Assembly: GCF_011604685.1 (NCBI RefSeq)
Contig: NZ_CP050063.1
Coordinates: forward strand, 4,672,501 to 4,736,500
Direction: 5' to 3'
DNA length: 64,000 nt
Source: Spirosoma aureum
GTDB taxonomy: Bacteria; Bacteroidota; Bacteroidia; Cytophagales; Spirosomataceae
Translations under genes and position numbers: made by a program
The notes under the pieces: model-generated
Told to the model about the DNA's origin: nothing
Databases searched by the model: none
What the model saw: the letters and a program-made list of their open reading frames with translations, nothing else
In this document: positions 1 to 64,000 of the stretch, one piece after another
Layout: every line of letters begins with the position of its first letter
How positions within the stretch are numbered: position 1 is the stretch's first letter

Positions 1-469
1 CCTGAAAATTAGGGGACAGAATATCGCCGACGCGTAAACCCTGACGGGCCACTTTATCCTGATAGGTTGGCCCTATACCCCGGAGCGTCGATCCAATTTT
101 CGACTCTCCTTTAGCTTGTTCATAGGCAGCATCCAGCAGACGATGGGTTGGAATAATGATTGACGCTTTTTTCGAAATCTGGAGGTTTTTCGCCAGTGCC
201 AGATTGAACTTAGCCAGCCCATCAATTTCCTTTCTGAAAACGATGGGATCGAGCACGACACCGTTGCCAATAATATTCAGGATATCATCCCGGAAAACGC
301 CGGATGGAATCTGGTGTAAAACATGCTTGAATCCGTTGAATTCGAGCGTATGACCGGCATTAGGTCCACCCTGAAAACGGGCCACAACCTGATACTGTGG
401 CGCCAGCACGTCCACGATTTTACCTTTTCCTTCATCGCCCCACTGGAGGCCTAATAAAACATCTACCAT
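1..469 (-). CDS. purA: Adenylosuccinate synthase, N-terminal part (cut by window edge)
   Basis: This enzyme makes adenylosuccinate from IMP, aspartate and GTP, the first committed step of AMP synthesis in the cytoplasm. The visible 156 codons begin MVDVLLGLQW and carry the GTP-binding loop GDEGKGK at residues 11-17, the motif FQGGPNAGHT at 32-41 and a later GIGPTYQDK segment, all diagnostic of PurA. The ATG at 467-469 gives the standard N-terminus. The C-terminal two thirds lie beyond the window. The following DUF3291 gene is about 30 bases upstream on the same strand, so the two may be co-transcribed. The identification is secure. Confidence 0.96.
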   Translation of the reverse strand, partial: MVDVLLGLQWGDEGKGKIVDVLAPQYQVVARFQGGPNAGHTLEFNGFKHVLHQIPSGVFRDDILNIIGNGVVLDPIVFRKEIDGLAKFNLALAKNLQISKKASIIIPTHRLLDAAYEQAKGESKIGSTLRGIGPTYQDKVARQGLRVGDILSPNFQ

Positions 470-496
470 TTTGATTAGCCGCTAATACGACTGTGA

Positions 497-973
497 TTAT
501 ACAGATTCACTAATTTCTCTTGTTCCTTCATTCGGCTTTGGTTGAATGTCGCGGAATGTAAAAGCCTGCGCACCCGACCCAACTTTATTAAGGCGCTCAA
601 GTCGATGTTTGGCTTCCGTAATTGTGGGAATATGGCCAGCCGGAATCCACCACAAAACCGTCATCAGCTGATCTGGTTTTTCAAACCATTTCCGGCGTTC
701 TTTCATCACGTCTGTGTGCCTGCTCTTGAACACAAACGCCTGTAACTGCTCCGGTGACTCCCAAACCGACATGTTTACAATGATTCGCTCATCGTCGAAT
801 GGTCGAAACTCAGTTGCATCGTTGCCATCCCCTTTTAAGCGCCAGACAAATCCCTCACTTTCTTCGGCCAATTGGTTGATCGGGTCGAGTTGTGCCACAA
901 AGTCGGCCATGATCGGGTGATCGATGTCAGACACGAGCATTCGGGCAATGTTAAGCTGGGCGAGGTGATGCAT
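497..973 (-). CDS. DUF3291 domain protein
   Basis: A 158-residue protein of the DUF3291 family, small soluble proteins related to antibiotic-biosynthesis monooxygenase-like (dimeric alpha-beta barrel) folds. Supporting features are the start MHHLAQLNIARML, the segment FVWRLKGDG, the stretch VNMSVWESPEQL and the WWIPAGH motif near residue 110, a family hallmark. No signal peptide or membrane segment is present. The biochemical role of the family is not established, so no reaction is assigned. It lies between fur and purA on the same strand. Confidence 0.8.
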   Translation of the reverse strand: MHHLAQLNIARMLVSDIDHPIMADFVAQLDPINQLAEESEGFVWRLKGDGNDATEFRPFDDERIIVNMSVWESPEQLQAFVFKSRHTDVMKERRKWFEKPDQLMTVLWWIPAGHIPTITEAKHRLERLNKVGSGAQAFTFRDIQPKPNEGTREISESV

Positions 974-1061
974 ATAAAGTAAAAGTGAAGAGTTATGAAT
1001 GAACGAAAAACGATGAGCAGCTGACTACCCTTCATCATCATGCATAACTCTTCAGTGACGG

Positions 1062-1571
1062 TTAACCTTCAACAGGCACTTGAACACCTTGAATGTCTTT
1101 AGCCGTTTGTTGCCTGTTTTCGCAGAAATCACGGGCGCATGCACCATAAAAGATCAGCGAATGGTGCATCACGTTAAATTTCAGCATATCGCCAACCATG
1201 TTCTGAATGTTCTGAACGCGCGGATCGCAGAACTCCATCACCTTGTGGCAGTCAGTGCAGATCAGGTGGTCGTGCTGACGGTAGCCATACGATTTCTCGT
1301 ATTGCGCCAGATTCCGGCCAAACTGGTGTTTGGTCACTAAATCGCAGTCTACCAGCACATCGAGCGTATTGTATACTGTGGCCCGGCTAACGCGGTAGTT
1401 CTTATTCTTCATGGAGATATACAACTCATCCACATCGAAGTGGTCCTGTCGGTTATAAATCTCTTCCAGAATAGCGAATCGTTCCGGCGTTTTCCGTAGC
1501 CCCTTGTTTTCCAGGTAAGCCGTGAAAATTGTCCGGGCAGATTCTAAATTGGTTTGTTTCGGCGCAGCCAT
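1062..1571 (-). CDS. fur: Fur-family metal-responsive transcriptional regulator
   Basis: A 169-residue Fur-family regulator. An N-terminal winged helix (residues about 15-85, with the recognition region VSRATVYNTLDVL) precedes the dimerisation and metal domain. The metal-site histidines lie in RQHDH at 98-102. Two structural zinc cysteine pairs are present: CTDC at 105-108 and CARDFC at 145-150. Such proteins repress iron-uptake or peroxide genes when loaded with metal. Sequence alone does not separate Fur from PerR, so the symbol is provisional. It is separated from rel/spoT by about 100 bases, with both genes on the minus strand. Confidence 0.9.
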   Translation of the reverse strand: MAAPKQTNLESARTIFTAYLENKGLRKTPERFAILEEIYNRQDHFDVDELYISMKNKNYRVSRATVYNTLDVLVDCDLVTKHQFGRNLAQYEKSYGYRQHDHLICTDCHKVMEFCDPRVQNIQNMVGDMLKFNVMHHSLIFYGACARDFCENRQQTAKDIQGVQVPVEG

Positions 1572-1678
1572 ATCCGTTCCGATTATTGAGAGTGCAAAAA
1601 TAGTGAAAGGAATGATGATTGATAACTTATGAAAGATCTATGGGAAGATTCATGCATTATTATTCATCATTTTGATGG

Positions 1679-3934
1679 TTACGAGTCGAATCGAACGACT
1701 TCAAATACACCCTGGACACGTTCCAGCTTACGCATCAGGGTTTCGAGGTGGCCGGTATCGTGAACATAGAGCCGAATATTACCCTCAAAAATTCCATCTG
1801 TTGAGTCAATCGTGACCGAGCGCATATTGATATGTAGCTCATTGCTGATGACCCGCGTTACATCGTTCACTAAGCCTACCCGATCCGTACCTGTGATTCG
1901 CAGACCCGCCAGGAATGCCAGTTCTTTCTGAGACGTCCACTTCGCCTTGATAATTCGGTTTCCGTGGTTCGACATCAGTTCGACGGCGTTTGGACAGGTA
2001 ACCCGGTGAATCTTAATGCCATCATTAATGGTCACAAATCCGAATACATCGTCGCCCGAAATTGGGTTACAGCACTTGGAGAGCGTATAATCGATCCGAT
2101 CCATATCCTCGCCAATAAGCAGCATATCGGCATCGGCCCGTTCACCGTGAATTTTCTTAAGCTCTTTCGTAAACGACTTGCCGTCCTGGATCGTATCTGT
2201 ATTGAGTTTGTTCAGGCGGTTTTCCTTCGCTTCCTTGTCGGATTTGAATTTCTTTAGTTCCTGTACATCAATATGGCCTTTGCCCACCCGATAGAAAAAA
2301 TCATCGGTAGTTTTAGAGCCGAAGTAAGCCCGGAGTTGATTGATGGTCTCATTCGTCATGTCCATCCGCAACACACGCAGTTTCTTCTGAACAAGATCAC
2401 GGCCATCAGTAACGAACCGTTTGTTATCTTCCTTGATTAAATCCTTGATCTTGGTCTTGGCCTTGGAAGTTACCACGAAACGCAGCCAGTCTTCGCTGGG
2501 TTTCTGGCGATTGGAGGTGATAACTTCTACCTGATCACCATTTTGCAGAACGTGACTAAGCGGAACAAGCGTGTTATTGACTTTGGCCGCCATACAGCGA
2601 GCCCCGATCTGGGTGTGAATGTCGAACGCAAAGTCAAGCGCAGTAGCCCCCCGCTGCAATACTTTCAGGTCGCCTTTCGGCGTGAATACAAAAACTTCTT
2701 CACTGTAGAGATTGCTTCGGAAATCATCGACAAATTCGATTGCGGCTTTTTTATCGCCACTCCCTGCCGACTCAATCATGTCGCGCACCTGACTGATCCA
2801 GGCTTCAATCCCTGCACCAGTCTGTGTGTCGTTTCCTTTGTATTTCCAGTGAGCTGCGTAGCCTTTCTCCGCAATTTCGTTCATCCGTTCGGTCCGGATC
2901 TGCACTTCGACCCATTGACCCGACCGGCTCATAACGGTTGTATGAAGCGATTCGTAGCCATTCGTGCGCGGGGTACTGATCCAGTCTTTAAGGCGATCGG
3001 GGTTCGGCTTATAATGGTCGGTAACGATTGAATAGGCACGCCAACAGGCGGCTTTTTCTTCTTCGGGTGGTACATTCAGAATAATCCGAACGGCGAATAG
3101 ATCGTAGATTTCCTCAAACGGTTTCTGTGACTTGTTCAGCTTGGTCCAGATCGAATAAATGGACTTTGGCCGACCTTTTATCACGTATTTGATCTTCGTT
3201 TCTGCCAGATCTTTTTCAATGGGTTCGATAAATCGACCAATAAACCGATCGCGGGCAACCCTGGTTTCGCGCAGTTTTTTAGCGATGTCCTTGTAGGCTT
3301 CCGGTTCAACGTGTTTCAGATACAGGTCCTCCAGTTCGGATTTGATCGCGTACAAACCCAGCCGATGCGCCAGGGGAGCATAGATATAGATCGTTTCGGA
3401 GGCAATTTTTAACTGCTTATCGCGGGGCATCGAATCCAGCGTCCGCATATTATGGAGCCGGTCTGCCAGTTTGACCAGAATTACCCGAACGTCATCTGAC
3501 AGGGTCAGCAACATCTTACGGAAATTCTCGGCCTGTTGCGAGGTGCCGTATTCAAAGATTCCTGAGATTTTGGTCAGGCCATCAATGATGCGGGCTACTT
3601 TGAGACCAAACGCCCGTTCGATATCAGCAATGGTCGTATCGGTATCTTCCACAACGTCGTGGAGCAGTGCCGCCACGATACTGGTTGTTCCCAACCCAAT
3701 TTCTTCAACCGCAATCTGGGCAACCGCGAGCGGGTGGTAGATATACGGTTCACCCGACCGCCTACGCATGTTCTTGTGCGCTTCGGCAGACGTGTTAAAC
3801 GCTTTTTTAATCAGTTTGGCGTCATCGCCCTTCAACATTGGCTTAGCCGCCCGCAGCAAGCGTCGGTAGCGTTTCAGGATTTCCTGACGCTCCAACTCTA
3901 AATCAATGGCAGGTTCGGCAGTGGCATTCATCAT
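1679..3934 (-). CDS. spoT: Bifunctional (p)ppGpp synthetase/hydrolase, Rel/SpoT type
   Basis: A 751-residue long RelA/SpoT homolog that controls the stringent-response alarmone (p)ppGpp. Domains in order: HD hydrolase (His67 in YIYHPLA; HDVVEDT at 92-98), synthetase (GRPKSIYSI region, then WISTPRTNGYESLHTTV), TGS (starting VFVFTPKGDLKVLQRG) and a C-terminal ACT domain. The synthetase carries RLKD, matching the RxKD form known from bifunctional Rel enzymes rather than the ExDD of monofunctional RelA; with an intact HD motif this supports both activities. Two ATGs are adjacent at the start; the first is used. It is transcribed away from tRNA-Leu. Confidence 0.95.
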   Translation of the reverse strand: MMNATAEPAIDLELERQEILKRYRRLLRAAKPMLKGDDAKLIKKAFNTSAEAHKNMRRRSGEPYIYHPLAVAQIAVEEIGLGTTSIVAALLHDVVEDTDTTIADIERAFGLKVARIIDGLTKISGIFEYGTSQQAENFRKMLLTLSDDVRVILVKLADRLHNMRTLDSMPRDKQLKIASETIYIYAPLAHRLGLYAIKSELEDLYLKHVEPEAYKDIAKKLRETRVARDRFIGRFIEPIEKDLAETKIKYVIKGRPKSIYSIWTKLNKSQKPFEEIYDLFAVRIILNVPPEEEKAACWRAYSIVTDHYKPNPDRLKDWISTPRTNGYESLHTTVMSRSGQWVEVQIRTERMNEIAEKGYAAHWKYKGNDTQTGAGIEAWISQVRDMIESAGSGDKKAAIEFVDDFRSNLYSEEVFVFTPKGDLKVLQRGATALDFAFDIHTQIGARCMAAKVNNTLVPLSHVLQNGDQVEVITSNRQKPSEDWLRFVVTSKAKTKIKDLIKEDNKRFVTDGRDLVQKKLRVLRMDMTNETINQLRAYFGSKTTDDFFYRVGKGHIDVQELKKFKSDKEAKENRLNKLNTDTIQDGKSFTKELKKIHGERADADMLLIGEDMDRIDYTLSKCCNPISGDDVFGFVTINDGIKIHRVTCPNAVELMSNHGNRIIKAKWTSQKELAFLAGLRITGTDRVGLVNDVTRVISNELHINMRSVTIDSTDGIFEGNIRLYVHDTGHLETLMRKLERVQGVFEVVRFDS

Positions 3935-4048
3935 GGTGGCGTCTTTGCAGGTAATTGCCTATAGGTTGTACTCGTACTACCAAGATAACAAAATAATAAT
4001 CTAAAAATGATGACAGACTTACTAAAAATAAAACCTTCTCGAATTTGC

Positions 4049-4078
4049 TTGGTGAATTCAAATTCTTTCGTACTTTTG
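4049..4078 (+). promoter_or_regulatory. Bacteroidota-type promoter for tRNA-Leu
   Basis: A TTG at 4049-4051 lies 19 bases before TACTTTTG at 4071-4078, fitting the Bacteroidota -33/-7 pattern TTG-N19-TAnnTTTG. The tRNA begins about 100 bases downstream. The same TACTTTTG box stands about 100 bases before tRNA-Ser. Confidence 0.65.
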
Positions 4079-4181
4079 CACCTCCAAAACACGAGTTGAC
4101 GGGTTTTCGAGTCGAATAAACTGATCGTTAACGGAGACTGTAACGAACAGCTAGCTCTAAAAAATTTCAACCGTCAGAGCC

Positions 4182-4263
4182 GCGGGCGTGGCGAAATTGG
4201 TAGACGTGCCAGACTTAGGATCTGGTGCCGCAAGGCATGGGGGTTCGAGTCCCTCCGCCCGTA
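4182..4263 (+). tRNA. tRNA-Leu (anticodon TAG)
   Basis: The 7-bp acceptor stem GCGGGCG pairs with CGCCCGT, with a G-U at the first pair. The anticodon stem CCAGA/TCTGG encloses TAG, and a long variable arm and a GGTTCGAGTCC T-loop are present, as expected for a class II leucine tRNA. The discriminator is A at 4263. The CCA end is not encoded. Confidence 0.95.
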
Positions 4264-4273
4264 CAAATAGCTA

Positions 4274-4354
4274 AAAGAGTGAAAGAGATAAAGAGTGAAA
4301 GAGTGATATGTTTACGGACAGGCGCTCTTTCACTCATTCGCTCTTTCGCTCTTT
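4274..4354 (+). repeat. Long simple-word hairpin between tRNA-Leu and tig
   Basis: Two 32-base arms (4274-4305 and 4323-4354) are complementary at 27 of 32 positions around a 17-base loop. Both arms are built from repeats of the word GAGTGAAA or its complement. It may end the tRNA transcript or act in the tig leader; its function is unproven. Confidence 0.75.
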
Positions 4355-4377
4355 AATTATTTAAAACCGATATAAAC

Positions 4378-5724
4378 GTGGATATTACCCTAGAAAAAGC
4401 CAGCGACACAAATGCTTCGCTGAAAATCGTCCTGACTCCGGCCGATTATAAACCAGAAGTAGATAAGAAACTGAAAGACTACGGTCGTAAGGTTCAATTG
4501 AAAGGGTTCCGTCCGGGTCACGTGCCAGCTTCGCTCGTCCAGAAGATGTATGGCAAAAGCATTCTTGTGGATGAAATTAACTCGATGCTGAGCAAAACAG
4601 TTAGCCAGTATATTCGCGAAAACAAACTACAGGTTGTTGGCGATCCGGTTCCAAATCGCGACGAAGCGGATGCAATCGACTGGGATAACCAATCTGATTT
4701 CGCATTCAGCTATACACTGGGTCTGGCTTCGGAGTTTGATATCGATTTCAGCGACCTACCCAGCGTTACTCAGTACGAAATACAGGCTGGTGAGTCAGAA
4801 ATAAATTCGACCATCGCTGATCTGCAACAACGTTTTCATACCCACGCACATGGGGAAGAGGTTGGCGACGGTGATACCATCTACGGCGAACTGAAGCAGG
4901 TAAATGGTGAGTTTACCGCCAAAACAGCCTTCCCGATGAACCAAATGGCTGAAGAGGCCAAAGGTCAGTTTGTCGGTAAGAAAAAAGGTGACGTAGTGAC
5001 GTTCGTATTAGAGAACGCCTTCCCAGACGAGAAAACTCGTGCCACAGCTACTGGAGCAAGCAAAGAAGAAGTTGGTGAACTGACCGGTGAATTCACCTTT
5101 GAGGTTGACGACATTACGCGCCATGAGCCAGCCGAATTAAATCAGGAGTTTTTTGATAAAGTGCTGGGCGCTGGAGCGGTTGAAAATGAAGAGCAGTTCC
5201 GCGTAAAAGTTGCTGAGATTATTCGGGGTAACTACAGTCGCGAATCGACTCAATTGCTGCGGTTGGATATCGAAAAGAACCTGCTTGACAATACGCCGAT
5301 ACTGTTGCCCGACGAGTTTCTGAAAAACTGGCTGCTGGAAGTGAACGAAGGTAAGTTTACCCCTGAGCAGATTGATGAGCAATATGACGACTTTACAAAG
5401 TCGGTAAAACTGCAACTCATCAAGAACAAAATCGCCGATAAAGCTGACATTAAAGTTGAGTTCGATGAAGTGCTTGACGTTACGCGTCAGATGGTTCGCG
5501 AGCAGTTCGGCTTTGCTGGTGGCGAGAACGAGGAGATGAATCAAACCATCGACCGTATTGCCCGGAATTACCTGCTGGATGAAAAGAACAACGGTCAGAA
5601 TTATACGAGCACCTTCAATCGGGTTTATGACGATAAAGTCATTGACTATGCAAAAACGCAACTAACCATCGTGTCGCAGGATGTGACGGTTGATGAGTTT
5701 AAGGTATTGGTTGAAAATCGTTAA
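4378..5724 (+). CDS. tig: Trigger factor (ribosome-associated chaperone)
   Basis: A 448-residue trigger factor that binds the ribosome exit tunnel and shields nascent chains. The ribosome-docking signature GFRPGHVP is at residues 43-50. The middle part is a diverged FKBP-like PPIase domain, with an insertion around DDITRHEPAELNQEFFDKVLG, followed by the helical chaperone domain, as in Bacteroidota homologs. The start is GTG at 4378, which places the MDITLEKAS N-terminus correctly; no in-frame ATG serves better. The gene ends in a strong hairpin terminator. Confidence 0.94.
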   Translation: MDITLEKASDTNASLKIVLTPADYKPEVDKKLKDYGRKVQLKGFRPGHVPASLVQKMYGKSILVDEINSMLSKTVSQYIRENKLQVVGDPVPNRDEADAIDWDNQSDFAFSYTLGLASEFDIDFSDLPSVTQYEIQAGESEINSTIADLQQRFHTHAHGEEVGDGDTIYGELKQVNGEFTAKTAFPMNQMAEEAKGQFVGKKKGDVVTFVLENAFPDEKTRATATGASKEEVGELTGEFTFEVDDITRHEPAELNQEFFDKVLGAGAVENEEQFRVKVAEIIRGNYSRESTQLLRLDIEKNLLDNTPILLPDEFLKNWLLEVNEGKFTPEQIDEQYDDFTKSVKLQLIKNKIADKADIKVEFDEVLDVTRQMVREQFGFAGGENEEMNQTIDRIARNYLLDEKNNGQNYTSTFNRVYDDKVIDYAKTQLTIVSQDVTVDEFKVLVENR

Positions 5725-5739
5725 TAGATTTTAAAAGGC

Positions 5740-5780
5740 AAATACAGAAGGCCCGGTCAATGACTGGGCCTTCTGTATTT
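5740..5780. terminator. Hairpin terminator after tig
   Basis: A 15-bp perfect stem (AAATACAGAAGGCCC with its complement) closes an 11-base loop, starts 15 bases after the tig stop codon, and ends in TTT. The A-rich left arm could let it work in both directions. Confidence 0.85.
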
Positions 5781-6019
5781 AAGGACGAACAAATCACAAA
5801 CCTGAACGAATTGCCGACTTATAAGGGGAAGGTTAACCGTTTTTTAAAGCCAGGGCAAATGCCTTTGTCGATCTACGAATGATAGAGTTTCAAGAAATCA
5901 GCCGTAGTAAACAGTATATTTTTCAGAATACAGCTATTTGTAATACCAACTGTTCTGGGTTTTACTTCAAGCTATAAGCATTTACCCATTTGTTTAAACG
6001 ATTAAGGAAGTCGCTTTTC

Positions 6020-8431
6020 ATGCGTATGAAAACAAGTTTACTGATTCTATTTCTATTACCGCTGTTGACGTTAGCACAAAATAAAACGGATCATCAGGTA
6101 ACGATAAAAGGTGTTCTGATTGACGAGCAAAGCAAACCCATTCCATTTGGAACCGTCACCCTCCACCAGAAATCGGATTCGGTTATGGTAACAGGCTCAA
6201 TATCCGATGAAGCCGGGAAATTTGAACTACGAAGTAAACCCGGCTCTTTCTGGCTGAAAGTTACGGTCGTTTCCTATCAGGACCGGCGGATTCCAGCCAT
6301 TCAGGTAGTCGATAAAACGATCGATTTAGGAAAATTGATTCTCAAAGCCACAACCAAACGATTGGACGAGGTAATTGTAAAAGGTGAACGAAGCCAGATG
6401 GAATTGTCGCTGGATAAACGTATTTTCAACGTTGGTAAAGATCTGGCGAATGCCGGAGGAACAGCAGTTGATATTTTGAGCAACGTGCCATCTGTTGCGG
6501 TTGATGCCGAGGGCAATGTTAGTCTTAGAGGGAGTAACAGCGTTCGTATTCTGATTGATGGAAAGCCATCGGGTCTGGTAAGTCTAAAAGGTGGCAGCGG
6601 CTTACAACAGTTACAGGGCAGTAGCATTGAACGCGTTGAAGTGATCACAAATCCCTCCGCCCGCTACGAGGCTGAGGGTATGGGAGGTATCATAAACATT
6701 GTTTTAAAAAAAGAGCATAAAGAAGGAATCAACGGTTCGTTCGATCTGATAACAGGATACCCGAGTAATTTTGGGGTAGCCGCCAACGTAAACTACCGCC
6801 GGAAGAATCTCAATTTCTTTGTTAATTATACCGCTTCGTACCGGAATACGCCCGGCCGCAGTTCCTTGTATCAGGAATTATATCGCAATGACACGACCTT
6901 CATCACCCAGCAGAATTCGACCAATCGCCTGAAAGGATTAAACAATAGCGCCCGTGCTGGCCTCGACTATTTTTTCGATTCTAAAAATGTCCTGACTGCT
7001 TCGTATACCTGGCGGTTGAGTAAGGGAAAACGATTTGCCGATATTGTTTATCGCGATTTTCAGTTTACGACCAATAATCTCCGAAGTACAACCAATCGCA
7101 CGCAGGATGAAACCGAAACGGAACCAAACTCGGAGTATGCGCTAACCTATAAGCGAACATTTGCCCGCGAAGGTCACGAACTGACTGCTGATGTCCGATA
7201 CCTCGACAACTGGGAAAGTTCCGATCAGTATTTTAACCAGCAGACGTTTCAGGCAGATGGAATAACAGCGAGTGCTCCGGCCACCTTGCAGCGGTCACTC
7301 AATGACGAAACAGAAAAACAGTTTTTGGTTCAGATCGATTATATCCGACCTTTTAGCAAGAATGGGAAGATTGAGGCCGGATTGCGCAGTAGTTCACGCG
7401 ATATGACCAACGATTATTCAGTTACTCAGCGGGCCGACAACGGGAGCTGGACGCCATTGCCGGGCCTGACCAACGACTTTCTGTACGAAGAACGAATCAA
7501 TGCCGCTTATGCAATAATTGGCAATAAAGCGCGTAAACTGTCCTATCAGGCGGGGTTGCGCGCCGAGATGACCGATGTTACTACAACCCTTAGGCAAACC
7601 AACGATGTCAATCCCCGTCATTATGCGAACTTGTTTCCCAGTGTACACGTCACCTACGATTTGCCCCGCCAACATGCGCTGCAACTTAGTTATAGCCGTC
7701 GAATTCGCCGACCGCAGTATAATGATCTGAGTCCATTTATGACATTTAGTGACAATCGGAACTTCTGGAGCGGTAATCCGAACCTGAATCCCGAATTCAC
7801 GAATGCGTTCGAGATTGGCCACATCAAATATTTCAACAAAGGCTCTATTAGTTCATCCGTTTACTATAGGCATACCGACAATAAAATTCTGTCGATTCGA
7901 CGGGTTAATGATCAGGGTTTTTCAACGACCCGGCCCGAAAATCTCGCTGGTGAGCATTCCTACGGGGCAGAATTTGCCGGATCGTATTCTCCCTTTACCT
8001 GGTGGAAGCTCGATGGTAGTTTCAACTTTTTTCGGGCCGTAACCAATGGGAGTAACCTCGATGTTAATTATCAGAGCGATACCTACAGCTGGTTTACCCG
8101 GATGATTTCCCGTTTTACCGTCTGGAAATCCACGGATATTCAGTTGCGGGGGAATTACGAAGCTCCTCAGCAAACTCCTCAGGGACGACGGAAAGCGCTG
8201 GCAACGCTCGATTTATCCGTAAGTAAGGATCTGTTCAATAATAACGGCACGTTGACCCTCAATGTACTGGATGTGTTCAACTCCCGTCGCTTTCGGTCCA
8301 TAACAGAAGGGCCTAATTTTTACGCCGAAAGCAGTTCCCAATTTCGGCTTCGTCAGTTTAATCTAACCCTCAGCTATCGGTTACGTCAGGCGAAGAAGAA
8401 AGTAAAAGAAGGCGCAGAAGGCGAGTTTTAA
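6020..8431 (+). CDS. TonB-dependent receptor-like outer-membrane protein
   Basis: A protein of about 803 residues, exported and placed in the outer membrane. After the signal peptide (KTSLLILFLLPLLTLAQ) comes a carboxypeptidase-like regulatory (CNA-B type) domain at roughly 25-110. A plug domain follows (VDILSNVPSVAVDAEGNVSL; RILIDGKPSG) and then a long beta-barrel of the OMP_b-brl_3 type. An in-frame TTG exists at 5990, but the ATG at 6020 (or 6026) follows an AAGGAAG element and gives a proper signal peptide, so 6020 is chosen. There is no SusD partner, so this is probably a receptor of the outer-membrane beta-barrel family rather than SusC. The ligand is unknown. Confidence 0.85.
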   Translation: MRMKTSLLILFLLPLLTLAQNKTDHQVTIKGVLIDEQSKPIPFGTVTLHQKSDSVMVTGSISDEAGKFELRSKPGSFWLKVTVVSYQDRRIPAIQVVDKTIDLGKLILKATTKRLDEVIVKGERSQMELSLDKRIFNVGKDLANAGGTAVDILSNVPSVAVDAEGNVSLRGSNSVRILIDGKPSGLVSLKGGSGLQQLQGSSIERVEVITNPSARYEAEGMGGIINIVLKKEHKEGINGSFDLITGYPSNFGVAANVNYRRKNLNFFVNYTASYRNTPGRSSLYQELYRNDTTFITQQNSTNRLKGLNNSARAGLDYFFDSKNVLTASYTWRLSKGKRFADIVYRDFQFTTNNLRSTTNRTQDETETEPNSEYALTYKRTFAREGHELTADVRYLDNWESSDQYFNQQTFQADGITASAPATLQRSLNDETEKQFLVQIDYIRPFSKNGKIEAGLRSSSRDMTNDYSVTQRADNGSWTPLPGLTNDFLYEERINAAYAIIGNKARKLSYQAGLRAEMTDVTTTLRQTNDVNPRHYANLFPSVHVTYDLPRQHALQLSYSRRIRRPQYNDLSPFMTFSDNRNFWSGNPNLNPEFTNAFEIGHIKYFNKGSISSSVYYRHTDNKILSIRRVNDQGFSTTRPENLAGEHSYGAEFAGSYSPFTWWKLDGSFNFFRAVTNGSNLDVNYQSDTYSWFTRMISRFTVWKSTDIQLRGNYEAPQQTPQGRRKALATLDLSVSKDLFNNNGTLTLNVLDVFNSRRFRSITEGPNFYAESSSQFRLRQFNLTLSYRLRQAKKKVKEGAEGEF

Positions 8432-8747
8432 TGACTTCTCTCCGGACTTTGGGCCCCGCAAAAATGAATTCGTCTTCAATCAGCCCCTGTGTTTTTTAGA
8501 AATTTACCCTACATTTGCCGTACTGAAAATCACATTTGCCACATACCGCAGCCCTTCATAAAGGCACCTACCCGTTCAGCTTATTGAACGAAGCTAGTTG
8601 CGCTAGTATGGTATTGCTATTTGGTCATTCGCCCGTAGGTCAATACTAAACAAGGCGTCAACAACCAGGGTAGGCTGTTTGCTGCGACCTTACCAGACAG
8701 GGATAGCTTCTCCTGCCAATCTTCTTATTTTTCATTTTTTCTTTCTG
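8432..8747. other. Intergenic gap with a likely promoter
   Basis: About 316 bases without a convincing gene. The only feature supported is the promoter-like box near 8510. Confidence 0.5.
8510..8517 (+). promoter_or_regulatory. Possible Bacteroidota -7 box (TACATTTG)
   Basis: TACATTTG matches TAnnTTTG. The upstream -33 element is only a weak T-tract. It lies about 230 bases before the SnoaL-like lipoprotein gene. Confidence 0.35.
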
Positions 8748-9629
8748 ATGCCAATGAAATTCAATCATTTCATTCCTGGCACGGTATGTCTAATCGCGTG
8801 CCTGTCAGTGTCGTGCTCAATGTCAAATTTTCAGTTCAAGACCAAACGTGAATCGACGATGGATCAACATAGCATAAACAAAACACTAATCCGTGATTTC
8901 TACAGACGAGCTTTAGGACAGGGCGACATCGATTTTGCCAGGGCAATCGTGGCCGACGGGTATATTCAGCATAGTTCAATGGGCAAACCTGACAAAGCGG
9001 GCCTCCTTGAATCCCTGGAAGCGTTCGGGAAAATGCCCAAACCCGTTACAACCTCAAAACCATTTATGCGATTACTGGCAGAAGGTGATTATGTTGTAAC
9101 AAACATGAGTTTTGGTTGGGGTGACTCACAGAAGGTAGTTGTTGATCTGTTCCGATTTGAAAATGGGCAGGTGATCGAGCATTGGGATGCAATTCAGGAT
9201 CAGCCTGAATCCACCCACAACGGGAATGCCATGATGGATGGAGCCGTGGAGGCCGATACGACCGAGCCAACAGAAACCAACAAAGCAGTAGTCGCTGATT
9301 ATTACCAACGAGTTTTGATTCAGCGACAAACTGACCGGCTTGCCGACTTTGTGGCGGTAGATCTTGTTCAGCACAATCCCGAAATAGCTAATGGAACTGC
9401 CGGTTTGCTGGCGTATTTTAGTCGGGGAGCCGATGATTTCTCCATGAATAAGGTACACCGGATAATTGGTGAAGGCAATTTTGTGGTTGTTCAGGCGGAG
9501 GGAGAACTGGCAGGGAAGCCGACGGTATTCTATGATATATTCCGTTTGATAGGAGGGGAGATCGTCGAGCAATGGGCTGTTAGCCAGGCTATACCAGCTA
9601 ATATGCCTCATGAAAACGGTATACTTTAA
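8748..9629 (+). CDS. Lipoprotein with two tandem SnoaL-like domains
   Basis: A protein of about 293 residues. The N-terminus MPMKFNHF continues into a hydrophobic stretch ending in the lipobox LSVSC, so it is probably a lipoprotein. Two copies of a SnoaL-like (NTF2 fold) domain follow. Copy one runs from NKTLIRDFYRRALGQGD to VIEHWDAIQ; copy two runs from NKAVVADYYQRVL to IVEQWAVSQ. Each shows the typical D...R...G.IVEHWD ending. Members of this fold include cyclases, isomerases and non-catalytic binders, so no reaction is assigned. A TTG start at 8679 is also possible but would hide the signal sequence. A cytoplasmic start at MDQHSINK cannot be excluded. Confidence 0.75.
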   Translation: MPMKFNHFIPGTVCLIACLSVSCSMSNFQFKTKRESTMDQHSINKTLIRDFYRRALGQGDIDFARAIVADGYIQHSSMGKPDKAGLLESLEAFGKMPKPVTTSKPFMRLLAEGDYVVTNMSFGWGDSQKVVVDLFRFENGQVIEHWDAIQDQPESTHNGNAMMDGAVEADTTEPTETNKAVVADYYQRVLIQRQTDRLADFVAVDLVQHNPEIANGTAGLLAYFSRGADDFSMNKVHRIIGEGNFVVVQAEGELAGKPTVFYDIFRLIGGEIVEQWAVSQAIPANMPHENGIL

Positions 9630-9678
9630 GGATGTTTAAGCGGGTCAGATTTTCTGCCTGTTGCAAGCTAATGGATCA

Positions 9679-9713
9679 AAAAAAACCCGGCAGCGCTACG
9701 CATTCGGGTTTTT
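9679..9713. terminator. Bidirectional terminator between convergent genes
   Basis: AAAAACCCG at 9681-9689 pairs with CGGGTTTTT at 9705-9713. It sits between the plus-strand SnoaL gene and a minus-strand lipoprotein gene and has A- and T-runs on both sides. Confidence 0.8.
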
Positions 9714-9731
9714 AATATTAATGCCACTCCT

Positions 9732-10760
9732 TTATTGATACTGAATGTACATGGGTTTAGGAGTCAAGGCCAGTACTTCTTCGGGGGTCATGATACGCGA
9801 GCCTTGCTTACGGAAATCATTATCGTAAAACAGCTTGAAGCCTGTATACTGAACCGGTTCTTTCTGAATGTAATCGTGGTACGAATCTTTTTTCAGTACC
9901 GGTGGGCCCCAACCGTCCATATCCATCACGATCTGTACATTGGGATCAAGCTTAATGTTTTTGTAGTTCTTGATCATGCCCTGCGTAAAGCGGTGAACGA
10001 CCAGCACTTTGGGTGGCAACTTATATTCTTTTACCATACGGCTTAGAAACTGCACCGCCTGGTTAACATCAGCGGCATCGTAGCTACCAATTTTAGTGCC
10101 TGGTTTAGCGCCTGTTACCATTGAGAACTCCGGATCAATACCAAGATGCACAAACGGCAGTTTCAGGTACTTTCCCAAGAATTCCATCTCCGGGCCAAGT
10201 GGCGCATGGCCCCGCTGAATGTCCAGAAACACAATCGCTTTGTGTTCATTGCCCCATTTCAAGACTTTCTTGATGGTTTTGTCTGACATGCGCATACGGT
10301 AGCCGCCATCTTTACCGGGTGCTCCCTGAGCCGATATAGCTACCAGATGAAGGGCAGGCTGAATGGGCGTTGCAGGGTCTGCTTTTTCCCAGTTTTTTAT
10401 TTCCCGGTCGAGCCTGTCCAGCATTTCCTCTTTAGGATACTTACCCAGAATTCCCATTTTCTTGGAATGAGGATTACCATAGTACGCGAAGATTCGCTTT
10501 TGGGGAAGAATAGCTCCCTCTGGCGCGTATGTGAGTGAATCGAGTGTGGAGTCTCCCGTGGATACCGCACGATTTGACGCCATTGGTCGGGCTTCAGTCG
10601 CGGGCTTTTCTGACGAGTCAACCTTGGCGTTTGCCGGCTCGGCTGATGCTTCAGCAGTGATTTTGCCGGTTTGAGCGGTATTTTCCTGTTTAGATTGGGA
10701 AGTGCAGCCAGTAAGTTGACTGAGAGCCAGCAGAGAGAGTGCGGCCAGGGGGAAACGCAT
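9732..10760 (-). CDS. Conserved lipoprotein of unknown function
   Basis: A protein of about 342 residues. MRFPLAALSLLALSQLTGC is a clear lipoprotein signal with the lipobox LTGC. A low-complexity linker rich in Ala, Glu and Lys (to about residue 80) precedes a globular domain starting ILPQKRIFAYYGNP. That domain has alternating hydrophobic strands and conserved-looking acidic motifs (VFLDIQRGH, HLGIDPEFSM, VMDMDGWGPP), suggestive of a TIM-barrel or glycosidase-like fold, but I recognise no catalytic signature. An in-frame TTG exists 9 bases upstream; the ATG at 10758-10760 is chosen for the signal peptide. It probably faces the periplasm or outer membrane. Confidence 0.75.
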   Translation of the reverse strand: MRFPLAALSLLALSQLTGCTSQSKQENTAQTGKITAEASAEPANAKVDSSEKPATEARPMASNRAVSTGDSTLDSLTYAPEGAILPQKRIFAYYGNPHSKKMGILGKYPKEEMLDRLDREIKNWEKADPATPIQPALHLVAISAQGAPGKDGGYRMRMSDKTIKKVLKWGNEHKAIVFLDIQRGHAPLGPEMEFLGKYLKLPFVHLGIDPEFSMVTGAKPGTKIGSYDAADVNQAVQFLSRMVKEYKLPPKVLVVHRFTQGMIKNYKNIKLDPNVQIVMDMDGWGPPVLKKDSYHDYIQKEPVQYTGFKLFYDNDFRKQGSRIMTPEEVLALTPKPMYIQYQ

Positions 10761-10863
10761 GTTAATCAACTAGGTTAGAAGGATAAGTCGTGAGAAAAGG
10801 GCTACGTTTCACATGAATGAACGCTTAGCCTAGGGTGCAAGTATAGAATCTTATTGTAACTTT

Positions 10864-11484
10864 TCAAAGCATTAATTCGCCTAAGCCCTGTCGAATTATC
10901 GAAAAATCGTCATCGGTAGCGTCAATGATCGTTGAGGGGATATTACCCCCGTAGCCTCCATCGATTACGATATCGACCTGATGCTGGAACTTCTCGAAGA
11001 TTAACTCCGGATCGGTCGAATACTCAATGACCTCATCTTCATCGCGGATCGATGTTGTAATAATTGGATTTCCCAGTTCATGGACGATCTGGCGGGGAAT
11101 GCTATTGTCAGGAACACGAATACCCACTGTTTTCTTATTCGTATTGAGCAGTTTTGGTACGCTGCCGCTTGCTTCCAGAATGAACGTAAAAGGTCCAGGC
11201 AACAATTTTTTCATGAGCTTAAACGCCTGATTGCTCACTCGGGCATAATCGGCAATATGGCTCAGGTCGTAGCAGATGAATGAAAAATCGTTTTTTGCTG
11301 GCTTTATCCCCTTGATTCGAGCTACGCGTTCAACAGACCGGGCGTTATGGATATCGCAACCCATACCATAAATTGTATCGGTTGGGTAAATAATAACGGC
11401 CCCATCGCGTAACGCTTTCACGATATAGTCAATACGTCGAGGGTCGGGGTTTTGAGGATATAGTTTAATGAATTCAGCTGGCAT
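10864..11484 (-). CDS. Sua5/YciO/YrdC family protein (threonylcarbamoyl-AMP synthase-like)
   Basis: A 206-residue protein of the YrdC/Sua5 fold. Members make threonylcarbamoyl-AMP from threonine, bicarbonate and ATP for the t6A modification of tRNA. Diagnostic segments are the [13 protein letters not shown] nucleotide/threonine-binding motif near residue 33, [20 protein letters not shown], a [10 protein letters not shown] segment and VGIRVPDN. It lacks the C-terminal Sua5 domain. The KPAKNDFSF variation resembles the YciO branch, whose own role is less clear, so I give no symbol. A hairpin built from GTTTACAG words lies just upstream. Confidence 0.88.
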
Positions 11485-11494
11485 GGGATATCGG

Positions 11495-11565
11495 GTTTAC
11501 AGCTTTTGGTTAGCCCAGATCGCAAATGGGGCTTTCAGGCTAATGCTTAACTGAAAACTGTAAAC
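11495..11565. repeat. Imperfect inverted repeat with GTTTACAG / CTGTAAAC ends
   Basis: GTTTACAG at 11495-11502 and CTGTAAAC at 11558-11565 are perfect complements. Inside them, TTAGCC and GGCTAA also pair. The inner word AACTGAAAACTG recurs near 38786-38825. It lies between the glycosyltransferase and the Sua5-like gene. Confidence 0.6.
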
Positions 11566-11575
11566 TGCAAACAGG

Positions 11576-12619
11576 CTAAACCAGTTTCACCTGTGGATAG
11601 GGAGATTGGTGAGCCCGATTCCATTTAAGGTAATGCCGATATAAGCTGTTGACGGGCGGATGGAAATGGTTTAGGCTGAGAATCAGATTGGTTAACAGGT
11701 CTGGTTGCTCGATGTATTGTAATAACTGCCCGAATTGAGCTACTAATTCAAACTGTTCTGTATAGAATGATTTTCGAATAAATTTTCGAATCCGACCCGC
11801 CAGTGCCTGGTATTCGGCGGGGGTGGTGCAACGGTCAAAGGCTTTATAACATACCGCTAATGATGAGCTAAGCAATTGGTTCTCCGGTAACACAACCTGA
11901 GCCTGCATTGAATTTGGAAGCCGACGTTTTAGCGTTAAGACCTCGTCGAGATAAGCATAATGATAGATTCGGGATGAACGCACCCAAAAATCAAAATCCT
12001 CAAACGATAGCGTTTCGTCGTATCCTCCGAGCTCATTCAGCACATCGCGACGCATCATCATGGTTGGCGTGCAGATAAAGTAAGACTCCAGAATCTGCTG
12101 AAATACGTCTCCTGAAGGTACTTTAGTTCGAGCTCGACCATCGGAATCGACGGCGTAGTGAATGGCAATTTCTTTGCCTTGCTCGTCAATGTAAACTGCG
12201 TTCGAAAAGACAACGGCATAAGGCCCTGACAGTTGTTCGAATAAGTCGGCCTGCTGAGCAATCCGGTTCGGCAGGAGTACATCATCGGCAGCCAGATCAA
12301 TCACATATCGGCCACCCGCTAAAGCAAGTCCCTGATTAAAAGCCCGGTTTAAGCCAAGATTGGTAAGATTTTTGAGGAACCGTACGGCCTGATGCGTTTG
12401 TACGAAACTGGTAATCAGTTCGGCAGAACGATCAGTACTGCCATTATCGATAACAATCAGTTCAACATTCGGATAATTCTGGTCAACTACAGATTGAAGT
12501 GCTTGTTCAATATAGGCTTCATGGTTATAACTGGTGCAGATAACACTTACCCACGGCTTAATCCGATTGAGGTAAGGACTCATCGGGAGTGGGTTAGATT
12601 GGCCAGTAACAGAAATCAT
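11576..12619 (-). CDS. Family 2 glycosyltransferase
   Basis: A 347-residue GT2 (GT-A fold) enzyme transferring a sugar from a nucleotide donor. The catalytic domain begins WVSVICTSYNHEAYIEQAL at about residue 23, followed by ELIVIDNGSTDRS and the DxD-like site LAADDVLLPNR near residue 110. A conserved GGYDE and FDFWVR segment follows near 215-235, the acceptor-side region. No transmembrane helix is visible, so it is cytosolic or membrane-associated. A second start (MSPYLNRIK) lies 12 residues downstream. There are no other polysaccharide genes nearby, so the product is unknown. Confidence 0.88.
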   Translation of the reverse strand: MISVTGQSNPLPMSPYLNRIKPWVSVICTSYNHEAYIEQALQSVVDQNYPNVELIVIDNGSTDRSAELITSFVQTHQAVRFLKNLTNLGLNRAFNQGLALAGGRYVIDLAADDVLLPNRIAQQADLFEQLSGPYAVVFSNAVYIDEQGKEIAIHYAVDSDGRARTKVPSGDVFQQILESYFICTPTMMMRRDVLNELGGYDETLSFEDFDFWVRSSRIYHYAYLDEVLTLKRRLPNSMQAQVVLPENQLLSSSLAVCYKAFDRCTTPAEYQALAGRIRKFIRKSFYTEQFELVAQFGQLLQYIEQPDLLTNLILSLNHFHPPVNSLYRHYLKWNRAHQSPYPQVKLV

Positions 12620-12867
12620 ACAGGCTGATCAATTAATAGAACGGCAGAAATAAAAGTAACTATGTATTCAATACTAAACTATACAGCAATACTACAAACG
12701 GTTTGTCACCGAATTTCTGTTTTTTGAGCAAACGGAAAAAAGAATACGTGTTGGCTAAATAAATAATGGAATTGGCACGGTTTTTCGACATTAATTAAAA
12801 AACGGATTCAGAAGACGACAGCAACTGGAGTCGGACGACCGTACTTACATTTATGGGTTAGGGTTTG

Positions 12868-12900
12868 CAAACGCCATCTTAGTATTCTAGGTGGCGTTTG
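12868..12900 (-). terminator. Hairpin overlapping the stop of the YihY gene
   Basis: CAAACGCCA at 12868-12876 pairs with TGGCGTTTG at 12892-12900. The stem overlaps the TAG stop of the upstream minus-strand gene. No long T-run follows, so termination strength is uncertain. Confidence 0.5.
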
Positions 12901-13831
12901 TTGTTTTTTCGGCAACGCTGGGATTACGTTCACCTTCGAGGTCATAAAGCGCAACGTTCATCTCGAAACCAATAATCAGCAATAACGAAATTAGATTGAT
13001 CCAGATCATCAGCGCAATCAGCGTACCGATGGAACCATAGACTTTATTATACGAGCTGAAATTGGAAACATAGTACGAAAAACCGAGTGTCGTCAGCACA
13101 ATCAGGACCGATGCGGTAACCGATCCGGGTGTAACAAATGCCCATTTCATGCGAACGTCAGGGCCGAAGTGATAAATGACCGAAACCGCTGCCACAAATA
13201 CCGCGAAAACCAGCAGATAGCGGCCTAAAGCCAGCAGGTTGATGAAAATAAGGTTATTCAGAATGCCAAAATGTAACAGGTAGTCGCTTACGACACCCCC
13301 AACAATAAGCACGATAATGGCCAGAATAAGCGCAACCGCCAGAATAAACGTTAAGCCAATGGCAACGGCCCGTACCTGAAAAAATCCACGTCTGTCCTGG
13401 GTTTCGTTGGATGAATTAAAGGCATTCATCAGGGCAACAACCCCACTGGTTGCTGAATAAAGTGCCAGCAGAAAGCCAAAAGAGAGCACACCTCCTCGCG
13501 GGCGACTAATGATGTCTCGAATCGTTGTATCAACCGAACTGAATGTGTCGCCGGGTAAAACTTCCTTCAGAAACCCCATTATTTGCTCCTCGAGATTAGG
13601 AACGGGAATGTAAGGAATAAGTGTAAACAGAAAAATGACTGTAGGAAAGACAGACAAAATAAGGCTGTACGATACCGAAGCTGCTCGCTCACTGGTATCG
13701 TTCTCCGTGATTTTATCGCCCATCTTTTTTAGAAAATCGTACCAGCTTCGCTTTGAGTTGAACGGCTTATGATCACGGAGCCATACGCGTGTACCACGCA
13801 ACGCCTTGAAGCTCAACAGTTTTTCAATCAT
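12887..13831 (-). CDS. YihY/BrkB family inner-membrane protein
   Basis: A 314-residue polytopic membrane protein of the YihY (formerly BrkB/RNase BN) family. It has about six hydrophobic segments, including ASVSYSLILSVFPTVIFLF, GLTFILAVALILAIIVLIV and IALMIWINLISLLLIIGFE. The typical family features FFSxxP/RGGVLSFGFLLALYSATSG and YKVYGSIGTLIALMIWI are seen. The early assignment of some members as RNase BN was wrong; proposed transport functions are unproven. It stands alone between hairpins and ends in charged residues facing the cytoplasm. Confidence 0.88.
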   Translation of the reverse strand: MIEKLLSFKALRGTRVWLRDHKPFNSKRSWYDFLKKMGDKITENDTSERAASVSYSLILSVFPTVIFLFTLIPYIPVPNLEEQIMGFLKEVLPGDTFSSVDTTIRDIISRPRGGVLSFGFLLALYSATSGVVALMNAFNSSNETQDRRGFFQVRAVAIGLTFILAVALILAIIVLIVGGVVSDYLLHFGILNNLIFINLLALGRYLLVFAVFVAAVSVIYHFGPDVRMKWAFVTPGSVTASVLIVLTTLGFSYYVSNFSSYNKVYGSIGTLIALMIWINLISLLLIIGFEMNVALYDLEGERNPSVAEKTTNAT

Positions 13832-13910
13832 ACATAAGTCGATAAAGTAATAAGCCGCTAATCAATGAAATACGGGCTCATTAGTAACTCATTGACTGTT
13901 TTTTAACCGG

Positions 13911-14321
13911 CTACTCAAAAAAAGGTTTAGCTGCTTCTACCAAATCGGCTGGAGCAGGACCGGGGCGACCTGTGGCTGATTTAAGAAAAATGAGCGTGGT
14001 TTCACCCGTATTGAGTAATTGGCCGTCTTGATTGAAGATTTCGTATCGGAACAGAATACGTGTCGTAGGAAGCTGAGGAATGGTAACCCGTATCGTGAGT
14101 AAATCGTCGTATTTAGCGGGTCGAATAAAGCGGGAACTCATGTCGTAAACGGGCATTCCAATTCCGCGCGCTTCGAGATTTTTGTACTCCATACCCAAAT
14201 GTCGAAGCGCTTCAACACGCCCAATTTCATAAAATCGGGCATAATTGCCATAATAAACGATACCCATCTGGTCGGTATCGTAGTATCGAACACGGATATC
14301 TGTAACGTCGTGAACAAACAT
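13911..14321 (-). CDS. Acyl-CoA thioesterase, YbgC/FadM hotdog family
   Basis: A 136-residue single hotdog-domain thioesterase, a cytoplasmic hydrolase of short or long acyl-CoA. The signature is at the N-terminus: RVRYYDTDQMGIVYYGNY at about residues 9-26, with the catalytic Asp of the 4-hydroxybenzoyl-CoA thioesterase type, followed by YEIGRVEALRHLG. The length is normal for the family. It lies upstream of yihY on the same strand and downstream of mltG, but a hairpin separates it from mltG. No Tol-Pal genes are beside it, so the substrate is not indicated by context. Confidence 0.9.
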   Translation of the reverse strand: MFVHDVTDIRVRYYDTDQMGIVYYGNYARFYEIGRVEALRHLGMEYKNLEARGIGMPVYDMSSRFIRPAKYDDLLTIRVTIPQLPTTRILFRYEIFNQDGQLLNTGETTLIFLKSATGRPGPAPADLVEAAKPFFE

Positions 14322-14345
14322 AAAGTGGGCTTAAGCAACTAGTAA

Positions 14346-14400
14346 AGACAATCGGCATAACTAAGAGATTAATCAATTGCCTTAGTTACGCCGATTGTCT
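14346..14400 (-). terminator. Long hairpin overlapping the mltG stop codon
   Basis: Twenty-base arms beginning AGACAATCGGC and ending GCCGATTGTCT pair with a single mismatch around a 15-base loop. The arm covers the first bases of the mltG stop. It probably ends the mltG transcript on the minus strand. Confidence 0.65.
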
Positions 14401-15436
14401 ATTTCATTATTTTCATCCGTGTCAACGCCTGCTGATAGAGACGGGCGTTGGCTAAATGTTCGGCCAGTGTTTTCGAGAAGGTATGGTAGCCGTTGAAATT
14501 GGCATTAACCACAAAATAAAGGTAATCGTGTTGCTCGGCATTCAATACGGCGTCAATAGTTGCTGGGGCCGGTAAATTAATTGGACCCGGTGGCAGACCC
14601 GTATATCGATAGGTGTTGTAAGGCGAATCGACGGTAAGCTGACGATTGAGCAATCGGCGAATGCTAAAATCGCGTAGGGCAAATATTACCGTCGGATCAG
14701 CTTCGAGTTTGATACCCTGCTTCAGGCGGTTGAGGTAAACACCGGCAACACGGGGTTGTTCATCCCGTTTATTGGTTTCGGCAGCCACAATAGACGCCAG
14801 AACCTGGGTTTGTGTCTGGCTTAATCCCAGTGCTTTGGCTTTGGCCTGCCTTTCGGGGGTCCAGAATTTTTTGTATTCGCTACCCATTCGCTCCAGAAAA
14901 GCCTCGGGTTTGATCGTCCAGAAAAATTCGTAGGTGTTTGGTAGAAACAGACAAACGATGGTCGTCGTATCAAAGCCAAATTTCTCACACGTGGCCGGAT
15001 CGTTAAGAAGATTGCCAAGCGCATCGGGGCCAAATTCGAATTTGCTGCCTAATCGCTGGATCAGGTCGCTCTTCATGCGCATGGAGTTGAACGTTACGGG
15101 CATAGCGTCCTGACTGCCACTACGAAGTTTAACGAGAGCGTCCCGGTTGCCCATCCGTGGTTTGATCTCATACCGTCCTTCTTTTACACGCTCAGGGTAC
15201 TTCATCAATTTAGCCAGGAAACGAAACGACAGTTCATCATTTATAACCCGATGTGTTTTAAGCGTATCCATCACCGACTCGAAAGAAGAGCCTCTCGGAA
15301 TGAGTAGGGCAAAGGTTTTATCATTGTCCCTGACCTGAAGGTTTGGGCTTTTAAAGATCTGCCAGAAGTAAAAGGTAAACGTCGTTAGCAGGATGGAAAC
15401 GGTGAGAAATAAGCCAATTTTAAGATTGCGAGACAT
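14399..15436 (-). CDS. mltG: Endolytic murein transglycosylase MltG
   Basis: A 345-residue inner-membrane protein that cuts nascent glycan strands in the periplasm and so sets their length. One N-terminal transmembrane anchor (residues about 5-28) precedes a LysM-like region and the YceG catalytic domain. The catalytic stretch QVLASIVAAETNKRDE places a Glu at position 220, aligned by my recollection with the catalytic Glu of E. coli MltG. LEADPTVIFAL, YNTYRYTGLPPGPI and YLYFV are further family motifs. The length matches the family. Confidence 0.92.
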   Translation of the reverse strand: MSRNLKIGLFLTVSILLTTFTFYFWQIFKSPNLQVRDNDKTFALLIPRGSSFESVMDTLKTHRVINDELSFRFLAKLMKYPERVKEGRYEIKPRMGNRDALVKLRSGSQDAMPVTFNSMRMKSDLIQRLGSKFEFGPDALGNLLNDPATCEKFGFDTTTIVCLFLPNTYEFFWTIKPEAFLERMGSEYKKFWTPERQAKAKALGLSQTQTQVLASIVAAETNKRDEQPRVAGVYLNRLKQGIKLEADPTVIFALRDFSIRRLLNRQLTVDSPYNTYRYTGLPPGPINLPAPATIDAVLNAEQHDYLYFVVNANFNGYHTFSKTLAEHLANARLYQQALTRMKIMK

Positions 15437-15811
15437 AACAAATGGATAAGTTATGATTTACGGAAGGTAACGCGACGTTGCAGTACATTAGTGCAGAAGT
15501 GCTTTAATGAATGCCTTAAACATGACAGAAGTTGCCGTCAGACATGCCTGCTGTAAATCGTCCACATAAAGATGAGGAAGAGAGTAGGTGGTTGATTTAT
15601 AGGTTGTTATGGGGGTATTGGAGAAATGCACCGGTAATTAACAGGTTGGTTTTGATTTCGGGCGGCAAGTTACTACAAAAATGAAAACCCCGTTGGCTGG
15701 TTAGAAGGTATTCTGCTAAACAGCAATCAGACTAACCAGCACTAATTATTGGTTTGTGATGGGTTAGTTCTGGTGTCAATGGGACCTGTAGTACAAATTT
15801 AGTGCAAAGGC
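15437..15811. other. Intergenic gap with one short inverted repeat
   Basis: About 375 bases with no gene I can support. GCTGGTTAG at 15696-15704 and CTAACCAGC at 15732-15740 form a 9-bp perfect stem that might end the minus-strand receiver gene. Nothing else stands out. Confidence 0.5.
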
Positions 15812-16252
15812 TCAACCATCTTTTTCAAACCAGATACCTGGTAAACTAACGGTCTCGTACCAATAAATTCGTAACCGGCTCAGGTAATCTTTCCATTCGG
15901 TATAACTATACGGTTTGCTTGTAAACGAAGTAGCTCCTAGTTCGTATGCTTCCCGAATTTGGTGGGGTGATTCACTCGCGGAGAGCATAATAGTTGGCAC
16001 GAAACGGCCTTGAGGATGGCATCGAAGGAGCGATAAAAAGCCAAGCCCTTCACCATCACTTTCCAGATTTATATCCAGCAAAATAAGTTTAGGGCCTTTA
16101 CCTTCGAGATTTTCCAGGTAGGAGGTTGCATCCCCAAAACTACGAACAGGTGTAAAGGAAGCTTCTGGAAAATTGGTTTTTGCAGCTCGCTGGAGAATTT
16201 CGGCAATAGCCGGATCATCATCAACGACTAATATAGGGAAATGGTAAGCCAT
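15812..16252 (-). CDS. Stand-alone response-regulator receiver protein
   Basis: A 146-residue single-domain receiver. The acidic pocket is VVDDDP at 9-14, the phosphoacceptor is Asp60 in LILLDINLE, the switch Ser lies in MLSASES, and the conserved Lys is in SFTSKPYSY. No output domain follows. The last 20 residues (YWYETVSLPGIWFE) resemble the tail of the receiver at 19.9 kb (YWFETVQLP), so the two are probably paralogs acting in related phosphorelays. The kinase is not adjacent; the PAS kinase at 18-19.3 kb is the nearest candidate. Confidence 0.88.
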   Translation of the reverse strand: MAYHFPILVVDDDPAIAEILQRAAKTNFPEASFTPVRSFGDATSYLENLEGKGPKLILLDINLESDGEGLGFLSLLRCHPQGRFVPTIMLSASESPHQIREAYELGATSFTSKPYSYTEWKDYLSRLRIYWYETVSLPGIWFEKDG

Positions 16253-16298
16253 ACAACATTACTGAATAGGCAAGGGGAACAATACTCAATACCCCAGT

Positions 16299-16595
16299 CT
16301 ACTTATTCTCAATATCATTGATAAGTTGAACGATGGCATCCTGATTTGTGGATTGAGTTGACCCGGCCAATGTAGACAACCGTTCCTTGATATCCTGCCA
16401 TTGAGAAACAGATAGCAAAATTGCCTCGACTTTAAACTCAACTGAATCACCGATATCGATCTGCTCTACGGGTAGAGGATCTAAAAGCGTTTTGGCGAAT
16501 TCGGATCGAAGCCGGTCTTTTGCATACGGCACTGGGTCCAGATTGGCGTCTTTGAGTATTTGTTTAGAGTAGGTCTTTGTTTTTTTCCACCACAT
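16299..16595 (-). CDS. Small hypothetical protein
   Basis: A 98-residue protein beginning MWWKKTKTYSKQIL and ending IVQLINDIENK. It is charged, without signal peptide or membrane span. The middle (VEQIDIGDSVEFKVEAILLS) looks like a beta-strand pair flanked by helices. I recognise no family. It lies upstream of the lone receiver on the same strand with a 46-base gap, so the two are likely co-transcribed. Confidence 0.6.
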   Translation of the reverse strand: MWWKKTKTYSKQILKDANLDPVPYAKDRLRSEFAKTLLDPLPVEQIDIGDSVEFKVEAILLSVSQWQDIKERLSTLAGSTQSTNQDAIVQLINDIENK

Positions 16596-16935
16596 GATAC
16601 TTGAAAAAATTTGCTGCTAACGTAACACAATTTGTGATATTATGTTCTTGTCAAGTGAAAAAGATAAATGGCTTTTGACTTGAATTACAATACCGTAGTC
16701 CGTGCGATTGATCTTATCATGTGAGCATAGACTTGTTCAGGCAACTCGTCAGAAGTAGTTGGTAATGGAAGACTTTTACTGTTTTCCTGTCAATCTTCTA
16801 AAGCCACAGGCGGAGGTTTACGAAAAATTAGTACTTTTGTGGCCGGTTAAAGCGAATTGTAGAAAAAAGAAACAGAACAAGTATCTCTCTTTATCTACCA
16901 ATCGCCCCAAACCGACTTATTTACGCCCTGCCCCT
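16596..16935. other. Intergenic gap holding the tRNA-Ser promoter
   Basis: About 340 bases between a minus-strand gene and tRNA-Ser. Apart from the promoter box at 16832 I see nothing coding. Confidence 0.5.
16832..16839 (+). promoter_or_regulatory. Bacteroidota -7 box (TACTTTTG) for tRNA-Ser
   Basis: The box is identical to that before tRNA-Leu and lies about 97 bases before tRNA-Ser. A clear TTG at -33 is missing. Confidence 0.55.
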
Positions 16936-17022
16936 AGAGAGGTGTCCGAGTGGTTGAAGGAGCACGCCTGGAAAGTGTGTATGCGGGCAACCGTATCGAG
17001 GGTTCGAATCCCTTCCTCTCTG
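16936..17022 (+). tRNA. tRNA-Ser (anticodon GGA)
   Basis: The acceptor AGAGAGG pairs with CCTCTCT. The D-arm begins TGTCCGAGTGG, the anticodon loop is CTGGAAA within a CACGC/GTGTG stem, the variable arm is long, and the T-loop is GGTTCGAATCC. The discriminator is G at 17022, as usual for serine. No CCA is encoded. Confidence 0.95.
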
Positions 17023-17036
17023 CAGAATCAACGTAG

Positions 17037-17066
17037 AAGGCTGTTGCTGAGCAAGTAACAGCCTTT
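17037..17066 (+). terminator. Terminator after tRNA-Ser
   Basis: AAGGCTGTT at 17037-17045 pairs with AACAGCCTT at 17057-17065 and is followed by a short T-run. It begins 15 bases past the tRNA. Confidence 0.75.
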
Positions 17067-17193
17067 TGCAATATGTACCTGACTGAACGTCGCAAAAGAT
17101 CAGTTGTTACTTCTAGCCAACCGGCACTCAGTGGTGCAATGAATAACCCACCTTACATGTGTATAGATCACTCAGATCCAATCACAAATAGTC

Positions 17194-17201
17194 TATATTT
17201 G
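17194..17201 (+). promoter_or_regulatory. Likely -7 box (TATATTTG) for the rsbQ-like operon
   Basis: TATATTTG matches TAnnTTTG and stands 17 bases before the ATG of the RsbQ-like gene, giving a very short leader. The -33 element is weak. Confidence 0.5.
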
Positions 17202-17218
17202 CTTTAAACCCAACTAGA

Positions 17219-18034
17219 ATGGCCTTCGATATCCTTAAACGCAATAACGTTAAAATCAAAGGCCAGGGAACTCAACCCATGATGTTTGCTCATGGATTCG
17301 GCTGTGATCAGAATATGTGGCGTCATATTGCCCCTGTATTTGAGCCCGACTATCGATTGATTCTTTTTGATTTTGTGGGATCTGGCCAGTCAGATATAGC
17401 CGCCTATGATCCACTCCGGTATGATGACCTGAACGGCTATGCTCAGGATGTGCTTGATATATGCCAGGCACTTGAGTTAACCAACGTTGTGTTTGTTGGG
17501 CATTCGGTAAGCTCAATGATCGGCCTACTGGCAGCCATCCAACAACCTCAGTTCTTTGACCGACTCATCATGATCGGTCCCTCTCCCCGTTATCTCAACG
17601 AGGCCCCCGATTATGTTGGAGGGTTTGAGCGACCTGATGTGGACGAGTTATTAGCCTTGATGGATCAGAATTTTGTCCGATGGGCGAATACCTTAGCCCC
17701 CGCCATTATGGGCAATGCCGATCAGCCGGCCTTAGGAGCTGAGCTGACCCAAAGCTTTTGTTCCACCGATCCGTTGGTGATGCAGCAATTTGCCCGTATT
17801 ACTTTCCTGTCGGATAACCGACAGGATCTACCTAAACTGACAGTACCTTCATTGATTTTACAGAGTAGTGATGATATCATTGCACCACAGGTGGTTGGTG
17901 AATATACCCACCAGCATCTTCCCCTGAGTACGCTACGATATATGAAGGCAAACGGCCATTGTCCACATTTGAGCGCTCCTGAGGAAACAATTGCCCTTAT
18001 GCAAACGTATCTGTTCGATACGAAGAAGATTTAA
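17219..18034 (+). CDS. RsbQ-like alpha/beta hydrolase
   Basis: A 271-residue cytoplasmic alpha/beta hydrolase of the RsbQ group. In Bacillus subtilis, RsbQ is needed with the PAS domain of the phosphatase RsbP to signal energy stress, probably by handling a small hydrophobic ligand. The catalytic triad is visible: Ser96 in GHSVS, Asp219 in LILQSSDD and a His at about 248 in KANGHCPH. The N-terminal strand NNVKIKGQGTQPMMFAHGFGCDQ is the family hallmark with its oxyanion loop. It is followed 14 bases later by a PAS histidine kinase, matching the known hydrolase-PAS partnership. Confidence 0.88.
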   Translation: MAFDILKRNNVKIKGQGTQPMMFAHGFGCDQNMWRHIAPVFEPDYRLILFDFVGSGQSDIAAYDPLRYDDLNGYAQDVLDICQALELTNVVFVGHSVSSMIGLLAAIQQPQFFDRLIMIGPSPRYLNEAPDYVGGFERPDVDELLALMDQNFVRWANTLAPAIMGNADQPALGAELTQSFCSTDPLVMQQFARITFLSDNRQDLPKLTVPSLILQSSDDIIAPQVVGEYTHQHLPLSTLRYMKANGHCPHLSAPEETIALMQTYLFDTKKI

Positions 18035-18048
18035 TCTTTCTGCACAGT

Positions 18049-19305
18049 TTGATGATGGATGATTTGGTAAACCAGTTACCCTGTGGAGTCGTACTAATCA
18101 ATGAAGCTGGTCTGATCATGAAGATCAATGAAACCGCCAGGCTACAACTTGGCTATGAAACCGACGAGTTGGTTGGTCAATCCATTAGTCTGATACTCAC
18201 GGTGGCTGGCCGACTTTTTTACCAGACTCATTTTTATCCCCTGATAAATCTTCATAACCATGTGGAGGAAGTAGCATTAACGCTGTTGACCCGGACAGGT
18301 GGCCGTATACCAATTTTACTCAATGCGGTACGCCAGTTTAATGATGGGTTGATTTGCTGTGCCTACCTGTCTGTAGGGCATCGCCATGCGTATGAAGCGG
18401 AACTCATTCAAGCCCGAAAGGCGGCAGAACAGGCTCGTCTCGCCGTTGAGGAAAGCGAAGCCCGTTACCGAACCTTATCGGCTGAGTTAGAGCATTTGGT
18501 GCAGGAGCGCACCCATGAACTGGAAGCCGCTAATGAAGAATATGCGGCTATAAATGAAGAATTAACGGAATCCAATCAACTCCTAAACCGTTCCAACGAT
18601 GACCTGCAAAAGTTTGCTTATGTAGCTTCACATGATTTACAGGAACCCCTACGCAAGATTCAACAATTTGGCGATCTCTTGCGGACTAATTATACAGGCA
18701 CTTCGGATGATGAACTGTTTTTTTTAGAACGAATGCAGTCAGCGGCTAACCGAATGTCAACACTGATCCGGGATTTGCTTGATTATTCGCGGGTATCTAC
18801 CCAACGAGACAGGAATAGCCCAACAAGCCTACAAGAAATAGTTGATCGGGCCCTGATGACCCTGGAGTTGGTGATTACAGAAACCAGGGCAGAAATTAGG
18901 GTTGAAGACTTGCCAACTATCCTGGGAGACGCTTTACAACTCGACCAGCTTTTTCAGAATTTACTCTCTAATGCACTTAAGTATCGGCGACCAGATATTC
19001 CACCACGAATACAGATTTTATCGCAGCTTGTAGCGGCAACCGAACTACCCACAACCATACATCCGGCACGGTCTTCCAGTGCCTACTACCGAATCGATGT
19101 GGTGGATAATGGGATCGGCTTTGATGAGAAGTACCTCGATCGAATCTTTCAGGTCTTCCAACGGCTCTATGGTAAGAAGGAGTACCTGGGAACTGGCATT
19201 GGCCTGGCCATTTGTGAGAAAGTCGTTGCCAATCACGGCGGAGTTATAACGGCTAACAGTCAACCAGGTCAGGGAGCTACCTTCCATATTTATTTGCCCC
19301 AATAA
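18049..19305 (+). CDS. PAS-domain sensor histidine kinase
   Basis: A 418-residue soluble kinase without membrane spans. A PAS domain (residues about 5-110; CGVVLINEAGLIMKINETA) is followed by a coiled coil (about 115-185). Then comes a HisKA domain with the H-box SHDLQEPLRKIQQFGDLL, phosphorylated His195, and a HATPase domain with the N-box (QNLLSNALKY), G1 (VVDNGIGFDEKY) and G2 (GTGIGLAICEKV). It probably autophosphorylates in response to the ligand state read with the RsbQ-like hydrolase encoded just upstream. The receivers at 19.4 and 19.9 kb are likely phosphate acceptors. Three ATGs in a row mark the start. Confidence 0.92.
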   Translation: MMMDDLVNQLPCGVVLINEAGLIMKINETARLQLGYETDELVGQSISLILTVAGRLFYQTHFYPLINLHNHVEEVALTLLTRTGGRIPILLNAVRQFNDGLICCAYLSVGHRHAYEAELIQARKAAEQARLAVEESEARYRTLSAELEHLVQERTHELEAANEEYAAINEELTESNQLLNRSNDDLQKFAYVASHDLQEPLRKIQQFGDLLRTNYTGTSDDELFFLERMQSAANRMSTLIRDLLDYSRVSTQRDRNSPTSLQEIVDRALMTLELVITETRAEIRVEDLPTILGDALQLDQLFQNLLSNALKYRRPDIPPRIQILSQLVAATELPTTIHPARSSSAYYRIDVVDNGIGFDEKYLDRIFQVFQRLYGKKEYLGTGIGLAICEKVVANHGGVITANSQPGQGATFHIYLPQ

Positions 19306-19413
19306 TTCCCAATACCGAACTTTTTAAGCCAACCTTAATGGATATGCCACTCATTTATGAGTATGTTTACCCCGGTTCCTCTTTGCAGTATATATATCGT
19401 TCCCACCCTAACT

Positions 19414-19818
19414 ATGCCTTCTGCTGTCCCACCTGTTGTCTGGATCGTTGATGACGATGATGATGACAAATATCTGTTTGAGATGGCTTTTAAACAGCTT
19501 ATTCCTCCCGTTTCCATCAAGCTCTTCAATGATGGTGAAGAATTACTGCCCGCCCTGATTCAACATGATTCTTTGCCTAGTCTGATTATCCTGGATTTGA
19601 ACATGCCCCGGGTGAATGGATTTGAAGCTTTGCAACATTTACGGGCAGAGCCTGCTTTTCAGAAGGTGCCAGTCATTGTGCTGACAACCTCGTCGGATTA
19701 TACTGATCGGGAGCAGGCCAAACGACTGGGGGCCAATGGATTTCTGACGAAACCCCCGACAATGGAATTAACCATTAAATTATTTAACCAATTGGTGCAG
19801 GAATGGAAGCTGACTTAG
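19414..19818 (+). CDS. CheY-like/Rcp1-type receiver protein
   Basis: A single receiver domain of about 134 residues. The acidic cluster WIVDDDDDDKYLFEMAF, phosphoacceptor Asp61 in LIILDLNMP, VLTTSSD switch and conserved Lys in GFLTKPP are present, typical of Rcp1-type partners of soluble kinases. An ATG 57 bases upstream would add a 19-residue leader without receiver character, so the ATG at 19414 is preferred. It lies about 110 bases after the PAS kinase and is probably in the same operon. Confidence 0.88.
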   Translation: MPSAVPPVVWIVDDDDDDKYLFEMAFKQLIPPVSIKLFNDGEELLPALIQHDSLPSLIILDLNMPRVNGFEALQHLRAEPAFQKVPVIVLTTSSDYTDREQAKRLGANGFLTKPPTMELTIKLFNQLVQEWKLT

Positions 19819-19920
19819 TTGGCTTATCGACTCATATCCCATACAGTAACTTTCTGATTTTTAGCCATTATCGATAGCTAACTTAGTATCGTATACTATA
19901 TCAGCTTTATAGCCTTGAAA

Positions 19921-20340
19921 ATGGATCGGCAACTTGAAGTCGTTTTAATTGATGACGATGACGATGATTACTACCTCTTGAAACAGGCATTTAAAGCGTA
20001 CTCGAATCAACTTGTACTTCGACATCTGAGTAGTAGTGCTGAACTGTCCGAGTTGCTTTCCTCCGTATCGGCTTTGCCAGATCTGATTTTGCTGGACTTT
20101 CATATGCCGCTACTTACGGGAATAGAACTAGTAGCCACACTTAAGCAGAATCTTAATTTATATCGAATCCCCATTGTGATTTGGTCGGGTTCGCTGGATG
20201 CAAGTCAGGTAAATCAATGCTATGAGGCCGGAGCCAGTTCGGTGATCCTGAAGTCAGGGGATCAACCTGGTCTGGAAAGATCGGTTAGGGCATTATGCAT
20301 TTATTGGTTTGAAACCGTCCAATTGCCTACCAGTATGTAA
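19921..20340 (+). CDS. Second receiver protein of the RsbQ/PAS-kinase cluster
   Basis: A 139-residue receiver. The acidic pocket is LIDDDDDDYYLLKQAF, the phosphoacceptor is Asp59 in LILLDFHMP, the switch residue lies in VIWSGSLD, and the Lys is in SVILKSGD. The start is the ATG at 19921; a TTG 6 bases upstream is less likely. Its tail IYWFETVQLP matches that of the minus-strand receiver at 15.8 kb, so these two form a subfamily distinct from the neighbour at 19.4 kb. No output domain is present. Confidence 0.88.
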   Translation: MDRQLEVVLIDDDDDDYYLLKQAFKAYSNQLVLRHLSSSAELSELLSSVSALPDLILLDFHMPLLTGIELVATLKQNLNLYRIPIVIWSGSLDASQVNQCYEAGASSVILKSGDQPGLERSVRALCIYWFETVQLPTSM

Positions 20341-20458
20341 TTTCTGTTGTGCAAACATGGGAGAAATCAGGTAGCAGCATATTCGAGGATACAGTTTTAT
20401 CGACACGTTAGTGTGGTTCCTTTAACTAAGCAAGAGATGCTTTATACGAAAATTAAGA

Positions 20459-20492
20459 AAACAGCCCGGATCTAGTAGTGGCCGGGCTGTTT
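20459..20492 (+). terminator. Hairpin terminator after the receiver cluster
   Basis: AAACAGCCCGG and CCGGGCTGTTT form a perfect 11-bp stem with a 12-base loop, about 120 bases after the last receiver gene. Confidence 0.75.
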
Positions 20493-21159
20493 GGTGTCTT
20501 ATGCATCTACTACCTAATAATACTTAATCCATATGCAATAAAACATTAATTAATGAAATTGTAAAAATGTAAACAAAGGTCAACACTTGAAGATTAGGGC
20601 AATCATGACCTCAGATACCATTGGGCTTTAAATAATAACTCACGAGCAATTGATGAATATGGCCTTCGTGGTATTGCTGACTAGAGCGAACCCTATTGCT
20701 ATAAAAACTTATGGCACTAACAAAAAGTAGTTAGTCATAACTAATCGTTTTCATGGATTTGATCCGAAAACGCCCAATCTGATTAATAGGCGGGTGTTTA
20801 GTTGGTATTTTTCATTGTTTTGATCTAAGGCTTTGAGCATTGCCAAACTGGGCTGGCTATAGTTGATCAGTATGGCCAGGTGCCGAAATAGCATATCATT
20901 TGACTCTTTTGTTGATTTTGTTTACACCACAAATTTTAAAATAAACCATCTAACTACCATATAATAAATTTTCTATATGAGGAAAAGGGAAATATAATTG
21001 CCTTAATTATAAAATTATTTAATAAAAGGTCATCTATTTTATAAAAAAAGGAAATATTGTAAATAGATTTTTTATTAAAGATATCTTTTTGAGATTTTGT
21101 AAATAAATCATTGCTATTACATTAACTTAATATTAATCAGTAATTTATAATTTTAAATC

Positions 21160-21167
21160 TAATTTTG
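21160..21167 (+). promoter_or_regulatory. Possible -7 box (TAATTTTG) for the ECF sigma gene
   Basis: TAATTTTG fits TAnnTTTG and lies 38 bases before the ATG. Because the surrounding DNA is AT-rich, chance matches are more likely here. Confidence 0.35.
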
Positions 21168-21205
21168 TTACCATATAATTCCAAAGCAAAACTGTCTACA
21201 CCCAT

Positions 21206-21748
21206 ATGCGTAAATCGTTGAACGGCCAAAAACCTAATCGTAAGCGAGAGCAAGCTGCATGGGCAAAGGACGATTTTGAGACACTCTATACGCAATACGC
21301 TGATCAGGTTTATCGGAAATGCCTGTCGATGACTAAAGATAGTGAAGTCGCTCAAGATTTTACCCAGGAAATCTTTATCAAGGTTTTTAGTAAATTAGAC
21401 ACCTTTAAACAGCAGTCTGCTCCGTCGACCTGGCTTTACTCGATTGCTCATAATTACTGTCTGGACCAAATTCGAATCAGTAAACGGATGAATCTTCAGG
21501 AACTTCCTGAAGGGGTGGAATTGGCAGAAGAGCCAGTCGTTACTGATGAACTTCAGTTACAGGCACTTGAGCGATTGATGGAAAATTTGCCAGTTGAAGA
21601 GGTAACCCTGTTGCGACTTAAGTATGAACAGGGCTTATCCGTCAGCCAGATTGGCCAGCAACTTAATCTCAATGAAAGTGCGATCAAGATGCGGCTTAAG
21701 CGTACCAGAGATAAATTGAATCGTTTGATTAATCAACGTTTGCAATAG
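21206..21748 (+). CDS. ECF-type RNA polymerase sigma factor
   Basis: A 180-residue sigma-70 family ECF factor. Region 2 (residues about 25-90) shows FETLYTQYADQVYRKCL, DFTQEIFIKVF and STWLYSIAHNYCLDQIR, binding core polymerase and the -10 element. Region 4 (about 125-178) shows LLRLKYEQGLSVSQIGQQL and the helix-turn-helix LNESAIKMRLKRTRDKL. It has no neighbouring anti-sigma gene, unlike the ECF factor of the sugar locus at 60 kb, so its control is unknown. Confidence 0.9.
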   Translation: MRKSLNGQKPNRKREQAAWAKDDFETLYTQYADQVYRKCLSMTKDSEVAQDFTQEIFIKVFSKLDTFKQQSAPSTWLYSIAHNYCLDQIRISKRMNLQELPEGVELAEEPVVTDELQLQALERLMENLPVEEVTLLRLKYEQGLSVSQIGQQLNLNESAIKMRLKRTRDKLNRLINQRLQ

Positions 21749-21858
21749 AAAACTAAAAATTGCAGCAGCCTACATAGTAACTGCCAGGTGCTGATATTAA
21801 GCCTGTTTGGTTATATCGCCGGATAAATCTGAAAAGGAAAAGTACGAAAAGCTGTTGT

Positions 21859-21898
21859 ACCCAAAAGTCCAGCCTGCATACAGGCTGGACTTTTGGGT
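21859..21898. terminator. Perfect 18-bp hairpin terminator
   Basis: ACCCAAAAGTCCAGCCTG and its exact complement enclose a 4-base loop. It lies between the plus-strand sigma gene and the minus-strand T9SS fragment and can serve both. Confidence 0.85.
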
Positions 21899-21908
21899 GT
21901 ACGTCAAT

Positions 21909-22802
21909 TTAGTAGTGCTTCAATAACTTTACGTGTTGCCGTTCAGTTGCTGTCCTGATTGTTAACAAAAACATCCCCTTAGTGCTGACCGGAATACTAA
22001 CTCGCTCCATCGGACCAGCCTCCAGGATAGTGTGTTGATGCAGCTGCCTGCCCTGGAGATCAACCAGTACTATGTCGAACAATTTGCCCGATACACCACT
22101 GATCTCTACTTCAGCTGTTTTACCTTCTATTGGATTACCGAGTCCTTTCACCTGCAATCGGTCATGGGCTTCCGCGACGCCCATACGTGCCCGCCCACAA
22201 CTTGCTTTCAAGTCCCAACTGTAGGTGACAACCAAACCACTCTGACGAGCCGAGAGTAGAAAACGCTGCACATCATTGACCGTACGAGTTTCCTGATCAA
22301 CAAACTGTTTCGGATTGGTTGTCCAACCCGTAATTCCCGCTGCCTGAAACTCAATGGCGCTATCATTGTCACCACTGGTATTAAATTGAATTGCCCCCGT
22401 CGAACAATCGTAGCCAGGACCTAGTAACTGTAATGGGCCAGTTACGGGCGGTTGTTAGCTGATGCAGTAGGCAGCAAAATCAACTTTAAGACTGATGGTT
22501 TTGCCATTTTATGTTGCCAAAATCGTGATTGGTTTGGGGTCATTTCTGGGTTCCTGTTCAATTATGCCGCTCATACTGCTTGGCGAAGGACGACTAATGC
22601 CCGGTGTTGAGAATTGAATGGGGGAGCCATCACCGCCAATTGTATAAAAAGTAATGGCTCCCGTCTGGCAATTATACGTGCCGAGATATAACCCCAACTG
22701 ATCATTGATCGTATAGCATACACTTCTGAAATCGAACTTTAGTTCAATCAACCTCAACCGTGTGGATGCCGAACTGTTCATGACTTTATACCCATCAAAG
22801 GG
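21909..22802 (-). pseudogene. Broken T9SS-sorted repeat protein (two in-frame stops)
   Basis: One minus-strand reading frame from 22802 to 21909 is interrupted by TAA at 22509-22511 and again at 22455-22457, and is cut off upstream by TAG at 22803-22805. Read through, it contains two copies of one domain. The first has LGTYNCQTGAITFYT and DGSPIQFSTPGI; the second has LGPGYDCSTGAIQFNT and DSAIEFQAAGITGW. After the second copy comes a C-terminal T9SS sorting domain (LGNPIEGKTAEVEI; LVDLQGRQLHQ; HVKLLKHY). The intact ancestor was probably a secreted surface protein. The conserved frame on both sides of the stops favours recent point-mutation decay over random open frames. Confidence 0.8.
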
Positions 22803-22805
22803 CTA

Positions 22806-23168
22806 TATCCCTAGGCCTCGTGCTATTAACGACAAGTTGATCAACGCAGCGTTTCTGAAAAGAGGAAAGCTGGCTGGAATAACGCTCACTGATTTTCCTG
22901 TCACTCCTAGATTCTAAGTGATAAAATAGATAACCAGCATTTAAACTAATAACGACGCTCCGAGCGGAACGTAGTTTGAACCAGATATGATTGCCAGCCT
23001 ACTCTTGATTAAGCACAATCTGGCTCATCAAATAGGCTTTTCTAAGCCGCAATTGATCGATAACAGGGAATGCTAGGACTTCGCAACGATTATGCTGACT
23101 ACTGGGCACGATTTAAAAAATATACCCGTTAGTTTCTTTATGTATAAATGACATAAAGAAGGGAGTCC
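22806..23168. other. Intergenic gap beyond the pseudogene
   Basis: About 360 bases that may hold further decayed sequence of the T9SS protein, but I cannot align any of it. The only clear element is the inverted repeat just before the next gene. Confidence 0.4.
23134..23160. promoter_or_regulatory. 10-bp perfect inverted repeat before a small gene
   Basis: TTCTTTATGT at 23134-23143 and ACATAAAGAA at 23151-23160 are perfect complements with a 7-base spacer. The right arm runs into the purine-rich ribosome site of the 63-residue gene. It could be an operator or a leader hairpin. Confidence 0.5.
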
Positions 23169-23360
23169 ATGCCAGCACCCAGAAAATACCCAATACGAAT
23201 TGTCGTCGATGGTAAACCTGTTCAGGTAAAATCAATCGGCGGAAAACTGTTTTGCTCCAAAAAATTTGTTTACCAAGCTGAGTATGACGAGTCTGGACAT
23301 TTGAACGGTGTGATCATACATGCCTTAAACGATAGCTGTTCTACACCGCTAAAGGATTAA
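23169..23360 (+). CDS. Small hypothetical protein (63 residues)
   Basis: A 63-residue protein beginning MPAPRKYPIRIVVDGKPVQV. It is basic at the start, then has short beta-like stretches (KSIGGKLFCSKKFVYQAEYD) and an acidic end. The ATG is preceded by AGAAGGGAG at a good distance, unusual in this window where most genes lack a Shine-Dalgarno site, and that supports a real gene. No family is recognised. The inverted repeat overlapping its leader suggests specific control. Confidence 0.6.
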   Translation: MPAPRKYPIRIVVDGKPVQVKSIGGKLFCSKKFVYQAEYDESGHLNGVIIHALNDSCSTPLKD

Positions 23361-23602
23361 CTAAGTAGGAATGAACTAGTAAATGATAAACTCACCGATT
23401 GATTAAATTAGATGGCATTCCTGACGAAGCCGTATTCTGATCGACGACGGACAATTGTTTCAGCTTAGTTTTACTTCGTGACTCCCAACCACACCATGAA
23501 TAAGAGGCTATTTTAACAATGAATAAAAAAGTTGAAATTTTACTTGACTCTCCCCTTACGTCATAGCCTAGTTTTGTTCCGTCATTACGAATCAATAGTA
23601 GA

Positions 23603-24406
23603 ATGAGCTTTTATCCCGTTCACAAGCTGGCCAAACTGGCAGGAATCAGTGTGCGCACACTGCATCATTACGACCGATTGGGGCTATTGAAACCAGCCGT
23701 CCGTACGGAGTCCAGATATAGGCTGTATGGTGATCAGGAATTACTTCTCTTACAACAAATTCTGTTTTATAAAGAACTGGATTTCTCGCTGGAGGAAATT
23801 CTACAGATGGTAAAAGATCCTAATTTCGACCAGCTGCAGGCGTTGCAAAATCATCGGCACGCCATTGAAACACGACGGAATCGGCTCACTAGGCTATTGG
23901 AAACGATTGACAAAACCGTGTCTAAACTACAAGGAGAAAATGCGATGTTGATAGACGAGGAATTGTATGCGGGTTTCCCAAAAGATAAAGCGGAAGCCTA
24001 TCGAAACGAGGCTGTAGAAAAATATGGATCTCAGGTCATTGAGGAGAGCGAAATTAAGTTACGGCAATTGGGCAAGACCAATTTTGACCAGTTAAAAGCA
24101 GAACAGGAAGAAATCGCACAAACGTTAGCCGCAATGGCCAATCAGGACCCAGCGTCTGTTAACGTGCAGGAGCAGGTTGCCCGGCACTATGCAAATATTC
24201 TGGCTTTCTGGGGAAAGTCGGTTGGAGGGGGAAACCCACTTGAAGCCTATAAGGGGCTGGCTCAGTTGTATGTTGACAATCTACGTTTTACGAGCCGGAA
24301 TGGGCAGGAAAATCCTGAATTTGCCGCGTTCCTTAGTAAAGCGATGACATATTTTGTCGACGCAAGGTTAAATGGAAAAAAGTCCCGAAATCGGGATATA
24401 AAGTAA
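23603..24406 (+). CDS. MerR-family regulator with TipAS-like domain
   Basis: A 267-residue transcription activator. The N-terminal MerR winged helix (YPVHKLAKLAGISVRTLHHY, then DRLGLLKPAVRTESRYRLY) is at residues 4-44. A long dimerisation helix runs to about 115, followed by a C-terminal TipAS domain from about 145 (MLIDEELYAGFP onward; VARHYANILAFWG). In TipA of Streptomyces this domain binds thiopeptide antibiotics; homologs sense varied hydrophobic drugs. The gene stands alone with a hairpin after it, so targets are unknown. Confidence 0.9.
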   Translation: MSFYPVHKLAKLAGISVRTLHHYDRLGLLKPAVRTESRYRLYGDQELLLLQQILFYKELDFSLEEILQMVKDPNFDQLQALQNHRHAIETRRNRLTRLLETIDKTVSKLQGENAMLIDEELYAGFPKDKAEAYRNEAVEKYGSQVIEESEIKLRQLGKTNFDQLKAEQEEIAQTLAAMANQDPASVNVQEQVARHYANILAFWGKSVGGGNPLEAYKGLAQLYVDNLRFTSRNGQENPEFAAFLSKAMTYFVDARLNGKKSRNRDIK

Positions 24407-24415
24407 GTTGTTTGT

Positions 24416-24456
24416 CTGGACAGGTTTTCATACTCAGGGTGTGTTAACCTGTCCAG
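24416..24456 (+). terminator. Hairpin after the MerR gene
   Basis: CTGGACAGGTT and AACCTGTCCAG form a perfect 11-bp stem with a 19-base loop, 10 bases after the stop. The T-run is poor, so it may be a weak terminator. Confidence 0.6.
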
Positions 24457-24522
24457 TTATCGGTTATAATTTTCTTGTCTATTGCTCGACCAATTTAAAC
24501 CTGTAAGAATTCAAAATCCTTT

Positions 24523-24530
24523 TAGGTTTG
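24523..24530 (+). promoter_or_regulatory. Possible -7 box (TAGGTTTG) for the AraC gene
   Basis: TAGGTTTG fits TAnnTTTG, 34 bases before the ATG at 24565. No clear -33 element. Confidence 0.4.
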
Positions 24531-24564
24531 TAATCACGTATAAACTATAAACTGGAAGAGTAGT

Positions 24565-25434
24565 ATGGCAAAATCCGTACCTGTATACAAGCTGGCGTCC
24601 TTCCCCCGTCATGAACCTAATGCGCTATTTTATATGACTAGACTGGAAAGGCTTGTTGGCGAATTTACAGGTATCGGCGACTCCCATTCTCATACGTTTT
24701 ACCTGTTAATGTGGATCACTCAGGGAAGTGGCACGCATACAATTGATTTTAAGACCTACGATGTAGCTGCCAACCAGTTGTATTTTCTTACGCCCGGTCA
24801 GGTTCATAACTGGGAATTATCGACCGACATTCGAGGCTATAATTTATTTTTTGAAGCTAATTTTCTGCGTAGCCGCTTTGGAAACAGGCTGCATCAGTAT
24901 CCTTTCTATCATTCCCATCAGCACCAGCCTCTGCTGAATGCAAACGATCGAAAAAAACTCATTGACGATTTATTTACGTTTGCCTATGAGGAATATGAGC
25001 AGCAGCAGGCAAACCGCACTGACGTGTTCTTGTCTTACCTGCATCTCCTTCTGGAAACCGCAAATCGACTTTACAGCCAGCAGTGGCCTGGAGCCGACAC
25101 CCAGTTATATGATCACATCCGGCAATATGAAGAATTGCTTGAGCATCAGTTTATTACTGTTCGTGAAGTTAGCGCCTATGCCAGCCAGATGAACATAACA
25201 CCTAATTATCTGAATCACATCTGTAAGAAAATATTGGGTAAAACGGCCAGCCAACTGGTACATGAACGGCTAATTGTTGAAGCACAGCGGTTGTTAACGC
25301 ATACAACTCAATCAGTTAAGGAAATCGCCTTCCGGTTAGGCTTCGATGACCCATCATACTTCGTCCGTTTTTTTAAAAAACAGACAAAGCAAACACCCGC
25401 CGAATTTCGGTTGCACCTGACCGATCATCGTTGA
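24565..25434 (+). CDS. AraC-family transcriptional regulator
   Basis: A 289-residue regulator with a cupin-like N-terminal sensing domain (SHSHTFYLLMWITQGSGTH and QLYFLTPGQVHNW). The C-terminal double helix-turn-helix spans about residues 190-285. Its first helix-turn-helix is near VREVSAYASQMNITPNYL, and the second is the signature SVKEIAFRLGFDDPSYFVRF followed by TPAEFR. Such proteins usually activate metabolic genes after small-molecule binding. No target is evident from the neighbours. Confidence 0.92.
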   Translation: MAKSVPVYKLASFPRHEPNALFYMTRLERLVGEFTGIGDSHSHTFYLLMWITQGSGTHTIDFKTYDVAANQLYFLTPGQVHNWELSTDIRGYNLFFEANFLRSRFGNRLHQYPFYHSHQHQPLLNANDRKKLIDDLFTFAYEEYEQQQANRTDVFLSYLHLLLETANRLYSQQWPGADTQLYDHIRQYEELLEHQFITVREVSAYASQMNITPNYLNHICKKILGKTASQLVHERLIVEAQRLLTHTTQSVKEIAFRLGFDDPSYFVRFFKKQTKQTPAEFRLHLTDHR

Positions 25435-25485
25435 TTTGTACCATACTTGGCTTGCTTTATCGTTCTGTAACGATTGGGCTTAGCG

Positions 25486-25493
25486 TACCTTTG
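25486..25493 (+). promoter_or_regulatory. Possible -7 box (TACCTTTG) for the DUF983 gene
   Basis: TACCTTTG fits TAnnTTTG and lies about 70 bases before the ATG at 25564. Confidence 0.45.
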
Positions 25494-25563
25494 TGACATA
25501 CTAAGTGCGCAACTGATGCTTGCCGGGTGAGCTGGCCTGACGCACAGAAACTGTTCCATCGCC

Positions 25564-25968
25564 ATGTTAGCCAATAGCCGATTATATAGTGTCCTGTTCA
25601 ATAAATGCCCTCGTTGTCATCAGGGTGATTTCTTCGTTACAAAAAGTGCATTTAGCCGTCATTTCGATCAAATGCACGATCATTGCCCAAATTGTGGTGA
25701 AAATTTTAACCCCGAACCTGGCTTTTACTGGGCATCCATGTTCGTAAGTTATGCGTTGTTTACAATCTGGACGCTGCTTACATTTTTTATTATTGTGCAA
25801 TGGCTGGATGTAGATCTTGATTATTATTTGATGGGGCTAATTCCATCTCTGATCCTGTTAACGCCTTACTTTTTTCGGATGGCACGCCGAACCTGGCTCA
25901 CCTTATTTGTTGCGCCGAGACCAGTTCACAAACATGGGCCAGCCGAGCAGGCAATTGCCAGACAGTAG
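25564..25968 (+). CDS. DUF983 family membrane protein
   Basis: A 134-residue protein with two CxxC zinc-ribbon pairs (CPRC near residue 15; CPNCGENF near 40) followed by two transmembrane helices (MFVSYALFTIWTLLTFFIIV and YYLMGLIPSLILLTPYFF). PGFYWASMF between them is typical of DUF983. The family's role is unknown. It ends shortly before a long bidirectional hairpin. Confidence 0.88.
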   Translation: MLANSRLYSVLFNKCPRCHQGDFFVTKSAFSRHFDQMHDHCPNCGENFNPEPGFYWASMFVSYALFTIWTLLTFFIIVQWLDVDLDYYLMGLIPSLILLTPYFFRMARRTWLTLFVAPRPVHKHGPAEQAIARQ

Positions 25969-26045
25969 CCGGACTAAAGGAACTCGTTGACTGCGCGGAT
26001 AACAACGGCCTTGCCATTCATAAAGCCGAATATTCCTTTTACGTA

Positions 26046-26109
26046 AAAACAAGTGAGATTCTCTACAGAAGCATCGTAATTTGCTTCCGAAGAGAATCTC
26101 ACTTGTTTT
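26046..26109. terminator. Long nested hairpin between convergent genes
   Basis: Nineteen-base perfectly complementary arms at 26046-26064 and 26091-26109 enclose an inner GAAGCA/TGCTTC stem. The outer ends are A- and T-rich, suiting termination in both directions. Confidence 0.8.
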
Positions 26110-26115
26110 AGGGGA

Positions 26116-26382
26116 TTAATTCAATTCACCAGGCAGAAAATCAATAAGTTGTATGGCTGAATGAGTACGTACACTACTTGGTTGCCCTTTTTCATCGTAC
26201 TCTATTCTCGCAAAGAATTCATTAAAATGGTATAATTCCCGTAACTGATTTTCATGTTGGTAACAAGTAAATTTTAGTCCCCATAGCTGGAGCGCACCTA
26301 ATTGAATGGCGAAAGGAAGCTGATCGAACTTATTCTGATCAATAAAAACAGCTTCATCTGGTCGTGTAATGTTGGCTTGCAT
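26116..26382 (-). CDS. Small hypothetical protein (88 residues)
   Basis: An 88-residue protein starting MQANITRPDEAVFID. It has mixed charge, no signal or membrane span, and several aromatic residues (ALQLWGLKFTCYQHENQL). The compact alternation of strands and helices suggests a folded soluble domain. I recognise no family. It converges on the DUF983 gene through the hairpin at 26046-26109. Confidence 0.55.
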   Translation of the reverse strand: MQANITRPDEAVFIDQNKFDQLPFAIQLGALQLWGLKFTCYQHENQLRELYHFNEFFARIEYDEKGQPSSVRTHSAIQLIDFLPGELN

Positions 26383-26513
26383 GAAGCTATGACGTAAAAA
26401 TCAGAAAAGGTTTCGCATTTGAACTTGAATTTTACTTTCTATTTATTAAATTGATTTTATTGTAAATTAAAAGTTTGTAAAACAATATATGTTTTTATTT
26501 GTAGTCACTTAAC

Positions 26514-26711
26514 ATGACAAATTATCTAATTGGTATAGGTGTGCTGTTTGAATTGCTCATGGTTGCTAATTATATATATCATGCTATTCAGGCGAAATCA
26601 AATACACGTGATCGAATCCAATATATACTCATCGCTCTATTTTATGGCTTATTAGGATTAATGCTTTTGATTGGTTTTATAAAATTCAACCTGTTGAACG
26701 ATAAAAAATAA
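26514..26711 (+). CDS. Small two-helix membrane protein
   Basis: A 65-residue protein with two hydrophobic helices: LIGIGVLFELLMVANYIYHA (residues 5-24) and a second span around LIALFYGLLGLMLLIGFI (38-56). A short charged loop (KSNTRDR) joins them. No family is recognised. The composition, clear start and length make a real gene likely. Confidence 0.55.
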   Translation: MTNYLIGIGVLFELLMVANYIYHAIQAKSNTRDRIQYILIALFYGLLGLMLLIGFIKFNLLNDKK

Positions 26712-27104
26712 GTGTATTATTGATCAGATTAATACACACGATTGATCATCGATCTGGTAGTTCGTCCGTAAAGCAGTCGATGAGGTCATTGTTTCTAAAA
26801 ACAGTCATGGCGAGGAATATATTATCGTAAATAGATAGTTGACAGAAATAGTAGTCTTCCGTACCTTTGTCGAGATTGAATCGAAAAACGAAATATACCA
26901 GTTGACTATTCAGTACTATTGTTTTGGTAGATTATCAGTAAGTTGTGCTTGAGTTATCTCCTTTTTTATCAAGTTATGCTAGCTTATATCATATCAGTGT
27001 AAATTGTACTTTTCCTATTTGCTAAACTTGCCGACACCTTCACCTTTCAGGAAAGAGCTTTTGTTTAAGCCCGTGCATAGAAGACTAAGTAATGATGCTA
27101 AGTC
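26712..27104. other. Intergenic gap with an isolated strong promoter
   Basis: About 390 bases without a gene. A well-formed promoter at 26839-26869 lies 235 bases upstream of the next ATG, leaving room for a small RNA or a long leader. Confidence 0.5.
26839..26869 (+). promoter_or_regulatory. Bacteroidota promoter (TTG-N20-TACCTTTG)
   Basis: TTG at 26839-26841 and TACCTTTG at 26862-26869 with a 20-base spacer are close to consensus. The first gene downstream begins only at 27105. Confidence 0.55.
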
Positions 27105-27362
27105 ATGAACGACTATGAATTGAACGGTACGATTTGTCCGGTATGTGGGCAAGAAGAGACTCGGTGGCGACATTGTTCAAATCTCTGTACGGATGGGTAT
27201 ATCGAGGACTTCGATTCTCCGGTTAGCCTATATCGAAGTGCTTACCTACTACCTTGCCCTGAATGCCGTGGGACTAGTATCGAAGTCTGGTGCTCATCTT
27301 GTGGAGCCAATATATCAGGGATTCGAGTATCGGAGGATTTCTGTTGTTATGAAAAAGCCTGA
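27105..27362 (+). CDS. Cysteine-rich zinc-ribbon protein (85 residues)
   Basis: An 85-residue protein with at least four CxxC or CxxxC pairs: C11/C14, C24/C28, C51/C54 and C63/C66. The second half (CPECRGTSIEVWCSSCG) resembles half a DnaJ zinc finger, and the first (CPVCGQEET) a zinc ribbon. It probably binds two zinc ions and could interact with nucleic acid or unfolded protein. No known family name fits firmly. Its end overlaps a strong terminator. Confidence 0.65.
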   Translation: MNDYELNGTICPVCGQEETRWRHCSNLCTDGYIEDFDSPVSLYRSAYLLPCPECRGTSIEVWCSSCGANISGIRVSEDFCCYEKA

Positions 27363-27382
27363 TTGACTCAATCAGGCTTTTT
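27352..27382 (+). terminator. Terminator overlapping the zinc-ribbon gene end
   Basis: AAAAAGCCTGATTGA at 27352-27366 and its complement at 27368-27382 form a 15-bp stem ending in five T. It also faces the end of the minus-strand M14 gene and may serve both. Confidence 0.85.
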
Positions 27383-27413
27383 CGTGTTATAAAACTAATT
27401 TAGACTGTTGCGA

Positions 27414-30233
27414 TCATTGGGCAACTGAATTCGTGTAAAGCTGGTTGAATAGCAATTTGAAAGTGCCTTGAGCCTGAGCCCGGAATGTGATTTCGGGGCC
27501 AAAAGCAAAGAGTTTGCCAGACCCAACTGGTGCCATAAATGCGGCAACACCATCCTGTAAATAAGTCTGTCCCCATGCCCAGCCACTACGTAATGGCTTG
27601 TTGGTCGAGAACCAGGCCAATGGTTTTACAGTGCCTTTGGCAATAGCATCGGGAGCTAGTTTGAATACAGGACTTGCGTCGAAGTAAACATCCGTCTGAG
27701 TAGGCATACCCCAGGTCGCCTGTTGGGTTGAATCAAGCGTTACCCGTAAAATACTACCTGGAATGTAATATTTCTCAGCGGGTAGTGGGCGCTCCTGGCC
27801 GCTGTTTGTCATCTCGATCAATGCATTTTTGACTGGAAGTCCCAGATGGTAGGCAAGGTTTGTACTACTGCCGATCGTTACGACATTTCCCCCTGCTTCC
27901 AGAAATTTCTTCAACTGTGGAATTGACTTATCAGCGGTAATTTTGCCGAGCCATGGACGATATTCGGCAGGCAGCTCTTCTGCTTTGGGTTCTCTTCCCT
28001 GGAATCCTTCGCCTTCGCCACGGTTACCAACACCCGAATTACCAAGACCTGGAATGGCCCGTGTAACAAACACAATTACGTCGTACTTCTTACGGAGATC
28101 ACCAGCGTCGATATCCTGTGCGTATATAAGATTTATTGGGAAATGATATTGTTCCATCACCCAGCGAACCCAACCCGAAGGCATCGAACCACCGTAAGTA
28201 TCCCATAAAGCAATGCGCATTGGCGACACTTTAACCAATCCACCTGCTGGACGTTTGGCTATGCTGATTACGTCAAGTCCGAGGTCTTTCGACGATTTTT
28301 CCAGGGCTGTTTTAGCTTTGGCCGATGATGGAATAAAGAAAGAGCCTGACTCTATGTTCGCTTTGCCAGCAACGCCCGAAGGCAGACGGTAAACCTCTAT
28401 GCCCGATTTAAGCAGGTCATTGACAGCAATGAACGCATTATTCGCCCGTGCATTCAAAACATAGCCAGCACCCGAAGCAGGGTCCAGATGACCCGTTGGG
28501 GACTGGAGTTCGCCGTAGGGCAGTTTCTTGAACGGACCGTCGAAAGCGTCGAGAATACGGTCGAACTGAACGTTCATCTGGTAGGCCAGTGTCCATCCAG
28601 CCGCATCATAAGGACGAATCGGTGGGCCACCCGGATACGGAAAATCGTTTGGGTGATCCTGTGGCTCGAACATGTCGATCACGTGTGGACGGAATGCCTG
28701 ATCGGTTTTAACAACATACGAACCGGCCGGATATTTTTTGCCTGCCACAGTGAAATCGGCCGTTGCCTGCTGAATCTGGATACCCGTCTTGATCAGGGCG
28801 TTGACAAACTTAACAGCTGTTGCCAGATCAGTCTGGTTTGCCGGGATAATAAATCCACGTGGATCGCGCAACTGAGGGTCTTTTAGAACCGCATCGTAGT
28901 ATTTTACTGGAATACCACCTCCGCGTGGATTTCCACTGGCCGATTCGGAGGCAGCTGCACCTATGCGGCCTGCCGAATCAGGTTTCGCTTTTCTCAGATC
29001 AGCCTGATAGGCCTGTGTAATGGCATCCGCCCGTTTGGGTGAAAGCGTCCAGTAATCGCTGCTACCACGGTCAATCGAGTTTTTGCCCATCTTGTAGATG
29101 TTATACAGAAGCTCATCGCGGTGCCGTGCTGCATAATCGAGCGTAGCGTAGTTGAGTGAAAGTGAATAGTCGATCGATTGCTTGAAGTGCCACTTCTGCG
29201 GAGTTACCGGGAAGGGTGTATTCCCATTCGGAATCAGACGCTGTGGAACAAGGGGAACCGTTTCGGGCGTCGGGTTACCAATAATCTCGGTCAGCAGGCC
29301 AATCATATTATGGAAGTGCGTCGTAGTGCGCAATCCACCATTATACCAGGTCGAGAAAACGGACCCCCCTAAACGCGTAAAACCAGGCTTGTTTTCAGCA
29401 TTGAGCCGGTTGATCATCGCAGCTCCCAACGCGTCGATACCCGTAATCATCAGCGGGTCGAAGACGTAGTTGAACGGATCACGATAGGGTGGACCTGCCA
29501 GTACAGAGCCAGCTGGGCCACGCTGGTGGTGATTGTACATGATCTGAGGAATCCATTCGACAAACAATTGACGGCCGATATTCTGCGATTCTTTCATATT
29601 CATGATAAAGAAATCGCGATTGTTATCGTGGCCAACGTATTTCTGATACAGTCGGGGTAAATTTTCCAGCGACCGTTTTTCGGGCTTGGGTTCACGCATA
29701 TACCAGTTACTGACTATTTCCTGACCATCCGGATTGGCGTGGGTCATCAGGATAACAACATTATCCAGAATGCGTAGCGTTTCGGGATCTTTGCGGCTTA
29801 CTAACTGCCAGGCAGTTTCGATAAGCTGATGCGTACCTACCGTTTCGGTAGCATGAAGGCCCCCATCGATCCAGACGATTGCTTTCCCTTCCATGGACAT
29901 AGCCCTGGCCTGCTCTTCGGTAATTCCTTCGGCACGGGCCAGTTTCTGAGAGATCTCCTTGTACCGGTCGAGTTTTTTAATGTTTTCCGGCGAGGAAACG
30001 ATCAGCATGAATTGGTGACGGCCTTCTTCCGTCAATCCAATGTCGACCATTTTGGTGCGATCGGAGGTAGCCAGTTTTTTAAAATAGGCTTCAGTTTGCG
30101 TGTACGTAGCAAGTTGGTAATCGTCGCCGATATTAAAACCAAAATGCTCTTTGGGTGATGGAAGTGTTTGTGACCATCCGCTGGTTTGAACCATCAGCAG
30201 TAAAATGGCCACTAATCGGAAAACTTTGAACAT
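27414..30233 (-). CDS. Secreted M14-family metallocarboxypeptidase-like protein
   Basis: A protein of about 939 residues with signal peptide MFKVFRLVAILLLMVQTSGWSQ. The M14 zinc peptidase domain occupies residues about 30-400. The zinc pair is in GGLHATE (His127, Glu130), substrate-binding NNR lies in GHDNNRDF (near 204), and His235/236 in YNHHQRG is the likely third ligand. The long C-terminal part contains a glutamine-amidotransferase-like region (MRIALWDTYGGSMPSGW; YDVIVFVTRAIPG). This architecture is common in Bacteroidota M14 proteins. A start 10 codons further upstream is possible but would bury the signal. It lies divergent to the tldD/tldE cluster. Confidence 0.88.
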   Translation of the reverse strand: MFKVFRLVAILLLMVQTSGWSQTLPSPKEHFGFNIGDDYQLATYTQTEAYFKKLATSDRTKMVDIGLTEEGRHQFMLIVSSPENIKKLDRYKEISQKLARAEGITEEQARAMSMEGKAIVWIDGGLHATETVGTHQLIETAWQLVSRKDPETLRILDNVVILMTHANPDGQEIVSNWYMREPKPEKRSLENLPRLYQKYVGHDNNRDFFIMNMKESQNIGRQLFVEWIPQIMYNHHQRGPAGSVLAGPPYRDPFNYVFDPLMITGIDALGAAMINRLNAENKPGFTRLGGSVFSTWYNGGLRTTTHFHNMIGLLTEIIGNPTPETVPLVPQRLIPNGNTPFPVTPQKWHFKQSIDYSLSLNYATLDYAARHRDELLYNIYKMGKNSIDRGSSDYWTLSPKRADAITQAYQADLRKAKPDSAGRIGAAASESASGNPRGGGIPVKYYDAVLKDPQLRDPRGFIIPANQTDLATAVKFVNALIKTGIQIQQATADFTVAGKKYPAGSYVVKTDQAFRPHVIDMFEPQDHPNDFPYPGGPPIRPYDAAGWTLAYQMNVQFDRILDAFDGPFKKLPYGELQSPTGHLDPASGAGYVLNARANNAFIAVNDLLKSGIEVYRLPSGVAGKANIESGSFFIPSSAKAKTALEKSSKDLGLDVISIAKRPAGGLVKVSPMRIALWDTYGGSMPSGWVRWVMEQYHFPINLIYAQDIDAGDLRKKYDVIVFVTRAIPGLGNSGVGNRGEGEGFQGREPKAEELPAEYRPWLGKITADKSIPQLKKFLEAGGNVVTIGSSTNLAYHLGLPVKNALIEMTNSGQERPLPAEKYYIPGSILRVTLDSTQQATWGMPTQTDVYFDASPVFKLAPDAIAKGTVKPLAWFSTNKPLRSGWAWGQTYLQDGVAAFMAPVGSGKLFAFGPEITFRAQAQGTFKLLFNQLYTNSVAQ

Positions 30234-30694
30234 GATAAATTGAGTTAGTTTAGGGTAATGCATAAAAGAGGTTGTTGATGTTTGGTCAGAATAGATACCG
30301 CCCTAATATTCTGCGGAACGTTACCAGATTACGTCGTATATATTCTTCTGAAAATCCAAAAATCAGTAGTTTGTGCAAAATCCCTCATAAACTTAAAGAA
30401 GAAAGCGGCATAAATTTCATTGGGCGTGTGATAAGATGCAGAAAAAAAAAGGTGCTCCAAACGCACGCATGTATTGCTTTTTTCAAAAGAGTATAAATGG
30501 TCGCTGGATATAGCAAGTTTCTGGTAAAAAGTGTACTAGTGCCAATGAAAATTTGGTGATTCTCTCACCGTTCATCATAAAAGTTTGGTCGCTCATTGTT
30601 CGAATGGTCATTTTTGGCCATATTCGCGCTTCTCAAAACCAATAAGTCTAACCTACTAAGGCTAAATAACTAAGTAAATTACTTAATTCATCAC
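30234..30694. other. Divergent control region between M14 and tldD genes
   Basis: About 460 bases separating the two divergent transcription units. A weak 74-codon open frame at its left end has poor composition and is not called. I see no clear Bacteroidota promoter pair. Confidence 0.4.
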
Positions 30695-32353
30695 ATGAAA
30701 AGAAGAGATTTCATCCACTTGTCTGGCATGGGCATGGGGGCGTTACTGACGGCCGGTATCCCGGCAACCGGTATTCCGGTTCTGGGAAATTCAGTGGTGC
30801 CTGAGTACCTGCTCGAACCCGGTGTGGATGTAGCTACTAAAAAACGCTTTGCCGACATTGCGCTCAATGCCGCAAAAAGCAAAGGGGCTACTTACACCGA
30901 CGTTCGCATCGGAAGGTACCTGCAACAGTTCATGTTCACCCGCGAGATGAAGGTGCAGAACATTGTCAATGCTGAATCCTATGGTGTGGGTATTCGCGTG
31001 ATCGCTAACGGAACCTGGGGATTTGCCGCGACCAGCAACGTTACGCCCGAAGCCATCGCCCGTTGTGCAGAAACAGCCGTAGCCATCGCTAAGGCTAACT
31101 CGAAGTTCCAGACCGAGCCGGTGGTGCTGGCTCCCCAAAAAGGAGTCGGTGAAGTTACCTGGAAAACACCCATTACAAAAAATGCTTTCGAAATTCCAGT
31201 TCAACAGAAAATTGAACTGCTGATGAAAGTAAACAGCGAGGCCATGAAAAATGGAGCAGGCTTCGTTACCTCTAATCTCTTTTTCGTCAACGAACAAAAG
31301 TATTTTGCATCGACTGACGGCACCTATGCCGATCAGGACATTCACCGTGTCTGGCCAACCTTTACAGTTACGGCTGTCGATAAAGCTGCGGGTAAATTTA
31401 AAACCCGCGATGCGCTCAGCTCACCCATGGGCATGGGCTATGAATACCTCGACGGACTGGCGTCCGAAAAAATAGCAGCTCCAAACGGCCTCGTTGGCTA
31501 TCGTAATTCATACGATATGGTTGAGGATGCCATTCTGGCGGCTAAACAGGCTAAGGAAAAACTGACTGCAAAAACGGTTCAGCCGGGTAAATATGATCTT
31601 GTCCTCGATCCAAACCACCTGGGGCTGACCATTCACGAGTCGGTAGGTCACCCGACCGAACTCGACCGTGTATTGGGCTACGAAGCCAATTATGCCGGTA
31701 CAAGCTTTGCCACGCTGGATAAATGGAAAACCAAAAAATTCAACTACGGCAGTAAACTGGTTAACATCGTGGCCGACAAATTACAGCCCCATTCACTGGG
31801 TAAAGTTGGTTACGACGATGAAGGTGTGCCCAGTAAAGAGTGGGATCTGATTAAAGACGGTATTCTGGTCAATTACCAGGCCATTCGCGATCAAGCAGCT
31901 ATTCTGGGTGAAAAAGAATCGAATGGTTGCTGTTATGCCGATAACTGGGATTCTGTGCAGTTTCAGCGGATGCCGAATGTATCCTTAAAACATGGGACTG
32001 AAAAACGTTCGGTTTTCGACATGATCAAAGGAGTCGATAAAGGCATTTACATCATTGGCCGTGGATCTTATTCCATCGATCAACAGCGCTATAATTTTCA
32101 GTTCGGTGGTCAACTGTTCTACGAAATCAAGAATGGCGAAATAGTGGGCATGCTCGACGATGTTGCGTACCAGTCGAATACGCAGGAATTCTGGAACTCC
32201 TGTGCACAACTCTGCGACAAAGACGACTACCGCATGTTCGGTTCTTTCTTCGATGGGAAAGGGCAACCCTCTCAGGTGAGTGCTGTGTCGCACGGCAGTG
32301 CAACGACGCGCTTCAATGGTGTCAACGTGATCAATACCGGACGGAAAATCTAA
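30695..32353 (+). CDS. TldD-like metalloprotease, copy 1, with Tat-like leader
   Basis: A 552-residue TldD/PmbA-family zinc protease subunit. In E. coli, TldD with TldE degrades small unfolded peptides such as CcdA and matures microcin B17. The HExxxH zinc site is HESVGH at 314-319, within LTIHESVGHPTELDRVLGYE. The C-terminal cysteine region (WNSCAQLCDKDDYR, then AVSHGSATTRFNGV) supplies the further ligand. The N-terminus KRRDFIHLSGMGMGALLTAG has twin arginines followed by a hydrophobic stretch, like a Tat leader, which is unusual for this normally cytosolic family. Its partner tldE copy 1 follows 124 bases later. Confidence 0.92.
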   Translation: MKRRDFIHLSGMGMGALLTAGIPATGIPVLGNSVVPEYLLEPGVDVATKKRFADIALNAAKSKGATYTDVRIGRYLQQFMFTREMKVQNIVNAESYGVGIRVIANGTWGFAATSNVTPEAIARCAETAVAIAKANSKFQTEPVVLAPQKGVGEVTWKTPITKNAFEIPVQQKIELLMKVNSEAMKNGAGFVTSNLFFVNEQKYFASTDGTYADQDIHRVWPTFTVTAVDKAAGKFKTRDALSSPMGMGYEYLDGLASEKIAAPNGLVGYRNSYDMVEDAILAAKQAKEKLTAKTVQPGKYDLVLDPNHLGLTIHESVGHPTELDRVLGYEANYAGTSFATLDKWKTKKFNYGSKLVNIVADKLQPHSLGKVGYDDEGVPSKEWDLIKDGILVNYQAIRDQAAILGEKESNGCCYADNWDSVQFQRMPNVSLKHGTEKRSVFDMIKGVDKGIYIIGRGSYSIDQQRYNFQFGGQLFYEIKNGEIVGMLDDVAYQSNTQEFWNSCAQLCDKDDYRMFGSFFDGKGQPSQVSAVSHGSATTRFNGVNVINTGRKI

Positions 32354-32387
32354 TACAGTTTACGCTGGTTTGCCATTGCGGTTTTCG

Positions 32388-32408
32388 TTCGTATTGAACA
32401 TATACGAA
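32388..32408. repeat. Short hairpin between tldD1 and tldE1
   Basis: TTCGTAT at 32388-32394 pairs with ATACGAA at 32402-32408. It is the weakest of the hairpins found in the gaps of this island. Confidence 0.4.
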
Positions 32409-32477
32409 AAGCGACTCGTATTTGAAGTGAAAACCTGCTCCTGACAACTCGTAAACCTAAAAACGGAACCCTTTTTT

Positions 32478-33845
32478 ATGGCTATTTTAACCAAAGACGA
32501 AGCCAAAAAAATAATTGATAAAGTACTGTCTTACTCGAAGGCAGATGAATTGAGTGCCAATCTAACGGGAGGTCGTATCGGTAACATTCGCTATGCCCGC
32601 AATGCCGTATCGACCAGTGGCGAGGGTACCAATCTGTCGTTGAGCGTAACGGCGGCTTTTGGCAAACGAAGCGGTACCGCCACCATCAACGAGTTCGACG
32701 ATGCATCGCTGGAGAAAACCGTTCGGCGAGCTGAAGAAATTGCCCGACTAGCCCCGGAAAATCCGGAGTATATGCCCATGTTAGGGCCTCAGACGTATCT
32801 GGCAGCTGATCCCTACGCCCAAAGCACGGCCAATATTGACCCGGCTTATCGCTCTCAGGCAACCTTCGACAGCATTGACCCCTGCCGGAAAAAGAACCTG
32901 ACTGCTGCTGGTTATATGGAGGATTCGACGCGTTTCACGGCAATAGGCAACACCAAAGGCTTATCGGCTTACAATCGGGAGACATCCGTTGAATTTTCAA
33001 TTACGGTTCGCACTGCAGATGGAACAGGTTCCGGTTATTCAACCCGCGACGTAACTGACGTGTCGAAGTTAAGCACGAAAGACGCAACCGAGATCGCCAT
33101 GCAGAAAGCCTTGGCTTCAACAAATGCCCGGGCACTGGAGCCCGGCAAATACACGGTCATTCTGGAACCGGCTGCACTCCTGGCCAATGTTGATGCGTCG
33201 CTCATGGCCGCCATGATGAATTCACTGGATGCTCGTAATGCCGAAGAAGGCCGCAGTTTTCTCAGTAAAAAAGGTGGTGGTACGAGACTGGGTGAAAAGC
33301 TGTTCGATGAACGTGTAACCATCTACTCCGATCCCACAAACGCCGAAGTACCAGCAGCCGCATTTGGCGGTGGTGGCGGTGGCGGTCGCCTTGGCGGTGG
33401 TGGGAGCGACGGGCGTCCGCAGGAAAAAGTAACCTGGATCGAAAAAGGCGTGGTTAAGAACATGTCCTATTCGCGCTACTGGGCCGATAAAAAAGGCGTT
33501 AAGGCGATTCCTCCTCCAGCCAATTTTATCATGGCAGGTGGTACCGAATCGCTGGCGGATATGATAAAAAGCACCGAAAAAGGGATTCTTGTCACTCGCT
33601 TTTGGTATATCCGTGCCGTTGACCCACAGACGCTTCTTTATACGGGATTAACCCGTGATGGTACGTTCTATATTGAAAATGGGCAGATTAAGTTTCCGGT
33701 CAAAAACTTCCGCTTTAACGAAAGTCCGATTATTATGCTCAATAACCTCGAAACGTTGGGCAAGCCCGTCCGCCTGGGTGGGAATCTGATCCCGCCACTA
33801 AAAATCAGAGATTTTACCTTCACCAGCTTGTCGGATGCTGTGTAA
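32478..33845 (+). CDS. TldE/PmbA-like partner subunit, copy 1
   Basis: A 455-residue TldE/PmbA homolog, the non-catalytic partner of TldD. It starts MAILTKDEAKKIIDKVLSYS without any signal peptide and lacks HExxxH. Family features include GNIRYARNAVSTSGEG near residue 35, the segment ALEPGKYTVILEPAA and the C-terminal TGLTRDGTFYIENGQIK and FRFNESPIIMLNNLETLG. A glycine-rich loop (residues 297-309; seven Gly, then Arg-Leu, then four Gly) interrupts the C-terminal half. It probably forms a heterodimer with the product of the adjacent tldD. Confidence 0.9.
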   Translation: MAILTKDEAKKIIDKVLSYSKADELSANLTGGRIGNIRYARNAVSTSGEGTNLSLSVTAAFGKRSGTATINEFDDASLEKTVRRAEEIARLAPENPEYMPMLGPQTYLAADPYAQSTANIDPAYRSQATFDSIDPCRKKNLTAAGYMEDSTRFTAIGNTKGLSAYNRETSVEFSITVRTADGTGSGYSTRDVTDVSKLSTKDATEIAMQKALASTNARALEPGKYTVILEPAALLANVDASLMAAMMNSLDARNAEEGRSFLSKKGGGTRLGEKLFDERVTIYSDPTNAEVPAAAFGGGGGGGRLGGGGSDGRPQEKVTWIEKGVVKNMSYSRYWADKKGVKAIPPPANFIMAGGTESLADMIKSTEKGILVTRFWYIRAVDPQTLLYTGLTRDGTFYIENGQIKFPVKNFRFNESPIIMLNNLETLGKPVRLGGNLIPPLKIRDFTFTSLSDAV

Positions 33846-33930
33846 AAATTTATGGCTTACCCGGCATCCGTTGCTACGATTTGCTGATTGCCGTAAACTA
33901 TAGACCGAACATCATAAACTAAAAACTACT

Positions 33931-35571
33931 TTGAATCGTCGCGATTTTAACCAACTACTAGCCATGGGCTCAGCGGGGATGCTGATGCCTAACCTGCCCG
34001 CTTTTTCCCGGTCTGTCGCTCCCGAAGTCCTGATGGAGCCAGGCATGGATGTATCGATCAAAAAGCGTCTGGCTGATGCGGCCCTGAATGCCGCTAAAGC
34101 GAAAGGAGCTACTTATGCGGATGTCCGTATTGGCCGCTATCTCAATCAATTCGTACTCACCCGCGAAAATAAAGTACAGGGAATTATCAACGCCGAATCG
34201 TTTGGGGTTGGTGTTCGGGTTATTGCCAATGGCTGCTGGGGTTTTGCGTCCGTAGGCGATGCCCGCGATGAAGCCGTTGTTGCCAAAGCCGCTGAAACTG
34301 CCGTGACAATTGCCAAAGCAAATGCCCGGCTGTTGACTGAACCCGTGCAATTAGCACCGCAGAAAGGCTACGGCGAAGTAAGCTGGAAAGCGCCCATTAA
34401 GCGAAGTGCTTTTGAGGTTCCGGCCAAGGAAAAGGTCGATTTGTTATTGGCGGCTAACGCAGCGGCCATGCAAAATGGCGCGAACTTCGTCAATAATGTG
34501 TTGTTTCAGGTCAACGAACAAAAGTATTTTGCCTCGACCGATGGCACCTACGCCGATCAGGACATTCACCGGATTGGACCGAGTTTCACTGTAACGGCCG
34601 TTGATCCGCAGAATGGAAAGTTCTCTACCCGTAACTCGTTGAGTTCGCCGATGGGGATGGGTTATGAGTACCTTCAGGTCAATCCAGGCGACAAACTGGC
34701 TGGTGTTACGACCCGCTACAATAAGGGATACGATTTACTGGAAGATATTACCATAGCCGCCAAACAGGCAAAAGAAAAGTTGTCGGCTAAGTCAGTAGAG
34801 GCCGGGAAGTATGACCTTGTACTCGATCCGTCACACCTGTGGCTGACCATTCACGAATCGGTAGGTCACCCACTCGAACTCGACCGCGTGCTGGGCTACG
34901 AAGCTAATTTTGCCGGTACCTCGTTTGCTACTCTGGATAAGTGGCAGGCGAAGAACTTCAACTATGGTAGCAAAGCGGTAAACTTCGTGGCCGACAAAAC
35001 ACAGGTCGGTTCGTTAGGTGCTGTTGGCTGGGACGATGAAGGCGTGAAAACCAAGAAATGGGATTTGGTCAAAGATGGTATCCTGGTGAACTACCAGGCC
35101 ATTCGTGATCAGGTGCACATCATCGGCGAGAAAGAATCGCAGGGTTGCTGCTATGCCGATAACTGGAGTTCGGTACAGTTCCAGCGCATGGCCAACGTGT
35201 CGCTGGAGGCTGGTAAAACGCCCTTGTCCGTGGATGAAATGATCAAGGATGTGAAAAAAGGCATCTACATCATTGGGGATGGTTCGTTCTCGATTGATCA
35301 GCAACGCTACAACTTCCAGTTTGGCGGACAGCTCTTCTACGAAATCAAAGACGGTCAGATTGTCGGTATGTTGAAAGATGTGGCCTATCAGGCCAATACC
35401 CGTGAGTTCTGGAACTCCTGCGTCGCTGTCTGCGATGAGCGCGATTACCGGTTAGGGGGTGCTTTCAACGATGGGAAAGGCCAGCCTTCACAATCGAGCG
35501 CGGTATCGCACGGTAGTTCGACCGCCCGATTCAACGGGGTCAACGTGATCAATACAGCCCGGAAAATCTAA
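33931..35571 (+). CDS. TldD-like metalloprotease, copy 2, with Tat-like leader
   Basis: A 546-residue paralog of copy 1. The start is TTG at 33931, giving MNRRDFNQLLAMGSAGMLMP; no upstream in-frame ATG fits, and copy 3 starts the same way. The zinc motif HESVGH is at 308-313. Much of the sequence, for example YFASTDGTYADQDIHR and GTSFATLDKW, is shared with copies 1 and 3. From 35248 to 35362 it is identical at the DNA level to copy 3. The partner gene tldE copy 2 follows 82 bases later. Confidence 0.92.
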   Translation: MNRRDFNQLLAMGSAGMLMPNLPAFSRSVAPEVLMEPGMDVSIKKRLADAALNAAKAKGATYADVRIGRYLNQFVLTRENKVQGIINAESFGVGVRVIANGCWGFASVGDARDEAVVAKAAETAVTIAKANARLLTEPVQLAPQKGYGEVSWKAPIKRSAFEVPAKEKVDLLLAANAAAMQNGANFVNNVLFQVNEQKYFASTDGTYADQDIHRIGPSFTVTAVDPQNGKFSTRNSLSSPMGMGYEYLQVNPGDKLAGVTTRYNKGYDLLEDITIAAKQAKEKLSAKSVEAGKYDLVLDPSHLWLTIHESVGHPLELDRVLGYEANFAGTSFATLDKWQAKNFNYGSKAVNFVADKTQVGSLGAVGWDDEGVKTKKWDLVKDGILVNYQAIRDQVHIIGEKESQGCCYADNWSSVQFQRMANVSLEAGKTPLSVDEMIKDVKKGIYIIGDGSFSIDQQRYNFQFGGQLFYEIKDGQIVGMLKDVAYQANTREFWNSCVAVCDERDYRLGGAFNDGKGQPSQSSAVSHGSSTARFNGVNVINTARKI

Positions 35572-35653
35572 AAAAGTTTTCGGCTGGCTGACACTGGCAA
35601 AACGGTGTGTAAACCAACCGCAAACTATAAACCTAAAACGACAAACTAAATAA

Positions 35654-37018
35654 ATGGCTATTTTAACTAAAGACGAAGCCAAACGAATCATTGATAAGGT
35701 TTTGGGCTATTCAAAAGCGGATGAAACCAGTGTTAGCCTGAATGGTGGTCGGACCGGTAACATTCGGTATGCCCGAAACTCCGTTTCGACCAGTGGTGAA
35801 ACGGACAATTTAGCGCTGGCGGTTACTGCCGTATTCGGCAAACGCAGCGGAACCGCTACGATCAACGAGTTCGACGATGCTTCGCTGGAGAAAACCGTTC
35901 GGCGGGCTGAAGAAATTGCCCGCTTAGCTCCCGAAAATCCAGAGTACATGTCTATGCTCGGGCCGCAGAAATACCTGGAAACAAGTACGTATGCAGAAAG
36001 CACGGCTAAAATTGACCCTGAATTTCGGGCTCAGGCTGCGTTCAATAGCATCGATCCATGCCGTCAGAAGAATCTGACCGCTGCGGGCTACATGGAAGAT
36101 ACAACAGGCTTTACCGCCATTGGCAATAGCAAGGGCTTATTCGGCTATAATCGGTCAACGGGTGTTGATTTCTCCATTACCGTTCGGACTGCTGACGGGC
36201 TGGGATCTGGTTATGCCAATCCCGACGTAAACGACGTCAGCAAACTAAACACAAAGTCTACCACCGAAATAGCCATGCAGAAAGCATTGGCATCGGCCAG
36301 TGCCCGAGCGCTTGAGCCGGGTAAATACACGGTTATTCTGGAACCAACGGCTTCGGTTGAATTGCTGCAAAATATGATGCGCAGCATGGATGCCCGGAGT
36401 GCCGATGAAGGCCGTAGCTTTCTGGGCAAAAAAGGAGGAGGGACCCGTCTGGGCGAAAAACTGTTCGATGAACGGGTTACGATTATTACCGATCCGATGA
36501 ATGCCGATCTGCCGCTCGCTCCATTTGGTGGTGGTGGCGGAGGAGGTGGCGGTGGCCGCTTTGGCGGTGGCGGAGGTGGCGAAGGCGTACCTCAGGAAAA
36601 GATAACCTGGATTGAAAATGGCGTTGTCAAGAACATGTTCTACTCGCGCTTCTGGGCTGATAAGAAAGGCGTTAAAGCTGTTCCACCACCATCTGGTTTC
36701 ATCGTTCAGGGCGGTACGCAATCGCTGGCTGATTTGATCAAAAGTACGGATAAGGGCATACTTGTCACGCGCTTCTGGTACATCCGCGCTGTTGATCCAC
36801 AGACCCAGTTGTACACGGGCCTTACCCGCGACGGGACGTTTTATATTGAAAATGGGCAAATTAAGTTTCCGGTCAAGAATTTCCGGTTCAACGAAAGCCC
36901 GGTTATCATGCTCAATAACCTCGAAGCCCTGGGCAAACCGGTTCGGGCGGGGGGTAACCTGATTCCGCCAATGAAAATCAGGGATTTCACCTTCACGAGC
37001 TTGTCGGACGCTGTATAG
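35654..37018 (+). CDS. TldE/PmbA-like partner subunit, copy 2
   Basis: A 454-residue paralog of tldE copy 1 with the same start (MAILTKDEAKRIIDKVLGYS) and no signal peptide or HExxxH. The glycine-rich loop is longer than in copy 1: ten Gly at residues 292-301, Arg-Phe, then six Gly up to 309. C-terminal motifs TGLTRDGTFYIENGQIKFP and MKIRDFTFTSLSDAV match copy 1. It is placed directly after tldD copy 2 and before a strong intergenic hairpin. Confidence 0.9.
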   Translation: MAILTKDEAKRIIDKVLGYSKADETSVSLNGGRTGNIRYARNSVSTSGETDNLALAVTAVFGKRSGTATINEFDDASLEKTVRRAEEIARLAPENPEYMSMLGPQKYLETSTYAESTAKIDPEFRAQAAFNSIDPCRQKNLTAAGYMEDTTGFTAIGNSKGLFGYNRSTGVDFSITVRTADGLGSGYANPDVNDVSKLNTKSTTEIAMQKALASASARALEPGKYTVILEPTASVELLQNMMRSMDARSADEGRSFLGKKGGGTRLGEKLFDERVTIITDPMNADLPLAPFGGGGGGGGGGRFGGGGGGEGVPQEKITWIENGVVKNMFYSRFWADKKGVKAVPPPSGFIVQGGTQSLADLIKSTDKGILVTRFWYIRAVDPQTQLYTGLTRDGTFYIENGQIKFPVKNFRFNESPVIMLNNLEALGKPVRAGGNLIPPMKIRDFTFTSLSDAV

Positions 37019-37024
37019 CCGTCC

Positions 37025-37091
37025 GTTTCTGGTCTGTGGTAAATGCGGTAAGGTCAGCAAAGACCCAATGCATGAACTACAGACCAGAAAC
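37025..37091. repeat. Hairpin between tldE2 and tldD3
   Basis: Sixteen-base arms (37025-37040 and 37076-37091), beginning GTTTCTGGTCTGTGGT, pair with a single G-T. The loop is 35 bases. It starts 7 bases after the tldE2 stop. Confidence 0.7.
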
Positions 37092-37130
37092 AACGAACTA
37101 AGAATCGCAAACTAAAAACCACAACTTATT

Positions 37131-38771
37131 TTGAACCGCCGAAACTTTAATCAATTGATGGGTATGGGAGCAACCGGGATATTGCTTCCTAACTTGCCTG
37201 CTTTTTCCCGTACCGTTAGCCCTGAAGCCTTACTGGAGCCGGGGGTAGATGTTGCCACGAAAAAGCGCCTGGCCGATGCAGCATTGAACGCGGCCAAAAG
37301 CAAAGGGGCCACGTATACAGATGTCAGGATTGGTCGTTACCTGAATCAATTCGTGATTACGCGTGAGGATAAAGTTCAGAATATCGTTAACACAGAGTCT
37401 TACGGTGTTGGGGTTCGTGTCATTGCCGATGGCTGCTGGGGTTTTGCTGCCGTTGTCGATGCCAAGAGCGAGGCAGATACGGCCAAAGCCGCCGAAAAAG
37501 CCGTAGCTATCGCGAAAGCAAATGCCAGATTGATGAAACAACCCGTTCAACTGGCTCCCCAGAAAGGCTACGGCGAAGTAAGCTGGAAAGCGCCGATTCA
37601 GAAAAATGCGTTTGAGGTCCCGATTAAAGAAAAGGTTGACCTCTTATTATCCGTAAACAGCGCTGCGCTCAAAAACGGAGCCAACTACGTAAACTCAGTG
37701 CTGTTCATGGTAAATGAGCAAAAGTATTTTGCCTCGACCGATGGCACCTACGCCGATCAGGATATTCACCGGCTATGGCCAATTTTCAACGTAACCGCTA
37801 TTGACCCCAAGACAGGCAAGTTCGAAACGCGCAATGCACTGAGTGCGCCGGTCGGCATGGGTTACGAATATCTGCAAGCCAACCCTGCGGATAAAGTGAC
37901 AGGCGTTACTACACGTTACAATAAGGGGTATGACATGCTTGAAGATGCGACCGCAGCCGCTAAACAGGCGCGGGCGAAACACAGCGCCAAATCCGTTGAA
38001 GCCGGGAAATATGATCTCGTACTTGATCCTTCACACCTGTGGCTGACCATTCACGAATCGGTGGGTCACCCACTCGAACTCGACCGCGTGCTGGGCTATG
38101 AAGCCAATTTTGCCGGTACCTCGTTTGCTACTCTGGATAAGTGGAAAACCAAGAACTTCAATTATGGCAGCAAGCAGGTCAACCTCTTTGCCGATAAATT
38201 ACAGGTTGGTTCATTAGGTGCTGTTGGCTGGGATGACGAAGGCGTAAAGACCAAACAGTGGGATCTGGTGAAAGAGGGAACCCTGGTGAACTACCAGGCC
38301 ATTCGTGATCAGGTCCACATCATCGGCGAAAATGAATCGCAGGGGTGCTGTTATGCCGATAACTGGGGCTCTGTCCAGTTTCAGCGCATGGCCAATGTGT
38401 CGCTGGCCGCTGGTAAAACGCCCCTGTCGGTTCAGGATATGATTAAAGATGTGAAAAAAGGCATCTACATCATTGGGGATGGTTCGTTCTCGATTGATCA
38501 GCAACGCTACAACTTCCAGTTTGGCGGACAGCTCTTCTACGAAATCAAAGACGGTCAGATTGCTGGTATGCTGAAAGATGTAGCCTATCAATCGAACACG
38601 CAGGAATTCTGGAACTCCTGCGTCGCTGTCTGCGATGAGCGTGATTATAGACTAGGGGGCTCGTTTTTCGATGGCAAAGGGCAACCACCGCAATCCAGCG
38701 CAGTATCGCACGGTAGTTCGACCGCCCGCTTCAACGGGGTCAACGTGATTAATACAGCCCGGAAAATCTAA
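37131..38771 (+). CDS. TldD-like metalloprotease, copy 3, with Tat-like leader
   Basis: A 546-residue TldD paralog, closest to copy 2. It starts at TTG 37131 with MNRRNFNQLMGMGATGILLP; the twin arginines are followed by Asn-Phe. The zinc motif HESVGH is at 308-313 and the C-terminal Cys region (NSCVAVCDERDYR; AVSHGSSTARFNGV) is intact, so catalysis is expected. A 115-base block (38448-38562) is identical to copy 2, pointing to recent duplication or gene conversion. It is followed by the third tldE gene. Confidence 0.92.
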   Translation: MNRRNFNQLMGMGATGILLPNLPAFSRTVSPEALLEPGVDVATKKRLADAALNAAKSKGATYTDVRIGRYLNQFVITREDKVQNIVNTESYGVGVRVIADGCWGFAAVVDAKSEADTAKAAEKAVAIAKANARLMKQPVQLAPQKGYGEVSWKAPIQKNAFEVPIKEKVDLLLSVNSAALKNGANYVNSVLFMVNEQKYFASTDGTYADQDIHRLWPIFNVTAIDPKTGKFETRNALSAPVGMGYEYLQANPADKVTGVTTRYNKGYDMLEDATAAAKQARAKHSAKSVEAGKYDLVLDPSHLWLTIHESVGHPLELDRVLGYEANFAGTSFATLDKWKTKNFNYGSKQVNLFADKLQVGSLGAVGWDDEGVKTKQWDLVKEGTLVNYQAIRDQVHIIGENESQGCCYADNWGSVQFQRMANVSLAAGKTPLSVQDMIKDVKKGIYIIGDGSFSIDQQRYNFQFGGQLFYEIKDGQIAGMLKDVAYQSNTQEFWNSCVAVCDERDYRLGGSFFDGKGQPPQSSAVSHGSSTARFNGVNVINTARKI

Positions 38772-38785
38772 AAGCCCTCCGTTTA

Positions 38786-38825
38786 CAGTTTTCAGTTCAT
38801 TGACGAGTCATCCAATTGAAAACTG
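38786..38825. repeat. Hairpin between tldD3 and tldE3
   Basis: CAGTTTTCAGTT at 38786-38797 pairs with AATTGAAAACTG at 38814-38825 with one mismatch. It belongs to the same word family as the repeat at 11495-11565. Confidence 0.65.
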
Positions 38826-38850
38826 GAAGCGTATAAAACACGACACTTTT

Positions 38851-40188
38851 ATGGCAACCATACTCACCGAAGCAGAAGCGAAAGCGCTGCTGACAAAAGT
38901 TTTAAGTTATTCGAAAGCAGACGAGTGTGAGGTCAATATTCTCGGTGAAGAACGGGGAAATCTTCGCTATGCTCGTAATGAAGTCTCTACGAGCGGTTCA
39001 TTGACCAATCAGAATTTACAGGTCCAGTCGGCATTTGGTAAAAAAGTAGGCGTTGCTACGATTGATGAATTTGATGATGCATCGCTGGAAAAAGTGGTAC
39101 GAAGGGCGGAGGAACTGGCTCGGCTGGCTCCCGAAAACCCTGAACACGTTGGTGTGCTCAGTCCTCAGCAATACCTGAAATCCAACGGTTATGTTGATGC
39201 TACAGCTAACATAACACCCGACATCCGGGCGGAGGCTGTTGCTAAAAGCTTGCAATTGGCGCGCGACCAAAAGCTGACAGCGGCTGGTTTTTTGCAGGAT
39301 AATCATGGTTACAGGGCTATGATGAACTCCAAAGGATTGTTTGCCTATTACCCCAGCTCAAACGTTAATTTCTCCCTGACCGTCCGTACCGACGATGGGA
39401 AAGGGTCGGGTTATGTGGCTCGGGGTTACAATGATTTTACAAAGCTGGATACCGTTGCGGCAACGCGGATTGCGATCCAGAAAGCACAGGGTTCTGCCGA
39501 AGCACGGGCGATTGAGCCGGGCAAATACACGGTCATTCTGGAACCGACAGCTGCCGTCGTACTGCTCGAAAACATCTATTTTAATCTGGATGCCCGGAGT
39601 GCCGATGAGGGTCGGTCTTACTTCAGTAAAACAGGCGGAAAATCACGGCTGGGGGATAAAATTGTTGATGAGCGAGTAACCATCTATACCGACCCGACAA
39701 ATGCGGAGCTTCCTTCGTCGCCCTGGTCGGGTGATGGTCGTCCGCAGGAAAAAACGATGTGGATTGAGAAGGGGGTTGTCAAAAATCTGACCTATTCCCG
39801 GTATTGGGCACAGAAGACGGGTAAAAAAGCAGTACCTAACCCAACAAACGTAATCATGCTGGGGGGTAACGCGTCGCTGGAGGAAATGATCAGGACGACC
39901 CAGCGCGGTATTCTGGTAACCAAACTCTGGTATATCCGCGAAGTTGATCCGCAAACCATTCTCCTGACGGGCCTTACCCGCGACGGGACGTTTTATATCG
40001 AAGACGGCAAGATCAAGTATCCCGTCAAGAACTTCCGCTTCAATGAAAGCCCCATCATAATGCTCAATAACCTGGAGTCGCTGGGCAAGCCGGAACGGGT
40101 AGTCAGCACGGAAACCGATCAGAATTATCTGGTACCGCCGATGAAAATTCGGGAATTTACCTTCACGAGTTTGTCTGATGCAGTGTAG
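38851..40188 (+). CDS. TldE/PmbA-like partner subunit, copy 3
   Basis: A 445-residue TldE paralog. The ATG at 38851 gives MATILTEAEAKALLTKVLSYS, aligned with the starts of copies 1 and 2; a TTG 51 bases upstream would add unrelated residues. It shares EPGKYTVILEPTA, TGLTRDGTFYIEDGKIKYP and MKIREFTFTSLSDAV with the others. Unlike them it has no glycine-rich loop: PSSPWSGDGRPQEK replaces it. It is more diverged overall, suggesting an older duplication or a distinct partner role. Confidence 0.9.
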   Translation: MATILTEAEAKALLTKVLSYSKADECEVNILGEERGNLRYARNEVSTSGSLTNQNLQVQSAFGKKVGVATIDEFDDASLEKVVRRAEELARLAPENPEHVGVLSPQQYLKSNGYVDATANITPDIRAEAVAKSLQLARDQKLTAAGFLQDNHGYRAMMNSKGLFAYYPSSNVNFSLTVRTDDGKGSGYVARGYNDFTKLDTVAATRIAIQKAQGSAEARAIEPGKYTVILEPTAAVVLLENIYFNLDARSADEGRSYFSKTGGKSRLGDKIVDERVTIYTDPTNAELPSSPWSGDGRPQEKTMWIEKGVVKNLTYSRYWAQKTGKKAVPNPTNVIMLGGNASLEEMIRTTQRGILVTKLWYIREVDPQTILLTGLTRDGTFYIEDGKIKYPVKNFRFNESPIIMLNNLESLGKPERVVSTETDQNYLVPPMKIREFTFTSLSDAV

Positions 40189-40262
40189 GAATATTTTGAC
40201 TTTTGGGCTGTTTTTAGGTTTATAATTGGCTGTTTTTTGGATAAGATGTAGAATTGTTTTGC

Positions 40263-40306
40263 TTTTTCGGCGGAGTTCGAATTTTACGCTCGACTCCGCT
40301 GAAAAA
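40263..40306. repeat. Hairpin after the tldD/tldE cluster
   Basis: TTTTTC-GGCGGAGT pairs with ACTCCGCTGAAAAA (40263-40306) with one mismatch in a 14-base match. It lies 75 bases after the tldE3 stop. The T- and A-runs would suit termination mainly on the minus strand. Confidence 0.6.
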
Positions 40307-40380
40307 TTCGTAACTTCAACTGCTGAAAACTATAGTCCGTAATGCTCTAAAAATGTGTTACTGACTTGTTGGAAGCCAAT

Positions 40381-40439
40381 AAATCATCAATCAGATGCAG
40401 AAAGGGTAGGGGTTAAACGCCCGGATTTATTGATGATTT
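40381..40439. repeat. Hairpin upstream of the DUF4159 gene
   Basis: AAATCATCAAT at 40381-40391 is perfectly complementary to ATTGATGATTT at 40429-40439, with a 37-base loop, ending about 30 bases before the DUF4159 start. Confidence 0.6.
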
Positions 40440-40469
40440 CTTAAAAAAACACTTCGCAACGAATCTCTT

Positions 40470-41087
40470 TTGAAACCATTTATTTTCACCCGAATCCAAT
40501 ATACGTCCGGCGACTGGGATACCGATCAGAGAATGCCGTCCAATATACTGCACTCACTGGTGGAGTACACGACTATTCCGGTTGATCAGAAAGAGAAAGT
40601 GGTGCAATTGAGCAGTCCTGACCTGTTCAGGAGTCCATTCTGTTACATGAGCGGTCATAAACTGGTCGAGTTTTCCGCCCAGGAGCGCGATCATTTCAAA
40701 CGCTATGTTCAAAATGGCGGCTTCGTATTTGTAGACGACTGCAATCACGACATCGATGCGCTGTTTGCCCGATCGTTCGAGCAGGAAATGGCCCGTACGT
40801 TCGGGCCGAAGGCATTACAGAAGATCCCGAACAACCATCCGCTGTACACCTGTTTTTTTAAGTTTGACGAAGGGCCTCCGACAACCTCATTCGAACTGAA
40901 CGGCTGGGGGGATGATCTGGTGCATGATTACCTCAAAGCCATTATGATCAACGGTCGCATTGGTGTTCTCTACAGCAACAAAGATTATGGTTGCGAATGG
41001 GATTACGATTTTCGTAACAAGCGTTTTCTGGCCGAGGATAACACGAAATTTGGCGTAAACATCATTACGTACGCGTTGACTGCCTGA
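40470..41087 (+). CDS. DUF4159 domain protein
   Basis: A 205-residue DUF4159 protein, a glutamine-amidotransferase-like fold without evident catalytic residues that often lies beside MoxR and BatA genes. Visible features are the start MKPFIFTRIQYTSGDWDTDQ, the FVFVDDCNHD segment after NGG, the HPLYTCFF motif and GRIGVLYSNKDYGCEWDY. The start is TTG at 40470. There is no signal peptide in this copy, so it is probably cytoplasmic. It leads into the MoxR gene 113 bases later and is likely the first gene of that operon. Confidence 0.88.
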   Translation: MKPFIFTRIQYTSGDWDTDQRMPSNILHSLVEYTTIPVDQKEKVVQLSSPDLFRSPFCYMSGHKLVEFSAQERDHFKRYVQNGGFVFVDDCNHDIDALFARSFEQEMARTFGPKALQKIPNNHPLYTCFFKFDEGPPTTSFELNGWGDDLVHDYLKAIMINGRIGVLYSNKDYGCEWDYDFRNKRFLAEDNTKFGVNIITYALTA

Positions 41088-41097
41088 GTTTATTTTT

Positions 41098-41174
41098 ATG
41101 GATGACGAAGGATATATATTGTGTGCCTGTTGCTTTTGGCGTGAATTGTACAGTCAATAATCTTCATCATCCAT
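41098..41174. repeat. Hairpin between the DUF4159 and moxR genes
   Basis: Arms of about 20-24 bases, beginning ATGGATGACGAAG (41098) and ending CTTCATCATCCAT (41174), pair with a few mismatches and bulges. It lies in the only sizeable gap of this operon. Confidence 0.6.
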
Positions 41175-41200
41175 TCTTCTATACAACCTGACTTAAAAAT

Positions 41201-42184
41201 TTGGAATCAACAGACTTAACCCACTACAAAACGCTCGTGGCCCGCTTGCCACAGCTACGAAACGAAATCGGTAAAGTGATCATTGGTCAACAGGAAGTCA
41301 TCAGCGAAGTGCTGATCGCACTTTTGGCGGGTGGACACTGCCTGCTGGAAGGTGTGCCTGGGCTTGCTAAAACGCTGATGGTGAAAACAATGTCCGATGC
41401 GCTGGCCATGCGCTTCAAGCGTATTCAGTTTACGCCCGATCTCATGCCCGGTGATATTGTCGGTACCGAAATTCTGGAAGAAGACCACGAAACGGGAAAG
41501 AAATCCTTCCAGTTTAACAAAGGGCCGATATTTGCCAATGTGGTACTGGCCGATGAGATCAACCGGACGCCACCTAAAACGCAGGCAGCTATGCTGGAAG
41601 CGATGCAGGAGTATAAGGTCACGTACGGCGGTAGCGATTATGCGTTGCCCCGCCCTTTTCTCATCATTGCGACCCAGAACCCCATCGAACAGGCCGGGAC
41701 CTATCCCTTACCGGAAGCACAGCTCGACCGTTTTCTGCTCTATATTAAACTGAGTTATCCGTCGGAACAGGAGGAACTGGTTGTGTTGAAAAGCACGACG
41801 GGTACCCAAAAGCCAGTGCTGCAAACGATCCTTTCCGACGAAGATATTCTGAATTTGCAGAGCCTTACCCGACAGGTACACATCAGCGAAGAACTGATCG
41901 AGTACATAAATCGGATCGTACGGGCGTCGCGCCCAAAGGATAGCCCATCGGCTTTTGTGAAGCAATGGTGCGAATGGGGCGCGGGTCCACGGGCCGGGCA
42001 GGCACTGGTCTTGTGCGCAAAAGCCAGAGCTGTTCTCAGTGAGCGATTCTCCGTTATTCCCGACGATATTCAAACGCTGGCTTATCCTGTATTGCGCCAC
42101 CGGATTGCCCTGAATTTCCGCGCCGATGCGGAAGGAATTACGACGGATCGGGTGATTAAAGAATTGCTGACTACTGTTAAATAG
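41201..42184 (+). CDS. moxR: MoxR-family AAA+ ATPase
   Basis: A 327-residue AAA+ ATPase of the MoxR group, cytoplasmic chaperones that act with von Willebrand A (VWA) domain proteins to activate or assemble partners. Walker A is GVPGLAKT at 51-58, Walker B VVLADE at 115-120, sensor 1 is in IIATQNPIEQAGTYPLPEAQLDRF, and the C-terminal lid contains the sensor 2 Arg. The start is TTG at 41201. It is followed by DUF58, BatA-like and membrane genes, the standard MoxR partner set. Confidence 0.93.
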   Translation: MESTDLTHYKTLVARLPQLRNEIGKVIIGQQEVISEVLIALLAGGHCLLEGVPGLAKTLMVKTMSDALAMRFKRIQFTPDLMPGDIVGTEILEEDHETGKKSFQFNKGPIFANVVLADEINRTPPKTQAAMLEAMQEYKVTYGGSDYALPRPFLIIATQNPIEQAGTYPLPEAQLDRFLLYIKLSYPSEQEELVVLKSTTGTQKPVLQTILSDEDILNLQSLTRQVHISEELIEYINRIVRASRPKDSPSAFVKQWCEWGAGPRAGQALVLCAKARAVLSERFSVIPDDIQTLAYPVLRHRIALNFRADAEGITTDRVIKELLTTVK

Positions 42185-42283
42185 CGATTCGGTTTACAGT
42201 TTTTGATTCATGGTGGGTCTATCACTACGGTGGCAGACCAAACCTGCGAAACAGTAAGCAGAATACCGAAAACGAAATGCAGT

Positions 42284-43150
42284 ATGCCCCAACTAACGTC
42301 CGATCTGATTCGATTAAATAATCTCCAACTGGCGAGCAAACTTGTCAGTGATGAAATGATGCTGGGTATTCAAACCAGCCGTCGGTCGGGTGTCGGAACC
42401 GAATTTGAGCAGTATCGTCACTACGAGCCGGGCGATGATCCGAAGCGAATCGACTGGAAACTGTTTGCCAGAAGCGGTCATTATCTGGTGCGGGAATCGG
42501 CAACGGAGAGCAACCAGCAAATTCGACTATTGCTGGATTTGTCGGGGTCGATGAACTATGCTGAAGCCGGGGTAAGCCGGTTGCAATATGCCCAGATTCT
42601 GCTGGCCTCGCTGGCCTATCTGGGCTACAGGCAGAACGATCAACTGAGTTTGTACGGGCTGCAAAATGGTGCCGTTCAGGCATTGGTACCAACCGGAAAA
42701 CAGGCATTCCTGAAAATTGTAGGAACACTGGAAACATCGGAGGCAGCCGGGCAATGGACCATAAAACAACCTTCGTTTCCGGACTTTAGCCGGAAACAGG
42801 CCGAAATGCTGGTTCTGGTGTCCGACTTTTTACAGGTTGGCGATGAGTGGATTAAACTCATCCAGAGTATAGCGGCCCCGCGTCGGGAGATCGTTATTTT
42901 CCAGATTCTGGGCGATCAGGAGCTTGATTTCAACCTGAGTGGCTTTTACCGATTTCAGGATCTGGAAACGGGTAAAGAGATTGAGTTACAGGCCGATGCA
43001 GTTCGGGACACGGTTCGGCAGGCGGCTGCTGATTATTTAGCGAAACTGGACGATGCCCTGCGTATTCCGCACGTTCGACTCATTCGTGTTCGATTGAGTG
43101 ACCCAATTGGGCGAGTGTTAAGTGCGTTTCTGACCGGGAAGAACTTGTGA
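42284..43150 (+). CDS. DUF58 protein with VWA-like domain
   Basis: A protein of about 288 residues. The DUF58 signature YEPGDDPKRIDWKLFARSG lies near residue 45, followed by a VWA-like fold with the MIDAS-type motif LLLDLSGSMNY. There is no transmembrane segment in this form. Members work with MoxR ATPases. The ATG at 42284 gives the usual start MPQLTSDLIRLNN; a TTG 81 bases upstream would add an unlikely extension. A hairpin and 67 bases separate it from the BatA-like gene. Confidence 0.9.
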   Translation: MPQLTSDLIRLNNLQLASKLVSDEMMLGIQTSRRSGVGTEFEQYRHYEPGDDPKRIDWKLFARSGHYLVRESATESNQQIRLLLDLSGSMNYAEAGVSRLQYAQILLASLAYLGYRQNDQLSLYGLQNGAVQALVPTGKQAFLKIVGTLETSEAAGQWTIKQPSFPDFSRKQAEMLVLVSDFLQVGDEWIKLIQSIAAPRREIVIFQILGDQELDFNLSGFYRFQDLETGKEIELQADAVRDTVRQAAADYLAKLDDALRIPHVRLIRVRLSDPIGRVLSAFLTGKNL

Positions 43151-43161
43151 TAAGGGATTCA

Positions 43162-43194
43162 GGACGTTGGCAATTGGCATTGACGCCAATGTCC
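43162..43194. repeat. Hairpin between the DUF58 and BatA-like genes
   Basis: GGACGTTGGC (43162-43171) and GCCAATGTCC (43185-43194) pair with a single G-T. It begins 11 bases after the DUF58 stop. Confidence 0.6.
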
Positions 43195-43217
43195 ATTACC
43201 CAACATCTAATTGATAA

Positions 43218-44408
43218 ATGGCATTCTTAGAACCGTTTTTGTTGTGGGGTGCGCTGGCGGTAGTAATTCCGGTCATCATCCATTTCTGGCACCAGAAAAA
43301 AGGGAAACCGCTGGCTTGGGCAGCTACCCAATGGCTCGTTGAAAAAAACCAGCAACAACAGCGTGGTCTGAAACTGGACAATATTCTGCTGCTGATTCTT
43401 CGGTGTCTGTTATTGATCTTGCTGGCTGTTCTCCTGAGTCAGCCCGTATTGAACAGTCTGAAAAGTAAGGCCGATAGCCAGCCGATTCATCTGGTGCAGC
43501 CAAATGCGTTAGTGAGTACTAATTTTCGGTTTGAGCTGGAAGAGGCCAGTAAACGGGGAGAGAAGCTATACTGGATAAATCAAACCGCCGAGCCAATCGA
43601 CAAATTGACTGAATTGCCTGAACGGAAAGCAGTTACGCCGTTATTGATTCAGGCAGCCATTGATAAACTACGTCGGGAAAATACCGAGCTACACCTGTAT
43701 TTACTGAACAATGAATCCATAGCAACCGTCCCGTCGATTTATGTGCCATCCCAGTTTCAGTTGCATACGCTTGTCGATTCAACCCGGCCACCGCGTGCTT
43801 ATCTGGTGACAAAAGGCAGCCAGAAACTGTTTGTGGGTCATGAAGGAAAGCTAACAAATAGCGCCGTGTTCGAACCAGCGCTGAAGTTTCAGCAGGCACC
43901 GGTTCATAGTGGCCAGTTGCGTGTATTACTCGATTATCGAAGCCAGCGCGAAGAGCAGACCGTTGAAGCGGCTCTCAAGGCACTGACTGAGGTATATGGC
44001 CTTGATTTTCTGATTGACCATAACCAGACGGGCACTACGCCCTATGAATGGGTGCTGACAGATCGGATTAGTGCGAATCCTTCGCCCCAGACGTTATACA
44101 TCGTTTCGGGTAAATCGGGCTATCCGATGGCTCCCAATATTTGTTATACGGGGAATGCATTGACAGCGCAAACCGATGAACGGGTCGCTAATGGGCAACT
44201 GCCCGAATGGTTAGGTGAGCAATTGATTCAGCATTACGGATTGCAGGTCAGTTCGTTACCGTTGAGTCAGCAAGAGTTGAAGTCGTTGTTTGCCGTGGCA
44301 AACCGGACCGACCGGAAACCACAGACATTGGTTCATAACGTAATCGTACTGCTTTTTGTCGTTCTACTGATTGGAGAACGATGGATGGCGCTAACAAAGA
44401 ACGCATGA
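43218..44408 (+). CDS. BatA-domain membrane protein
   Basis: A 396-residue protein with the BatA N-terminal domain: MAFLEPFLLWGALAVVIPVI is the first helix and LDNILLLILRCLLLILLAVL a second (near residues 55-75), with the basic HQKKGKPLAWAATQWLVEKNQ between. A periplasmic domain without VWA motif follows, and a C-terminal helix (VIVLLFVVLLIGERW). Such proteins cooperate with MoxR and DUF58 partners in envelope stress and assembly. Its stop overlaps the next start as ATGA, so translation is coupled. Confidence 0.88.
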   Translation: MAFLEPFLLWGALAVVIPVIIHFWHQKKGKPLAWAATQWLVEKNQQQQRGLKLDNILLLILRCLLLILLAVLLSQPVLNSLKSKADSQPIHLVQPNALVSTNFRFELEEASKRGEKLYWINQTAEPIDKLTELPERKAVTPLLIQAAIDKLRRENTELHLYLLNNESIATVPSIYVPSQFQLHTLVDSTRPPRAYLVTKGSQKLFVGHEGKLTNSAVFEPALKFQQAPVHSGQLRVLLDYRSQREEQTVEAALKALTEVYGLDFLIDHNQTGTTPYEWVLTDRISANPSPQTLYIVSGKSGYPMAPNICYTGNALTAQTDERVANGQLPEWLGEQLIQHYGLQVSSLPLSQQELKSLFAVANRTDRKPQTLVHNVIVLLFVVLLIGERWMALTKNA

Positions 44409-46657
44409 CAGATCCAAGACAAATTCTATCATCGGTCAGCAAGCAGCTGTACGCCAATGCCCTGCTTCGGTGCCTGGTCCTTGCGATATCAGCTTATATC
44501 CTCACGGCTACGTTCACCAATTCGTTAATCCCCGCTTTGCTGGCCGGATTTGCTGGCCTTGGACTCGGCATATTTTTGGGGAAACTGTATCAGGACAAGA
44601 AGCCGCAAGCCATTCGACTGATCCATCAGACGGTTGGCGATACTGAATATAGTCTCCCGCTGTTGGATAAAACCCAGCTCAATGTTGCCGAACAACTGCA
44701 ACTGGAACGACTCAGCGAACGAATCCGCGAGGCCAAAATTCCGACGGTCATTTTCTCGCGGCTCTGGGTTTATGGAATTGTCCTGCTGGCTGCTTTGGGT
44801 ATTCGTTTTGGGTATCCATTACTTCAACGGTCGGAGCCAGTGCCACCCAAACTGGGCGAGACCCAGGCAACATTAATATCGGTTGAAAAACCGGTTGCTC
44901 CATCGTTCAAATCGGCCCAATTGCACATTCAGCCACCCGCCTATACACGCCTGCCAGAGCGGACTTCTTCGGATCTTAATGCTGCCGCCATTAACGGATC
45001 AATGCTGACATGGCGAATGCTTTTCAGCGATAACCGGAATCTCTCGGTTCGACTAGTCAGTAATCGGGGAGTGGAAGTTCGGTTTAAGCCATCCGCGGCA
45101 GGATTCATCTACCAGGACAAACTGATAAGTTCTGGCCTATATGCCATTAAAGCTTATTGGTCCGGGTTGGCGGGGAAAGATTCTCTGGTCTATCAGTCTG
45201 ACTTTTACCGGCTGGAAGCCCAACCGGATCTGGCACCAAAAATTGTTCCTGTTTCGAAAGAATTATATAGCTATCATTACCTGAAAGATCCGAAATCAAT
45301 TGGGCTGTCAGCAACAATATCCGATGATTTTAGTGTGAGTCAGGCGTTTATTGTGGCGACACTGGCGCGGGGATCAGGCGAAAACGTAAAGTTTCGGGAA
45401 GTGAAAATGCCATTGGACAAAACCAATTTCAAGGAGGCAAAACTGACGAAACAAATCGACCTGAAAGCGCTGAACTTTGCCCCTGGTGATGAGCTCTATT
45501 ATTACTGGGCAGCTTTCGATAACCGCCAGCCTGAACCGAATTTTACGAAGTCAGACACCTATTTCCTGGTTTATAAGGATACGACTAAGGCAGAAGAAGG
45601 TGAACTGGCGACGATGGCCGTGAATATTATGCCCGAATATTTTCGGAGCCAGCGACAAATCATTATTGACACCGAAAAGCTCATTGCGAAGCGCAAAACC
45701 CTGAGCGATAAGTCGGGTGCGACGATGGCCTTTAAGAGTTTATCGAACGAGATCGGTTTCGATCAGAAAGCCTTGCGATTGCGCTATGGTCAGTTTCTGG
45801 GCGAAGAATTCGAAAAATCGATTGGTGGGGGTGGCCCTCCGCCCTTACCGACCAATAGCGATGGCGCTGTTGTATCGGGTATGGCGGCCATTCAGGCCTA
45901 TATGCATAAACACGATGAAGGGGAGGGTGAACAAACGGCTGCTCCCCAACGCGAATCGCATACGCAGGACGATGGGCATAACCACGGTGGCGGTGGGCAC
46001 GCAGACGATGGTAAAGACCCGCTTGCCGCTTTGATGGAGCAGTATGTTCACTCGCACGACGATGCCGAAACGAATACCTTCCATGAGCAATCGACCCGGA
46101 GTTTGCTGAAAATGGCGCTGGAACAGATGTGGCAGTCGGAGTTGCATTTGCGGTTGTATGAACCCGAAAAGGCATTGCCCTTCGAGAAAAAAGCGTTGGA
46201 GTACCTGAAGTTGTCGCAGCAAAAAGCACGGTCATTTGTGAAGAAAACCGGCTTCGATCCACCACCGATCAAAGAACTGGAAACGCGGCTTACCGGCGAA
46301 TTGAAAAATGTGAATGCCAGTGCAACACAGAAGCGCGTATATGATCAGCCACGGCTTGAGTTGCTGGTCGGTGAAGTGCTGGGTTTCCTGTCGCTGGAGC
46401 AACTTAGCCCATCACAGCGACAGACTGTTCAGCAGTTGGGCAACACACTCGCTGACCGTGTCGTAAACAGCGGTCTGCCGAACTGGTCGGTGCTGACGGG
46501 ATTACAGAAACTCGCCGGTGGTAAAACACTGACTGACCCGGAGAAAAAACAACTGAAAACAAAACTCTATGACCTGGCGGGTACGTCCCTACAAACCAGT
46601 CGATCCTATACCAGTGAACGAAAACTTGAACGGTCATTCTGGCACCATTTGCGATGA
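44405..46657 (+). CDS. Large membrane protein of the MoxR operon (DUF4175-like)
   Basis: A protein of about 750 residues. Two or three N-terminal membrane helices (LVLAISAYILTATF; ALLAGFAGLGLGIFLGKL; YGIVLLAALGIRFGY) precede a long periplasmic region of beta-rich and helical parts. Around residues 500-560 a His- and Asp-rich stretch occurs (HKHDEGEGEQ, DDGHNHGGGGHADDGK, VHSHDD), which could bind metal. The ATG at 44405 overlaps the previous stop as ATGA; an ATG at 44381 is also possible. The DUF4175 relation rests on overall layout and context and is only moderately certain. Confidence 0.75.
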   Translation: MTDPRQILSSVSKQLYANALLRCLVLAISAYILTATFTNSLIPALLAGFAGLGLGIFLGKLYQDKKPQAIRLIHQTVGDTEYSLPLLDKTQLNVAEQLQLERLSERIREAKIPTVIFSRLWVYGIVLLAALGIRFGYPLLQRSEPVPPKLGETQATLISVEKPVAPSFKSAQLHIQPPAYTRLPERTSSDLNAAAINGSMLTWRMLFSDNRNLSVRLVSNRGVEVRFKPSAAGFIYQDKLISSGLYAIKAYWSGLAGKDSLVYQSDFYRLEAQPDLAPKIVPVSKELYSYHYLKDPKSIGLSATISDDFSVSQAFIVATLARGSGENVKFREVKMPLDKTNFKEAKLTKQIDLKALNFAPGDELYYYWAAFDNRQPEPNFTKSDTYFLVYKDTTKAEEGELATMAVNIMPEYFRSQRQIIIDTEKLIAKRKTLSDKSGATMAFKSLSNEIGFDQKALRLRYGQFLGEEFEKSIGGGGPPPLPTNSDGAVVSGMAAIQAYMHKHDEGEGEQTAAPQRESHTQDDGHNHGGGGHADDGKDPLAALMEQYVHSHDDAETNTFHEQSTRSLLKMALEQMWQSELHLRLYEPEKALPFEKKALEYLKLSQQKARSFVKKTGFDPPPIKELETRLTGELKNVNASATQKRVYDQPRLELLVGEVLGFLSLEQLSPSQRQTVQQLGNTLADRVVNSGLPNWSVLTGLQKLAGGKTLTDPEKKQLKTKLYDLAGTSLQTSRSYTSERKLERSFWHHLR

Positions 46658-48282
46658 TTTCTTTCCATTTTGACCGATCTGACCCAATTACATGGCTCAT
46701 CCTGGTACTCGTAGTAATTTTGCTACTGGTTCAGGTTTGGTTCACCCTACGAAACGATTCGCTCACAACGCAACGGAGATCGGTTCGCCTGACCCTGAAC
46801 GTACTGCTCTGGCTGGTGGTGCTTGGCTACGTTCTGCAACCAGTATTGACCGTAACGGCCAATTCAACGCATGCGCTGCTGGCTGGTGAAGATGTTCCGG
46901 GTACATTTCGCCAAAAGATAAGTGATAGTCTGAATGTACGGCAGGTCGTAACAGCCCGAACATTCAACAGCGAACGCTTTGATTCGGTGACACTCGTAGG
47001 GCAGGATTTTCCCCCCGAATTACTGAGCCGATTAAGTCGGCAGGTGGTTCGCTGGATTCCCTATTATGCACCCGATCAGATGCAGGCTGTTCGCTGGAAA
47101 AGCATTGTCCAGAAAGGAGAGATGCAACAGGTGATGGGGAGTCTTCAGTCGTCACATAAGCAACGCATCAAGCTCATGTATGGAAACCGTACGCTCGACA
47201 GTCTGAACCTGCCAGAAGGGTTGACGTCGTTTTCGCTCCGGTTTCCTGCGTTCACGTTGGGGCGAACAGAGGCTGAACTGGTACTCGATCAGACTACGCT
47301 GGATACGATTCGGTTTTTTACCCGCCCCATGAAGTCGCTGACGTATCAGTTCATTCTTGGAACGCCCGATTTTGAGAGCCGAACCCTGGCCGACTGGCTG
47401 GGAAAAAACGGAAACTCGGTTCAGATTACCGCAACGCTTTCTAAAGATGTCAGCAACCAGTTAACGATCAACCGGGTGTCGAAGAAACCGGATGTGATCG
47501 TGACTGATCCTACCAATGCCGGTAATGTGGTGGTGAAGCGGGCGATTGCAGAAGGAAAATCAGTGCTATTCATTAACCTGACCAATCCAGAGGCCGATTG
47601 CCGCCTGATTAATAAAGCCCTTGGGAGTAATTTACAGGTTCGGAAAGTGTCGAACGAGCCATTGGTGCCAGTTTCGGAGGGTCTGAATGCGTTACCTTTT
47701 TCCATTGTCCCGACTGTAGCACAGGCTGTTATTCCTGGCTATCCGGTGGTTGTTCAGCAAGTGTCCGGCAAGGTTGGGGTTAGTTTGCTGAATGAAACAT
47801 TTCCATTGAAACTGAGTGGCGATAGCCTTGCCTACAATCGGGTCTGGAACGCTATTCTGGCTCAGCTTCAGCCCTCAGCGATCAACAGCGCCGACATAGA
47901 AGCTCCCGTTTTTGCTGGTTTCCGGGAGGCCGTTCATGTGAACAACATACCAACGCGACCTTCCATCATTCAACTGGGCAATGACACGGTTCAGATGTCT
48001 TATTCGCCCATTAATCCGCTTTCGGCAGAAGGGAAATTTAAGATAAGCCATGCTGGATGGATGCCGGTACTGGATTCTCTGGCGACTTATGCCGAGGGTA
48101 ACGGGTTGCCAGCCATTGCCCAAAGTCGACTGGTGCGGGCCTATGCAATGGCGCATGCTTCCGACCAGAGTGGACGAACGGCTGTATCAAGAGTGACCGA
48201 AAACCACCTGCCGGACTGGGTCTGGCTGGTATTATTTGTCGTCTGTCTGAGCGCTCTTTGGGTAGAGCCTAAACTTGGGTAG
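46654..48282 (+). CDS. Membrane-anchored protein of the MoxR operon
   Basis: A 542-residue protein with two N-terminal helices ([18 protein letters not shown] and [20 protein letters not shown]) and one at the C-terminus ([17 protein letters not shown]), so the bulk lies in the periplasm. It is beta-rich without a known catalytic motif. The ATG overlaps the stop of the previous gene by ATGA. The arrangement with DUF58, BatA and DUF4175-like genes suggests it is part of the same envelope complex. I recognise no named family. Confidence 0.75.
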
Positions 48283-48316
48283 TACTCCTGTAGTTATATA
48301 CCCAAACGAAACCATT

Positions 48317-48562
48317 ATGTGGCAGGAACAGGATAATCAACTTACGCGCGATTTCACCTTCGCCGACTTTTCGGAAGCCTTTGCCTTCATGACCCGTGTG
48401 GCGCTCATTGCCGAAAAAATGGATCATCATCCGTGGTGGTCGAACGTCTATAATCAGGTGACGATTAAACTCTCTACTCACGACGCGGGTAACACAGTGA
48501 CGGAGAAAGATCAAAAGCTGGCTTCGGCAATTGATAAACTGATTGTTGGCGAAGTGTGGTAA
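48317..48562 (+). CDS. 4a-hydroxytetrahydrobiopterin dehydratase (PCD family)
   Basis: An 81-residue pterin-4a-carbinolamine dehydratase, which recycles the cofactor of aromatic amino acid hydroxylases. The catalytic stretch [20 protein letters not shown] and the closing [12 protein letters not shown] are diagnostic. A TTG at 48275 would add 14 residues overlapping the previous gene; the ATG at 48317 gives [13 protein letters not shown], typical of short Bacteroidota forms. No phenylalanine hydroxylase gene is nearby. Confidence 0.85.
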
Positions 48563-49119
48563 AGTTTTTTAGTCGGTTTTGGGTAAAGCAATTTGTCTAC
48601 CTGATCACGAGCGGGCTGGTGGTGTTGTTTATTTTGTTGTTACCTGAAAACAGCGCCTGGCTGAATGGGCCGATTCAGCATTTTTACGATCAACATCAGA
48701 AACTGGGTCAGAAAACAGATCGGCAAAGTCGGGAGCGGGCTGCCTATGGTAATGCCTATACCTACACGATGCTTATCAAGCAGCAGTGTAAGCCGACCGA
48801 TTACTTCCTGATTCCGCCCCAACGTTATCTCATTCGAAACGCCTATCGGCAGGGTGCCGCTGATGGTTTTGTCTGGATTTATCCCAGCGTTCTTTATTAT
48901 CACCTGGGAAAAGCGGTTCATTTGCTGGAAATGACTGGTCCTGACACGTTACTACAGCGGGCAACACATACGCTCTGGGTGCAAAATAATCGGGTAATCT
49001 TATTTGCCCTTTCGTCCCAAAACCGGCTGTCGGTCTTGTCTGAATTCAGGAAATACGATCCCCGTTTTTTCGCGTACACCCCAAGCCAGGCCCGACAATA
49101 CTATTATTCCCGAAAATGA
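48556..49119 (+). CDS. Hypothetical membrane-anchored protein
   Basis: A 187-residue protein with one N-terminal helix ([18 protein letters not shown]) and an extracytoplasmic remainder. The GTG start overlaps the dehydratase stop by 7 bases. No family is recognised; features such as [19 protein letters not shown] suggest a folded periplasmic domain. Its stop overlaps the start of the next membrane protein as ATGA, so the two are translated together and probably work together. Confidence 0.65.
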
Positions 49120-50537
49120 GTTTACCGCTGGCTGTTGTTGTCTGTACTCAATTTCTGATCGGATTCGGAATCGTTACCCGCCTGAGAGTCCTTACCAATG
49201 GCTTGAGTCTGCTGGGATTATCAATGCTGGTAGGTCTGGGTGTAAGTTCAATAACTCCGTTTGTGGTGCAGTTTGCTCAATTGCCAATTGCACCTTTGCC
49301 CATTCTGAGCATTCTGGTTGTTTTGGCACTTGGGTCATTATGGCTCCTTCGTGGTCAATGGACTTATCTAAGTGCCATTTTTGAATGGAAACGGGTATCG
49401 ATCCGACTCTATGAACTTCCGTTTCTCGGCTTCTGGACTTATTTACTGGTCATAAGTGCCTGGAAATGTGCCTGGTTTCCGAACACCCCATTCGATACCA
49501 TTGTTGGGCCTGATCTGGTCGCAACGTTTGCTGTTCGGGAGCGAACCCTGGTCTCCTCTGTGTTTACAGAACATTTGCCGTTGGTATCTGTATTCAGCAA
49601 CCAGCCCTTTTATGCGCCATTTACGGCCATGCAGCAAATTATTTATCGGTTGGCGGCTCAGGATTCCGGTCTGTTTATGTTCGGGAAACTATGGCTTACT
49701 AGTCTGGTTATCAGCTTCGGCCTGTTTCTGTATGCCGAACTGAGAGAACGCATTCACCCAATTCTGGCCGGAATACTGGTAACGATGCTAGCCTGTACGC
49801 CCGAACTTTTTGCGTATACGTTTCTGGTGCAGACCGATTGGGCCAATGCTGCTTTTGTTGCGTCGGGCGTTATTTTACTTCAGCGGTATCTTGAATCGAA
49901 TCGGTGGAATATGTTGATCACCAGTGGATTATTGCTGGAATTTGCCTGCTGGACACGGAGTGAAACGATTTTCTTTGTACCAATTGGATCAGTGGTCGTA
50001 CTCCTGACGGAATGGAAAAGTAACCGGTTGAGAGCGGTTGGCTGGGCCGCAATGTTCTCCTTGCTATGCCTGATTCCGGTTCTTTTCTGGAATTATGGAT
50101 TCCTGCGCGGGTATGTAGCGCTGCCAGCCCATGTCAACGTGGGCCAGATTCATGGCATAAGTGAAAACTATTTCGACGAACTGAGCGCTGTGTTTGCGGG
50201 CATGAACAAGCGGGTTGTTTTCCACGCTGCCTACTGGAATTATGCTGTTCCAGTCTTTTTGGTAACCACCTGTTTGAACCTTGTCCTTTTTCGGGACAGG
50301 CATGGACTGGTGGTATTGGCCTGGATAACTGGCGTTTATCTGATTTTTGGGTTCATCATACAACACGTAGACGGTGCCAACATTGCCTATACCTTCAGGC
50401 GTGGCTTTTTTAAACTGCTTTTCCTGATGTATTTCTATCTGGGCACAACGACTTTATTGCGCTGGATGTCCGTATGGCTCTACCGATGGGAAGCGCGAAC
50501 TAACAGCACGACTGCTGGAATAGAGCAAACATCCTGA
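49116..50537 (+). CDS. Polytopic membrane protein, possible GT-C glycosyltransferase
   Basis: A 473-residue protein with about ten membrane helices. An extracellular loop after helix 3 carries FPNTPFDTIVGPDLVATFA, and later segments (FAYTFLVQTDWANAAFVASG; ACWTRSETIFFVP) resemble GT-C fold, lipid-linked sugar transferases, whose first loop holds an acidic active site. This is inference from topology only; other polytopic functions fit. It is coupled to the upstream 187-residue protein by ATGA overlap. Confidence 0.65.
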   Translation: MSLPLAVVVCTQFLIGFGIVTRLRVLTNGLSLLGLSMLVGLGVSSITPFVVQFAQLPIAPLPILSILVVLALGSLWLLRGQWTYLSAIFEWKRVSIRLYELPFLGFWTYLLVISAWKCAWFPNTPFDTIVGPDLVATFAVRERTLVSSVFTEHLPLVSVFSNQPFYAPFTAMQQIIYRLAAQDSGLFMFGKLWLTSLVISFGLFLYAELRERIHPILAGILVTMLACTPELFAYTFLVQTDWANAAFVASGVILLQRYLESNRWNMLITSGLLLEFACWTRSETIFFVPIGSVVVLLTEWKSNRLRAVGWAAMFSLLCLIPVLFWNYGFLRGYVALPAHVNVGQIHGISENYFDELSAVFAGMNKRVVFHAAYWNYAVPVFLVTTCLNLVLFRDRHGLVVLAWITGVYLIFGFIIQHVDGANIAYTFRRGFFKLLFLMYFYLGTTTLLRWMSVWLYRWEARTNSTTAGIEQTS

Positions 50538-50541
50538 AAAT

Positions 50542-52686
50542 CTAGTTTGGTTTGGAAACTTCCTTTCCACTGGCTACTGGAATACCGAAATCGGGACTTC
50601 CATCGGGTTTCCAGGAGAACGGCTGAGCGCGTGGTGTTCGGTTTTTGCATTCGCCATTGGCCATATCTTTTGCATGGTAGATAATCCAGTCCTCCTGCCC
50701 ATTCGGTGATTTCGTAAAGCAGTTATGTCCCGGCCCGAAAACCCGATTTTCGACTGATTTTGAAAAAACAGGAGTCGCCGACTTTTTCCAGGAAGCCGGA
50801 TCGAGTAAATCACTGGTGTCATTACTTGTCAGCATCCCCAGCGAATAATTGTCATCCCAGCAGGCACTGGCCGAATAAATGATATGAAGCCTGCCGTTTT
50901 TCCCTCGCAGAAACTGAGGCCCTTCACAGATTTCACGCCCGTCGTATTTTTCCCATGCATAGGTCGGGCGCGTAAGTTCTACCTGCTTCGTGCTTATGGT
51001 CCAGGGGTTTATCATGTCGGCAATGAACAGGTTGCTTTGTGGGCCTACGTAACCGGAATACAGAAAATAGACTTTCCCCTTGTGTTCAAAAACCGACCCA
51101 TCCAGGCCCGTGTAGTTTGTGTTCACCCGTCCCTTGTCTGTCCAGTTTCCTTCCAAGGGGTTCGCTGACTCGTTTTCAAGCACAAAAACATACCGATTTA
51201 GGTCTCCGGGTTTAGCTTTGTCCGTTGCGGTATAATACAAATACCATTTCCCGTTCAGCCGATGCAGTTCGGGAGCCCAAATGTCGCGTGAATTAGGCCC
51301 GGAAGCAGGTGGCGTCCAAACCACCTTTTTCTCCGTCTGATCTAAATTTGTGAAGTCTTTCGTGCGCCAAAGGGTGAGATTTTGGCCGGTCGTATTGGTG
51401 TAATAGTAATAGCCATCGTTAAAAATAACCCACGGATCGGCCCCATCTGGGAGTAACGGATTGGTGAATGTCTGGGCAGGCGTATCGGAAGTATTCGTCA
51501 GTATGTTTTCGGTAACTGGACTGTTGATCGGAATCGTATTGACATAAGGGCGGCAACGTCCGGATGTATTTTTGGCCAGAGCGATCTCCAGCACGTTTTT
51601 ACCATCTGCCGAAACAAGCAATTGAGAACTGTAGTTCGGACAGGGATCAGTCCCCTGATTGGGCGACCAAACGGGTGCTACCATCTCCGTCCAGGCGCCT
51701 AATCCCCTGTTGCTGTTGACCATGTACACTTTACCATTGGTTGGCGGTGTGGAGTTATCACTATTTCGGTGGAGGACCTGACCAATTGCCAGCAGTTTGC
51801 CCGTCTGTGAACCATCTGGTGCCCAGCTGATTGTAGGAGCGTGGGCAAAATGATTCCCATTTGTGGATTCGATACGAGTACCTTTTTCCGACGCTGAACC
51901 CCATTGGTAGCCGTCTTTGGAAAATTTCACATACGCATCACAGCCTGCGCCACACAACTCATAGGACATTACATAACTACGTTCAACTAGTCTGCGGATG
52001 ATCGGCATACCCGGCCGCAGCACCCCACCCGTCATGGCTACGTCAGTAACTTCGGTGGTCCAGGTTTGGCCGCCATCAGTAGACGTTTTGTGCGCAATAA
52101 GCTGGTTAAAGCCCTGGTCTTTATACTCTTCGCTTGAGTAATAACACAAGAGACGCCCTTGTTGGTCGATCGTAAACTCGGGTTCCCAAAGCCCGGCTTT
52201 ACCACTCACAATTGTTGAAAAATAAGACCATGTTCGGGCTTTATCGGTGCTTTTATACAAGCGAATCGAGCAATCTGTGCGCGGTTTCTGGTCGGTACCA
52301 ACGGAAGTTGCCCAGAAAAGTGTGCCCGCTTCGGTTGAACTCAATGGCGTTGGCACTTCATAAAATCCGCTACAGCAGGTACGGGGTGGAGTGGTTTCGG
52401 TGACCGTTCCAACCGGGCTGGTACTCCAGGTTTCTCCGTCGTCCAGACTTTCGTAAAAAGAACCGGTATTGCCCCGGTCAAAACTGGCAAGGAGCCGTTT
52501 GGGCGTGTGATTATCTGTCTGGAGCCGTATAACGCGCGGATAGTAAGCGGTTTGATCGGCCACTAATTTCTGGCCGGACAGCTGTGCCCAAACGCCTGAT
52601 ACACTCACGAATGCCAGCAAGAAAAAAAGGTAGGAGCGAGGCTGAGGAAGCCAGTTCGAAGTTGGGTTGGTACTTCTACGAAACAT
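50542..52686 (-). CDS. Secreted BNR (sialidase-like) plus GH43 fusion enzyme
   Basis: A 714-residue exported protein (signal SYLFFLLAFVSVSGVWAQ). The first half (about 40-390) is a six-bladed BNR/sialidase-like propeller with Asp boxes SLDDGETW and STDGGQTW and the motif RPGMP. The second half (about 395-700) is a GH43 five-bladed propeller: FTNPLLPDGADPWVIFNDG carries the catalytic-base Asp, DIWAPELHRLNGKWYLYY follows, and REICEGPQF holds the acid Glu. GH43 enzymes are usually arabinofuranosidases or xylosidases. It is the last gene of the sugar locus, after a terminator, so it may also be transcribed separately. Confidence 0.88.
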   Translation of the reverse strand: MFRRSTNPTSNWLPQPRSYLFFLLAFVSVSGVWAQLSGQKLVADQTAYYPRVIRLQTDNHTPKRLLASFDRGNTGSFYESLDDGETWSTSPVGTVTETTPPRTCCSGFYEVPTPLSSTEAGTLFWATSVGTDQKPRTDCSIRLYKSTDKARTWSYFSTIVSGKAGLWEPEFTIDQQGRLLCYYSSEEYKDQGFNQLIAHKTSTDGGQTWTTEVTDVAMTGGVLRPGMPIIRRLVERSYVMSYELCGAGCDAYVKFSKDGYQWGSASEKGTRIESTNGNHFAHAPTISWAPDGSQTGKLLAIGQVLHRNSDNSTPPTNGKVYMVNSNRGLGAWTEMVAPVWSPNQGTDPCPNYSSQLLVSADGKNVLEIALAKNTSGRCRPYVNTIPINSPVTENILTNTSDTPAQTFTNPLLPDGADPWVIFNDGYYYYTNTTGQNLTLWRTKDFTNLDQTEKKVVWTPPASGPNSRDIWAPELHRLNGKWYLYYTATDKAKPGDLNRYVFVLENESANPLEGNWTDKGRVNTNYTGLDGSVFEHKGKVYFLYSGYVGPQSNLFIADMINPWTISTKQVELTRPTYAWEKYDGREICEGPQFLRGKNGRLHIIYSASACWDDNYSLGMLTSNDTSDLLDPASWKKSATPVFSKSVENRVFGPGHNCFTKSPNGQEDWIIYHAKDMANGECKNRTPRAQPFSWKPDGSPDFGIPVASGKEVSKPN

Positions 52687-52802
52687 CGGCTAAATTATTT
52701 AGGTTAGGAACAGATTAAGTATTGATTCAAGACAGTTTTTTTTGCCATTTTGCCCGATAAGCAGTGAAAAGAAAGCCGAGTATTTCATGCGTTGACTGGT
52801 CT

Positions 52803-52836
52803 AAAAAAGCCGATCACCATAGAGGTAATCGGCTTT
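52803..52836 (-). terminator. Terminator after the susD-like gene
   Basis: AAAGCCGAT and ATCGGCTTT pair around a 13-base loop, and on the minus strand the stem is followed by a T-run. It separates SusD from the BNR-GH43 gene. Confidence 0.8.
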
Positions 52837-52864
52837 AAACGACTACTAACCTATGAATAATATA

Positions 52865-54445
52865 TTACCAACCCGGATTTTGTTTCAGGTTAGGGTTTGC
52901 ATCTGTTTCATAAAGTGGCAAGGGATATAACTCGCTCTTCCCTTTCTGAAATGTGGTAAAGTCAGTATCGAAATCCGATTCATTGGCCGGTTTTTTACCC
53001 GCATCAGGTCCGGCCAGTTCAGGACCGAGAATACCGTAGCGTTTCAAATCCCAGAATCGTTGGGTTTCACCAGCCAGTTCAACTACGCGATCATGGCGAA
53101 GCTGTATCCGAAAATCAGCCTGGGTCATCGTCAGGGGCAGTGCCAGCATGTTTACCCGAGCCCGTACTTTGTTGGCAAATGGAATACCATCGGCGGGTTT
53201 ACCCAATTCGTTGAGTGCTTCTGCATACAGTAAATAAACATCGGCCAGACGAATTACCCGGTCGTTTATCCCCGAAAAATAGCTGTCGGTAGCCTGGTAA
53301 TAATTGGTGTATTTAATCCAGAAACGATCCCGCTCGGGCAAATAATCGCTGCCAGCCGCTAATTTGGTTAGATCGGCATACGAAAAACCATGTGATTTAA
53401 GGGAACTGCCGCCGTAGAACATGGTATAATCGAGCCGGTAGTCGACCTTTCCGGCCTTGTCTTTTTCTTTCATAAACTCATTCAGGAGCCACTTCGTAGG
53501 CTGCCCATCGCACCAGCCACCTTTGCTGAAACCGTTGATATTACGAAGGCCGAAAAACTGGGCGTGTTCGGAGGATTCAGAGCCACCAGCTACGTCGTAG
53601 TTGACGGCACCACCTACTTTGCTTTCATTTTCGTCGTAATACTGGATCTCGAACAACGACTCTTTGTTGTTTTCAAGCAGTGTTGTGAAGTTGTCCTTAA
53701 AATCGGCGACCAGGTCAAAACGGGTAGGGGTCTGGTCAATGATCTGCTTGAGAGACGCAGCGGCTTCGGTCCATTTGCGTTGCTGCATATACGCCTTGCC
53801 AATCAACGCCACCGCGCTATACTTGTGAAGCCGACCAACATCCGGACCCGTATAACTTTCGGGTAAATCGGTAGTTGCTTCCTGACAATCCTTAATTACC
53901 TGTGCAAAAACCTCCGCCTGCGTTGACTGTTTGGGTCGATCTCCCAGTGTTTGAGAGGCTAACACCAGCGGCACATTACCCCAGATGTTGGCCATGTTAT
54001 AGTACCAATAAGCCCGAATTACTTTGGCTTCAGCAAGAATTCGTTTTTGCAGAGTAGCGTCCATTTTAATGGCTGGAACGTTCTCCAATACCTGATTGCA
54101 GCGGTAAATTCCCTGATAAGCCGCCTGAAACGATTCGATATTCATCGGAATATTATAGTCTGTTACGATGAACTTACTCAGATTGCCCAGATCTGTCCAG
54201 GGGCTTTGACTGTATCCTTCATCGGAGCTAAGATCGGTCAGGAAGCGAATCCAGAGCGAAAATCGACGATCCTGCATGCCGCTATAAGCCGCATTGATGC
54301 CCTTGACGGCATCGTCGGACGTTTTCCAGAAGGTTGCCGTTGATGCCTGGTTGGGATTGACCTGGTCGAGCAGTTTGCTCTCGCTGCAACTGAACAGGAT
54401 TCCACCCGTAAGCATCGCTGTCAGCGCCAGTGTTTTCGTATTCAT
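52865..54445 (-). CDS. SusD/RagB-like glycan-binding lipoprotein
   Basis: A 526-residue outer-membrane lipoprotein. The signal ends in the lipobox LFSC (Cys20). The SusD fold is shown by LLDQVNPNQASTATFW, GINAAYSGMQDR, IKDCQEATTDLPESY and RLADVYLLYAEALNELG, tetratricopeptide-like helices for glycan capture. It pairs with the SusC-like receptor 45 bases upstream in the same operon, together forming the glycan importer. Confidence 0.93.
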   Translation of the reverse strand: MNTKTLALTAMLTGGILFSCSESKLLDQVNPNQASTATFWKTSDDAVKGINAAYSGMQDRRFSLWIRFLTDLSSDEGYSQSPWTDLGNLSKFIVTDYNIPMNIESFQAAYQGIYRCNQVLENVPAIKMDATLQKRILAEAKVIRAYWYYNMANIWGNVPLVLASQTLGDRPKQSTQAEVFAQVIKDCQEATTDLPESYTGPDVGRLHKYSAVALIGKAYMQQRKWTEAAASLKQIIDQTPTRFDLVADFKDNFTTLLENNKESLFEIQYYDENESKVGGAVNYDVAGGSESSEHAQFFGLRNINGFSKGGWCDGQPTKWLLNEFMKEKDKAGKVDYRLDYTMFYGGSSLKSHGFSYADLTKLAAGSDYLPERDRFWIKYTNYYQATDSYFSGINDRVIRLADVYLLYAEALNELGKPADGIPFANKVRARVNMLALPLTMTQADFRIQLRHDRVVELAGETQRFWDLKRYGILGPELAGPDAGKKPANESDFDTDFTTFQKGKSELYPLPLYETDANPNLKQNPGW

Positions 54446-54490
54446 AGTGAAGTTGTGTTATACGATTGTCTGAATGATTCAGTGTACGGC

Positions 54491-57400
54491 TTAGAAACTC
54501 AGTTGCAAACCAGCGCTGATGACCCGCGAAACGGGATAGTTGCCCTGGTCAATACCACGACCGATGTAATTTCCCCGATTTTGAGGATTCCCATCGCCCA
54601 CATCACCAATCACATCTGGATTGTAGCCCGAATACTTGGTAATGGTCAGCAAATTCTGAGCATTCACATAAATCCGGGCCGAACCCATTTTGAGCCTGGT
54701 TAGCATGGCCGTTGGAAAATTATACGCCAGTTGCATGGTCCGAATTCGCCCGTATGCCCCACTTTCAACCCACCGATCCGTATTGAAGGCCGGATTCAGG
54801 GTCGGATCCCCTTTAATTGGTTTTGGTGTAGTGGTAGAGCTACCCGGACCAGTCCAGAATGTTACGTCAGACCGAACATTCTGGACATCATCGAACCGAT
54901 CCGTCCAGTTTCGGCTGCGATTAAACAGCAGATTCCCCGACACACCCTGGAAAAAGACCGTGAAATCGATGTTTTTATACGACAGTGAAATGTTAGCCCC
55001 GTATTCGAATTTGGGAAACGGGGTGCCGACAATTTGCCGGTCGTCGTTATTGATCTGACCGTCGCCATTGGTGTCTACGTAACGCACATCGCCCGGTGTT
55101 ACATTTGGTTGTTTGGCCGCTGCATCGATTTCGGCCTGATTCTGGAAGATGCCAGCCTGCCGCAATACGTAAAAGCCAGCCAGGGGGCCGTTTACTTCCG
55201 TTCGTGTCACATTGCCGTAGCCATACAAAGGCTGGTTGCCATTGCTGGGTACTAACTGTAGGGCTTTGTTGTGAATGCTGGTAAGCTGACCATTGATGCT
55301 GTACCGGAAATCACCTGACTTATCCTGATAGGTCAGGCTTAACTCAAAGCCTTTATTTTCAATTTTCCCGAGGTTATCGTACGGATTGTCTCCCTGGTTG
55401 CCAGCCGTAATGGGCAGGGGAACGCGTAACAGCAGATTTTTCGACAATGAGTAAAAGTAATCGGCCTGCAACTGAATCTTGCCGTTCAGGAATGTAGCGT
55501 CTATACCGACATCCGTCGTGGTTTTGCTTTCCCATTTCAGGTTTGAATTCTGCAACTGGCGATTCGATGCGCCCGGAACAATAACATTCCCACCACCAAG
55601 CACGTAGTTCAGGTTCGGCTGAATGGTTGGATCGAGCGAATAGGGAGCAATGGCCTGGTTACCCACTGACCCATAACTGGCACGCAGACGCAGATCGCCA
55701 ATGGCCGGAATATTCCGCATGAAAGTCTCTTTGTTGATATTCCATGCCGCTGATACAGAGGGGAAATAGGCAACCTGATTGTCTTTTGGGAAATTCGACG
55801 ACGCATCCCGGCGCAGGTTCGCCTGAATATTGTACTTGTCATTAAACGTGTAATTTACCCGACCTAAATACGAGATCAGGCCGGAAATACTGGAGAATCC
55901 GTCTGTCCGTGGGCTTGCCGTACCTGCACCCTGCTGGTAAAACTCACCAACAATACCTTCCGTATGGGAGTAGATTTCGTTCTGATCGAACCGCTGTCGT
56001 GTATAGCCCAGCAGAGCGCTGACCTGGTGCTTGCCAATGGTTTTGTTGATATTCAGAGTATTCTCAATCAGCGTGTTAAAGAAACGTCCATTCCGGTCGT
56101 CCAGAATGCCGTTGGGTGCACTGGGGCTGTTGTAGCTGAGGGCACCGGGGCGAGCGAAATACTTGTTCTGGTAGTTGCTGAAATCCAGCCCAACACTCAG
56201 TCGGTACGACAGCCAGGGAAGTATGGCATATTCTCCATATACGTTACCCAACAGTTTGTAGCTATTGGCGAGGTTGTCATCTTTGGCTTGCTGACCGATG
56301 GGGTTCGTACCAAACGTAGCGTTGTTGGCATTGCCATACCCATAGCCACTGGCGTTGGTAGGATCAAAAACGGGTATGGTAGGTGGCATCCGGATAACGT
56401 TGTCGAAAGGCTGCCCAATGACCCGACGTTCGTTGGTATAGGCTAGATAGGCCGATTCGCCAATGGTCAGTTTTCCACGGGTTGTTCCCGCATTGACCCG
56501 GGCCGAGTAGCGTTTAAAATACGGACTCACCTCCGTGCCGTCGGTTTTTCGGCCCCGAATGGTGCCGTCCTGTGAGAAATACCCCCCCGAAATCCGGTAA
56601 TTTGACTTATTGACCCCGTTATCAACACCACCCGAAATGCTGACGTTATGATCGGTAATGGTTCCGGGTTTGATCAGTTCTTTTTGCCAATCCGTATCAA
56701 ACCCTCCCTGGCCAAAATCCGGAACAGGAAGTTTGCCATTCTGATAAGCAGCGGTCCAGGTTTTGATGTACTGGTCGCGAGTGGCCAGGGGCAGCCGATG
56801 GTCAATATTTTGTACGCCATAATAGCCATTGTAGTCAATAACGGCTTTGCCCGCTTTGCCACGCTTGGTTGTGATGACAATAGCGCCGTTCATACCCCGT
56901 GACCCGTAGAGCGCCGTAGCCGCTGCATCTTTCAGGATCGTAACCGTTTCAATGTCATTGGGGTTAAAGTCGGATGATGCGCTGCCAATAATAACTCCAT
57001 CGATGATATATATCGGGTCCTGATTCGACCCAAACGTGCTGGAACCACGAATTTTGATGCTGGCCGTTGCACCGGGCGCACCTCCAGCCGATGCTACCGT
57101 TACCCCAGCAGCCCGTCCCTGAATCTGATCAACGACTGAAGCCGCCTGCACCTTCTTGGCGTCGGCAACATTCACAATGCTTACGGCTTCGGTCAGGTTT
57201 GACTTTTTGACTGTACCATACGAAACGACCACGACTTCGTCGAGGGTGCGGTTGTCGGCAACCAGTTGAACGGTTATGGTCGACCGGTTGCCGATGGCGA
57301 CTTCCTGAGCAACATAACCGACACTTGAAATGATCAGTGTGTTTGCCCCGTCACTAACATTTAAGGAAAAGTCTCCATTGGCATCGGTTGAGGTTCCAGT

Positions 57401-57907
57401 AGCGGTACCTTTCTCGACAATGTTGGCGCCGGGCAATCCGGTTCCATTCTCATCCGTAATCCGACCCGTTAAACGCCGGATAACAGCAACTTCAGCGATT
57501 GTGGCTGGCTGGTTTGCGTCGGCCATAGCTGGAGGTGTTGCGATACCCGGCTCGGGCTTTACATCAGGCTGTATGACATACAGGTTGTCTTTGATTTTCC
57601 GGTAACGCAGGCCCTGTTCAGTCAGTAGCTGGCTCAGGTTTTGCTCTAAAGTTGTTCCATCGGGCTCGGTTTCGGTGAGCCGACCAGCCATTAACAGTTC
57701 TTCATAAGCAAAACTTACCTTGTAGCGTCGTTCCAGTTCATTCAATACTTTCTTGAGTGCGCGTGCCTTCGTAGGACGAGTGTCCAGTGCGGGTTGATCA
57801 GGTTTGGTCTGTGCCCTGGTCAGCAACTGGGCAGCAGAGGAATGTGGAAGGCTGAAGAAAGCCGTCCCTGCTATCCAGAGAGTAAGCGATAAATACATTT
57901 TTTTCAT
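54491..57907 (-). CDS. SusC/RagA-like TonB-linked receptor with STN domain
   Basis: A 1138-residue outer-membrane TonB-dependent transporter. After the signal come an STN domain (about 48-112; KVLNELERRYKVSFAYEELL), a carboxypeptidase-like domain (about 143-225; GTGLPGANIVEKGTATGTST), the SusC signature DEVVVVSYGTVKKSNLTEA, a plug and a 22-strand barrel with IRGSSTFGSNQDPIYIIDG. The STN domain is the input that contacts a FecR anti-sigma factor, here encoded just upstream. Glycan binding is thus sensed as well as transported. Confidence 0.94.
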   Translation of the reverse strand: MKKMYLSLTLWIAGTAFFSLPHSSAAQLLTRAQTKPDQPALDTRPTKARALKKVLNELERRYKVSFAYEELLMAGRLTETEPDGTTLEQNLSQLLTEQGLRYRKIKDNLYVIQPDVKPEPGIATPPAMADANQPATIAEVAVIRRLTGRITDENGTGLPGANIVEKGTATGTSTDANGDFSLNVSDGANTLIISSVGYVAQEVAIGNRSTITVQLVADNRTLDEVVVVSYGTVKKSNLTEAVSIVNVADAKKVQAASVVDQIQGRAAGVTVASAGGAPGATASIKIRGSSTFGSNQDPIYIIDGVIIGSASSDFNPNDIETVTILKDAAATALYGSRGMNGAIVITTKRGKAGKAVIDYNGYYGVQNIDHRLPLATRDQYIKTWTAAYQNGKLPVPDFGQGGFDTDWQKELIKPGTITDHNVSISGGVDNGVNKSNYRISGGYFSQDGTIRGRKTDGTEVSPYFKRYSARVNAGTTRGKLTIGESAYLAYTNERRVIGQPFDNVIRMPPTIPVFDPTNASGYGYGNANNATFGTNPIGQQAKDDNLANSYKLLGNVYGEYAILPWLSYRLSVGLDFSNYQNKYFARPGALSYNSPSAPNGILDDRNGRFFNTLIENTLNINKTIGKHQVSALLGYTRQRFDQNEIYSHTEGIVGEFYQQGAGTASPRTDGFSSISGLISYLGRVNYTFNDKYNIQANLRRDASSNFPKDNQVAYFPSVSAAWNINKETFMRNIPAIGDLRLRASYGSVGNQAIAPYSLDPTIQPNLNYVLGGGNVIVPGASNRQLQNSNLKWESKTTTDVGIDATFLNGKIQLQADYFYSLSKNLLLRVPLPITAGNQGDNPYDNLGKIENKGFELSLTYQDKSGDFRYSINGQLTSIHNKALQLVPSNGNQPLYGYGNVTRTEVNGPLAGFYVLRQAGIFQNQAEIDAAAKQPNVTPGDVRYVDTNGDGQINNDDRQIVGTPFPKFEYGANISLSYKNIDFTVFFQGVSGNLLFNRSRNWTDRFDDVQNVRSDVTFWTGPGSSTTTPKPIKGDPTLNPAFNTDRWVESGAYGRIRTMQLAYNFPTAMLTRLKMGSARIYVNAQNLLTITKYSGYNPDVIGDVGDGNPQNRGNYIGRGIDQGNYPVSRVISAGLQLSF

Positions 57908-57967
57908 ACCATCAAGAGTTAAGGAATTACGAGCGGTTCTTGTAGATAATCGGGTAGCTTAGGTGAT

Positions 57968-59029
57968 TTACAGCCTGTGGAGGATGATTCGATTGCCTTC
58001 GCGATCAGCCTGAAGGTTGAAAGCCGTAGTAAGGGTTGTAATGAGCGTTTCCATATCCTGACTGGATAAGTTTCCAGTAAAGCGTCTTTCGGCGAGTGCA
58101 TTGTCTTCAAAAACCAGCGTGATACCCCAGGTATCGCTTAACTGCTGGGCAATTTCCCGAAGGGGCGTATCCTCAAAGGCAAACTGATGCTTGGTCCAGG
58201 CGGTATGTATCTGAGGTTTCGCAGGGGTGATCGATACCTGTTCGATACCCGTCTGGACAGTTGCCAGATCGCCGGGTTTCATCAGAATGACAGGTGCTTT
58301 TTTATCATTCGGGTTAGATAACTGGACCTTTCCTTCCGATAACATGACCAGCGTATTGCCCCGACGGGTATTCACGTTAAACTGTGTTCCCAGTACAGAA
58401 ATATCCAGATTGGGTGTATGGGTGATGAATTTCAGTCGTCCTGACAGTGCCTGTTTTTTGGTTACTCTGAAAAATGCTTCGCCTTCAAGCCATACTTCCC
58501 GATCGTCGCGATCAGTCCAGTCATTGGGGTAGGTCAGGGTCGAATTACCATTGAGCCGGACTTCTGACCCATCAGGCAGGGTTATTGTCAGGAGTTCGCC
58601 ATAACGGGTATGAATTTCCTGCCGCTGCCAGTAGTGCCGGTAAGCCCACCCACCGCCAGCCAGTAACAACAGGCCAGTGAGTGAGGCTGCCAGTTGCCAG
58701 TGCCTGAATGGATAACTGATTAGTCGTCTCAGAATTGGTTTATCCCGTTCAATAGTATCCGTCCGAGCGGCTAGCTGACGGTCAAAAGCTGTATCCAGTA
58801 CCTGCCAGATGCGTTCCTGGCTGGCATCCGTTAAATCGTCGTAGTGCACCCTCAGATGCAGTAAAATCGCGCTTGCTTCATCAATGGCGTTCTGTTTATC
58901 GGGATGCCTGAGCATAAATGAATGCCAGAACGACATAGTCTGTTCATTGGGTTGAAAAACCCAACGTCGAAACGACTCGTCCAACACAAAGTCATTCATT
59001 GAATACTGGCTATAATCAGGTGATTTCAT
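57968..59029 (-). CDS. FecR-family anti-sigma factor
   Basis: A 353-residue inner-membrane anti-sigma regulator. A cytoplasmic N-terminus (about 1-110) holds the ECF sigma factor and is followed by one helix (ASLTGLLLLAGGGWAYRHY). The periplasmic FecR domain (LLTITLPDGSEVRLNGNSTL; WLEGEAFFRV) follows, and then a DUF4974/secretin-like domain (FAFEDTPLREIAQQLSDTWG, from about 284). It would be activated by the STN domain of the SusC-like receptor, releasing the sigma factor at 60.4 kb. Confidence 0.93.
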   Translation of the reverse strand: MKSPDYSQYSMNDFVLDESFRRWVFQPNEQTMSFWHSFMLRHPDKQNAIDEASAILLHLRVHYDDLTDASQERIWQVLDTAFDRQLAARTDTIERDKPILRRLISYPFRHWQLAASLTGLLLLAGGGWAYRHYWQRQEIHTRYGELLTITLPDGSEVRLNGNSTLTYPNDWTDRDDREVWLEGEAFFRVTKKQALSGRLKFITHTPNLDISVLGTQFNVNTRRGNTLVMLSEGKVQLSNPNDKKAPVILMKPGDLATVQTGIEQVSITPAKPQIHTAWTKHQFAFEDTPLREIAQQLSDTWGITLVFEDNALAERRFTGNLSSQDMETLITTLTTAFNLQADREGNRIILHRL

Positions 59030-59146
59030 TGGGTGAGACAGGTGACTTGTAGTAGGAAAAGACGAGTGGGCTTTAGATTATCCCTCGTTCATACTGTTTT
59101 TTTACAAACTAATGGCGGATGAGTTCAATTTGGTGAATTGTAAACC

Positions 59147-60280
59147 TTACTTGATCTGGCGGCTTAACAGGCCAGACCGAATCTGAACGTTATGCCCACC
59201 GATTGAACGCTCTACAGAATTCATGACAATAATCTGATTGGCTCCCGGCTGATACAGACTGCTCCACAATGATTTGGGCCAGGCGTCGGCGATGCGCTGC
59301 CAGGATTGCCCATAGTCATTACTCACCGAAATATGACTGCTGTTGGAGGATACTACCAATCGGCCATCGGTTATTGAAAGCAGGTAGGGGCCACCTAACT
59401 GGTCGGGAATGGGCGTGCCTAACCCTTCCGCCCAATGGGCACCATCGGGGCTGGTTTTATAGTAGACCATGCATTTTTCGGGGCCGCAAATTTCGTAGAC
59501 AACCATATACTGACCATTCGTCATCCGTGTCCATACCGGCATCCCCGGTCGGGAAGCATTGTGCCCCGTTTCATGAGCTACCCATATTTCCGGACCCCAG
59601 CTTGCGCCCTGATCGACCGAAATCTTCTGCGAAATAATCTGGCTGTAGGAAGGCGTTTCCGTAACGTGTTTTTCATTCGCATACATGACCGATAGACGGC
59701 CATCGGCCAGAAAAGCCATGTGTGGTTCATAAATGCCTTTATCGGGCTTACCCAGTGTGCCCGGTTTCCCTTCTGCCACGTCTATTGTACTGTGTTTGGA
59801 CCACGTTTTGCCCAGATCCGTACTCTGATAAACAGGCAGTCGGTATGACTCCTGCCAGCGGACAGACCGGCAAGCCAGCAGAACGGCTCCATTAGGTAGT
59901 TGGCAAAGCTGGGCGTTGTCCAGATCGCGGCCAGGGTCGGTAAGAATGCTGATTGATTTCCAGGTCTGACCGTTGTCGCGGCTTTCAGAAACCTGTAGCT
60001 CCAGACCTGCTTTCGGATCGCGCTGGTAGCCATTATTGCGGGAAATTGTGTAGGCAGCCAACCAGGTTCCATTCGACAGGCGAAGCATACGTCCGTATTC
60101 TGAACCGTAGTTACCGTGTTTGCGTATTTCTGTTTCGCCCGCGTGGGATACCAGCCCCGCATCTGTGAAAACGGGCTGATCGTTGATGAGTACCGGCTGT
60201 TTCCATTCGACACAGGTAATGTCGAAATAACTGAGTGCAACCAGACTAATAAATAGGAGCAGGGGTGGTTTTATCATCAT
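59147..60280 (-). CDS. Secreted BNR-repeat hydrolase (sialidase-like)
   Basis: A 377-residue exported protein with an N-terminal signal (PLLLFISLVALSYF). A six-bladed BNR propeller shows Asp boxes SRDNGQTW, STDLGKTW and SNDYGQSW and the sequence SRPGMPVWTRM. The central part matches the BNR half of the protein at 50.5-52.7 kb (RPGMPI; VMSYELCGAGC). Such proteins are often annotated exo-alpha-sialidase, but the complete sialidase arginine triad cannot be confirmed here, so the glycan specificity is open. Oddly, it sits between the ECF sigma and FecR genes. Confidence 0.85.
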   Translation of the reverse strand: MMIKPPLLLFISLVALSYFDITCVEWKQPVLINDQPVFTDAGLVSHAGETEIRKHGNYGSEYGRMLRLSNGTWLAAYTISRNNGYQRDPKAGLELQVSESRDNGQTWKSISILTDPGRDLDNAQLCQLPNGAVLLACRSVRWQESYRLPVYQSTDLGKTWSKHSTIDVAEGKPGTLGKPDKGIYEPHMAFLADGRLSVMYANEKHVTETPSYSQIISQKISVDQGASWGPEIWVAHETGHNASRPGMPVWTRMTNGQYMVVYEICGPEKCMVYYKTSPDGAHWAEGLGTPIPDQLGGPYLLSITDGRLVVSSNSSHISVSNDYGQSWQRIADAWPKSLWSSLYQPGANQIIVMNSVERSIGGHNVQIRSGLLSRQIK

Positions 60281-60357
60281 GGCTCAGGTCGTGAATACTA
60301 ACCAAAGAGCCAACGTTCGTAAATTATCTCTTCCTTATCGTAAATTAGTACTAGTTA

Positions 60358-60951
60358 CTATCGAATGAGTGCCAATAGCAGGAAAACGACATGCGTGGCC
60401 ATCCGTTTCTGGAGCGATGCAATGGCTTTGTAAACAATTTTATAAACGGAACTTTGTTCAATGCCCATTACGCCCGCAATCTCTTCGTAACTGAGATTAT
60501 CGAAGTATTTCAAAAACAGAGCTTCTTTCTGACGGGCCGGAAGACTATTCAGTTCGCGCAGCAAAAGGGTAGATTGTTCCAGCGAAATCTGTGCATCGAG
60601 CCAGGTGGGTTCGTAATGAAATTCAATCGTAAAGTCCAGCGTGTCCAGGTCATTATTAAACCGTTGCTCACTGGTCAGCTTACGGACAATATCCCGGCGT
60701 AAGGCCCGCATCAGGTAAAATTTGATCGAGTCCGTTCGGCCCAATCGCTCCCGTGTCTCCAGAATTGTCAGAAAGAGATCCTGCAGGCAATCTTCAGTTA
60801 CTTCCCGGTTCTGCGCAATTTTATAGCCATAGTTATAGAGGGTCTTCGCATACTTTGCATACAGATAAGCATAGGCACTTTTACTGCCTTCCAGAAAATT
60901 ATCCCAAAGCACAGCATCTGTCGTGTAGAGGTAGCCTGATGATGCGTCCAA
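60358..60951 (-). CDS. ECF sigma factor of the sugar-utilisation locus
   Basis: A 197-residue ECF sigma factor. Region 2 lies around AYLYAKYAKTLYNYGYKIAQ and VTEDCLQDLFLTILE; region 4 is at LPARQKEALFLKYFDNLSYEEIAGVM with GIEQSSVYKIVYKAI. A hydrophobic C-terminus (HVVFLLLALIR) is common in Bacteroidota FecI-like factors. With the FecR and SusC-STN genes downstream it forms the standard trans-envelope signalling chain that turns on the locus. Confidence 0.92.
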   Translation of the reverse strand: MDASSGYLYTTDAVLWDNFLEGSKSAYAYLYAKYAKTLYNYGYKIAQNREVTEDCLQDLFLTILETRERLGRTDSIKFYLMRALRRDIVRKLTSEQRFNNDLDTLDFTIEFHYEPTWLDAQISLEQSTLLLRELNSLPARQKEALFLKYFDNLSYEEIAGVMGIEQSSVYKIVYKAIASLQKRMATHVVFLLLALIR

Positions 60952-61077
60952 CTTTACGTCGATTTAAAAGCGGCTAAATTTACAGTAATGGATAGGAATA
61001 GTAATAATTACTCAGTGAAAAATAATGTTTATTTTTAGCGATAGGGATAAAAATGCTCGCTGATGTCTTTTGCAACT

Positions 61078-64000
61078 ATGATCGTTAAACGCCCTTTATT
61101 TCTGGTATTACTCACTGTGATCAGTATGTTTGCCGGTTGTCGGTCAGCGTCCGACAGTCTTCCTTTATTTACAAAAATCAGCGCTGACGAATCGGGTCTG
61201 TCGTTCAATAATCAAATCCAGCCTTTCGAAAATGAAACACTAAATGCCAATACCTACGACCCCCTGTATAATGGGGCAGGCGTTGGCGTTGGTGATTTCA
61301 ACAATGACGGATGGGATGACCTGTTTTTTGCCGGAAATAAGGTGAGTAGCCGTCTGTATCTGAACCAAATAGGACATTCGAAAAAAGAAAATCCGGCCTT
61401 CCAGTTTACGGATATTACCGAACAGGCTGGTGTACAGACCCGAATCTGGTGTACGGGTGTTTCAGTTGTTGATCTGAATCAGGACGGTTGGCTGGATATC
61501 TACGTCTGTGTGGCGGGGCCGGATACGGCAAAGGCTGTTCGAAGAAACCTGCTTTTTCTCAACCAGAAATGCAGCCCGGGCGGAGTTCCGACATTTCAGG
61601 AAGTGGCCGAACAAGTGGGTCTGGCAGACAGCGGGATGAATACGCAGGCTGCCTTTTTTGATTATGACCACGACGGTGATCTGGATTGCTATATTCTGAA
61701 CAATGCCTTCGAGCGAACGGGCCGGAATAGTATTCGACCACGGCGACTCGATGGAACCGGCCTAAGCACGGATCGGCTATATCGAAATGAAAGCCGATCA
61801 CCAACTGAGCAAAAATCAACGAAGAAAAGCGAGCTTCAGAACGAAACCACAACGCTACCGCAGTTTGTCGATGTGTCGAGCCAGGAAGGAATCAAGGCCG
61901 AAGGGTATGGCCTGGGACTTACAATTGCAGACCTGAATCAGGACGGCTGGCTGGATGTATACTGCGCCAATGATTTTTTGTCGAATGATGTCGTATGGAT
62001 CAATAACCACGATAAAAAAGGGAATCATACCGGGTTCACCAATCGTGCGGCCGATTATTTCAAACATACCAGTTACAACAGTATGGGTGTCGATATTCAG
62101 GACATCAATAACGACTCCCGGCCCGATGTGATGGTCGTTGACATGATGCCGGAGACGAATGAGAGGCAAAAAATGATGCTCATTAAAACCAACTGGGATT
62201 TTTTTACGCTGGCCCGTCAGCAGGGCTATCAGGATGAATATGTACGAAATACCCTGCAACTCAATCAGGGGCCATCTGGTCTGAATCAGGAACCGGGCTT
62301 TAGTGAAATAGGCCAGTTGGCGGGTGTTTCGCGAACTGACTGGAGCTGGGCACCGCTGTTGGCTGATCTGGACAACGATGGTTGGAAAGACCTTACTGTT
62401 TCGAACGGCTACCGGCGCGACATTACCAATCTGGATTATGTGGTGTATCTCAACCAGCAGATCTCAAGCTTTGGCCTGGCGGCAACACATAAACAGACCA
62501 TGGAGGCTCTGTATAAACTTCCTGAGGTAAAGCTTCATAACTACGTGTATCGAAATCGGGGTGACCTGACCTTTGAGGATAAATCGCTGGATTGGGGGTT
62601 GGGTGAACTCAATTACTCGAATGGTGCGGTCTATGTTGATCTGGATAAAGATGGCGATCTGGATCTTGTTTTCAATAACATCGATGAGCCAGCCGGAGTC
62701 TATCGAAATGAAACGAATCAAACCGGTAAACCGATTATCCGCCACTTTCTGCGACTGAAATTGCCTGCCGATGGACACGGTTCGGGGGCTGAAGTTCGCC
62801 TGAAATTGCCCAATGGAACAACACAGACCACACTGGCACATCCGGTTCGGGGCTATACCTCCTCCGTTGAATCGATTGTTCATTTTGGTCTCGGGAAGCA
62901 TACATCGGTTGGGGTTGAGATTCATTGGGCGGACGGAACCGTTCAATCACTGGGGCAGCTAAAAGCCGACCAAACGCAAACCGTTCACTATTTGCCTGCC
63001 AATAGCCCTACCTCGACCCAGGGAGATACCAGTTCGACAGGATTGTTTGTTACGCAGCCAGCATCAGTGATTGGTATCCCTTTTATGCATCAGACTGTAC
63101 TCTCGTCGGATTGGCAGCGAACGCCTATGCTCCCGCAGGTGTACGGGAAAAATGGGCCTGCCATAGCGGTTGCCGATGTTGATGGAAATGGCCTTGACGA
63201 TGTGTTTGTTGGGGCGGGCCCCGGTCAGGTGCGAACGGTGTATTTACAGAAAAAAGCCGGGCAGTTTACGCCTTTGATTCAGGGGGCCAATGACCTCAAC
63301 GATATGGGGGCTTTGTTTTTTGACGCCGATCAAGATGGCGATCTGGATTTATACGTCGTTAGTGGGGGAAGTCAGCAACCCGATAGCAGCCATATTTATC
63401 AGGATCGATTATACCTGAACGATAGTCGGGGCAAATTTACCCGATCGCAGGGTTTGCTACCACCAACGACTTCTTCGGGCTCTTGTATTGTAGCCGCCGA
63501 TTTTGACCACGATGGCGATCTGGATTTGTTCCGTGGAGGGCGTGTCAAGGTAGAAAAGTATCCATTTCCACCCCGTAGCTATTTACTTCGGAATGATGGA
63601 GGTCGGTTTACCGATGTTACCGATCAACTGGCTCCCGGCTTGCGGCAGATAGGGATGGTTTGCGCAGCACTCTGGACTGACTATGATAATGATAGCTGGC
63701 CTGATTTACTGCTTGCGGGCGAATTTATGCCGATCACGTTAGTAAAAAACGGCAAAGGGAAATTTCAGCAACAGCCTGCTACACTGCCAGCTGGGCAGTG
63801 GAATTCAATAATTGGTGCCGATTTCGATTGCGACGGCGACATCGATTACCTCGCGGGTAATACTGGCCTTAATACGAGGTATAACGTCTCTGCTTCAGAG
63901 CCATTACGCATTTACGGTAACGATTTTGACGGGAATGGTAAAATAGATCCCATCCTGACCCACTACCTCCAAGGAACCGAGCAGGTAGTGGCTATTCGGG
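61078..64000 (+). CDS. CRTAC1-like lipoprotein with FG-GAP/VCBS repeats (cut by window end)
   Basis: At least 974 residues, open to the window edge. The lipobox FAGC at about residue 20 follows the hydrophobic segment PLFLVLLTVISMFAGC. Many calcium-binding FG-GAP/VCBS repeats follow (GVGVGDFNNDGWDDLFFAG; DLNQDGWLDVY; DADQDGDLDLYVV). An ASPIC/UnbV module lies around HFGLGKHTSVGVEIHWADG (near residues 600-625). This architecture is typical of Bacteroidota surface proteins beside SusCD genes, proposed to bind glycans. It is divergent to the sigma factor gene. Confidence 0.9.
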   Translation, partial: MIVKRPLFLVLLTVISMFAGCRSASDSLPLFTKISADESGLSFNNQIQPFENETLNANTYDPLYNGAGVGVGDFNNDGWDDLFFAGNKVSSRLYLNQIGHSKKENPAFQFTDITEQAGVQTRIWCTGVSVVDLNQDGWLDIYVCVAGPDTAKAVRRNLLFLNQKCSPGGVPTFQEVAEQVGLADSGMNTQAAFFDYDHDGDLDCYILNNAFERTGRNSIRPRRLDGTGLSTDRLYRNESRSPTEQKSTKKSELQNETTTLPQFVDVSSQEGIKAEGYGLGLTIADLNQDGWLDVYCANDFLSNDVVWINNHDKKGNHTGFTNRAADYFKHTSYNSMGVDIQDINNDSRPDVMVVDMMPETNERQKMMLIKTNWDFFTLARQQGYQDEYVRNTLQLNQGPSGLNQEPGFSEIGQLAGVSRTDWSWAPLLADLDNDGWKDLTVSNGYRRDITNLDYVVYLNQQISSFGLAATHKQTMEALYKLPEVKLHNYVYRNRGDLTFEDKSLDWGLGELNYSNGAVYVDLDKDGDLDLVFNNIDEPAGVYRNETNQTGKPIIRHFLRLKLPADGHGSGAEVRLKLPNGTTQTTLAHPVRGYTSSVESIVHFGLGKHTSVGVEIHWADGTVQSLGQLKADQTQTVHYLPANSPTSTQGDTSSTGLFVTQPASVIGIPFMHQTVLSSDWQRTPMLPQVYGKNGPAIAVADVDGNGLDDVFVGAGPGQVRTVYLQKKAGQFTPLIQGANDLNDMGALFFDADQDGDLDLYVVSGGSQQPDSSHIYQDRLYLNDSRGKFTRSQGLLPPTTSSGSCIVAADFDHDGDLDLFRGGRVKVEKYPFPPRSYLLRNDGGRFTDVTDQLAPGLRQIGMVCAALWTDYDNDSWPDLLLAGEFMPITLVKNGKGKFQQQPATLPAGQWNSIIGADFDCDGDIDYLAGNTGLNTRYNVSASEPLRIYGNDFDGNGKIDPILTHYLQGTEQVVAIR

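Follow-up and report, generated by a model that had tools for sequence, protein, structure and literature searches.

The array and its middle pair

The window, the whole 64,000-nucleotide stretch of Spirosoma aureum DNA that was analysed, carries three intact TldD-TldE tandem pairs at 30695-40188, and the middle pair, D2-E2, is chimeric, joining a D of the D3 lineage to an E of the E1 lineage. We consider it fairly probable that the array encodes Tat-exported, periplasmic D-E heterodimers, that it grew by duplication of an E-D block and that its partners are interchangeable. A preliminary description had recorded three head-to-tail pairs with HExxxH kept in every D and all E copies intact, and this was borne out. 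The array consists of six consecutive + strand ORFs, and all three PmbA_TldD Pfam domains were found, in order and above the curated cut-off, in 6/6 proteins. D1, D2 and D3 carry HESVGHxxELDR, and HExxxH is absent from E1, E2 and E3. Gene starts were corrected to TTG 33931 for D2 and TTG 37131 for D3, and the likely start of E3 is 38851 (445 aa, matching the orthologue in the sister genome L055) instead of TTG 38800; with this E3 start, the intergenic gaps within the array are 79-124 b. The genes are as follows.

30695..32353, + strand: D1, TldD-like, lineage Da; Tat signal MKRRDF, HESVGHPTELDR, DGKGQ
32478..33845, + strand: E1, TldE-like, lineage Ea; has a Gly-rich insert but neither a signal peptide nor HExxxH
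33931..35571, + strand: D2, TldD-like, descended from lineage Db; Tat signal MNRRDF, TTG start, HESVGHPLELDR, DGKGQ
35654..37018, + strand: E2, TldE-like, descended from lineage Ea; has a Gly-rich insert but neither a signal peptide nor HExxxH
37131..38771, + strand: D3, TldD-like, lineage Db; Tat signal MNRRNF, TTG start, HESVGHPLELDR, DGKGQ
38851..40188, + strand: E3, TldE-like, lineage Eb; lacks a signal peptide, HExxxH and the Gly-rich insert

Three additional TldD-TldE pairs lie in the same 8.9-Mb genome, at 3.28, 5.73 and 6.90 Mb.

The array proteins scored far below the NCBIfam cut-offs for the canonical TldD/PmbA equivalogs (NF008006, NF040952 and NF008268): the best D reached 141.7 bits against a cut-off of 635, and 71 against 513, and the best E 53.7 against 438. 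With E. coli TldD/TldE (PmbA), as far as the partial text of PMC5810440 (PDB 5nj5) describes it, they share the three domains and HExxxH in D only; the alignment shows no variation at the equivalents of Glu270 and Asp272 of E. coli TldD, and Lys456 is conserved as judged by motif. Identity is 26% between E. coli TldD and a related D (L074), and 23% between E. coli TldE and E1. The array differs from the E. coli system in that D carries a Tat signal, D and E are adjacent and amplified, and Asp stands for Cys454 by motif. HExxxH was present in 101/101 full-length D and 0/100 full-length E from loci L040-L079. DGKGQ replaced the E. coli CGKEGQ in all 101 of these D and in 111/111 D from loci L083-L161. 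The Cys that serves as third metal ligand in the E. coli type of TldD is thus absent from the array D, with Asp in its place, an equivalence that is a motif match, MAFFT having placed a gap at that position. The variant is already in print: Asp instead of Cys as the proposed third ligand was remarked for Gemmatimonas TldD (PMC5810440), in the available portion of that paper as a remark on sequence with no mention of export or gene context. A relative from Nonomuraea (42% identical to D2) has CGKGQ, that is Cys, and no Tat signal. Nearly all named sources among the best 120 of 8000 homologous proteins were Spirosomataceae, a list that gives no view across phyla.

Lineages and neighbours of D and E

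D2 shares 84% identity with D3 against 69% with D1, but E2 shares 79% with E1 against 60% with E3. In trees, D2 fell inside clade Db and E2 inside clade Ea, and in every 60-residue window D2 was nearer to D3 and E2 nearer to E1. AU tests, whose groups were named only after quick trees had been inspected, rejected the placement of D2 (p 3e-70) or DX (p 7e-4) with Da and that of E2 (p 1e-5) or EX (p 1e-6) with Eb. The expansion itself is real. These relationships indicate that the middle pair is chimeric; with D2 from the D3 lineage and E2 from the E1 lineage, the block added would have been E-D. A fourth pair appears to have arisen in like manner.

The same end state would be reached if pair 1 or pair 3 had been duplicated whole and D2 then overwritten by D3, or E2 by E1, through gene conversion, for which homologous tracts of 64-86% identity are available about 3.2 kb apart. 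We regard this as rather unlikely, since the similarity in all windows demands conversion of a whole gene, and the event must recur for the X pair (DX-EX). The present middle pair is of mixed origin under block duplication and gene conversion alike.

Mixed neighbours were also found in related arrays. The first D adjoins an E2-type E in 8/10 two-pair arrays, a count obtained by BLAST typing that was partly circular (L044, L048 and L061 were among the E2 references) and rechecked in a tree of 99 E, where the first E of the same proportion of arrays grouped with E2 (21-row set, support 97). The two arrays whose first E falls outside this group are L053 and L054. In L065, the E beside Da grouped with EX (support 84, tree of 99 E). 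D and E numbers are unequal in three relatives of the same genus (2 D + 3 E or 3 D + 2 E): Ea is retained without Da in G019 and G030, with an Ea dN/dS of 0.016 between the two, and Eb is absent at the array locus of G014. Mixed neighbours and unequal numbers together indicate that neighbours have reassorted.

These results bear on a reading suggested by the preliminary description, that of three dedicated heterodimers, in which each neighbouring D-E pair associates only with itself and has its own peptide substrate. The copies diverged from one another long ago (D1-D2 dN 0.23 and E1-E3 dN 0.31, with synonymous sites saturated in both comparisons) and all are under purifying selection (see below), as for non-redundant roles; Da-Ea pairs (L076, L107 and L152) and Db-Eb pairs (L075 and L078) are also found outside arrays of this kind. 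However, D2-E2 unites two lineages that have other neighbours elsewhere, Da adjoins E2-type or EX-type E in the arrays just described, and D and E numbers do not match in relatives. Dedicated pairs are therefore unlikely and are not the simplest reading, although substrate specialisation of the copies is possible. We also looked for convergence of the re-paired proteins towards the other lineage, a trace that adaptation to a changed partner might produce, and found no excess for D (D2 12/23, DX 23/50; controls 15/33 and 17/31) or for E (E2 6/16, EX 6/26; controls 9/31 and 13/36), a result that is neutral towards the pairing claim.

Export signals

Each array D begins with a Tat-type signal, in which a hydrophobic stretch comes after the twin-arginine motif, and the genome encodes TatC. 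The presence of TatC was discarded as a test, being uninformative when 197/198 Bacteroidota genomes have it. By scripts scoring motif and hydrophobicity, with no trained predictor behind the calls, the Tat motif was present in 101/101 full-length D and absent from 100/100 E of L040-L079. The script found it in 109/111 D of L083-L161; it missed L119, where the frame is too long and the motif lies within it, and L161, where the gene is cut at the start of the locus. Among L162-L211, 21/26 D had the motif and the remaining 5 had RK for RR. RK is a non-standard Tat motif.

In a second, Cys-type TldD lineage (L162-L165), the signal was present in 4/4 D and absent from 4/4 E. The Asp ligand was accordingly rejected as a mark of Tat export: this lineage combines Tat with Cys, so that Asp is unnecessary for export. 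In the Nonomuraea branch, Cys and absence of a Tat signal do coincide. A further lineage is of Sec type, and there a Sec-like hydrophobicity cut was passed by 16/16 D and 10/10 detected partners, as against 0/199 E of the array's lineage and 0/4 E of L162-L165. The cut was also passed by 52/213 Tat-type D, so for D the RR motif alone separates Tat from Sec.

This distribution of signals fits Tat export of folded D-E complexes in which E is a hitchhiker, and hence a putative periplasmic peptidase. The Tat signals on D point to the periplasm and do not support the cytosolic model of microcin B17 and CcdA for the array. In Tat hitchhiker complexes such as the Ni-Fe hydrogenases (PMC10924467), too, just one of the two partners carries a signal peptide, although those named in the available text of that paper are hydrogenases and formate dehydrogenases. 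In the literature searched, part of it as partial text, we found no TldD/TldE-family peptidase exported as a Tat hitchhiker. The Tat lineages, with a signal on D only, and the Sec lineage, with a signal on both, constitute a natural test of co-export.

It is quite improbable that D and E are not partners at all, with exported D active in the periplasm by itself or as a homodimer and E staying in the cytoplasm. E has no recognisable signal, and an active homodimer of Sulfolobus TldD has been reported (Hu et al. 2012, as cited in the available text of PMC5810440). However, E comes after D throughout the Cytophagia and Flavobacteriia loci examined and remains under selection, and the Sec-lineage partner has its own signal, as it would need for both proteins to meet.

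Spread in the genus and selection

Two to four tandem pairs were present in 27/31 arrays examined in the genus, so that a single pair is not the norm here. Strong purifying selection acts on all six array genes: against the sister genome L055, dN/dS was 0.00-0.03 at dS 0.18-0.30. The preliminary description had named ordinary, decayed, neutral copies as the outcome that would count against it; the array is indeed ordinary for its genus, but its copies are neither decayed nor neutral. Variation in copy number among species (2-4 pairs) would suit neutral tandem amplification in large genomes with no functional meaning, but this is very improbable, being largely refuted by a dN/dS of 0.00-0.06 for all copies that were compared across six genome pairs (dS saturated in some) and by retention of the Tat and active-site motifs in the copies.

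A proposed role for the array

In our preferred reading, the array would encode periplasmic metallopeptidases of the TldD/TldE type, with a D metal site formed by two His and, by motif, an Asp. Each D and an E devoid of both signal and metal motif would fold together in the cytoplasm, and the folded heterodimer would leave via Tat with E carried along, as the signals suggest. The hollow heterodimer would then trim the ends of unfolded peptides in the periplasm, as described for E. coli TldD/E, and would work beside a co-inherited DUF4159-MoxR-DUF58-BatA set, perhaps in stress or quality control. In an older Da-Ea-Db-Eb array, the internal E-D block rather than a D-E pair would have been duplicated, giving the chimeric D2-E2; the lineages come from both trees and the recombination step is presumed. 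A chimeric pair formed in this way suggests that D and E can probably exchange partners; the array would then most likely supply dosage together with a mixed set of heterodimers, not three closed ones.

A stronger form of this reading is possible but doubtful. Any of up to nine heterodimers (3 D x 3 E) would be assembled in the cytoplasm and only assembled pairs exported through Tat, the Tat folding check thus serving as an assembly check; the array would evolve by E-D block shuffling, workable only with a tolerant interface. With a chimeric pair in the middle of the array, partner choice within the TldD/TldE heterodimer can be tested directly. A large group apparently sends TldD/TldE, tied to DUF4159-MoxR-DUF58, to the periplasm, and the search for substrates shifts to that compartment.

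Downstream genes

The array is followed on the same strand by these ORFs.

40470..41087, + strand: DUF4159 protein; in relatives, a gene of this type is often the first one recognised downstream of the last E
41201..42184, + strand: MoxR-type AAA ATPase
42203..43150, + strand: DUF58 protein
43218..44408, + strand: BatA N-terminal domain protein
44381-46657 (758 aa) and 46654-48282 (542 aa), + strand: two ORFs with no Pfam match

A scan for promoters and terminators gave no more matches than shuffled sequences, no RiPP-modifying enzyme was found among the 39 window proteins scanned and no TPR protein among those scanned, and a literature search on DUF4159 yielded no paper. The MoxR, DUF58 and BatA-type genes stand in the order of a Bat/MoxR operon. 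The Bat (aerotolerance) operon, as described in the available text of PMC11834572, has genes of these types, and the array differs from it in having DUF4159 and TldD/E attached; TldD has 0 occurrences in the main text of that paper. An uncharacterised operon of Stenotrophomonas maltophilia, described in the accessible part of PMC7688217 as encoding two TldD proteins together with a MoxR-like ATPase, a putative protease, a membrane protein and hypothetical proteins, is perhaps the same gene set, likened by its description. DUF4159-MoxR-DUF58 genes usually lie downstream of the arrays of the genus, the DUF4159 gene starting 281 b downstream here and up to 2.7 kb downstream in relatives. Relatives of the 758-aa and 542-aa ORFs lie downstream in at least 16 and at least 12 of 31 same-genus loci, counts that are lower bounds as many locus stretches end before these ORFs.

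Array content and selection

Six genes alternate in the order D-E-D-E-D-E on the + strand of window 30695–40188, encoding the TldD-like D1, D2 and D3 and the TldE-like E1, E2 and E3. All six proteins contain three PmbA_TldD domains, and HESVGHxxELDR is found in the D proteins and is missing from the E proteins, bearing out the preliminary description of three D-E pairs whose D members keep HExxxH. The host genome, a single contig of 8.9 Mb, has 12 PmbA_TldD_1st matches, or six pairs: the three of the array and single pairs at 3.28, 5.73 and 6.90 Mb. Among the matches listed, the closest named relatives of the array proteins were from Spirosoma. Glycine-rich inserts are present in the C-terminal domains of E1 (window 33366–33407) and E2 (window 36527–36580); runs of at least four Gly occur in 28 of the 80 E proteins of the tree set and are absent from E3.

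Compared with the sister genome (L055), the six genes showed dN/dS of 0.00–0.03 at dS 0.18–0.30. Comparison with L058 and L043 gave 0.015–0.032, at dS values (1.4–2.6) near saturation, and three other genome pairs gave 0.007–0.063. None of the six genes looks decaying by dN/dS. The opposing case named in the preliminary description, neutral copies with decayed active sites, does not fit the values against L055 or the HESVGHxxELDR kept in D.

The array appears to grow by E-D blocks

D2 shares 84% identity with D3 and 69% with D1, while E2 shares 79% with E1 and 60% with E3. Quick trees (LG+G4) of 81 D and 80 E proteins each contained two old clades: Da, with the arrays' first D (here D1), and Db, with their last (D3); Ea, with E1, and Eb, with E3. 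Db also holds D2 and DX, and Ea holds E2 and EX, DX-EX being a fourth pair type found in relatives' four-pair arrays. This phylogeny of the six proteins with homologs, proposed in the preliminary description, shows old D and E lineages and a middle pair of mixed lineage, D2 grouping with D3 and E2 with E1.

In the careful D and E trees (46 rows apiece), forcing D2 or DX with Da cost 159 (AU p 3e-70) and 121 (7e-4) log-likelihood units, and forcing E2 or EX with Eb cost 121 (1e-5) and 96 (1e-6), the p values being post hoc, since the group names were assigned only once the quick trees were known. In all 60-residue windows, D2 was nearer D3 and E2 nearer E1. The layout that follows from clade placement, constraint tests and residue windows is Da-[Ea-Db]n-Eb. 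These comparisons point to E-D as its unit of growth. The X pair lies after Eb in L060, and the window's genome has it as the single pair at 5.73 Mb (L077).

D and E genes have changed neighbours. Both D2-E2 and DX-EX place a Db-type D beside an Ea-type E; Da-Ea (L076, L107, L152) and Db-Eb (L075, L078) also occur as pairs elsewhere. By BLAST typing, in which three of the eight E concerned were themselves among the references, Da adjoins an E2-type E in 8 of 10 two-pair arrays. A 99-E tree also grouped all eight with E2, inside a set of 21 rows with support of 97; there the E that adjoins Da in L065 grouped with EX (support 84). With five matches apiece, G019 and G030 agree with the 2 D and 3 E of L056 and L066; three of the five matches in G014 are D, presumably giving 3 D and 2 E. 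Outside the genus, unequal numbers were seen again in L105, L118, L126 and L132, and also in L073, L196 and L209, all with two consecutive D beside fewer E. Re-fitting to new partners was looked for as informative changes towards the state of the other lineage, and their proportion gave no sign of it (D2 12/23 and DX 23/50 against 15/33 and 17/31 for two control D; E2 6/16 and EX 6/26 against 9/31 and 13/36 for two control E).

Distribution in the genus and beyond

Members were present in all 35 other same-genus genomes searched; the 18 of 59 genomes searched (the window's own counted) without members all lie outside the family. The main locus was taken from 31 of the 35 (L040–L070), leaving out the fragmented drafts G001, G011, G021 and G033. 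Ten loci had two tandem pairs, eight three, nine four, and four other layouts. Multi-pair arrays are the rule in the genus, with two to four tandem pairs in 27 of 31 loci, and the earlier premise that TldD and TldE normally occur as one gene each does not hold here. In L064, counted as three-pair, the last E is split into two frames. Several D and E frames are broken in L052 (G015), counted as four-pair, possibly through sequencing errors; the other four-pair arrays are intact. L051 reads Da-Ea-D2 and lacks the last E, and L065 has 8.9 kb between its two pairs. L056 and L066 begin with Ea, and no Da was found in their upstream stretches (L216, L217); for Ea without Da, dN/dS was 0.016 (G019 versus G030).

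Outside the genus set, the best 79 of at least 582 confirmed places were taken, a sample of close kin. E was followed by DUF4159 in 62 of these, DUF4159 by MoxR in 60 and MoxR by DUF58 in 48, the genes found downstream of the window array. Ten of the 17 loci without DUF4159 end at most 520 b past the last D or E, two end within 1.8 kb, and five have at least 3.9 kb lacking a match. Most Flavobacteriia-named loci among the 79 have a single pair before DUF4159.

Signal peptides and predicted co-export

The Tat motif on D was taken as x-R-R-x-F followed by a moderately hydrophobic stretch. In L040–L079 it was present on 101/101 full-length D and 0/100 full-length E (shorter pieces, 4 of D and 6 of E, set aside), and in L083–L161 a script found it on 109/111 D. 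The two misses were a motif inside an over-long frame (L119) and a D cut at the locus start (L161). Loose RR matches in 3/102 E of this set were by eye not signal-like (internal in L095 and L121; over-long frame in L153). L162–L211, collected with E. coli TldD as query, included 26 D of the window lineage, 21 with RR and five with RK (L177 twice, L182, L184, L190). As these locus sets share some genomes, their counts are not independent.

Cys-type, E. coli-like D had a Tat signal in 4/4 cases in L162–L165, and their E in 0/4; eleven further Cys-type D (L166–L176) had no convincing signal, with one loose internal script match (L171). In a third lineage (HEIFGHR), a Sec-like hydrophobic N-terminus was found on 16/16 D (14/16 using the first start only) and on 10/10 partners found by homology; homology detected no partner in the other six loci. 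The Sec-like cut was passed by 0/199 window-lineage E and 0/4 E of L162–L165, and also by 52/213 Tat-type D.

Sec transports unfolded chains one at a time, and Tat transports folded proteins. The distribution of signals across the Tat and Sec lineages matches the expectation for co-export of D and E, for which it is the principal evidence. Hitchhiking through Tat is described in an excerpt of PMC10924467, and the window's genome encodes TatC.

A Xanthomonas hortorum plasmid (L213 2992–3531) carries a fragment from the N-terminal part of a TldD. It begins with a Tat-type signal and shares about 50% identity with D3 across its first 105 residues; Tat-borne TldD thus probably occurs in Pseudomonadota too.

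Active site and cysteines

The metal ligands of E. coli TldD are His262, His267 and Cys454 (PMC5810440, excerpt). The window D proteins have DGKGQ versus CGKEGQ in E. coli, a match made by motif at a place where MAFFT leaves a gap; the two are bridged by CGKGQ in a relative from Nonomuraea (42% identity to D2). PMC5810440 also notes the Asp variant for Gemmatimonas and a more thermolysin-like site. Association of Asp with Tat export is no general rule, L162–L165 combining Tat with Cys.

Whereas E. coli TldD has Cys at 294 and 454 only, Tat-borne D have conserved cysteines in GCCYA and NSCxxxCD, located by sequence in the window at:

31925–31939 and 32195–32218, + strand, conserved cysteines GCCYA and NSCxxxCD of D1
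35143–35157 and 35413–35436, + strand, conserved cysteines GCCYA and NSCxxxCD of D2
38343–38357 and 38613–38636, + strand, conserved cysteines GCCYA and NSCxxxCD of D3

These cysteines could form periplasmic disulphides. Part of them is missing in some relatives (L073 9818–11455; L190).

Possible function and neighbouring genes

E. coli TldD/E is described as a hollow heterodimer that trims unfolded peptides fed into it (PMC5810440, excerpt); the substrates of an exported D-E would be periplasmic. In another member of the Bacteroidota, moxR and bat genes affect survival of heat and oxidative stress (PMC11834572, excerpt). Because the MoxR-DUF58 neighbours are conserved, the array may act in envelope or stress quality control. 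A Stenotrophomonas operon of similar content is termed not yet characterised in an excerpt of PMC7688217. Excerpts of the open-licence literature on TldD/TldE and PmbA yielded no description of Tat-borne TldD/E or of TldD/E arrays, and no open-licence paper on DUF4159 was found.

Upstream of the array lies a divergent M14 carboxypeptidase gene (window 27414–30263), with a relative seen only in L055 and L058 among L040–L079 (about 3 kb upstream covered). Window 50542–60951, with SusD, a TonB-dependent receptor, GH43, FecR and an ECF sigma factor, is by its domains an ordinary glycan-uptake locus.
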